The notes under the pieces: generated by a model
The model's database searches: none
Seen by the model: the letters and a program-made list of their open reading frames with translations, nothing else
Told to the model about the DNA's origin: nothing
Assembly: GCA_021299385.1 (NCBI GenBank)
Contig: JAJTGZ010000022.1
Coordinates: 1 to 32,250, forward strand
Reading direction: 5' to 3'
Length of the DNA stretch: 32,250 bases
From: Phycisphaeraceae bacterium
GTDB lineage: Bacteria > Planctomycetota > Phycisphaerae > Phycisphaerales > UBA1924
Part shown: positions 1 through 32,250 of the stretch, piece by piece
Position numbering within the stretch: the stretch's first letter is position 1
Layout of the letters: every line of letters begins with the position of its first letter
Program-made: the position numbers and the translations under genes

Positions 1-639
1 TAAGATGGGCAACGCTGGACGGCACGGGTGATTCCCCGATTTACGCGCACTCCGGTTTATCGGGTCTGATTGTGCGGCTGAGGGTCTCGAACGTCTCGAT
101 TTCGGCCCTCTGACCTGCCCGCCGCATCGGTGGCGTGCGATTCTGACTGTTGCAAGACGGCGTCGCAGAACTCCCGGCGATGCATCACGCCTCAAGCACC
201 GCCGGTGCCCGTCGGCATCCTCAAACTCGACACACCTTGCACAACCGCTTGCGCAAGCGAGCGTCCGCTGAGGTCATTGCCCGTCATCGTCCGGCCGTTG
301 GCCCCAATCCGACCGTCCCCGCCAGCGTTGGAAGAACTCGCGGATTCTGCGGGGCCAGATTGAAGGTGGGTCAACGAAAAGCCGACGGTGTCCTCGTGTG
401 GCATCGGCGGCAGACAAAGCGGGCGTGGAGGATGGAACTTCCCACATTCAGCTTGGTGCACTTGGGGCACCCCCGACGCCAACGTCCGAACAATGGGAGG
501 GTGTTTTGCGTAAAAAAACACCAAAGATGTGTGTTTTTTTTGCATTTCCATTAAAAATTTGCTATTTTGATGATGCTGGTGCGTGTAACTTTACAGTGTT
601 TTTACCTGCGTATTTCACCCTAACCAGGAATAGGTCAAT
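1..639. other. Intergenic region upstream of the first dockerin gene; possible gene tail at 3-113
   Basis: No convincing gene is visible in the first 639 bases. A plus-strand frame is open from base 3 to a TGA at 111-113 and could be the last residues of a gene entering from the left, but nothing in it is recognisable. The 14-bp perfect palindrome CGCTTGCGCAAGCG sits at 246-259. Base composition changes sharply near 500, where an AT-rich stretch begins and continues to the start codon at 640. A weak sigma70-like pair (TTGCAT at 540-545, TATTTT at 563-568, 17-bp spacer) lies inside it and could drive the downstream gene. The short frames on both strands here have no family features and look like chance. 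Confidence 0.4.
500..541 (+). promoter_or_regulatory. Pair of overlapping, mutually exclusive AT-rich hairpins
   Basis: GGTGTTTT at 500-507 can pair with AAAACACC at 515-522. The overlapping AAAAAAACAC at 512-521 can instead pair perfectly with GTGTTTTTTT at 531-540, ending in a T run. The two stems share bases and cannot form together, which is the geometry of an attenuator. The stems are AT-rich and weak, and whether the region is transcribed is unknown. It lies about 100 bases upstream of the secreted dockerin gene at 640. Confidence 0.35.
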
Positions 640-3600
640 ATGAAGCACTCAAAGATTCTGTCTCTCATCGCCGTGGCTGGCCTGGCAACGAGCCTCTCGG
701 CTGCACCTCGTGAGAGCGTTACGTTCACGATGGTCCCCTCGCAGGGGTTGATCAGCGACGCGGATACGACCACGCTGACGGCCACTTTCGCCGGCGGCGA
801 CGGTGCCGGGGCGTATAACGCGACGTACCTGACGGTTTCGGGGAGCATCACCAAGTTGATCGATGCCACGCAGCACAGTGAGGCGGCGATCCTCATCACG
901 CCCCCGTGGAACACGATCACCTTCGCACTGGACGACGGCGCGCCCCCAACGGGTGCCAACCCTGGCCCGCAGCAGAACATCACGCTAGCGAATGTCAACG
1001 TCGACGGCACAGCCACGGCCCCGGCGACGCGGACCTTCACCGTTGCGGCTGGTGATACCGTCCGCAACATCCGTTTCTCGGCCGTGGGCACCGGGCGCAC
1101 GGCACACCCGACGGACAACTTGAACGTCAACCCGCTGAGCCGGGCAAGGTTCCAAATCGTTGCCCCCAATGGCGTAACAATCAGTACCATCGTTCAGCCG
1201 TGGGGGGATTCAACCCAGTCGTCGAGCACCGCCGAGGCGACCGCGTCTATGAACGAGACCATTACGTCCAGCGGAGGGACCTGGACGCTGCGCGCTTGGG
1301 ACACCAGCGACTTTCCCGGCGTTGACAGCACCCTGCAGAATGTAACGCTCTCGCTTCTATCTACCCCCACGCTCCCCTCGCCGGTCGTCCCCACGCCCAC
1401 GTTGGTCGACTACACCTTTGTGAGTGCCAGCGACACGATCAACTTCCCCGGCGAGGTCAAGTGGTTCTCGGTTGTCAACCCAGTCGTCCTCTCAGGGACC
1501 AGTGGCCAAGCCCTTCATATCGACACCGAAGGGTCGATTACAGCCCCGACGGTCAACGACACCGCAGCGGCCATCTTCAATGCCAACGGGTGGCTGGTTG
1601 CCAGCGATAGCTTCGACGGGACGGATTCACTCGCATCCTTCTCTTTCGGGGGGGGCTCGCGTCCGGGACCGGGCAACGGCCTGCCCTATGACGGGCGCGA
1701 TGGGGCCCTCCCACCCGGCACCTACTACGTTGCTGTCGTAGGCGGCGACCTTGCTATCAATCCCAACAGTCCGTTCGGCGTCGTCGGCACCTCCGCAGAG
1801 ATCGCCGGGACGGTCAAGCTCAACGCCCGCTTCATCCCGAACACCGCTGCCGAGCCGCCGGCTGATGCGACACAGATCATTCTGACTGATGGCGTTTGGA
1901 GCACGGTCTCCAAGGCCCTGCCAGCCGGGGGGACGGCGTGGTTCTTCTTTGACCTGCCCGTCATGCCCAGTACCAGCGTCCTGCACATCGATACCGAAGG
2001 GTCCACGCTCGTGCCAGTCAACGACACAGCCATCGCGCTCTACCGCTACCCCGGCGGGCAGGTTATAAACCAGGATAACAACGATGGCACCGACCTGCTC
2101 TCGGCACTCTCCCGCGGCCCCGCCCGGACCGCTGACTTAAACATCGGCTGGTACAGCGACTCAGGCGTCCGTTACAACCGGCGCGATGGATTGGTCACGG
2201 AACTGAGCTCTCCCTCGGGCCGGGCCTCTCGCACCTACGTTGCCGTCATCGGTGGTGATGCCGCCACGGCTGACCCGGCAACGGCAACCTTCCAGCCCGG
2301 CTACATCATCCTCCCGCCCGTGGCCAACGCGGGTACCGTCAACCTCCGCATCCGGTACTACACCACCGGCGCACCAAGGAATCAAATCCCGCCGGCTACG
2401 CCCATCAACCTCGTCGATGGCGGGGAGTGGGCCACGGCCACCCAGCCTGTTGGCATCAGCGACGTCAAGTGGTTCACCTTCACCACCCCGAGCTTTGACC
2501 TGAGCAACACCGACGCACTGGACATCGATGTTGTGGGCACCAACCTGCTGCCCGACAACGACACAGACATCGGCCTCTACACCGCCACGGGCACGCTCAT
2601 CGACAGCGACGATAACGACGGCCCGGGCCAACTCAGCCAGCTTAGCTACGGCTCAGGCCGCCGTAAAAGCACGGGCGATGCCGTGCGATTTAAAGGGCAG
2701 GACGGGACCACATCAGGCAGCAACGGGAACATCGGGCCGAACACGACCTACTTCCTGGCCGTGGGCACCGGCACCAGCACCACGCACGCGAACTTATTTA
2801 GCACACAGCCCGGCGACGGCTCACTCAACGGGGGGAGCGTTACCGCACGCGTCCGCGCCTGGTCGTCGGGAGCGCCCACCGACCCCGCCGAGCCACCTGC
2901 AAGTGAAAACCTGGGCATCATCGGGACGACCACCCCGGGTGTCGAGGCCGTCGTCACTCGCACATACACTGTAACCGACGCCAGCGAGATCAGGTGGTTC
3001 TCGTTCACAATCAACGACGAGGTCAACGACACCAACACCTTCTATCTCGACATCGACACCGAAGGGACGGCCCCGGGCATCGTGCCGGTGTTGAGCAACA
3101 TTGCTGATACCCAGATCGGTCTGTACTCCAACACCGGTGTGCTCGTGGGCAGCGATGACGATGGCGGGAGCGACTCGCGCTCGGCCCTCTCCTTCGGCAG
3201 CACCTTCCCCGTGCGCCCACCGGTGCCGACGGGGGACTCCGCCCCTGGCGTCAACCGCGAAGGGCAGGACGGTCCGCTCGTGGCTGGCACCTACTACCTG
3301 TGCGTTGCAACCTTCTTTACGACCTTCGACGACGTGGACTTCGGCGTCTCACCCCCGATCGGCCTACCCGAAATCAACGGCATCCGCGTCGTCAACCTGC
3401 GCACAAACCTACCGGGCCGGGCCTGCCCCAACCCCAGCAATGTCTCCGGGCCGGGCCAGAACACCCTCGCGATCGACGATGAACTGACGGCTGACGACAT
3501 CATCGTCTTCCTCAACCGCTTCTTCGCCAACGACCTGGCCAGCAACGTCTCCGGCCCGGGCCAGAACACCTCCCAGCTCGACAACGAACTGACGGCCGAC

Positions 3601-3642
3601 GACATCATCGTCTTCCTCAACCGCTTCTTTGCAGGGTGCTAA
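640..3642 (+). CDS. Secreted multi-repeat PPC-like protein with C-terminal GC-type dockerin pair
   Basis: The 1000-residue product starts with a signal peptide (MKHSKILSLIAVAGLATSLSAAP) and is probably exported. After an N-terminal beta-rich region (about 30-245) come four repeats of roughly 150 residues (about 258-400, 410-578, 587-748, 758-925). Each has a KWF-type strand, L.IDTEG, a DT.IGLY strand, SDD.DG and a GTYYVAV-like strand. This order resembles bacterial pre-peptidase C-terminal (PPC) domains, which are non-catalytic. Residues 931-1000 hold two dockerin-like units, each with SGPGQ and LTADDIIVFLNRFFA, the second ending in GC. No catalytic domain is seen, so a structural, adhesive or surface role is inferred. 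AGG at 632-634 is a possible ribosome site. The stop is followed at once by a heptamer array shared with the two other dockerin genes. Confidence 0.85.
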   Translation: MKHSKILSLIAVAGLATSLSAAPRESVTFTMVPSQGLISDADTTTLTATFAGGDGAGAYNATYLTVSGSITKLIDATQHSEAAILITPPWNTITFALDDGAPPTGANPGPQQNITLANVNVDGTATAPATRTFTVAAGDTVRNIRFSAVGTGRTAHPTDNLNVNPLSRARFQIVAPNGVTISTIVQPWGDSTQSSSTAEATASMNETITSSGGTWTLRAWDTSDFPGVDSTLQNVTLSLLSTPTLPSPVVPTPTLVDYTFVSASDTINFPGEVKWFSVVNPVVLSGTSGQALHIDTEGSITAPTVNDTAAAIFNANGWLVASDSFDGTDSLASFSFGGGSRPGPGNGLPYDGRDGALPPGTYYVAVVGGDLAINPNSPFGVVGTSAEIAGTVKLNARFIPNTAAEPPADATQIILTDGVWSTVSKALPAGGTAWFFFDLPVMPSTSVLHIDTEGSTLVPVNDTAIALYRYPGGQVINQDNNDGTDLLSALSRGPARTADLNIGWYSDSGVRYNRRDGLVTELSSPSGRASRTYVAVIGGDAATADPATATFQPGYIILPPVANAGTVNLRIRYYTTGAPRNQIPPATPINLVDGGEWATATQPVGISDVKWFTFTTPSFDLSNTDALDIDVVGTNLLPDNDTDIGLYTATGTLIDSDDNDGPGQLSQLSYGSGRRKSTGDAVRFKGQDGTTSGSNGNIGPNTTYFLAVGTGTSTTHANLFSTQPGDGSLNGGSVTARVRAWSSGAPTDPAEPPASENLGIIGTTTPGVEAVVTRTYTVTDASEIRWFSFTINDEVNDTNTFYLDIDTEGTAPGIVPVLSNIADTQIGLYSNTGVLVGSDDDGGSDSRSALSFGSTFPVRPPVPTGDSAPGVNREGQDGPLVAGTYYLCVATFFTTFDDVDFGVSPPIGLPEINGIRVVNLRTNLPGRACPNPSNVSGPGQNTLAIDDELTADDIIVFLNRFFANDLASNVSGPGQNTSQLDNELTADDIIVFLNRFFAGC

Positions 3643-3712
3643 GGGAAGGTGTTAGGGATTAGGTGTTAGGTTTTAGGGCCGAGGGCTGAGGGCTGAGGGC
3701 CTAGGGTGAAGG
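3643..3712 (+). repeat. Heptamer array (NNNNAGG) x10 directly after a stop codon
   Basis: Starting at the first base after the TAA of the preceding dockerin gene, ten consecutive 7-mers all end in AGG: the first is GGGAAGG, then TTAGG-type units, then GCCGAGG and GCTGAGG units, ending with GTGAAGG at 3706-3712. Phase is never lost. Arrays with the same first unit and a similar unit order follow the other two dockerin genes (6724-6758 and 7899-7947). Confidence 0.85.
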
Positions 3713-3963
3713 TCTGGCCTCAGTCTGTTCGAGTTGGGTTTGTGTATGGTGTGTGTTCTAACCTCTCCCCGGCGGGGCGGGTCCGGGGAGGTATTGGCCG
3801 AGGGGCTGCCGGCGGAGAGATTCCGGGCCTGCGTAACTCTTGCAGAAAATTCTTTTGGCAACCTTCCAAGAGGGGGTTTTATGCTGTAAACTTCCACTCG
3901 TCAGCCCGACCGCCTCGGCAATGTTGCCCCGGCCACGCCGAGCGAACTCGATTGGGGAGCGCG
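3713..3963 (+). other. Intergenic leader before the propeller gene
   Basis: The reading frame of the next gene is open through this stretch, but it contains no signal peptide or domain, and a true signal peptide begins at 3964. I therefore treat it as untranslated. GGGGAG at 3954-3959 is a good ribosome binding site for the ATG at 3964 or 3967. Confidence 0.5.
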
Positions 3964-6723
3964 ATGATGAATTCTTGTATGACGGTGTGTAACAGCCGGG
4001 GGTTTAGGCGAGGGGTTGGCGTGGTGGGGGGATGGATCAGGGCGATTGCGCTGGTAGTGGTGGTGCTTGCCGGGTATAGCCGGGCGGAGGCCCAGTGCCC
4101 GGCGGGGTGGCTCGAGGGGCAGGGCTGGTGGGGTGTGAACGGCGAAGTCAACGCGGTGGCGGTCCTGCCTGGAGGTGACGTTATCGCGGGCGGCGCATTC
4201 ACCACCGCCGGCAACCTACCGGCGAACAAAATTGCTCGTTTTAACCAGGCTGCGGGTTTGTGGTCGCCTCTTGGGAGCGGACTGAGCGGCGGAGACGTCT
4301 GGGCCCTGGTGGTCCTGCCGGGTGGAGACGTGATCGCGGGCGGAGTGTTTACCACCGCCGGGGGCGTGTCGGCGAGCCGCATCGCCCGGTTCAACACGGC
4401 CACGGGTGTCTGGTCGGCACTGGGGAGCGGGACGAATAGCGGTGTCTACGCCCTGGCGGTCCTGCCGGGCGGGGACGTGCTCGTGGGTGGCGACTTCACC
4501 ACCGCCGGGGGCGTGGTGGTGAACAACATCGCCCGGTACAACCCGATGACGGGCGTCTGGTCGGCACTGGGGAGCGGGACCAGCGGCGGCGTCCGGGCTC
4601 TGGCGGTCCTGCCGGGCGGCGACGTGATCGTGGGAGGCTTCTTCACCACCGCCGGGGGCGTGCCGGCGAGCTCCATCGCCCGGTACAACCCGACCACGGG
4701 CGTGTGGTCGGCACTCGGAGGGGGGACTAGCGGCGGGGTCTCCGCCCTGGCGGTCCTGCCGGGTGGGAACGTACTCGTGGGCGGCAGTTTCACTACCGCC
4801 GGGAGTGTTCCTGCGAACCGTATTGCGCGCTACAACATTACTACTGGGGTCTGGTCGAGCCTGGGGAGCGGGGTGAACAGCACAGTTTCTGCTCTGGTGG
4901 CCCTACCCGGTGGGGACGTACTCGTAGGGGGGTACTTTACCTCTGCCGGGGGCGCGCCAGCGAATTTTGTCGCCCGCTGTAACCCGACCACGGGCGTCTG
5001 GTCGGCCTTGGGCAGTGGGGTGAATAGTGGATTGTCATTCCCCAGTGTCAGGGCCCTAGCAGTCTTGCCAGGTGGCGATGTGATTTTGGGCGGGTTTTTC
5101 GATAGCGCCGGGGGCTTGTTCCCAAACCGGATTGCACGCTACAACCCGTCTACGGGCGCGTGGTCGACACTGGGGAGGGGGGTAAATTGGCATGTCTATA
5201 CGCTGGCGCTCCTCCAGAATGGCGAATTGATGGTGGGTGGACTCTTCAGCAGCGTCAGGGACGTGCCGGTAAACCGGATCGCCCGCTACAACCCAGCAAC
5301 GGGCGCATGGTCCTCCCTCGGAAGTGGGATAAGCGGGTTGAGCGGAACGGGCAACGGACCACTGGTGCAAGGCCTTGCAGTCTTACCAGATGGCGATGTG
5401 ATCGTCGGGGGCAACTTCACCAACGCCGGTGGCGTGCCGGCAAACAACATCGCCCGCTATAACCCGGCGACGGGCGTGTGGTCGGCCCTGGGCAGTGGGG
5501 TAAGTAGCGCTAACTTTGCGACCCCCCTCGCCAAAGCCTTGGCGGTCTTGCCTAGTGGCGACCTGATCGTGGGGGGCAGATTCAGCACGGCCGGTGGCGT
5601 TCCAGCAAACAACATTGCCCGTTACAACTTTTCTACAGGGGTGTGGTCAGCCCTGGGCACCGGGGTGAATAGTGTCGTCGACTCCATGGTGGTACTACCC
5701 AATGGGCACGTGCTCGTAGGCGGGCTGTTTACCACCGCCGGGGGGGTATCGTCGCAAGGGATAGCCCGCTATAACCCCGTTACAGGCGTATGGTCGGCGC
5801 TGGGAAGTGGCGTGGGCGGGCAGAATGCCTACGTCGCTTCCTTTGCAGTCCTTCCTGGTGGGGATGTGCTTGTGGGCGGCTATTTCTTCACAGCGGGGAA
5901 CTTGCCGGCGAACGGAATCGCGCGATACAACCCGTCTACGGGTGTGTGGTCGGCCGTAGGAAGCGGGGTTAGCTGGCCGATCCCTTACATTACCCTCGCC
6001 ATGGTGCTCTTGCCTGGTGGAGATGTGATCATGGGCGGCACCTCCATCAATGGTGGAAACGCGATCGCTCGCTATAGCCCGGCTACGGGTGTTTGGTCGG
6101 CACTGGGCAGCGGGGTGGGACATAACGTGTTCACACTTGCACTCCTGCCAGGCGGCGATGTGATCGCGGGCGGGAGTTTCAGTCAGGCTGGTGCTTTCCC
6201 CACAATGTACCTTGCCCGCTACACCTTCGGCACACCCGCCCCAACCATCGCCACGCACCCCGTGCCGCAGAGCGCGTGTGTCGCAGGCTCGGCTGCGTTC
6301 GCCGTGACCCCCGCCGGCACTGGCCCGTTCACCTACCAGTGGCGAAAGGGGGTCGTCGCTATCAACGCAACGACCAACCCATCCGCGGCCACGGCCACGC
6401 TCACGCTGGCGAACGTCCAGGCCGGGGATGCGGGGAGTTATGACTGTGTTGTCAGCACGCCGTGCGGGAGCGTGACGAGCAACGCCGTGAGCCTCACGGT
6501 TGCGTCGTGCGCCTGCGGCCTCAGCGACGTCGCTGGCCCGGGTCAATCCGTCGGCAGCGACAGCGTCCTGACGGCCGATGACATCATCGTCTACCTCAAC
6601 TGGTTCTTTGCCGGTGATACGCGGGCGGACGTGGCCGGGCCTGGGCAGAGCAGCGTGCCGGATAGCCAGTTCACCGCCGACGACATCATCGTGTTCTTGA
6701 ACAGGTTCTTTGCGGGGTGTTGA
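3964..6723 (+). CDS. Secreted 14-repeat beta-propeller-like protein with Ig-like domain and GC-type dockerin pair
   Basis: The chosen start gives 919 residues. ATGs at 3964 and 3967 both follow GGGGAG (spacing 4 and 7) and lead into a signal peptide ending near SRAEAQC. The body has 14 tandem repeats of about 49 residues (about 147 bp) of the form ALAVLPGGDVIVGG.F.TAGG...IARYNP.TGVWSALGSG, which look like four-strand propeller blades, so two seven-bladed propellers are plausible. Repeats 6, 8 and 9 carry longer loops and repeat 13 is shortened. An Ig-like domain follows (YQWRKG ... DAGSYDCVVSTPCG), then two dockerin units (residues 849-919) ending FFAGC. No catalytic residues are visible; glycan or protein binding at the surface is an inference. 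Starting at 3706 would add an implausible N-terminus. Confidence 0.85.
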   Translation: MMNSCMTVCNSRGFRRGVGVVGGWIRAIALVVVVLAGYSRAEAQCPAGWLEGQGWWGVNGEVNAVAVLPGGDVIAGGAFTTAGNLPANKIARFNQAAGLWSPLGSGLSGGDVWALVVLPGGDVIAGGVFTTAGGVSASRIARFNTATGVWSALGSGTNSGVYALAVLPGGDVLVGGDFTTAGGVVVNNIARYNPMTGVWSALGSGTSGGVRALAVLPGGDVIVGGFFTTAGGVPASSIARYNPTTGVWSALGGGTSGGVSALAVLPGGNVLVGGSFTTAGSVPANRIARYNITTGVWSSLGSGVNSTVSALVALPGGDVLVGGYFTSAGGAPANFVARCNPTTGVWSALGSGVNSGLSFPSVRALAVLPGGDVILGGFFDSAGGLFPNRIARYNPSTGAWSTLGRGVNWHVYTLALLQNGELMVGGLFSSVRDVPVNRIARYNPATGAWSSLGSGISGLSGTGNGPLVQGLAVLPDGDVIVGGNFTNAGGVPANNIARYNPATGVWSALGSGVSSANFATPLAKALAVLPSGDLIVGGRFSTAGGVPANNIARYNFSTGVWSALGTGVNSVVDSMVVLPNGHVLVGGLFTTAGGVSSQGIARYNPVTGVWSALGSGVGGQNAYVASFAVLPGGDVLVGGYFFTAGNLPANGIARYNPSTGVWSAVGSGVSWPIPYITLAMVLLPGGDVIMGGTSINGGNAIARYSPATGVWSALGSGVGHNVFTLALLPGGDVIAGGSFSQAGAFPTMYLARYTFGTPAPTIATHPVPQSACVAGSAAFAVTPAGTGPFTYQWRKGVVAINATTNPSAATATLTLANVQAGDAGSYDCVVSTPCGSVTSNAVSLTVASCACGLSDVAGPGQSVGSDSVLTADDIIVYLNWFFAGDTRADVAGPGQSSVPDSQFTADDIIVFLNRFFAGC

Positions 6724-6758
6724 GGGAAGGGGTTAGGTTTGAGGGCCGAGGGCCGAGG
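6724..6758 (+). repeat. Heptamer array (NNNNAGG) x5 directly after a stop codon
   Basis: Five units follow the TGA of the propeller gene without a gap: GGGAAGG, GGTTAGG, one TTTGAGG and two GCCGAGG. The order of unit types matches the arrays at 3643-3712 and 7899-7947. Confidence 0.85.
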
Positions 6759-6776
6759 GACGGCAGGATCTAGCCT

Positions 6777-6795
6777 GGCCGGGTATGGCCCGGCC
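6777..6795. terminator. Hairpin between convergent genes, possible bidirectional terminator
   Basis: GGCCGGG at 6777-6783 pairs perfectly with CCCGGCC at 6789-6795 around a five-base loop. It lies between the 3' ends of the propeller gene (plus) and the anti-sigma gene (minus, stop at 6800). There is no T run on either side, so intrinsic termination is uncertain. Confidence 0.4.
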
Positions 6796-6799
6796 GGGT

Positions 6800-7231
6800 C
6801 TAGGTTGGCTGCCGGTAGACCATCACCAGCCTGCGGCCGTCGAGTTCGTGGCGGACTTCGGTCATGAATGAGCGGATGAGCATCAGGCCCCGGCCGCTGG
6901 TTTTTTCGATGTTCTCGTCGAGGGTGGGGTCGGGGATGGCCGAGGGGTTGTAGCCGGGGCCTTGGTCGGTGATGGTGATCTCGATGTGGGCGGCGTGGAC
7001 GTCGTAGGTGAGTTCGACGGGCCTGGGTTCGGGGAGGTCTTTGTGCCCGTGGCAGAAGGCGTTGACGATCCCTTCTTCGAGTGCGAGGCGCACGGCGAAC
7101 TTGGCCGCGTCTGAGTAGGCGTAGCGGTCCATGCAGGCCAGGAGTGCTTCCTCGGCACGGTCGATCTCGGGCCTGGCGTTGGCAAGGCTCAGCCGGGCGT
7201 GGTCGGGATGATCGGCGCGGGTCGGCGGCAT
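6800..7231 (-). CDS. RsbW/SpoIIAB-like anti-sigma factor serine kinase (HATPase_c_2)
   Basis: The 143-residue protein is a single GHKL ATP-binding domain of the anti-sigma/serine kinase type. The N-box is EEGIVNAFCHGH (about 51-62), the G1 motif is DQGPGYNP and the G2 box is SGRGLMLIRSF. Family members bind a sigma factor or phosphorylate a STAS-domain antagonist in a partner-switching cascade in the cytoplasm. A STAS gene lies 85 bp upstream on the same strand, which supports that pairing. No sigma factor or PP2C phosphatase is present in the window, so the target is unknown. No clear Shine-Dalgarno precedes the ATG, and the first dozen residues are not conserved family sequence. Confidence 0.88.
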   Translation of the reverse strand: MPPTRADHPDHARLSLANARPEIDRAEEALLACMDRYAYSDAAKFAVRLALEEGIVNAFCHGHKDLPEPRPVELTYDVHAAHIEITITDQGPGYNPSAIPDPTLDENIEKTSGRGLMLIRSFMTEVRHELDGRRLVMVYRQPT

Positions 7232-7316
7232 CGTCGTGTGCGAGAGTGCCGGCCGTGCGCTGCCAGGCGGGTGAGGGGGATCGGGTGAGCGGGGTTGAGC
7301 GGGCGTGGGGGTTGGT

Positions 7317-7676
7317 TTACTTGAAGCTCAGGCGTGCCTTGTCGGCGTTGTCGTGGATCTCAAAGAGTTTGTTGAGTTTGGTGATCTGGAAGACCTGGTA
7401 AATGTTGGGATCGATGTTGGACAGGCGGAGCTGGCCCTTGAGCGTGCGGACGCGGTTGTTGATGGTGATGAGCGTGCCCAGGGCTGCCGAGGAGAGGTGG
7501 TCAACGTCGGTGAAGTTGATGAGCAGGCGCGGTGCGGGCTCGGCGTCGATGATGGCCCTGATCTCTTCGCCGATCTGCTGGATATTGGCCTCGTCGAGGA
7601 TATTGCGGTCGCGGAACTGGACCTCGACGATGGCGCCGTCGCGTTTGACCTTCAGGCGGGAATCACTGGCTGGCAT
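7317..7676 (-). CDS. STAS-domain anti-sigma factor antagonist (SpoIIAA/RsbV-like)
   Basis: The 119-residue product starting MPASDSRLKV is one STAS domain. The motif VDHLSSAALGTLI (from residue 58) carries Ser62 and Ser63 at the place where SpoIIAA-type proteins are phosphorylated. The frame stays open upstream to 7754, but the extra 26 residues are proline-rich and unlike the family, so the inner ATG is preferred. It is probably cotranscribed with the anti-sigma kinase gene 85 bp downstream, forming a partner-switching pair. The terminator-like hairpin at 7814-7841 separates it from the upstream dockerin gene on the same strand. Confidence 0.87.
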   Translation of the reverse strand: MPASDSRLKVKRDGAIVEVQFRDRNILDEANIQQIGEEIRAIIDAEPAPRLLINFTDVDHLSSAALGTLITINNRVRTLKGQLRLSNIDPNIYQVFQITKLNKLFEIHDNADKARLSFK

Positions 7677-7813
7677 AGGGGTTCTCGTCAGGGGGCGGAC
7701 GGAGGGAGTGTAGCCGGGGTGGGGGGAATGGGCGATGGGGGTAGAAATGGTCAAATGGTCAACTGAGGGCGTGGCTTGGGCGAGGCAGCTTGGGTGGGTG
7801 GTGGTCCTGTGAA

Positions 7814-7841
7814 AACCCCCGGGCCAGGTGGCCCGGGGGTT
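7814..7841 (-). terminator. Intrinsic terminator of the DUF839 dockerin gene
   Basis: AACCCCCGGGCC (7814-7825) pairs perfectly with GGCCCGGGGGTT (7830-7841) around a four-base loop. Read on the minus strand the stem ends in TTTT, giving a short U run. It lies about 110 bp past the stop of the minus-strand dockerin gene and upstream of the STAS gene, so it should insulate the two. Confidence 0.7.
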
Positions 7842-7898
7842 GGTTTGTAACTGGTTTCAGGTATTGGCTTTGGTACGAGGACGGTGGTTTCTGTATTC

Positions 7899-7947
7899 CC
7901 TCGGCCCTCGGCCCTAAAACCTAACACCTATCCCCTAACCCCTTCCC
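7899..7947 (-). repeat. Heptamer array (NNNNAGG) x7 directly after a stop codon
   Basis: On the minus strand, seven 7-mers ending in AGG start at the first base after the TAA of the DUF839 dockerin gene. Unit order is GGGAAGG, GGTTAGG, then GGATAGG, TGTTAGG, TTTTAGG and two GCCGAGG, closely matching the array at 3643-3712. Confidence 0.85.
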
Positions 7948-9783
7948 TTAGCACCCCGCGAAGAAGCCGTTGAGGAAGACGATGATGTCGTCGGCGGTGA
8001 ACTGGGTGTCGGGTGTGGAGCTCTGGCCCGGGCCGGCGATGTTGGCGCGGGCATCGGCGGCGAAGAACCAGTTGAGGAAGACGATGATGTCGTCGGCGGT
8101 CAACTGGCCGTCGACCTGGGCGGTGTTCTGGCCCGGGCCTGCGATGTCGATCTCACAGGCCTTAACGGCGTCGGGGAAGAAGGCGGCCATAAGCTGCCCA
8201 CCCTCGACGAGGCTGTTGGTGGAAATGCCGTAGTGGGCCTGCATGCACAGCAGGTACCACCCCGGTCCGAGGATGTCGCGTGCATCGAAGATGCCGCTGG
8301 TCTCTTCGTCCTGGGTCAGGAACTTGGAGCTGCCGGAGATGAAGCGTGCCGAATCAGAGATACCGACTTCTTTGATCGCGTCGGTCTTGGTGTCGTACTG
8401 CCACATACGCCCGAGGCGGGGGTTGTTCCCGACGTCTTCCTGGATGTAGATCAGCCCGTTGCGGCTGACGGACATGTTGTCCATCATCTCGACGGTGGTC
8501 AGGTCGCTGCCGCTGGAGATCGATGAGGTGGTGGCGGCAAGGCGCTGGCCGTCGACGAGGATCGAGACGGTGCCGCCGAGCTCGGGCTGGGTGATGTCGG
8601 TGAACTTGACCTTCCAGAGCCGGCTCGCTGAGCCGAAGCCGTTGGTGGTGAGGAAGTAGCAGACGGAGGGGTCCTTGAGGTCCCACGCGGCGTCCTCTGG
8701 GCGGAGCCAGTTCATGACGCCGTTGGCGTTGGTCTCGGCCTGGAGTTGGGCGCCGGTTTTGTTGGTCAGGTCGGAGTACTGGTACATGGTGAAGGTTGCG
8801 GACTCGACGAGGGTGCCGTTGCCGAGGGCGTTGGCGGAGCTCTCGACCTTCTGGCCTGCGGTGTTGGTTGTTGTGCCGTTGATGACCATGCCCCAGACGC
8901 GGCCGTTTGTCAGGCCTGCGCGTTCGATGTCGTTGCCGGTGTCGGTCTTGGTGCCGATGTAGAACAGGACCTCGCCGGGGGTCGCGTCATCGGGGCCGAC
9001 GACGATGGTTTTGGCCTGCGGATAGGGGCTGGCGACGCTGTTTTCCCAGGACCAGCGGCCCAGGGCGGGGAGCTGGTAGGTTGTGCCGGCCTCGGGGCCA
9101 GAGAGGACATAAACTGCGGCGCGGCCGTCGGCACCGATCTCCTCGCCGTTCATGAACAGGCGGGCGTCGGTGCCCAGGTTACCGAAGCGGTAGGCGGAGG
9201 GGAGAGCAAGGTCGCCCGAGCAGTGGCGTCCGAGCACGAGGTTGGAGGTGGTGAGCAGGTTGCTCGAGTTGTAGGTGGTGAAGGTGTTGGTTGTGGAGTT
9301 CCAGAGCTTCAGCGTGTCGCTTGCGCTCGCGCCGCCGGTGACGAGCAAGTTGGTCGGGTCGGCGTTGATGCGCCAGCGGGAGACGTGCGAACCGCGTAGG
9401 CCATAGGCCTGCACCGGGCCGACGGTGTTGCCGATCTCGTGGTTAACCAGGAGGGTGAAGGTGCCTTCGGCGATGTCCTGCTCGCTGCGATAGGCGCCCA
9501 TCCCATCGGGGATGCCGACAAGGCGGTAGGGAGAATTGGTCTGGGGGTTCCAGTTGCCGCTCGCGTCGCGCTGGAGGAGGGCATAGGTCTCATCGGGCGT
9601 GCCCGCCGTGGTGGTCAGGCCGTTGCCATTGCTGATGATCGAGACGAACTTGACCCCGGTTGCGCCCGTGGCGGGGAGCATGTACGGCGACTGCAGCGTG
9701 CTCGGGCCCGTGATGGCCTGGGCGAGGACGCTGGCGGTCATGCCGGCTGAACAAACAAGTGCCAGTGCAGTGAACTTTGACAT
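7948..9783 (-). CDS. Secreted DUF839/PhoX-like protein with C-terminal GC-type dockerin pair
   Basis: The 611-residue product begins MSKFTALALVCSAGMTASVLAQ, a clear signal peptide, and AAAGGA stands 8 bases before the ATG. The longer frame running to 10020 adds no plausible N-terminus. The body resembles the DUF839/PhoX-like propeller family: NHEIGN near the N-terminus, GNDIERAGLTNGRVWGM in the middle, DAAWDLKDPSVCYFLTTNG, and ILGPGWYLLCMQAHYG near the end. PhoX members are metal-dependent phosphatases, but I cannot confirm that the metal ligands are kept, so activity is open. Two dockerin units (GPGQ ... LTADDIIVFLNWFFA, then FTADDIIVFLNGFFAGC) form the C-terminus. A terminator-like hairpin follows downstream. 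Confidence 0.8.
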   Translation of the reverse strand: MSKFTALALVCSAGMTASVLAQAITGPSTLQSPYMLPATGATGVKFVSIISNGNGLTTTAGTPDETYALLQRDASGNWNPQTNSPYRLVGIPDGMGAYRSEQDIAEGTFTLLVNHEIGNTVGPVQAYGLRGSHVSRWRINADPTNLLVTGGASASDTLKLWNSTTNTFTTYNSSNLLTTSNLVLGRHCSGDLALPSAYRFGNLGTDARLFMNGEEIGADGRAAVYVLSGPEAGTTYQLPALGRWSWENSVASPYPQAKTIVVGPDDATPGEVLFYIGTKTDTGNDIERAGLTNGRVWGMVINGTTTNTAGQKVESSANALGNGTLVESATFTMYQYSDLTNKTGAQLQAETNANGVMNWLRPEDAAWDLKDPSVCYFLTTNGFGSASRLWKVKFTDITQPELGGTVSILVDGQRLAATTSSISSGSDLTTVEMMDNMSVSRNGLIYIQEDVGNNPRLGRMWQYDTKTDAIKEVGISDSARFISGSSKFLTQDEETSGIFDARDILGPGWYLLCMQAHYGISTNSLVEGGQLMAAFFPDAVKACEIDIAGPGQNTAQVDGQLTADDIIVFLNWFFAADARANIAGPGQSSTPDTQFTADDIIVFLNGFFAGC

Positions 9784-10034
9784 GGATCGATCCTTTGAAA
9801 AGAGTGGAGATGGGTGGCCGACGGTGTGTGATCGCGGATACCCGCGAACGGATCGATGATACATGAAGGTCTTGGGAGTGGTGTAAACGCTGAGCAAAGT
9901 CTGCGTCAAGGTTCCGTTATGAGTGCGCAAGGAATTTGCAAAGACCTCTTTCACCGCTTGCACCGGCGTATCTTGAGCATGGCTCTTGTTCACGGGGGAT
10001 GTCTTGACACACACGCACACCAGAGGAAACCACC

Positions 10035-11252
10035 ATGCTGCCCAAAGTCATGCTGCCCAAAGTCAACGCGTTGATCGTCCCTGCCGCATTCATGCTTGCC
10101 CTGTCGGTGGTGCAGACCGCGCTTGCGCAGGTCTACCCCATCCGTACCGAGCGGGACGGGATGCCCAACTGGGAACCTCTGCCGGCCAAGACAGACTATG
10201 ACAAGCGCAACGCGTATGCGTTGATACACCTGGTCGCGACCGACGAGCGGTTCAAGCCGCAGTTCATGGTTGATCCGCTCATCGGCAACGCCTGGGGTCT
10301 GACGATCCGGCCCGCGGGCAAGGGTGGGCACTGGTGGATCACCAACGCCAACAGCGGCACGACCACAACGTACGTGGGCGATGCGCCGGGGCACCCATTC
10401 GGGCAGGACGACCTCAAGGTCGTGCCGATCCCCGTGGGCAAACTCCACGCCGTGCACCCTGAGCTCAAGAGCCAGCCCACCGGGCAGGTGTATGCGGGGT
10501 GGAACAAGGGTGAGTTCGTCACCGAGGCCGATGGGGTCAAGGGTGAGAGCAAGTTCATCTTTGTTACCCTCGACGGGACCATCAGCGGGTGGACCGACGG
10601 GCAGAAGAACGCCGTGACCATGATCGACGTCGGCGAAGAGGGTGCGATGTTCACGGGCGTGGCCATCACTGAGCACGACAAGGGCAACCGTCTCTACGCG
10701 TGCGACTTCAACACCGGGGTGGTGCGTGTCTATGGCCCGGACTGGAAGCCCGTCGAGACCGCCGGCAAGTTCAAGGACCCGAAGATTGACGACGGGTACG
10801 CGATTTACAACATGCACTACCTCAATGGGAAGCTCTACGCCACCTGGGGTCGCATCGCCGGCGAGCCGGGGGACGCCGAGCCTTACCCCGGCTACGGGTT
10901 CGTCAGCGAGTTTGACACCGAGGGGAACCTTCTCCGCTCACTGGAGCACCGACGCGAACTCAACGCACCCTGGGGCCTGGTCATCGCGCCCAAAGACTTC
11001 GGCCCGCTGAGCGGCCGGTTGCTGGTGGGGAACTTCGGCGATGGGCGCGTGCTGGCATACAACCTTGAGACGGCAAAGTTCGACGACTATCTCCGTGGCA
11101 TCGACGGCAAGCCCGTTGAGATCGACGGCCTCTGGGGGATGCTCTTTGGCAACGGCGAATCGCTCGGCTACCGCAACCACCTTTACTACGCCGCTGGGCC
11201 GGAGGTCGAGAACGAAGGCGTCTTTGGCAAACTGGTGCCGTTGTTCCCGTGA
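10035..11252 (+). CDS. TIGR03118-type secreted protein, function unknown
   Basis: The product is 405 residues with a hydrophobic export signal at about 11-31 (ALIVPAAFMLALSVVQTALA). AGAGGAAA precedes the ATG. Motifs recall the TIGR03118 family: NAWGLTIRPAG, WITNANSGTTTTYVGD, DGTISGWTDG, FTGVAI, RLYACDFN, APWGLVIAP, LLVGNFGDG and a closing NHLYYAAGPEVENEGVFG, which reads like a repeated-strand propeller. The family has no established biochemical role. The first ten residues are an exact 15-bp tandem duplication (MLPKV twice), so translation could also begin at 10050. The gene is divergent from the DUF839 dockerin gene and converges on a glycosyltransferase gene, with octamer arrays between. 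Confidence 0.8.
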   Translation: MLPKVMLPKVNALIVPAAFMLALSVVQTALAQVYPIRTERDGMPNWEPLPAKTDYDKRNAYALIHLVATDERFKPQFMVDPLIGNAWGLTIRPAGKGGHWWITNANSGTTTTYVGDAPGHPFGQDDLKVVPIPVGKLHAVHPELKSQPTGQVYAGWNKGEFVTEADGVKGESKFIFVTLDGTISGWTDGQKNAVTMIDVGEEGAMFTGVAITEHDKGNRLYACDFNTGVVRVYGPDWKPVETAGKFKDPKIDDGYAIYNMHYLNGKLYATWGRIAGEPGDAEPYPGYGFVSEFDTEGNLLRSLEHRRELNAPWGLVIAPKDFGPLSGRLLVGNFGDGRVLAYNLETAKFDDYLRGIDGKPVEIDGLWGMLFGNGESLGYRNHLYYAAGPEVENEGVFGKLVPLFP

Positions 11253-11263
11253 GGGGCTGGGGA

Positions 11264-11327
11264 GGCAGAGTTGCACAGTGGCACAGTTGCAAAGTGGCAA
11301 AGTGACATAGTTGCAGAGTGGCAAAGT
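11264..11327 (+). repeat. Octamer array (KGCANAGT) x8, left arm of inverted pair
   Basis: Eight phase-locked 8-mers start 11 bases after the stop of the TIGR03118-type gene, with GCA and AGT almost constant and the first and fifth bases variable (one unit is GACATAGT). The first four units are repeated in the same order on the other strand at 11372-11403. Confidence 0.85.
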
Positions 11328-11363
11328 TGTCGAGCGACGGAAATGAATCCCCGTTACCCCAGC

Positions 11364-11403
11364 ACTCTGTCACTTTGCAACTGTGCCACTGTGCAACTCT
11401 GCC
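11364..11403 (-). repeat. Octamer array (KGCANAGT) x5, right arm of inverted pair
   Basis: Read on the minus strand, five octamers begin 15 bases after the stop of the glycosyltransferase gene. The segment 11371-11403 is a perfect 33-bp inverted copy of 11264-11296, so the region can form a long hairpin with a 74-base loop between two convergent genes. It could act as a two-way terminator. Confidence 0.85.
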
Positions 11404-11418
11404 ACTTCACCCCCCGCC

Positions 11419-12666
11419 CTACCGCACCTGCCGCACATACTCCCGCCCGGCCCACTTGACCGGCACGCCCTTGACCAGCTCCCGTGCCGTGCCCCAGAGC
11501 AGCCACGCAACCACGCCCGCGGCAACCGGGTAGGCCACCACTGCCGACATCGGCGAACGACCACGCAGAAGGCAGAGTGTGATCGCCAGTGCGTAGGCCA
11601 GCAGGGCCACCACCCCGGCTGTGGCGCACACCCAGGCGATCGACGTGCTGGCCGGCTCGGGCAGGGGCGCGCCGCTGCCGCGTGCGAGGCCGATGGTGAT
11701 GACCAGCAGCGCCAACGGCATCAGCAGCACGCCGAAGACGAGGTTCAGGATCGCGTACCGACGCAGCCGGGCTGGCTTGCGGTGCGCAAGCTCGGCATAA
11801 ATCCGCCGCCACCCGCTGGTGAACGCCGGCCAGGTGTCGTACATCCGGCACAAGAGCATCCCGTCGGCAAAGGCGACCTCGCTCATCACCCCTTGCCCCT
11901 TGACAAGGCTCGCCAGCTGCAGGTCCTCCAGCAGCGCATCGCTGAGCGCGGCGTGCCCGCCGAGGTTTTCGTAAACATCCCGGCGTATGAGCATGAACTG
12001 CCCGTTGGCCAGGCTGCGCGTGCTGGTGGTGCGGTTGACGCGGGCTGGTGGGTATTGGCGCAGGAGTTCAAGCCCCGCCGCGGGCTGGATGAGGCGCTCG
12101 AACCACGTCCGCCGCGTCAGCGTGCTCAGCAGGCTGAGCATCGCGGCGTTGCGGTGCAGCAGCAGCTTGACGCTCGCACGCACGCACCGGGCGTCAAAGA
12201 GCGTGTCAGCGTCGGCGAACAGCAGCAAGCCGGCGCTCCGCGCAGCTGGCGCGGCAGACACCCCCTCCCACACGGCGTTGACCTTGCCAGCCCAACCGGG
12301 CCGCCACTGGCCCACGGCGTGGAGGGTGAACCGCGCGTCGTCGCCCAGCACTTGGCGCAGCACGGCTTCGGTGTCGTCGGTGCAGCGGTCGAGCGCAAAG
12401 ACGACATGCAGCTGCGGGTAGTCCTGCGCCAGCAGTGTGCGGGCGAGTTCGCCGATGCCGTGCGCCTCGTTGTGCGCGGGGATGATGATGCAAACGCTCG
12501 GCCAGGTGGCGGGGTCGGGCAGGTCCAGCGCTTGCCGAGCCGTCAGGATGCTCCGCCCGGCACTGGCCGAGTGCCAGATGACCCCGGCCCAATACAGACC
12601 CCCGGCAACGACGACAGAGGTGAGCGCGATCAACGAAGCATCGATAAAAATATCGTGGAGATTCAT
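11419..12666 (-). CDS. Membrane-associated family 2 glycosyltransferase (HpnB-like)
   Basis: The 415-residue protein starts MNLHDIFIDASLIAL, with an N-terminal membrane segment and three or four hydrophobic segments in the last 130 residues. The GT-A domain shows WPSVCIIIPAHNEAHGIGE, a DRCTDDT donor region, GWAGKVNAVWEG, the metal-binding FADADT, and ALLEDLQLA as the likely acceptor/base region. This pattern matches GT2 enzymes such as HpnB or CrtQ-like proteins, which glycosylate lipids at the membrane. The substrate cannot be read from sequence, and no hopanoid or carotenoid genes lie nearby. The frame extends to 12768, but the extra residues translate an intergenic heptamer repeat, so the inner ATG is preferred. 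Confidence 0.82.
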   Translation of the reverse strand: MNLHDIFIDASLIALTSVVVAGGLYWAGVIWHSASAGRSILTARQALDLPDPATWPSVCIIIPAHNEAHGIGELARTLLAQDYPQLHVVFALDRCTDDTEAVLRQVLGDDARFTLHAVGQWRPGWAGKVNAVWEGVSAAPAARSAGLLLFADADTLFDARCVRASVKLLLHRNAAMLSLLSTLTRRTWFERLIQPAAGLELLRQYPPARVNRTTSTRSLANGQFMLIRRDVYENLGGHAALSDALLEDLQLASLVKGQGVMSEVAFADGMLLCRMYDTWPAFTSGWRRIYAELAHRKPARLRRYAILNLVFGVLLMPLALLVITIGLARGSGAPLPEPASTSIAWVCATAGVVALLAYALAITLCLLRGRSPMSAVVAYPVAAGVVAWLLWGTARELVKGVPVKWAGREYVRQVR

Positions 12667-12692
12667 CGCTACAACGCGTGCCGGGCGGGGGA

Positions 12693-12740
12693 GTTGAGGG
12701 CTGGGGGTGAAAGTTGGAACATGGAAGTTGGAAGTTGGGG
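12693..12740 (+). repeat. Degenerate heptamer tract (GTTGGAA-type) between divergent genes
   Basis: Units GTTGGAA, CATGGAA, GTTGGAA and GTTGGGG run in phase at 12713-12740, with more degenerate units (GTTGAGG, GCTGGGG) before them. Unlike the other arrays it lies at the 5' sides of two divergent genes rather than behind a stop codon. Confidence 0.6.
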
Positions 12741-12768
12741 ATAGAGGTTGCTGCCGTATCCTGAACAT

Positions 12769-13590
12769 ATGCCGACTCGACGCTCAACCAAACCATCCCC
12801 GGCTAAGGCCCGATCAAGCAAGGCCCGACCCAGCGGCGCCCGACCGGGCGTGCTCGTGCTGACACCCTCGGCACAGCGGCAGGTCGATGCCCGCTGCGTG
12901 CGCGACTATGGGTTGCCGACGATCGTGCTGATGGAGAACGCAGCCGCCGCGCTCGCCGCGGCGGTGCTTGATGAACTGAACCACGCAAACGCGCAGAGCG
13001 TGCTGGTCGTCTGCGGGCCGGGGAACAACGGGGGCGACGGCTTCGCCGCGGCCCGGCATCTGCACAACGCGGGTGTGCCCGTGGCGATCTACAGCACCGG
13101 GCCGATCGAGTCGCTGGCCGGGGACGCACGCGTCAACGCGCACGTCTGCGCCCAGATGCGGTTGCCGATCGTCGTCGCGGGCGAGGGTGTGGACGTGCTA
13201 ACAGACCTTCGCCAGACCGCTGCGCTGCTGGGCGCGCCCGGCATGCCGGGGGTGGTGGTTGATTGCGTCCTGGGAACGGGGCTGTCTCGGGCCGTGGCGG
13301 GCGAGCTGGCCGAGGTGATCGTCGCGATCAACGCGCTGGGGCGTGCGGGCGCGCGGGTGGTTTCAGCGGACGTCCCCAGCGGCCTGCACGCGGGAACGGG
13401 CCAGCCGATGGCCGAGGGCCCGGGTGAAGACCCGCACGCGGTGCGCGCAGACCTGACGGTGAGTTTCATGGGCCTCAAGACAGGGTTCCTGAATCCGGGC
13501 GCAGGCGAATTCACCGGCGACGCGCTCATCGCCCCGGTGGGTGCGCCGGCGGAGCTTGTTGAGAGGCTTGGCACACAGATCAAGGTCTAA
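12769..13590 (+). CDS. nnrE: NAD(P)H-hydrate epimerase (YjeF N-terminal domain)
   Basis: The 273-residue product is a stand-alone YjeF_N domain, which interconverts the R and S forms of hydrated NAD(P)H so that the dehydratase can repair them. Visible motifs are LMENAAAALA, CGPGNNGGDGFAAARHL (the NNGGDG loop, about 83-92), DCVLGTGLSR and SADVPSGLHAGTG (about 200-206) with the conserved Asp. The ADP/ATP-dependent dehydratase domain found fused in many bacteria is absent and must be encoded elsewhere. The first ~28 residues are a basic Lys/Ala/Ser/Pro-rich tail unlike the family. ATG 12769 is preferred over 12748 because the latter adds residues from the intergenic tract. No strong ribosome site is seen. 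Confidence 0.88.
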   Translation: MPTRRSTKPSPAKARSSKARPSGARPGVLVLTPSAQRQVDARCVRDYGLPTIVLMENAAAALAAAVLDELNHANAQSVLVVCGPGNNGGDGFAAARHLHNAGVPVAIYSTGPIESLAGDARVNAHVCAQMRLPIVVAGEGVDVLTDLRQTAALLGAPGMPGVVVDCVLGTGLSRAVAGELAEVIVAINALGRAGARVVSADVPSGLHAGTGQPMAEGPGEDPHAVRADLTVSFMGLKTGFLNPGAGEFTGDALIAPVGAPAELVERLGTQIKV

Positions 13591-13653
13591 GACAGCGGAG
13601 ATAGTTCGAACACGATTCCCCGCGTAAGTTGTCTACTATTACCTGGAGTGCCT

Positions 13654-14979
13654 ATGCCTGCCACTACTTTTCTTACTTTTATCCTCACCTGCGTTTGCGT
13701 GCAGTTGTCCGCCGCTAGTGCGCTCAACGCACAACCCGGCAAGCCCGCTCCGGCCAGCGCACCCACGGCCAGCGACCTCACGGTCACCACCAACTACCCC
13801 ACGGTGCGGGTGTCGGTCGTAGATGGTGTCGTGAAAGCCACGCTCCCGACCACTGGGACCGCTGTCGAGCAAAGGTTTCGCGTGCGATTCATCCGGCCCG
13901 ATGGCACACCGATCGCCGGTGCGGCCGTGGACTTTGAAGCCAAATCTGATCACGAGGCTATTGGTCTTCAGGAGAGCGCGGTGGGTTCGGTGCCTCCAAC
14001 GTTTCGTGTCGTAACAGACGCGAATGGCTGGGCACGTCTGGATTGGACCATCGACACCAGGTACAACGCGATGGAGGTACGCATTGCTGGAGCCGACAGT
14101 TGGACGAATAGCTTTCTGAGTGGTATCGCTGGCACATGGACGCTTACTAATCTTGAACTTATTAAGGCAGGCATCAGGCTCTGCCCCCGCCGCGTTTCTC
14201 TTCGCCCCTCGGGAGGGGAGCATGAGACCATCTTTGTGTTTTACAAACAGCGTAAGGTCGAGATGTTCGCCAACGTGCCCAAGCCGCAGCCGTTGAAGTT
14301 TTATCGGTATGCCTGGCTAGTGCCGAACTGTCCAGAGGCAGCAAGCCAAATGGAACCGAACCGCGTCGGCTTCTACACGCTCAAAGTCCCCAAGTCACAG
14401 CGAGAAGTGCTGTGCTTCTTTGAGGTCAAGTCGTTTTCAACAGTTATCCCGATCCCCCCGGGCGATGGCGACATCGTGCTCCCGCCGTTCACGCTCCCCG
14501 AGCCGGCCCGAAGCGTTGCGGTTCAAGTTACATCGCCCGTCCCAACCGTCCCCGCTGATGAGATGCGTGCGCTTGGGGCTGGTGTGTTTCTTCTCGCGCT
14601 CGATGGCTCCTCTTTCTGGATTCTGAACTGGAAATCTCCGGCCGGACAGCCAAATCGCCTCTCAATGTTCGCACCTGAAGCACAGGAGCCAATCGCAGTC
14701 TCGGCGGGGGTGTACTACATGATTGTTAATGGCTGGCAGCGGCGTTCCCACATCCTGGCACCACTGATCGCAGCCGCCCGTGCCGGCCGAGATCTGACGC
14801 AGCTCGGCATTCCCAAGCGCACGCTCGTCGCTGGGCAACCTTGGACGGAGCAGCTGGATGTGCAGCCGCATATCGTCGCGGTCGATGCCGCCGTGGCCAC
14901 CCTCCGTGCCGAGGGCTTCGGGAGGTACTGGGATGAGCCAGAGCCACCCGCCGGGCCGCCGGTAGTACCTCCCCGGTAA
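13654..14979 (+). CDS. Secreted hypothetical protein with Ig-like (Big-1 type) domain
   Basis: ATG 13654 lies 5 bases after GGAG (13645-13648) and is preferred to the GTG at 13648, giving 441 residues. The N-terminus MPATTFLTFILTCVCVQLSAASALNA is a signal peptide. Residues about 45-155 look like a bacterial Ig-like/Big-1 domain (FRVRFIRPDGTPIAGAAVDF, then TDANGWARLDWTID). The remaining ~280 residues are not recognised; they include a segment with paired cysteines (IRLCPRR ... PNCPEA ... VLCFFEV) and a proline-rich end. It stands alone on the plus strand 63 bp after nnrE. Function unknown; exported or surface-exposed by inference. Confidence 0.72.
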   Translation: MPATTFLTFILTCVCVQLSAASALNAQPGKPAPASAPTASDLTVTTNYPTVRVSVVDGVVKATLPTTGTAVEQRFRVRFIRPDGTPIAGAAVDFEAKSDHEAIGLQESAVGSVPPTFRVVTDANGWARLDWTIDTRYNAMEVRIAGADSWTNSFLSGIAGTWTLTNLELIKAGIRLCPRRVSLRPSGGEHETIFVFYKQRKVEMFANVPKPQPLKFYRYAWLVPNCPEAASQMEPNRVGFYTLKVPKSQREVLCFFEVKSFSTVIPIPPGDGDIVLPPFTLPEPARSVAVQVTSPVPTVPADEMRALGAGVFLLALDGSSFWILNWKSPAGQPNRLSMFAPEAQEPIAVSAGVYYMIVNGWQRRSHILAPLIAAARAGRDLTQLGIPKRTLVAGQPWTEQLDVQPHIVAVDAAVATLRAEGFGRYWDEPEPPAGPPVVPPR

Positions 14980-15174
14980 GGTTGCGTCTTTGAATTCTTC
15001 CGGGCGCGGTGGCGGATCGGACCGATTGTGTTTTCCGCCTGATCTCCACTTCAATCACGCCCTTGGCACGTCCTGGCGGGGAGGGGCAGGGGTGGGGTTG
15101 GCACACCCACACGTACACCGCGCACACCACTCACTACTCACTACTCGTCGCTCGTCGCTTCTTTCTCCAACCAA
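14980..15174. other. Intergenic stretch after the Ig-like gene
   Basis: No gene is supported. It contains low-complexity CAC/CTACT-type tracts near 15110-15160 (CACTCACTACTCACTACT), which are weakly periodic, and leads into the structured element at 15175-15353. Confidence 0.4.
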
Positions 15175-15353
15175 AAGGGGCGTGGCGGAACCGAGGCACG
15201 CTCTGACCTGGCTCGTCCTTGGCAGCCGCTGGTAGCAGCCTGCTGCGCAGCCCGGTCAGAGCGTGATTCGGGGCCTCGATCCGTCGAGGTTCCCGAGGCG
15301 GGGGGGTCCGTCCGCCCGCCGTGGCAGATCCCTTGGTTCCGCGACACGCCCTT
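15175..15353. other. Large structured element: candidate non-coding RNA or MITE-like palindrome
   Basis: The ends form a near-perfect stem: AAGGGGCGTGGCGGAACC at 15175-15192 against 15335-15353. Inside, CACGCTCTGACC at 15197-15208 pairs perfectly with 15254-15265 and encloses a GC-rich region with smaller hairpins. Next come CCTCGA/TCGAGG with a TCCG loop (15274-15289) and GGCGGG../..CCCGCC (15297-15320). This is a closed multi-branch fold or an imperfect terminal-inverted-repeat element. It lies about 90 bp past the nrdJ stop. I find no tmRNA, SRP RNA, RNase P or 6S signature on either strand. Confidence 0.55.
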
Positions 15354-15444
15354 CTTTCGCCAAGCCCCGGCGTGGTCCGTCGCGCCCGAGGCCCGCAAGC
15401 AGACGCAGGCCCCTTAGGGCGTGCGCGTGCGTTTATTTCTTATC

Positions 15445-18400
15445 TTACGAGCACCCCAGGCTCGCCCCGCAGTTCAGGCACTTGTGGCACGTGCCGTTGC
15501 GCACCGTGATCGTCCCGCAGCTATCGCACGGCGGGCCGTCGCCCGACTGCTCCATCGCCTTGGCCAGCATGTTCTCGCTGGCCGAGAGCGTCCCTGTGCT
15601 GCGGACCAGATCGGTCTCTTCGTCGATCGTTGTAACTGTCCTCTCGACGACCATGTGCTTGTGGGTGTGCTGGCGGGATACGCCGAGCGTCATCGACGCG
15701 CTGCCACCCTCGGCACCACTTCCGCTACCACCCCCACCATCATCGTGCCCATCATCGGCGAAAGGGAGCGGGTGCTCCGTGCGTTGACGGTCGGCCTTCT
15801 GGGTGCCCACGGCCGCGGCGATGCGGCGCGCCATCGGCTGTGCGTCGGCCTCGCCGCGCTGGTGGTCGCGCTTCGGTGCGTTGGCCTCGCGATAGCCTGG
15901 GATGAACTGCATCCCCATCCAGCGGAAGATGTAGTCCGTCAGGCTCTTGGCAAAGGGGATGTCGGCGTTCGTGGTCATGCCCGCCGGCTCGAAGCGCTGG
16001 TGCGTGAACTTGCCGACGAGGCTGCTGACGGGCACGCCGTATTGCAGCGCGACGCTCGTGGCCGTGCCCAGCGCGTCCATCAGCCCGCCGATGGTGCTCC
16101 CCTCCTTGGCCATCGTGATGAACAGCTCGCCGGGCATGCCGTCTTCATACAGCCCGACGGTCAAATACCCCTCGTGCCCGGCGACGTTGAACTTGTGGGT
16201 GATGCTCGCCCGCGTCTCGGGTAGCCGGCGGCGCATCGGGCGCTCGACAACCTTCTCGACCACCCGCTCGACGACCTTCTCAACCACCGCCGGCGCCGGG
16301 GCCTCTTCCTTCTTGTCCACCGTTGTGTTGAGCGGCTGGCTGAGCTTGCACCCATCGCGGTAGAGCGCGTTGGCCTTGATGCCCAGCTCCCAACTCCGCT
16401 GGTAGCACCACTTCATCTCCTGCACCGTCGCCGAGTTGGGCAGGTTGATCGTCTTGCTGATCGCCCCGCTGATAAATGGCTGTGCCGCGGCCATCATGCA
16501 GATGTGCCCATCGGGCTTGATGAACCGCACGCCATACTTGCCGCAGGTATTGGCGCAGTCAAAGACCGGCAGGTGCTCGTCCTTGATGTGCGGCGCGCCC
16601 TCGATCGTCTGCCGGCCACAGATGGTGTCGTTGAGCGCATCGATCTGCGACCGGCTCAGGCCGAGCTGCTGCAGGAGGTTGAACCCCGCGTCCCCCTTCG
16701 CCTCGGCCGGGTCTAGACCCAGCTTGCTCAGCAGCGCATCGCCCAACGCCCAGGCGTTGAACGCAAACCCAATCTCAAAGACCCCCGGCAGCGTGTCGGT
16801 GATCTTCTTGAGGTCTCCCTCGGCGAAGCCTTTGCTCCGCAGCAGAGCGCTGAGCGTCTGCGTGCCGGTGCCGTTGCCGTTGGTGCTGCCGTTGGTGTTG
16901 GTGCCGTTGCTGGTTGTGTTTGTGCCGGGGATCGGCACGTCCAGGCTCAGCGTCCCGAGCAGATAGACCATCATCTCCTTGATCTGCTTCTCGCTGTACC
17001 CAAGCGCTTCAAGAGCTGGACGCACGCTCGCGTTGGCGATCTTGAAGTACCCGCCCCCGGCCAGTTTCTTGAACTTCACCAGCGCAAAGTCAGGCTCGAT
17101 CCCCGTCGTGTCGCAGTCCATCAGCAGCCCGATCGTCCCCGTCGGGGCGATCACCGAGACCTGCGCGTTGCGGTACCCGTGCTTGAGGCCCAGTTCCAAC
17201 GCATCGTCCCACGCGGCTAAAGCGTGCTCGAGCAGCCCGCCGGCGTTCTTGACCAGCAGCCGGCCGCTCTTGAAAATCGCATGGTCGATCGGCACCGGGC
17301 GCGTGCGCGGGTTGATCCCCTCATACCTCGCGCTCTCGCGTGCCTCGCCGTGCGCGGCTAGGCGGTGGTTGCGGATCACGCGCAGCATGTTCTCGCGGTC
17401 ATCTGCAAACCCGGCGAACGCGCCGAGCTGCCCCGCCATCGCCGCGCTCATGCGGTAACTGCGCCCGGTCAAGATCGCCGACAGCGCGGCGCACACCGCG
17501 CGACCCTCGTCGCTGTCATACGCCAGCCCGGCCTGCATCAGCATCGCGCCCAAGTTGGCGTAGCCAAGCCCGAGCGTGCGGTAGCGGTAGCTCAGCCGTG
17601 CGATCTCCGCGGAGGGGAACGCCGCCATGAGCACGCTGATCTCAAGCACCACCGTCCACAGGTCGATGGCGTGCTCGTACCTCTCGATATCAAACTCGCG
17701 CGTCTTGGCGTCATAGAGCGTGATCAGGTTGATCGACGCCAGGTTGCACGCGGTGTTGTCCAAGAACATATATTCGCTGCACGGGTTGCTGGCATTAATC
17801 CGACCCGCGCTCGGGCACGTGTGCCAGGCGTTGATCGTGCTGTCGTACTGCATCCCAGGGTCTGCGCACCGCCACGCGGCGTACGCGATATCACCCCACA
17901 ACTGCCCCGCCTTGAACGTCCGCGCGACCTTCCCGCTCGTGCGGTACGTCGTGCTCCACTGCCCGTCGGCGGCGACCGCCTCCATGAACGCGTCGGGCAC
18001 GCGCACCGAGTTGTTGCTGTTCTGCCCGCTGACCGTCTGATAGCTCTCGCCGTTGAAGTCGTAGTCGAGCTTCAGGTTCATCTTCTCGCACGCCGAGGCG
18101 ATGTCCTTGTCCGCCTTCTTGATCGCCTTAAGCCCCTCAACGAGCGCGGCGACCTTGATCTCCTCACGCACTTTCCAATTCACAAAGTGCTCGATGTCCG
18201 GGTGGTCCATGTCCAGGCAGACCATCTTGGCCGCCCGGCGGGTCGTGCCGCCGCTCTTGATCGCACCCGCCGCACGGTCGCCGATCTTCAGCCAGCTCAT
18301 CAGCCCCGAGCTCTTCCCACCTCCGGCCAGGTGCTCGTTCTCGCCACGCAACTTGCTGAAGTTCGTACCCGTGCCCGACCCATACTTAAACAGACGCGCC

Positions 18401-19029
18401 TCACGCGTCCACAAGTCCATGATCCCGCCCTCGTTGACAAGGTCGTCATCGACACTCTGAATAAAGCACGCGTGCGGCTGCGGGTGCGTGTACGCGTCCT
18501 TGGCGAGCTCCACCTCGCCCGTCTTGGGGTTGACAATAAAGTGCCCCTGCGCAGGCCCCGTGATGCCGTAGGCAAAGTTCAACCCCGTGTTGAACCACTG
18601 CGGCGAGTTCGGCGCGGCGATCTGGTGCGTGAGCATGTATGCCAGCTCGTCATAAAACGCCTGCGCGTCCTCCTTGCTGTCAAAGTACCCGTGCGCTTCC
18701 CCCCACTGCCGCCAGCACCCGGCCAGACGGTGGATCACCTGCTTGGCCGACTTCTCAGGCCCGGTCACCACCTTCCCGCTCGCGTCCACCTCGTTCTCGC
18801 CGGTAACCGCATCCTGCCCGGCCTTCTTGACAGGCACGCCGGCCTTGCGGAAGTACTTGCTGACCATGATGTCGGTGGCCAACTGGCTCCACGTCTCAGG
18901 CACCGCCGCGTCGTCCATCTTGAAGACAACGCTCCCATCAGGGTTGGTGATCTTGGACGATCGCGTCGTCCACTTAACGGTGGAGAAGGGGTCGGTGCCG
19001 GCGGTGGTGAACTTGCGGGTGATCTTCAT
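15445..19029 (-). CDS. nrdJ: Vitamin B12-dependent (class II) ribonucleotide reductase
   Basis: The 1194-residue enzyme reduces ribonucleotides to deoxyribonucleotides using adenosylcobalamin. ATG 19029 follows AAGGG at 9 bases; the open frame upstream translates the neighbouring gene's antisense. Family signatures are NSPQWFNTGL, LFKYGSGTGTNFSKLRGENE, SGGTTRRAAKMVCLDMDHPDIEHFVNWK, the catalytic NPCSE (about residue 416) with TACNLASINL, and PTGTIGLLMDCDTTGIEPDFALVKFKKL. A low-complexity Asn/Thr/Gly linker and an alternating VVEK/VVER stretch are inserted before the C-terminal part. The protein ends in a zinc-ribbon-like CDSCG...CHKCLNCG, expected to relay electrons or bind metal. It probably shares a transcript with dcd upstream, under an NrdR-box promoter. 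No cobalamin riboswitch was seen in front of it. Confidence 0.95.
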   Translation of the reverse strand: MKITRKFTTAGTDPFSTVKWTTRSSKITNPDGSVVFKMDDAAVPETWSQLATDIMVSKYFRKAGVPVKKAGQDAVTGENEVDASGKVVTGPEKSAKQVIHRLAGCWRQWGEAHGYFDSKEDAQAFYDELAYMLTHQIAAPNSPQWFNTGLNFAYGITGPAQGHFIVNPKTGEVELAKDAYTHPQPHACFIQSVDDDLVNEGGIMDLWTREARLFKYGSGTGTNFSKLRGENEHLAGGGKSSGLMSWLKIGDRAAGAIKSGGTTRRAAKMVCLDMDHPDIEHFVNWKVREEIKVAALVEGLKAIKKADKDIASACEKMNLKLDYDFNGESYQTVSGQNSNNSVRVPDAFMEAVAADGQWSTTYRTSGKVARTFKAGQLWGDIAYAAWRCADPGMQYDSTINAWHTCPSAGRINASNPCSEYMFLDNTACNLASINLITLYDAKTREFDIERYEHAIDLWTVVLEISVLMAAFPSAEIARLSYRYRTLGLGYANLGAMLMQAGLAYDSDEGRAVCAALSAILTGRSYRMSAAMAGQLGAFAGFADDRENMLRVIRNHRLAAHGEARESARYEGINPRTRPVPIDHAIFKSGRLLVKNAGGLLEHALAAWDDALELGLKHGYRNAQVSVIAPTGTIGLLMDCDTTGIEPDFALVKFKKLAGGGYFKIANASVRPALEALGYSEKQIKEMMVYLLGTLSLDVPIPGTNTTSNGTNTNGSTNGNGTGTQTLSALLRSKGFAEGDLKKITDTLPGVFEIGFAFNAWALGDALLSKLGLDPAEAKGDAGFNLLQQLGLSRSQIDALNDTICGRQTIEGAPHIKDEHLPVFDCANTCGKYGVRFIKPDGHICMMAAAQPFISGAISKTINLPNSATVQEMKWCYQRSWELGIKANALYRDGCKLSQPLNTTVDKKEEAPAPAVVEKVVERVVEKVVERPMRRRLPETRASITHKFNVAGHEGYLTVGLYEDGMPGELFITMAKEGSTIGGLMDALGTATSVALQYGVPVSSLVGKFTHQRFEPAGMTTNADIPFAKSLTDYIFRWMGMQFIPGYREANAPKRDHQRGEADAQPMARRIAAAVGTQKADRQRTEHPLPFADDGHDDGGGGSGSGAEGGSASMTLGVSRQHTHKHMVVERTVTTIDEETDLVRSTGTLSASENMLAKAMEQSGDGPPCDSCGTITVRNGTCHKCLNCGASLGCS

Positions 19030-19068
19030 GGAGCGGGGCCCTTGAGATAAACGGTGGCGTGTGATGAA

Positions 19069-19105
19069 CGGGGCAATAGGGAATAGGCAATCGGCAATTG
19101 GCGCG
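19069..19105 (+). repeat. Heptamer array (TNGGNAA), left inverted arm flanking the four-helix-bundle gene
   Basis: The units GGGGCAA, TAGGGAA, TAGGCAA, TCGGCAA and TTGGCGC run in phase. The 37-bp arm matches the reverse complement of 19551-19587 at 35 of 37 positions and lies 40 bp upstream of the nrdJ start. Confidence 0.85.
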
Positions 19106-19123
19106 AAAGGTGCTTGTGTTTGG

Positions 19124-19492
19124 TTAGTCTTGTTCGAGTCGGCGGATAAGGCCCGCGAGCAGTTTGTTGCAGGTGGTGATGCTCGCCTCCACTTTTTCAG
19201 ACTCGCTGGCCTGGATGTACGCGAGTTCTTGGGCGATGCGCAGCTGGGTCTCAAGCTCAAACAGTGAGCCGCGGGCGATCTTCAGGAACCGCAAATACTC
19301 CGCCCGGCTGCCACGCCCGTACCCCTCGGCAATGTTGCTCGGCACGCTCACCGCGCTGCGACGAACCTGCGACGTCAGCCCGAACTGCTCGCCCTTGGGG
19401 AACTTGGCGCTCAGTCGATAGACGAGCAGCGATAGCGCCAGGCCCTCTTGCCAGACGCGCAGTTCCTTGTAAGACGACACCGAACCACCCAT
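19124..19492 (-). CDS. Four-helix-bundle protein, 23S rRNA intervening-sequence (S23/TIGR02436) family
   Basis: The 122-residue product starts MGGSVSSYKELRVWQEG; GGGAG six bases before ATG 19492 favours it over the ATG at 19507. It shows the family pattern: YKELRVWQ.GL.L....Y, FPKGEQFGLTSQVRRSAVSVPSNIAEGYGR, a YLRFLKIARGSLFELETQL helix, and a last helix ending LIRRLEQD. Relatives are encoded inside intervening sequences of 23S rRNA genes and resemble the Avd accessory proteins of diversity-generating retroelements. The biochemical role is unsettled. The gene lies between 37-bp inverted heptamer arrays in the middle of an apparent dcd-nrdJ operon, in the same direction, which suggests insertion of a small cassette. 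No reverse transcriptase or template repeat lies nearby. Confidence 0.88.
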   Translation of the reverse strand: MGGSVSSYKELRVWQEGLALSLLVYRLSAKFPKGEQFGLTSQVRRSAVSVPSNIAEGYGRGSRAEYLRFLKIARGSLFELETQLRIAQELAYIQASESEKVEASITTCNKLLAGLIRRLEQD

Positions 19493-19550
19493 ACGCCGCT
19501 CCCACATCCAGACAACTTCCAGTCAACCCTTCACAACCACCCGCACAACC

Positions 19551-19587
19551 CGCGCCGATTGCCCATTGCCTATTCCCTATTGCCCCG
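19551..19587 (-). repeat. Heptamer array (TNGGNAA), right inverted arm, starting 3 bases after the dcd stop
   Basis: On the minus strand five in-phase heptamers (GGGGCAA, TAGGGAA and so on) begin three bases after the dcd stop codon. With 19069-19105 it brackets a 445-bp interior holding only the four-helix-bundle gene. No target-site duplication is evident outside the arms. Confidence 0.85.
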
Positions 19588-19589
19588 CA

Positions 19590-20162
19590 TTAGTCCACCT
19601 TCGGCAACGTCAACCCAGTCTGATCCTGATACTTCCCAGCTTTGTCAGCGTAACTCACCGCACACACCATGTCCGCGCGGAAGAACAAAAGCTGCCCAAT
19701 CCCCTCATTCGCATACACCTTCGCCGGCAACGGCGTCGTATTACTGATCTCCAGCGTTACCTTCCCCTTCCACTCCGGCTCCAACGGCGTTACGTTCAGC
19801 ACCAGCCCGCACCGTGCATACGTGCTCTTGCCCACGCAGACCACCAGCACGTCCCTCGGCACGGCGATGTACTCAACCGTCTCGCACAACGCGAAGCTAT
19901 TGGGCGGGATGATCACATGGTCGCGCCCGTTGGCCGTGGTGTCGACCTCGACAAAGAGGTCATCGTCGAACGCCTTGGGGTCCACGATCGAGACGCCGCC
20001 CGTGCGTGGGGTGGGTGTGAAGATTTTGAACCTGGTCCCGACGCGGATGTCGTACCCGTAGGAGGAGACGCCGTAGGAGATGCGCCCCGGGCGCTTCTGG
20101 GCTTTTTCGAACGGGCGGATATCGATGAGCTCCTGGATTTGCGTATCACAGAGAATCGCCAT
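19590..20162 (-). CDS. dcd: dCTP deaminase
   Basis: The 190-residue enzyme deaminates dCTP to dUTP, feeding dTMP synthesis. Family motifs are MAILCDTQI at the N-terminus, [23 protein letters not shown], and the active-site block [10 protein letters not shown] followed by [17 protein letters not shown], with the Ser, Arg and Glu expected for catalysis. The C-terminus [16 protein letters not shown] is the usual nucleotide-covering tail. Length is normal. It is the first gene of a leftward unit with the four-helix-bundle gene and nrdJ; both enzymes act on deoxynucleotide supply. A candidate promoter with paired NrdR boxes lies about 190-240 bp upstream. Confidence 0.95.
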
Positions 20163-20350
20163 ATCGCCGGTCCTTGCAGCCGCCTGAGGCGGGGATGAAT
20201 ACCAATTGATGATACGAATAAAACCCGATCAAACCAGCACATTTTTCCGCACCGGGGCGAAAAAACCCGCGTCGGAGCCTTCTCCGATCCAAAATCAAGC
20301 AACTCTACTAGAGGAACATTCTCGGACGAGATGAGCGTTCGAGGGGGACC
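20163..20350 (-). promoter_or_regulatory. Long dcd leader with terminator-like hairpin
   Basis: If transcription starts just downstream of the -10 at 20351-20356, dcd has a leader of about 180 nt. Within it, read on the minus strand, TCGGAG/CTCCGA (20272-20287, four-base loop) is followed six bases later by a run of six T (20260-20265). A second imperfect hairpin (20242-20265) reuses that T run. This could be an attenuator, but the gap between stem and T run makes it weak. Confidence 0.3.
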
Positions 20351-20404
20351 AGCATACCACGATATATCGTGGGTTCAAGCCCTCGGACCCCCCAAATACT
20401 GTGT
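20351..20404 (-). promoter_or_regulatory. Candidate dcd-nrdJ promoter with two NrdR boxes
   Basis: The 16-bp perfect palindrome CCACGATATATCGTGG (20357-20372) matches the NrdR-box consensus (acaCwAtATaTwGtgt) at its core, with G/C at the two w positions. A second, weaker box (20389-20404, right half TACTGTGT) begins exactly 32 bp away; paired NrdR boxes are typically 31-32 bp apart. On the minus strand the first box exactly fills the 16-bp spacer between TTGAAC (20373-20378) and TATGCT (20351-20356), so NrdR binding would block RNA polymerase. The nearest downstream gene is dcd, leading to nrdJ. Confidence 0.7.
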
Positions 20405-20674
20405 AAATGTTGTCGGATGAACCTGGGCCGACAGTGGATAAACTGGTAAGTCCTTGCCAATCAAGCGGTTGCGGAGTGTAAAGAATCTTCATTGAAAGGG
20501 CCGAGTTCGCTTTTCGTTCGTATGACTGTCGGCATTTCTGGTTGTGGATAAGTCTGTCGGGGCATCCTCGACGAATAGTGCGTGCCGTGGGAGAGGGCCT
20601 GTGCGTGCGGTTTGCGGGGTGTTTTGGGGGGTCTGTGGGTGCCGAACCTAGACTCTCGGGCGGGGGCGTGAAAT
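20405..20674. other. Intergenic stretch with DnaA-box-like 9-mers, upstream of the FlgI-like gene
   Basis: TGTGGATAA at 20543-20551 is a perfect DnaA box (TTATCCACA on the minus strand), and AGTGGATAA at 20433-20441 differs at one position. No origin genes (dnaA, dnaN, gidA, parAB) are near. The rest shows no gene and presumably carries the promoter of the plus-strand gene at 20675. Confidence 0.35.
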
Positions 20675-22633
20675 ATGACTCTTTGGAGCCGTTGCGTGAG
20701 CCAGTCGATTCTCAACCCCGTGCCCGATCTGGGTTTCCAACACAGGCCCTTGCTGCGCCCGCTTGTGCGCTGGTGCATCTGTGGCGTGGGGCTCGTGCTG
20801 CTGCTGGGCAGTGCGGCGTGCGAGAGCGATGGGGAGCGGCGAAGGGCCAAGTCCGTCGAGCCGATCGTCCGAGACGTTCCCTCGGCCATCCGCGGGACCA
20901 TCGGTGCCGAGTCTTCTATCAACGGCGTTGAGCCGGTGCTCGTCTCTGGCCTGGGCCTGGTCGTCGACCTGGCCGGCACCGGGGGCGGGCCGTACCCGAC
21001 GGCGATCCAGTCGACGATGGAGCGCGAGATTGCGCGCAAAGGCCTCGGGCGCTCTACGCAAGGGGACGGGCACGCTTTCGCGGGCCTGACGCCCAAGCAG
21101 ATTCTCGAGAACAAAAACGTCGCGGTCGTGGTTGTCGAGGGTGTCGTCCCGCCGGGCGCGCCGATGAACGGCGTCTTTGATGTTCGGGTGAGCAAGCTCC
21201 CAGGCTCGGTGGCCACGAGCCTGGAAGGTGGCACGCTCTGGACGACCGAACTGCGCTTCGGGCCTGTCTCAACCTTCGGCAGCGCGCAGGCCCGGCAGAT
21301 CGGCGAGGCACGCGGGCCGATCTTCATCAACCCCTTTGCCGAGCCGGGCACAGGCGCCGAGGCGCCCGAGTCCGACGGGATCGTGCGCACGGCCGGGCGG
21401 ATCCTCGGCGGTGGCCGCGTAACCGAGCCGCTGGCGCTGGAGCTGGTGCTGGACAACGCCAGCCACGCGCGGGCGAGCGCGGTGCAGGGCGCGATCAACT
21501 CGCGCTTCCCGATCGAGGCGGGTCAGCGCGACCAGACGGCCCGCGGGCGCGGGCCGTCGTCGGTGGCCATCACGATCCCGCCGAGCTACAGCCAGAAGAC
21601 CGGCGAGTTTGTCCGCCTGGTGCAGGGGCTGCGGACGGACCAGATGTTCGCGGAGGAATACGCCCGCCGGGCGGCCGAGGAACTGGAGAAGAACCCCGCG
21701 CTGGCCGAGCAACTCGGGTGGATTTTGCAGGCGCTCAACAAGCCCGCGTTGCCGTTTGTCCGGCCGTTGTACCAGAGCGCCGAGCTCGTGCCGAGGATGA
21801 CGGCGTTGCGCGTGGGCGCCCGGCTGGAGGACCCGCAGGCCGCCGCCCCGCTGCGGCAGATCGCCCAGGACGCGAGCCTGCCGATCCCCCTGCGTGCCGA
21901 GGCTGCCGAGCTGCTCGGCCCGACGCCGACGGACCCCAACACCGACTTGGCCCTGCGCGACCTGGTCGGCAGCGAGGAACTGGAGATCCGCATCGCCGCG
22001 TACACCGCGATGCTGGAGCGCAACGACCCGAGCATCACGCGGGTGCGGATCATCGACAAGTTTGACCTGCACATCGTCCCGAGCACCAGCCCGCTGGTGT
22101 ATGTAACGCAGACGGGCAAGCCGAGGATCGTGCTCTTTGGCCGCAACGCCCAACTGACGCGCCCGAGCCTGGCGGGTGTCTGGTCTGACAGGCTGCTCCT
22201 CGTAGCCGAGGAGGGCGAGGAGCCTGTCCGGCTGATGTTCAGCAACCCGCGTGGGGGCTCAGCCCTGACGGCAACGACGAGCACGAAGGTGAGCGACCTG
22301 ATCAAACTGCTGGCGCACAAGGTCTCGCCGGAGAACCCGGAAACGGGGTTCAACCTGAGTTACTCGCAGGTCGTCGGCGCGGTCTACCAGATGCAGCTCA
22401 GCGGCGTGATCGCGGCACCCTTTGCGGTCGAACGCGACCGGCTGGTCGACCGGCTGAGCGAGGCGCAGGCGCAGACGATCGGCGACGAACGGCCCGAGAA
22501 CGCCGAGGTCGCCAAGAACCAGCAGAAGACGCGCGCCCGGCTGGTGAGCGCGGGCGGGCAGGTGGCGACGAAGAAGGAGCCGAGCGCGGAGCCGGCGAGC
22601 ATGGTGGTGCCGTTGCCGCCGAAGGGGAAGTGA
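20675..22633 (+). CDS. FlgI-like (flagellar P-ring homologue) lipoprotein-like protein with HEAT-like insertion
   Basis: The 652-residue product has a hydrophobic segment ending LLLGSAAC, with Cys49 in a loose lipobox. Residues about 75-300 follow the P-ring protein FlgI: VLVSGLGLVVDLAGTGG, ENKNVAVVVVEGVVPPGAPMNGVFDVRVSKLPGSVATSLEGGTLWTTEL. Near the C-terminus, VSDLIKLLAHKV...QVVGAVYQMQLSGVIAAPF recalls the FlgI end that closes with an ALNALGV/AIL-type helix pair. Between them, about 385-450 reads like HEAT-type repeats (LRAEAAELLG, LEIRIAAYTAML). Canonical FlgI is about 370 residues and periplasmic; no flagellar gene is in the window. A non-flagellar envelope role is inferred. The upstream ribosome site is weak. 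Confidence 0.75.
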   Translation: MTLWSRCVSQSILNPVPDLGFQHRPLLRPLVRWCICGVGLVLLLGSAACESDGERRRAKSVEPIVRDVPSAIRGTIGAESSINGVEPVLVSGLGLVVDLAGTGGGPYPTAIQSTMEREIARKGLGRSTQGDGHAFAGLTPKQILENKNVAVVVVEGVVPPGAPMNGVFDVRVSKLPGSVATSLEGGTLWTTELRFGPVSTFGSAQARQIGEARGPIFINPFAEPGTGAEAPESDGIVRTAGRILGGGRVTEPLALELVLDNASHARASAVQGAINSRFPIEAGQRDQTARGRGPSSVAITIPPSYSQKTGEFVRLVQGLRTDQMFAEEYARRAAEELEKNPALAEQLGWILQALNKPALPFVRPLYQSAELVPRMTALRVGARLEDPQAAAPLRQIAQDASLPIPLRAEAAELLGPTPTDPNTDLALRDLVGSEELEIRIAAYTAMLERNDPSITRVRIIDKFDLHIVPSTSPLVYVTQTGKPRIVLFGRNAQLTRPSLAGVWSDRLLLVAEEGEEPVRLMFSNPRGGSALTATTSTKVSDLIKLLAHKVSPENPETGFNLSYSQVVGAVYQMQLSGVIAAPFAVERDRLVDRLSEAQAQTIGDERPENAEVAKNQQKTRARLVSAGGQVATKKEPSAEPASMVVPLPPKGK

Positions 22634-22652
22634 GGGGGATTCACTCAGAGGC

Positions 22653-22679
22653 GGGAGGTTGGGAGGGGGGCGGGAGGGG
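22653..22679 (+). other. G-quadruplex-type motif 3' of the FlgI-like gene
   Basis: At least four runs of three or more G separated by 1-5 bases lie 20 bases past the stop codon on the plus strand. It fits the usual quadruplex pattern. In a GC-rich genome it may be incidental. Confidence 0.45.
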
Positions 22680-22713
22680 TGCCGAAGAGTATTATATAAG
22701 AGATCATTTCAGA

Positions 22714-22766
22714 ACCCAGCGGCACAGGCTTCCCGCCCGTGGCCTTTGGTTTCTGAAGCATCATCT
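22714..22766 (+). repeat. 53-nt dispersed repeat, diverged copy 1
   Basis: This segment aligns without gaps to the 53-nt copies at 23167-23219 and 28247-28299: it starts ACCC, has the central GGCTTCC loop region, and continues CTTTGG.TTTCT. It is the most diverged of the three and its stem is weakened. Confidence 0.6.
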
Positions 22767-22799
22767 AAGTAGATAAGCAGAGATGCACCGCGGCCGGTT

Positions 22800-23120
22800 C
22801 CCCGCCCCAACGGGGCGACGGGGTGTAGCCACGGGTGGAGCGAGGCCGCCCTGGGCCTTGCGGAACCCGTGGACAAAGTACCTCCCTCTCTCTTTCTCCT
22901 CGCCCCGGCGGGGCGAAGGAATGGCGAGACGTATCGGAACCTCGCCGTGTTTGCTTCCTCTGCCCCGCCGGGGCAGGTCTGGGAGAGGACGCACGTTTCC
23001 ACGGGTTGCGCCCGCGCAGCGCGGGCTTGACCCGTGGCTACAGCCCGTCGCCCCGTTGGGGCGAGGGGGTGTGGCTACGAGTGGAGCGATTGGGCTTTGA
23101 GCGTCGCGGAATCCGTTGCA
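22800..23120. repeat. Cluster of REP-like palindromes in inverted arrangement
   Basis: Four 15-nt hairpins of the form YGCCCC-NNN-GGGGCR lie at 22803-22817, 22901-22915, 22961-22975 and 23049-23063. Two roughly 70-bp copies of a longer unit lie inverted at 22800-22872 and 22999-23068; both contain the hairpin, TGTAGCCACGGGT and an ACCCGTGG end. A degraded third copy reads on from 23069. Such units resemble bacterial REP/BIME elements mobilised by Y1-type transposases, but no transposase gene is in the window. No coding frame here has family features. Confidence 0.75.
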
Positions 23121-23166
23121 TCCGTGAGAAAACCCGGCGACCGCGGGCCAAAGAAACTGTCTCCAA

Positions 23167-23219
23167 ACCCGGTGGCACGGGCTTCCAGCCCGTGGCTTTG
23201 GATTTCTAAAATAGCCTCT
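23167..23219 (+). repeat. 53-nt dispersed repeat, copy 2
   Basis: It carries the perfect hairpin CACGGGCT-TCC-AGCCCGTG at 23176-23194 and a 3' tail beginning TTGGATTTCT. It matches 28247-28299 at all but a few positions; the outer stem pair CA/TG here is GG/CC there, so pairing is preserved. Confidence 0.75.
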
Positions 23220-23317
23220 ATGCCCATCGGGCTTGGTGTGCCGAGTGCCGGCGGCAGGCCGGTGATTGGTGCAAGACGCCCTTAATGGCTATTGTGTTTC
23301 GAATATAGGATATTTTT

Positions 23318-24193
23318 ATGAGTGAGGGACGCTTTTGGTTGTGCACATGGGTCAAGACGACCGACGGCTACAAGGCGTGGGTTATCAATCGTCCCAAGAT
23401 CGTCGGCAATGGCGCGACCTGGCAAGATACGTTGGATGATCTGGGTGGAGCAATCTGCCTGGCAACGGGGGACGGGGAAGGGCGGATGAGATTTGACCCT
23501 CCTGAGCCGACGGACGCGAGGATTTCGCAGTGGGCACATCCCAAGTTGTGCCGTCTTGATCCCGAGGGGGATGTGCGGCTAACCGAGCTTGACCCCCGCT
23601 GCTTTACGGGCGGGTTGTGCAAGGGGTGCGACAGGCCTGTCGGCAGCCGTACGAATGTGCCATTGGTTGCAATATGGCCAGGGGAGGGTGATCTCTGCTA
23701 TCCAAACTATATTGCTTATCCTTACCGTCCCGTGATGATCTCCGAGCGTTTATTCGCGCTGCTAACGCGGGCGGAACTGGCGACCTGTAGGATGATCCCC
23801 GTGCAACCAGCCCCACGCACCCGAAAGCGGTACATAGAACTGGTGCCGAAGCGGTTCATCCCACGGGTGGCGGTGCGTGGTTGGACGTGCTGGGGCACCC
23901 ACTGCAAAGCCTGTGGTGATACGGACGTATCCTGCACTCCTGATGCCGAGTTGAACTGGGCAACCAGCACAGTTACTGGGGTTGCGTCCTCGGCAGATGT
24001 GCCGAAGCGACCTCCCGCGATGCTCGCGTTTGGAAGCGTACATGACTGGGGACCAGTGCTGCCAATCGATCGCGCCTGCGATCTCGTGTGCAATCCCAAT
24101 GTGGCGGGTACGAGGATCTCAGAATTTGTTACTGTGCCCCCCGAACTTGTAGATAAGAACGTGAAACTGGCCAAGGCTAGAAAACTGCCATAA
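23318..24193 (+). CDS. Hypothetical protein with two CXXC motifs
   Basis: The 291-residue product has no signal peptide and I do not recognise its family with certainty. It has CKGC at 101-104 and CKAC(G) at 196-199, with further cysteines at 95 and 191, suggesting one or two zinc-binding knuckles. The N-terminus (WLCTWVKTTDGYKAWVINRPKI...GNGATW..TLDDL...ATGDGEG) and FALLTRAEL are distinctive. The layout is reminiscent of the double-CXXCG proteins of myxobacteria, some of which are immunity proteins, but this is only a resemblance. AGGA stands before the ATG. The gene is isolated downstream of a repeat cluster and converges on a small membrane protein gene; it looks like an accessory gene. 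Confidence 0.65.
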   Translation: MSEGRFWLCTWVKTTDGYKAWVINRPKIVGNGATWQDTLDDLGGAICLATGDGEGRMRFDPPEPTDARISQWAHPKLCRLDPEGDVRLTELDPRCFTGGLCKGCDRPVGSRTNVPLVAIWPGEGDLCYPNYIAYPYRPVMISERLFALLTRAELATCRMIPVQPAPRTRKRYIELVPKRFIPRVAVRGWTCWGTHCKACGDTDVSCTPDAELNWATSTVTGVASSADVPKRPPAMLAFGSVHDWGPVLPIDRACDLVCNPNVAGTRISEFVTVPPELVDKNVKLAKARKLP

Positions 24194-24254
24194 AGCAGGC
24201 TGTGCGTAGACCGCCGCGCGGTTCACTAGCACAAAACACCCCAAAGCCGTCCAT

Positions 24255-24674
24255 TCACACCCTCTGCCGCGGATCCCCGCTATACGCCGGCTCATGCAAA
24301 ACCCGCTTGCCCGGCGGCCTGCCCGGTTGTGCCCCCGCGTGCCCTGGGGGGTTGCGTGGGGGTGGCTCGGCGTCGTGGGTGTGGTGGGCATAAGCCGCCG
24401 CGCTGGCACTCCCCGGCGCCTCCAGGCCCGGCGTGTGCGTGCCGAGTGTTCGGCGGTGTGCGGCCTCGCGGCGTTGCACGGCCTCGCGCCAGATCGCCCA
24501 GCACGTCGGGCCGGGGAGTGTCAGCAGGCCGATGACGATCAGCAGCTCGCTGGTGCGTAGCCCGGCAAAGAGGCCGGGGGCGAAGACCCAGATCATCACA
24601 CCAGCACCGAGGACCGAGACAACGCACGCCAGCAGCATCGAGCGCTTGGGCGAGAGGAATGTGTGCATCGACAT
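24255..24674 (-). CDS. Small membrane protein, function unknown
   Basis: The 139-residue product has two hydrophobic helices (about 12-39, from MLLACVVSVLGAGVMIWVF; and about 43-63, from ELLIVIGLLTLPGP), then a basic, proline-rich soluble tail. No family is recognised. An in-frame ATG at residue 3 (24668) is an alternative start, and the ribosome site is weak. The proline-rich tail may be poorly conserved. The antisense frames over the same bases have no membrane or domain pattern. Confidence 0.5.
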   Translation of the reverse strand: MSMHTFLSPKRSMLLACVVSVLGAGVMIWVFAPGLFAGLRTSELLIVIGLLTLPGPTCWAIWREAVQRREAAHRRTLGTHTPGLEAPGSASAAAYAHHTHDAEPPPRNPPGHAGAQPGRPPGKRVLHEPAYSGDPRQRV

Positions 24675-25080
24675 GGAAAAGTTCTTTGCTCGGCCGGGGC
24701 CAGAAAAAACCCGGCCAGCAAGCCGATTGCTCGGCAGGCGGGCAGGGGGAGTGTCAAGACGCGGGGGATGTACAGATGTGTAGCCAGATTGTCGTGGACA
24801 TTCGTAGCCACGCCGGCGTGCATCGGCAACTTTGGAGCGCGGGCAAGAGCACGAGCGACAAGAAGTTCAACGCGCGGCGGATCGGTGCCCGGCCAAGGCA
24901 GCCAAGCGCGCCGGGGCCGCTGCGCCGGAGCAAGGGTTGTTGCTCACTTGAGGGCGTGCCCGCTGCTAGCATCGAGCCCGCGATGTGGCGGGTTGTGCTT
25001 GTTGGCCCCTTGGCGGGGCTGGTGTCGGAAGAGTGGTGCCGGGGGCGGTGGGGTGTTGCGGGCTATCGTGGGGATCACTG
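24675..25080. other. Divergent intergenic region upstream of bamA
   Basis: About 400 bases with no supported gene. GGCCGGG at 24692-24698 can pair with CCCGGCC at 24710-24716. Frames open here run into bamA in the wrong phase or lack any pattern. GGGG lies a few bases before the bamA ATG at 25081. Confidence 0.4.
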
Positions 25081-27654
25081 ATGCACCAGCACGCTCACTT
25101 GAACAGACGGGTACGAATATCAGGGCCGACGCCGGCGTTGCTGGCCGCGCTCGCGGGGTTGCTGCTGGGCGTGCCTGCGAAGATCGCCTGCGCCCAAGCC
25201 CCGGCCCCGACACCACCGGCGGGCACGGGCGTCGTCGAAGTCATCGACGAGCGCTTGGCCGCGATGGACTCGCGGCCGGTGCGCGACGTGGTCTTTATCA
25301 ACCTCAAGGCCGCCGAGGAGGCGCTGGTGCGCAACCAGGTGCGGGTGCTGGTGGGCCAGCCGCTGGAATCCGAGACTGTCCGCGAGGACGTCCGCCGGAT
25401 GGCCCGGCTGGGGCTGTTCGAGAAGATCCAGGCCAGCGTGCAACTCCTCGACGACGGCGGGGTGGTCGTTACCTACAACCTCACCCCCGCGCCGATCGTG
25501 CAGGACGTGCAAGCGGCAGGGAACCGCGAGATCCCCGACGCCGACCTCGCGGCGGTGGTGGGGATCCAGGCAGGGATCCCGGCCAACCAGTTCCTGCTCG
25601 ACGGGGCCAAACGCCGGATTGTGCAGTTGTACCAGCAGCGTGGGTTTTATCAGGTGGATGTAACGATCGACACCAAGGAGCTGGCTGAGCGGGGGATCGT
25701 GGTCTTCCGCATCCGCGAGGGCGACCCGGTGAAGGTTACGAGGATCGTCTTTGAGGGCAACGCGAACATTGAGAGCGATGAACTCGAGGGGAGCACCCTG
25801 ACGCGCGAGTGGTCGCTGATCGACCTTTCGCCTGGGGGCGTGTCAATCTCGCCAAAGTTGAAACTCGACGAGCCGATCCGCGTGGCGACGGTGCGCGAGC
25901 CGCGCCAGCGCAAGGGGCGCAAGGGGTACATCGACCAGGACGACATGGCTGCGGACATCGCCAGCCTGGAGGGTTTGTACGCCAACAAGGGGTATTTGCG
26001 TGCGCGTGTGGACCGCGAGATCATCATCTCGCCGAACAACCGCGAGGCGGTGGTGAAGTTTGTCGTCGATGAGGGGCCCAGGTTCACGGTGCGTGGCATC
26101 CAGGTGGTGCAGGAGGACAACACGCCCGACGGGTCGGAAGAGCCGACGCAGATCATCAGCCCTCGGCAGGCGGCAACGCTGATGCCCCTTCGGGCTGGCG
26201 AGGCGCTCTCGACAGACGGGGTGACGCAGGCGGGCTTTGCTCTGCGCGACGCCTATTTGCAGATGGGGTTCGTGGACACGTCGATCCGGGCCTTCACCAG
26301 GCAGATCGACAACGGCACGCAGGCGGACGTGATCTTCATCGTCAGCGAGAGCAGCCGGGCGATGACCGGGATGATCACCGTCAAGGGCAACGAGGCGACG
26401 CAGAGCAAGGTCGTCCGCCGGATGATTACTGTCAAGCCCGATCAGCCCCTCAACGGCGTGGCGCTGCGCGAGACCGAGCGGAGGCTGGTCGACAGCGGCA
26501 TCTTCGACCGCAACGCCATCCGCGTAACGACACAGCGCGAGGACTCGCAAAACCCCGGCTACCGCGACATCCTCGTCGAGGTCGCCGAGACCAACACCGG
26601 CTCGTTCAGCTTCGGCGCCAGCGCCAGCAGCGACGGCGGCGTCGTCGGGCAGGTCTCGCTGACGCAGCGGAACTTTGATATCTTCGACACGCCCGACTCG
26701 TTCGGTGAGTTCTTCAGCGGCAAGGCCTTCCGGGGTGCGCAGCAGACCTTCAACCTCACGCTCGCGCCGGGCAGCCAGACGCAGAACTACGTCCTCTCGC
26801 TGAGCAACCCCTACCTCTTCGACACAGACTATTCAGGCTCGGCGGCCGTGGGCTACCGCCGGCGCGACTTTGATACCTACAACGAGGGGCGCACCTTCCT
26901 CAGCCTGGGCGTGGGGCGGCGCTTCGGCGAGGTCTGGTCCGGCTCAGTCTCGGCACGCGGTGAACTGGTCAACATCAGCAGCATCGACAACGACGCCGCG
27001 ACGGCCGTCATCAAGGAGCGGGGGACCAACGAGCTGACGGGCCTGAAGGCCCAGATGAGCCGGCGGTCGCTGGACAGGAACATCCGCCCCACCCGCGGGA
27101 CCATCCTGGGTTTCGGTGCCGAGCAGTTCGGCCTGCTGGGCGGGGACTTCACCTTCACCAAATTCAACGCCGATGCCGCCGCGTACATCCCCATCGACGA
27201 GGACGCGCTGGGCAAGCGCACCGTGCTGCTGCTGCGGACCTCGGCCGGGTACATCCCGCAGAGCACCGACGACGTGCCGTTCTACGAAAACTTCAACCTC
27301 GGCGGGCGCGACTTCCGCGGCTTTAGGTTCCAGGGCGTCGGCCCGCGCGGCGTGCAGACCAACGGCTCTCCCTCGGCTGACTCCATCGGCGGCACGTTCA
27401 GCTTCTTCGCCGGCGCACAGATCGAAAAGCCGCTGGTTGGCGAGACGATCTCGGTGGTTGTCTTCACCGATACGGGCACGCTGCTCAACGAGGTAAGCCT
27501 AGATGAATATCGAGCCTCGGTGGGCATAGGCCTTCGGCTGTACATCCCGCAGCTCGGGCCGGTGCCGCTGGCCTTCGACTTTGCCAGGGCCTTCGTCAGG
27601 GAGGACTTTGACCAAACGCGGCTTTTCAGTTTCTCCCTAGACGTGCCCTTCTGA
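25081..27654 (+). CDS. bamA: Outer membrane protein assembly factor BamA (Omp85)
   Basis: The 857-residue product begins MHQHAHLNRR, with a signal peptide ending near AKIACAQA. An open frame to 24985 adds no sensible sequence. The N-terminal half holds POTRA-type repeats (VRVLVGQPLESETVREDVRRMARLGLFEKIQ; AGNREIPDADL...FLLDGAKRRIVQLYQQRGFYQVDV; FEGNANI.SDEL; VKGNEATQSKVVRRMITVKPDQPLN). The C-terminal half is the 16-strand barrel, with FNLGGRDFRGFRFQGVGPRG in the place of the VRGF lock loop, FTDTGTL as the FxDxG strand (about 796) and a final aromatic. It folds beta-barrel proteins into the outer membrane, so the organism is diderm with a working Bam system. coaD follows 27 bp downstream. Confidence 0.93.
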   Translation: MHQHAHLNRRVRISGPTPALLAALAGLLLGVPAKIACAQAPAPTPPAGTGVVEVIDERLAAMDSRPVRDVVFINLKAAEEALVRNQVRVLVGQPLESETVREDVRRMARLGLFEKIQASVQLLDDGGVVVTYNLTPAPIVQDVQAAGNREIPDADLAAVVGIQAGIPANQFLLDGAKRRIVQLYQQRGFYQVDVTIDTKELAERGIVVFRIREGDPVKVTRIVFEGNANIESDELEGSTLTREWSLIDLSPGGVSISPKLKLDEPIRVATVREPRQRKGRKGYIDQDDMAADIASLEGLYANKGYLRARVDREIIISPNNREAVVKFVVDEGPRFTVRGIQVVQEDNTPDGSEEPTQIISPRQAATLMPLRAGEALSTDGVTQAGFALRDAYLQMGFVDTSIRAFTRQIDNGTQADVIFIVSESSRAMTGMITVKGNEATQSKVVRRMITVKPDQPLNGVALRETERRLVDSGIFDRNAIRVTTQREDSQNPGYRDILVEVAETNTGSFSFGASASSDGGVVGQVSLTQRNFDIFDTPDSFGEFFSGKAFRGAQQTFNLTLAPGSQTQNYVLSLSNPYLFDTDYSGSAAVGYRRRDFDTYNEGRTFLSLGVGRRFGEVWSGSVSARGELVNISSIDNDAATAVIKERGTNELTGLKAQMSRRSLDRNIRPTRGTILGFGAEQFGLLGGDFTFTKFNADAAAYIPIDEDALGKRTVLLLRTSAGYIPQSTDDVPFYENFNLGGRDFRGFRFQGVGPRGVQTNGSPSADSIGGTFSFFAGAQIEKPLVGETISVVVFTDTGTLLNEVSLDEYRASVGIGLRLYIPQLGPVPLAFDFARAFVREDFDQTRLFSFSLDVPF

Positions 27655-27681
27655 GACCGACGCGACAGAGTGAGCCTGCCC

Positions 27682-28233
27682 ATGCCGACGCACGTTGCCA
27701 TCTTTCCGGGCAGTTTCGACCCTGTAACCAACGGGCACCTGGACGTGATCACCCGCGGGCGCAGGCTCTTTGACCGCATCATCGTCGCCGTTGGCCGCAA
27801 CCCGGGCAAGGACGCGCTCTTTACCATCGACGAACGCGTGGCGATGCTGCGCGAGCTGGTCAAAGGCTCCGACGCGCCCGACGCCGCGCCCGTCAGCGTC
27901 GAAAGCTTCGAGGGCCTGACCGTCGACTTTGCCCGCAGCGCGGGGGCCGCAGTGCTGCTCCGCGGCATCCGCAACCTCTCTGACCTGCAGAGCGAGGTGC
28001 AGCAGGCGCTGACCAACCGGGCCATCGCCAACATCGAGACCGCCTTCGTCGTCGCCGGGCAAGACTTTGCCTACACCAGCTCCTCGCTCATCCGCCAGCT
28101 CACGGCCATGGGGCACGACCTGCACCCCCTGCGCTCGATGGTCCCCGAACTGGTCGTCCAGGCCCTGGCCCGCAAAAAGCGCGAGGGGCACCCGCTGCTC
28201 GCCCGGATCACGGCACTCAAGGACGAGGCATAG
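27682..28233 (+). CDS. coaD: Phosphopantetheine adenylyltransferase
   Basis: The 183-residue cytoplasmic enzyme adenylates 4'-phosphopantetheine, the penultimate step of coenzyme A synthesis. Motifs are AIFPGSFDPVTNGHLDVI (the TNGH nucleotidyl-transferase signature), VAVGRNPGK, LLRGIRNLSDLQSE and the C-terminal TSSSLIRQL. Length is slightly above the usual ~160 residues because of a short tail. A GTG at 27670 in the same frame would add four residues. The 27-bp gap after bamA suggests cotranscription. A 53-nt hairpin repeat follows 13 bp past the stop. Confidence 0.94.
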   Translation: MPTHVAIFPGSFDPVTNGHLDVITRGRRLFDRIIVAVGRNPGKDALFTIDERVAMLRELVKGSDAPDAAPVSVESFEGLTVDFARSAGAAVLLRGIRNLSDLQSEVQQALTNRAIANIETAFVVAGQDFAYTSSSLIRQLTAMGHDLHPLRSMVPELVVQALARKKREGHPLLARITALKDEA

Positions 28234-28246
28234 AAACCGTGCCGGC

Positions 28247-28299
28247 ACCCGGTGGGGCGGGCTTCCAGCCCGCCGCCTTGGATTTCTCAAAAAGCCTCT
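28247..28299 (+). repeat. 53-nt dispersed repeat, copy 3
   Basis: This copy lies between the convergent coaD and sixA genes. It contains the perfect 8-bp stem GGCGGGCT-TCC-AGCCCGCC at 28256-28274 and the TTGGATTTCT tail. The stem could also serve as a terminator for either gene. Confidence 0.75.
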
Positions 28300-28327
28300 C
28301 AAACACACCGGCGCGGGCTGGCACGCA

Positions 28328-28849
28328 TCACCCGCCCGGCTCGTCGTCCAGCAGGCGGAGAGCCTCAACAAACCTCCCCCCACCCGGCCGCATAACCCCG
28401 GCGAAGCGCATCACGAGCCCCTCGCCCGTGCGCAACTCCCCTGTCCAGGTACGTTCGTGCGTCTGCGGAGATTCCAGCAGTGCGTGCGCGAGCAGGCTGA
28501 GCGTCGGGTTGTGCCCGACAAGCACGAGCACGCCCTGTGCGGTCGCGTGCTCGATCGCTGATTCAATCTGCTCGGGCATATCAGCGTGAGTGCTCAGGCG
28601 GTTGTCGATCTCAACTTCAACCCGCAAGGCACCCGCGACGATCCGTGCCGTCTGCTCGGCACGCACAAGGGGTGAGGAAACGATGCGTACACCCTCACCC
28701 ATCCAGCCGCGCTGCTGGAAAAGCCCGGCAATATGGCGCGCCTGTCGCTCCCCACGCGCAGTCAAGGCCCTGACCTCGTCGGTGCCGTCAGGCATCGGGC
28801 GCTCGGCGTTGCCGTGGCGCAGCAGCACCAGCGTCGCGACCTCGCTCAT
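28328..28849 (-). CDS. sixA: SixA-like phosphohistidine phosphatase (histidine phosphatase family)
   Basis: The 173-residue protein starts MSEVATLVLLRHGNAE, with the catalytic RHG. It continues with LTARGERQARHIA, SSPLVRAEQTA and LVLVGHNPTLS, the second catalytic His, as in SixA. SixA removes phosphate from phosphohistidine in HPt domains and in PTS-type proteins. The ATG overlaps the TGA of the upstream histidine kinase gene (ATGA), so the two are likely translationally coupled, which points to a shared signalling role. The longer frame to 28912 lies inside the kinase gene and adds no family sequence. Confidence 0.88.
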   Translation of the reverse strand: MSEVATLVLLRHGNAERPMPDGTDEVRALTARGERQARHIAGLFQQRGWMGEGVRIVSSPLVRAEQTARIVAGALRVEVEIDNRLSTHADMPEQIESAIEHATAQGVLVLVGHNPTLSLLAHALLESPQTHERTWTGELRTGEGLVMRFAGVMRPGGGRFVEALRLLDDEPGG

Positions 28850-30288
28850 GCAGCGCCCCCGATGCTCCTGGCCTGGCTCCGCTCGATCTGGCACCACGGC
28901 AGCTCCGCCCACACGCGCGTCCCCTGCCCCCAGGTGCTCGTCAGGCCAACCTCGCCCTTGAGCACGCCCACGGCATGCTTGACGATCGCCAACCCCAGCC
29001 CCGTCCCCCGGCGGGTTGAAAAACCCGTCCGTGCCGGATCAACTTGATAAAACCTCTCCCACACACGCTCCTGGTGCGCCAGCGGTATCCCCTGCCCGCT
29101 GTCGGCTACCTCGATGCGCACGCCCGCACCCGTGCGGGTAATCTGCGCTTGGATCGTTGAGTCTGCGTACGCGAACTTCACCGCGTTGTCGATAAAGTTC
29201 CGCAAGATCAGCCCGATGAGCCGCCGGTCGCCGGCAAAGCCGTTGCACCCCGGGTCCAGCACCAGGTGCAGCCTGATGTTCTTGCCCGCGCACGCAGGGT
29301 CGAACGTCTGACGGATGCTGGCAACCAACTCGGGCCAAGAGATCGGCTCGATCTCGACACTGAGCGTGGGCGTCTCGAGCCTGGAGAGGTCCATGAGGTC
29401 GTGGACGAGTTCCTCCAGCCGCATCGCGTGCGTGCCGATGGTGCCCATCAACTTGCCGCGCATCACAGGCTCATCGATCGCGCCGCCAGCGAGCGTCTCG
29501 GTCGCGGCCTTGATCGCCGCGATCGGCGTGCGCAGCTCGTGGCTGGCATTGGCGACAAAGTCCGTCTGCATCTGCACCGCCTGCGCCAGGCTCGTGATGT
29601 CGCGCAGCACCAGCAGCACGCCGAAAACACCCGTCCCCCACGCGTTGGGCAGCGGCGCGGCAGCCACGTCAAAGACCCTCGGCCCCGCCTCCGTCGTCAG
29701 CGTTACTCGCCCCGACCCGCTCGTGCCCTTGTGCGCGGCGTGGTGCAGGTCCAGAATCTCACGCCGCGTCAAAAGCCCCTGCACCGGCCGGCCCGCAAGC
29801 GTCCCACGCGGGGCGGCAAAGAGCCGCTCGGCCGCGGCGTTACACATGAGCACCTCGTCGGCCTGGTCGGTAACAATCACCGGGTCCACGAGCGCATCGA
29901 GCACCGACTCAAGGTTGCGCCCCTTCTTAGCCGTCTCCTTGACCTGCGTCGCCATCCGCTGGCCCAGTTGCCCGAGGGTTGTGCGAAGTTCCGCCAGTTC
30001 GTCCTGCGGGCCACCCTGCACGCTGCTCGTCAGCGAGCGTGCGGCCTCGACGGACGGCCCGTGCCCCGGCGCGAGCATCCGCCGAACTTCTGCCGTGATC
30101 CGCTCGACCTGCGCACCACGACGCAACGACCACGCCACGACCAACCCCACGCCCGCGGCGATCCCCAGCAGCGACAACCCCACACGCACCGACACCGGCA
30201 ACGCCGTCGCCACGGTGAGCACACCGGCCAACCCCGCAACAAGCACGGCCAGCACTGGCAGCAGGTTTTCCTTCCACCCCGGACGCAT
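28846..30288 (-). CDS. PhoR-type membrane sensor histidine kinase
   Basis: The 480-residue product has two membrane helices in the first 55 residues with almost no periplasmic loop. A PAS domain follows at about 125-235 (LVDPVIVTDQADEVLMCNAAAERLF). Then comes the HisKA H-box NASHELRTPIAAIKAATETL (His about 250) and the HATPase domain with N-box FIDNAVKFA, G1 ADSGQGIP, F-box RFYQVD and G2 GTGLGLAIVKH. All catalytic motifs look intact. It resembles phosphate sensor PhoR, but no phoB, pstS or other regulator gene is next to it, so the signal is unknown. A GTG two codons upstream (30294) is an alternative start. It overlaps sixA by four bases. Confidence 0.9.
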   Translation of the reverse strand: MRPGWKENLLPVLAVLVAGLAGVLTVATALPVSVRVGLSLLGIAAGVGLVVAWSLRRGAQVERITAEVRRMLAPGHGPSVEAARSLTSSVQGGPQDELAELRTTLGQLGQRMATQVKETAKKGRNLESVLDALVDPVIVTDQADEVLMCNAAAERLFAAPRGTLAGRPVQGLLTRREILDLHHAAHKGTSGSGRVTLTTEAGPRVFDVAAAPLPNAWGTGVFGVLLVLRDITSLAQAVQMQTDFVANASHELRTPIAAIKAATETLAGGAIDEPVMRGKLMGTIGTHAMRLEELVHDLMDLSRLETPTLSVEIEPISWPELVASIRQTFDPACAGKNIRLHLVLDPGCNGFAGDRRLIGLILRNFIDNAVKFAYADSTIQAQITRTGAGVRIEVADSGQGIPLAHQERVWERFYQVDPARTGFSTRRGTGLGLAIVKHAVGVLKGEVGLTSTWGQGTRVWAELPWCQIERSQARSIGGAA

Positions 30289-30328
30289 GAACACAGGTTA
30301 GTCGGATCAGACCCAGATCGCGGCCCCC

Positions 30329-30428
30329 GGGTACCCCGGACCTCCGGGCCGGGCTTCCCATCTACCACCTATCTGCGTTCGGTGAGCCAACGAGTTCAAG
30401 ACGCCCGGCCCGGAGGTCCGGGGTACCC
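30329..30428. repeat. 26-bp perfect inverted repeat with 48-bp loop at the mutY 3' end
   Basis: 30329-30354 and 30403-30428 are exact reverse complements, each beginning or ending with GGGTACCCCGGACC-type sequence. The right arm lies inside mutY and encodes its last residues (YPGPPGRA), while the left arm is intergenic. The structure looks like a mobile palindromic unit that has been captured at a gene end. Confidence 0.85.
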
Positions 30429-31559
30429 AAATGCGCCCACCCCCATCTCGATCGCACGCCTAGCCGCAGTAGAGATTCCCAGCCCCTGCAACGCACCCGG
30501 CTGCACCCACTTTCGCCCCGCCCCTCCCTTACGCCGGCACGCAACCGCACGCACGGCAAAGACCACAAACCGGATCGTCCGGTGCGTCGTCTGGTGCACA
30601 AACCCCCCCGCACGCACAAGCCTGGCACCATCGGCGGATTTCATGACCGCAAACTCGGCGACCTGCTGCTGCGTCGGGCGTTTGGCGCACTCGAGCGTCG
30701 GCGCTTGCCACATCTTCGACCACATCCCACTCTCGGCACGCTGCTCGACGAGCACGCGCCCGCCGGCATCGATGACAACGACCACCGCGCACACGAGCCT
30801 CTTCTTGACGCTCACCCCCTTGGGCCTGGGGATCACCCCGACAAGCCCCTTGGCCCTTGCCAGGCAGTGGCCCGCAAGCGGGCAAGACCCGCACCGCGCC
30901 TGGGCGGGCATCGGCAGGCAGATCGTTGCGCCCAGTTCCATCAGACCTTCGTTCAGGCGTGCATACGCGGGCAACTTTTCCGCCGAGCCGAGGGCATCGA
31001 GCAAACCCCCGGCACGTTCCCACGCCCATGCCGACGCCTCCTTGCCGGTCGCCTCGTGCGCGTCCAGCCGTTGAAGCACGCGCTGGACGTTGGCATCGAC
31101 CAGCGGCGCACGCCGATGAAACACAATCGACGCGACCGCCCCAGCCGTGTACGAACCCACACCCGGCAACCGGCGAAGCTCGGCCACGTCCTCGGGCACG
31201 CGACCGTCAAACTGCTCGGCGATCACCCTCGCCGCGGCGTGCAGGTTGCGCGCCCGGCGGTAATACCCAAGGCCCGACCACAACGCCAGCACGTCCACCT
31301 CATCGGCCCGGGCAAGCGCCGCTACAGATGGGAACCGCTCCAAAAACCGCTCCAGATACGCCTCCACCCGCGTTATCTGCGTCTGCTGCGACATCGCCTC
31401 GGCGACCAGGCACGTATACGGATCACGCGGCACCGGCGAAGTGCCCAGGTCCGTTCGCCACGCCAGCGGGCGTGCGGCACCCTCAAACCACGAAACCACC
31501 AGCCCGGCAATCTCCCGGTCGCGCGCGGCTTCTGCGACCCCCAGGGCCTCGCCAGGCAC
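30396..31559 (-). CDS. mutY: A/G-specific adenine glycosylase MutY
   Basis: The chosen GTG gives 387 residues: GAGG of the previous gene's end stands five bases before it. A GTG at 31565 and a TTG at 31595 are alternatives. The enzyme removes adenine mispaired with 8-oxoguanine. Seen are EAMSQQTQITRV (catalytic Glu), SGLGYYRRARNL, LPGVGSYTAGAVASI (helix-hairpin-helix), PLVDANVQRVLQR (catalytic Asp) and a four-cysteine cluster region. The C-terminal ~130 residues form the NUDIX-like recognition domain. The cluster spacing is C-x8-C-x2-C-x5-C rather than the usual first gap of six. The last residues are encoded by the palindrome above. Confidence 0.93.
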   Translation of the reverse strand: MPGEALGVAEAARDREIAGLVVSWFEGAARPLAWRTDLGTSPVPRDPYTCLVAEAMSQQTQITRVEAYLERFLERFPSVAALARADEVDVLALWSGLGYYRRARNLHAAARVIAEQFDGRVPEDVAELRRLPGVGSYTAGAVASIVFHRRAPLVDANVQRVLQRLDAHEATGKEASAWAWERAGGLLDALGSAEKLPAYARLNEGLMELGATICLPMPAQARCGSCPLAGHCLARAKGLVGVIPRPKGVSVKKRLVCAVVVVIDAGGRVLVEQRAESGMWSKMWQAPTLECAKRPTQQQVAEFAVMKSADGARLVRAGGFVHQTTHRTIRFVVFAVRAVACRRKGGAGRKWVQPGALQGLGISTAARRAIEMGVGAFGYPGPPGRAS

Positions 31560-31566
31560 AGGCACC

Positions 31567-31866
31567 TCAGAGCGTCGGCGGGTCGATCGTGGCAAGCACG
31601 CTCTCCAACGCGGCCTTGACCGGCGCCCACTTCGCCCCCGGCGACTTGCCGACCGTCAACCAGTCCTCGTGCAGCAGCAAGTTGACCACACCCGGAATCG
31701 CAAGCACCGCGCGGGCGAGCGGGTCCCCAGCCGCAGCATGGGCCTCCCGATACGCCCTCGACCCCACGGCCACGCGGGCATCGAGCACGCACTTGAGGGC
31801 GTTGGGGTTGGGCGTCTCTTGATACTGCTGCACACGAATAGGCACGCCGAAATCGTAGGGGCTCAT
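31567..31866 (-). CDS. Nfu/NifU N-terminal-domain small protein
   Basis: The 99-residue product carries the Nfu N-terminal motif (TPNPNALKCVLD), followed by AGDPLARAVLAIPGVVNLLLHEDWLTVGKSPGAKWAPV, which matches that domain. The C-terminal CXXC scaffold domain of full Nfu proteins is missing. Its stop codon is within a few bases of the mutY start, so the two are probably co-translated. Because MutY needs a 4Fe-4S cluster, a role in Fe-S delivery or handling is an attractive inference but is not shown by the sequence. Confidence 0.82.
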   Translation of the reverse strand: MSPYDFGVPIRVQQYQETPNPNALKCVLDARVAVGSRAYREAHAAAGDPLARAVLAIPGVVNLLLHEDWLTVGKSPGAKWAPVKAALESVLATIDPPTL

Positions 31867-31913
31867 CCATCGACGCCCCCGGCAGCCTTCACCTGCGCGA
31901 TAGACTCGTCCCT

Positions 31914-32250
31914 ATGGCCAAGGCACCCGCAAAGACCCGCAAGGGACCCGCCCGCCCCAGCGCGCCCAAGAGTGCGCCCAAATCCAAGCTCGCAAAGGGG
32001 GCCGCCACAATGCCCGTCCCGGCCGTGGCGTGGGACTATGCCCCCGCTCCCGAAACGACCAAGGTCTCCATCGCGCCGCGCAGCGGGCACTTCATCAACG
32101 GACGCTTCACGCCACCCGCATCGGGTGAGTACTTCCCCACCATCAACCCGGCGACCGAGGAGACCCTTGGCGAGATCGCGCAAGGCTCCCCCGCCGATGT
32201 CGATGCCGCGGTCCATGCCGCACGCTCGGCGCTCGCCCCGTGGCAGGCCC
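31914..32250 (+). CDS. Aldehyde dehydrogenase family protein, N-terminal part (runs off the window)
   Basis: The frame is open from ATG 31914 to the end of the window (112 codons). After a basic Lys/Ala/Pro-rich tail (MAKAPAKTRKGPARP...) the sequence becomes GHFINGRF.PPASGEYFPTINPATEETLGEIAQGSPADVDAAVHAARSALAPWQA, the typical start of the NAD(P)-dependent aldehyde dehydrogenase fold. Catalytic Cys and Glu would lie beyond the window. Start 32010 would remove the tail. It is divergent from the nfu-like gene, with only 47 bases between them. Substrate cannot be inferred. Confidence 0.85.
   Translation, partial: MAKAPAKTRKGPARPSAPKSAPKSKLAKGAATMPVPAVAWDYAPAPETTKVSIAPRSGHFINGRFTPPASGEYFPTINPATEETLGEIAQGSPADVDAAVHAARSALAPWQA

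Follow-up and report, generated by a model that had tools for sequence, protein, structure and literature searches.

Dockerin Genes and Repeat Arrays in the Window

The window, by which we mean the whole analysed stretch of 32,250 nt from a Phycisphaeraceae bacterium (contig JAJTGZ010000022.1), contains three genes in total that encode GC-type dockerins, and all three are followed by a tandem array (Table 1). Their products end with two dockerin repeats closing in Gly-Cys and score 49, 68.6 and 62.4 bits with NF041540, above the curated cut-off of 29, which places them in this family. The earlier note had described 10, 5 and 7 NNNNAGG heptamers that start at +1 past the three stop codons and follow a shared unit order, and direct reading confirms both points. 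The units are GGGAAGG TGTTAGG GATTAGG TGTTAGG TTTTAGG GCCGAGG GCTGAGG GCTGAGG GCCTAGG GTGAAGG in array 1, GGGAAGG GGTTAGG TTTGAGG GCCGAGG GCCGAGG in array 2, and GGGAAGG GGTTAGG GGATAGG TGTTAGG TTTTAGG GCCGAGG GCCGAGG in array 3. At least five in-register AGG from +1 were found in 0/200,000 shuffles of each 3' flank.

The segment 7950–7800, comprising array 3, its inverted partner and the terminator-like hairpin, has a predicted fold with z of −4.2. In turn, the inverted octamer array located between two convergent genes is predicted to pair with the octamer array facing it (fold z −13.7).

Table 1. Genes and repeat features of the window (positions in nt).
Feature	Position	Strand	Description
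Gene 1	640–3642	+	1000 aa; C-terminal GC-type dockerin, 3448–3639
Array 1	3643–3712	+	10 NNNNAGG heptamers, first base directly past TAA of gene 1
Gene 2	3964–6723	+	Beta-propeller repeats and GC-type dockerin, 6520–6720; start uncertain, open frame back to 3706
Array 2	6724–6758	+	5 heptamers, first base directly past TGA of gene 2
Hairpin CCCCCGGGCCACCTGGCCCGGGGG + TTTT	7812–7839	−	Intrinsic-terminator-like; downstream of array 3; from reading and predicted folds
Inverted partner of array 3	7841–7883	−	Degenerate, C-rich on the sense strand of gene 3; predicted pairing with array 3
Array 3	7899–7947	−	7 heptamers, first base directly past TAA of gene 3
Gene 3	7948–10020	−	690 aa; GC-type dockerin, 7951–8157
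Octamer array GGCAAAGT	11264–11327	+	11 nt past stop of gene 10035–11252 (+); same class
Inverted octamer array	11363–11406	−	12 nt past stop of convergent gene 11419–12768 (−)
Heptamer array, AATGGGC-type	19554–19585	−	4 nt past stop of ORF 19590–20162 (−); same class

Arrays Behind Dockerin Genes Across the Genome

Among the 47 testable GC-dockerin genes of the source genome, 27 carry an NNNNAGG-type array and 20 are clearly without one, the split being clean and bimodal. The 27 arrays follow a common unit order in +1..35, where the array-bearing flanks are more similar to one another (0.444) than to array-free flanks (0.295); past +36 the similarity drops to the background level. Strict arrays were detected behind 8/47 dockerin genes vs. 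6 of approximately 1750 other genes (Fisher p 3e-10, the gene total being extrapolated). This strict enrichment exceeds what simple co-duplication suggests, given the weak clustering of arrays on the dockerin tree. In genomes of the same genus, dockerin genes are followed by arrays of other units.

Placement and Strand of Arrays at Other Genes

The own-genome sample comprised 800 kb in stretches picked around dockerins and arrays, and the densities derived from it are therefore not genome averages. It contains 37 AGG arrays, compared to none in the reversed control. About ten genes without a dockerin bear stop-adjacent arrays in these 800 kb, so that the arrays are not restricted only or mainly to dockerin genes; they include accB, accD, thyX, a gene for an ATPase of pilB-like type and an rpsA-like gene, as judged from the sequences by eye. 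The earlier note suggested a 3'-UTR signal of a secreted protein class, but the array is not specific to such a class, as the same arrays start at the stops of these genes and the inverted form abuts the start of accC.

We compared the position of 7/8-mer arrays outside coding DNA with random placement, counting those whose edge lies at most 12 nt from a stop. Stops facing the 5' edge of the G-rich strand were clearly over-represented, both in the own genome without dockerins (13 observed vs. 4.2 expected) and in relatives from seven related genera (19 vs. 5.4), which belong to Phycisphaerales according to a genome scan with the dockerin. At the 3' edge no excess was seen (1 vs. 3.1 for own non-dockerin genes and 3 vs. 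2.2 for relatives). Since the array is present behind 27/47 dockerin genes and arrays at stops exceed what random intergenic placement gives, the association of the arrays with gene ends stands.

The repeat period also distinguishes noncoding from coding DNA. Period 7 accounts for 33/85 noncoding TRF arrays in the own sample and 41/63 in relatives, with 8-mers next; periods 6 and 9 are almost absent there, whereas periods 12 and 9 dominate in coding DNA. Accordingly, period autocorrelation stays at background inside coding sequences and climbs at the stop. By inspection, the units share no single conserved palindrome.

Array genes are G-rich at +1..+5 past the stop. A conserved GGAAG leader at this site was considered and found not to be general: its frequency was 27% vs. 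6% in relatives and 6% vs. 2% in own non-dockerin genes, near-copies in one genome being included. We also rejected an array made of repeated Gly-Cys-stop copies, as TGCTAG and TGTTAGG lie 13 and not 14 apart, i.e., out of register, and a safety function as tandem stops, as many units (GCCGAGG, GGCATCA, TCACAGG) contain no stop codon.

Orthologous Stops in Related Genera

At the orthologous stops of accB and accD, different genera carry arrays of unrelated units, namely GCCGAGG, TGAGGCT, GATCAAGG, AAGTTCCG, CGGTCAG and GCTGGTA. The occurrence of unrelated units at one orthologous stop (accB) across genera implies that arrays arise repeatedly. They are thus a general feature of gene borders rather than a tag of one protein family, and the tempting reading of the window as carrying a dockerin-specific cassette is hereby corrected.

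On the start side, an inverted (antisense) array adjoins the homology-fixed accC start in approximately 8/17 accB-accC spacers of at least 70 nt. This antisense rule, seen at accC, does not appear in the own genome-wide set, where arrays near starts (predicted only) number 1 vs. 1.2 expected. Because the array itself may cut short a start prediction based on the longest ORF, the start-side reading is limited to the homology-fixed accC starts.

Origin of the Arrays

We consider it rather probable that the arrays are slippage-grown repeats of 7–8 nt units which are confined to coding borders, purged within ORFs and, in the source genome, multiplied via dockerin paralogues. They belong to a genome-wide class of short degenerate tandem arrays bordering coding sequences, whose G-rich strand points 5' to 3' away from the ORF, i.e., they are G-rich on the sense strand right past the stop and, in some spacers, inverted immediately ahead of the next start. 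Slippage that produces small duplications at gene borders may be their source; inside ORFs, such arrays would be removed by purifying selection, as units of 7 and 8 nt alter the reading frame, while beside a stop they may be tolerated. Selection would also act against SD-like G-rich repeats before a start and C-rich repeats past a stop. Border slippage, purging from ORFs and selection on orientation could together explain why lineage-specific units recur at the same genes. As for the GGTTAGG/TGTTAGG/GCCGAGG family, it was presumably copied along with the 3' ends of GC-dockerin paralogues, which would account for the shared unit order and phase.

Pure tolerance alone leaves unexplained why the arrays lie approximately 0–12 nt from the stop rather than anywhere in the spacer. 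Whether gene borders merely tolerate arrays with a strand filter, or selection favours the arrays, has become a testable question.

A possible but rather unlikely alternative is that the arrays are a selected RNA element, in which the G-rich array past the stop, as a G-quadruplex or as a stem with an inverted partner, would shield the 3' end, block read-through or help termination, and would be kept whatever its unit. In E. coli, REP elements close to stops are described as protecting 3' ends, blocking read-through or aiding termination. The position and strand relative to the stop, fixed across many unrelated units, are consistent with such a role, as are the genes in which the array pairs with an inverted partner and a terminator-like hairpin lies downstream. 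Canonical G3 quadruplex motifs are present in 10/27 dockerin 3' flanks with an array and in 2/20 without one; many other array units have GG only, not GGG. Yet, the 20 array-free dockerin genes manage without the element, several having an ordinary hairpin/T-run in its place, most orthologous accD/accB stops possess no array at all, and inverted arrays are also found before starts. Moreover, the mean fold z of 3' flanks is about equal in array-bearing (−1.34), array-free (−1.61) and control (−1.57) genes. Genes that have an inverted partner are the sole exception, and the array as a general RNA fold element was rejected. The same applies to arrays as intrinsic terminators: arrays 1 and 2 are without a G+C-rich hairpin and T-run, and the terminator-like hairpin of array 3 is a separate element located downstream.

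It is unlikely that the last dockerin unit and the array form a mobile 3' cassette that spreads from one dockerin gene to another through gene conversion or template switching, as the earlier note had proposed. The common order in +1..35 without homology beyond it fits such copying, and so do genes 1 and 3, which are 85% identical in unit 2 and 91% in +1..35 but only 48% upstream and 36% downstream. Also in its favour, the synonymous identity of the last unit (0.68) lies above the codon-usage expectation (0.52). The last units of the three window genes are indeed similar at the DNA level (74–85%), but the similarity is equally high in dockerin genes without an array: synonymous identity is 0.684 for array/array, 0.687 for array/none and 0.679 for none/none pairs, so that the excess over the expectation is the same in array-free genes. 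Hence, dockerins with an array do not resemble one another more closely in DNA than those without. Arrays show only weak clustering on the dockerin tree, with 11 changes against 15.2 after shuffling, and how similar two arrays are depends little on how similar their dockerins are (Mantel r 0.18, p 0.04). In addition, the same arrays occur behind dockerin-less genes. Taken together, the data support the dockerin-cassette reading only weakly.

We find it quite unlikely that inverted 7/8-mer arrays at a stop and the next start evolve repeatedly, from unrelated sequences, as a convergent device that folds the spacer into one hairpin, with the first gene's stop set beside the second gene's start (accB-accC, accD-next gene), tying the translation of both genes or shielding the spacer. 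If so, unpaired arrays, such as those behind window dockerin genes 1 and 2, would represent half-built or decayed forms. That inverted arrays at both spacer ends form a bridging hairpin which brings the stop beside the next start and couples translation is very unlikely. In 7/17 accB-accC spacers, the two ends share a unit family in inverted orientation, the complementarity of the ends is higher within a genome than across genomes (12.6 vs. 7.2, permutation p 5e-5), and in the predicted folds of accD-next and the shorter accB-accC spacers the stem reaches from close to the stop up to the vicinity of the ATG (z −2.3 to −4.4). However, few co-directional spacers behave in this way genome-wide (6/160 above the 99th percentile of the null vs. 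1.6 expected, and not all six are arrays), such inverted arrays also occur in convergent gene pairs, where there is no start to be approached, and arrays 1 and 2 of the window have no inverted partner.

The probability of chance, or of an artefact arising from the composition of G-rich 3' flanks or from a single assembly, is negligible: the genome is 65% G+C and a draft in 111 contigs, but the shuffles and the reversed control gave no arrays, the dockerin split is bimodal and the same rule is seen in other genomes.

Relation to Known Repeats

The closest known counterpart of the arrays, with the same placement rule, is the group of heptameric G-rich quadruplex-forming repeats of Xanthomonas (GGGAATC) and Nostoc sp. 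PCC 7120 [GGGGA(C/T)T] (Rehm et al., 2015, PMC4692102). Those repeats lie mostly outside genes, on the sense strand 0–50 nt from or overlapping the stop and antisense just upstream of starts; they form inverted pairs (Xanthomonas), are rare between divergent genes, accompany metabolic genes of every class and show a preference for four units (PMC4692102). The Phycisphaerales arrays are likewise tandem, G-rich, of period 7 and over-represented outside coding DNA, with downstream copies on the sense strand near the stop; they, too, include inverted pairs and are scarce between divergent genes, and they follow genes of all functional classes, yet with strong dockerin enrichment. In contrast to the Rehm repeats, their 7- and 8-mer units are numerous and unrelated within a single order and even inside one genome, GGG tracts are missing from many of these units, and the arrays begin 0–12 nt past the stop. 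Furthermore, one family clusters behind a secreted-protein domain present in multiple copies, and unrelated units are demonstrated at orthologous stops. A placement rule of bacterial heptamer repeats that has received little notice is thereby extended to Phycisphaerales and is independent of any one repeat sequence, the arrays having originated repeatedly and independently at identical orthologous gene ends (accB).

The TAACTGA heptamer repeats of marine Beggiatoaceae have one fixed unit and lie mostly just upstream of start codons (MacGregor, 2015, PMC4679880). Like them, the arrays described here are direct heptamer repeats, mostly intergenic and at gene borders, but they are located mostly just downstream of stops and have many units.

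Short tandemly repeated repetitive (STRR) heptamers of heterocystous cyanobacteria form degenerate arrays with several families per genome, and as generally described they resemble our arrays in this respect; we know of no stop-codon rule for them beyond the Nostoc analysis mentioned above. The enterobacterial REP/BIME elements are abundant, often located close behind stops and able to form RNA stems, REPs being palindromes of 20–40 nt moved by RAYT transposases. Unlike REP/BIME, the present arrays have 7–8 nt units and no single conserved palindrome, but they share the position close behind stop codons and the possibility of RNA stems.

Heptamer arrays behind dockerin genes

The source genome is a 2.63-Mb draft in 111 contigs, one of which (C20, 32,250 nt) is the window, and its named relatives of the same genus and family are Phycisphaerales bacteria. 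The C-termini of the three window genes are GC-type dockerins (NF041540). Direct reading confirmed the heptamer arrays behind them where the earlier note had placed them, each with GGGAAGG as first unit at +1, and 200,000 shuffles of each of the three 3' flanks never gave five or more in-register AGG from that base. We found 37 NNNNAGG arrays in 800 kb of the source genome and none in a reversed control.

Tandem arrays in the window
Feature	Position	Strand	Units and context
Array 1	3643-3712	+	10 units, GGGAAGG at base after stop of gene 1
Array 2	6724-6758	+	5 units, GGGAAGG at base after stop of gene 2
Array 3	7947-7899	-	7 units, GGGAAGG at base after stop of gene 3
Paired octamer arrays	11253-11418		GGCAAAGT-type, one array at the stop of each of two convergent genes
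GGCAATA-type heptamers	19072-19102		about 4 units; ambiguous gene context, with overlapping ORFs 17365-19050 (+) and 15445-19260 (-)
AATGGGC heptamer array	19554-19585		4 nt past stop of ORF 19590-20162 (-); same class

In 2.6 Mb of the source genome there are 48 GC-type dockerin matches, 47 of them scorable over 60 nt past the stop, and these split cleanly: tested against shuffles of each gene's own flank, 27 are array-bearing (p <= 0.01) and 20 array-free (p > 0.2). A same-genus genome has up to 119 such matches, a large secreted dockerin repertoire in this planctomycete genus. The array-bearing genes have a common unit order (G-rich leader, GGTTAGG/TGTTAGG, TTTTAGG, GCCGAGG), and their homology extends across the dockerin to a point about 35 nt beyond the stop, falling to background level further on. 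That dockerin and array travel as one copied 3' cassette is unlikely as a general account, although one pair in the window, genes 1 and 3, does resemble a small cassette of this kind. The last dockerin unit is indeed alike at the DNA level (synonymous identity 0.68, codon-usage expectation 0.52), but equally so in every class, with or without array, so this resemblance does not single out the array-bearing genes. In the dockerin-domain tree array presence is only mildly clustered, with 11 changes vs 15.2 under shuffled labels (12 of 500 label shuffles reached as few).

Nor is the array confined to the secreted dockerin class, since AGG arrays of the same kind begin 0-8 nt from the stops of unrelated genes, including those for a PilB/GspE-type ATPase, an S1-domain protein, AccB, AccD, ThyX, TsaB and a glutamine amidotransferase (identities judged from sequence alone, with no database search). 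Dockerins are nevertheless strongly over-represented among array-bearing genes: in a whole-genome search, strict arrays (five exact AGG) followed 8/47 dockerin genes vs 6 of about 1750 others, a total scaled up from the 547 genes predicted in 801 kb (Fisher p 3e-10; dockerin genes being paralogues, the eight cases are not eight independent events). On contig C100 of genome G061 (L142 and L143; 36411, 38473, 43358, 56146 and 58737, minus strand), five neighbouring genes, each with the same GCCGAGG array behind it, share a further C-terminal domain of two units that contains Cys (NEGDYNCFFNNLFLPC[ILV]*). Next to the dockerin, it makes a second C-terminal domain that occurs in several copies with this kind of tail. 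Two genes on contig C60 of genome G000 (L087; stops 1492 and 2875), which share their 3' end and TCTTTGAT octamer tail, apparently represent a recent duplication.

Placement and origin of the arrays

Tandem Repeats Finder, used without fixing the unit, showed that periods 7 and 8 predominate outside genes, with 6 or 9 almost never seen, whereas 12 and 9 predominate inside genes; purging of units that shift the frame inside genes would give this contrast. As control, every 7/8-mer array was put at random positions inside the spacer that holds it. The 5' edge of an array's G-rich strand had a stop facing it within 12 nt in 19 cases vs 5.1 expected in the source genome (sample chosen around dockerins and arrays), 13 vs 4.2 after removal of dockerins, and 19 vs 5.4 in relatives (339 kb, seven other genera), whose stretches were picked for AGG arrays on either strand and are therefore biased in density but not in strand or gene-relative position. 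Stops at the 3' edge numbered 1 vs 3.3, 1 vs 3.1 and 3 vs 2.2 expected, respectively. Array edges showed no excess at predicted starts in the same test; genes were called on draft assemblies by a simple codon-usage finder with longest-ORF starts. The units vary greatly (GGCATCA, TCACAGG, AGTCGCG, GGCAATC, AAGTGGCA and more).

Heptamers that share the stop-side placement rule are known from Xanthomonas (GGGAATC) and Nostoc (GGGGA(C/T)T) (Rehm et al., 2015; PMC4692102). Within 50 nt of a stop, or overlapping it, they favour the sense strand, and ahead of starts the antisense one; in Xanthomonas they also occur as inverted pairs. They seldom lie between divergently transcribed genes, and the genes they follow come from every functional class. 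That study left their function open and mentioned polymerase slippage for heptamers. The present arrays comprise many units, which would not have to form quadruplexes. TAACTGA heptamers of Beggiatoaceae sit before starts (MacGregor, 2015; PMC4679880). No description of arrays like these in planctomycetes turned up in a literature search that reached few subscription journals.

Up to 32 genomes from the genus, family and order were searched for AccD and AccB. An array next to the stop was present for accD in 2/29 and for accB in about 6-7/30. Different genera have units that bear no relation to one another (GCCGAGG, GATCAAGG, TGAGGCT, AAGTTCCG, CGGTCAG), and GCTGGTA is the unit past accD in another genus. 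Among same-genus dockerin genes of the MAGs Prado162 and PN19_bin_20, 8/41 carry stop-adjacent arrays of other units (CATCAGC, GGAGCGAC, AGTGGCAC or GGCCGAG). Thus, arrays are not passed on with the dockerin across the genus but originate anew.

We infer, as the favoured account, that slippage at gene borders would let short repeats grow, that coding sequence would bound this growth on one side, that selection would act as a strand filter and that, in the source genome, the array family would have multiplied with dockerin gene ends. Tolerance of slippage-grown arrays at coding borders would explain their periods, varied units, patchy presence at orthologous stops and lack of a functional class. 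It accounts less well for how closely the arrays hug the stop; the main rival is that they constitute a selected RNA element.

Mirrored arrays in spacers

With the accC start fixed by homology (MF.R.LIANRGEIA), the accB-accC spacer of several genera was found to carry a G-rich array at the stop of accB, mirrored directly before the accC ATG by an inverted array of the same family. Complementarity of the spacer ends is 12.6 within vs 7.2 between genomes (permutation p 5e-5), and 7/17 spacers stand out. For the mirrored accB-accC spacers, and for that between accD and the next gene in the source genome, a single hairpin closing near both codons is predicted (z -2.3 to -4.4). For the convergent pair of the window, the predicted fold is a single giant, imperfect hairpin (z -13.7). 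Such bracketing at both ends concerns a minority of spacers across the sampled source genome. Depending on the genus, the accB-accC spacer (accB loci L213-L242) measures 6 to 619 nt, and in three genomes with spacers of about 520 nt inverted arrays bracket it.
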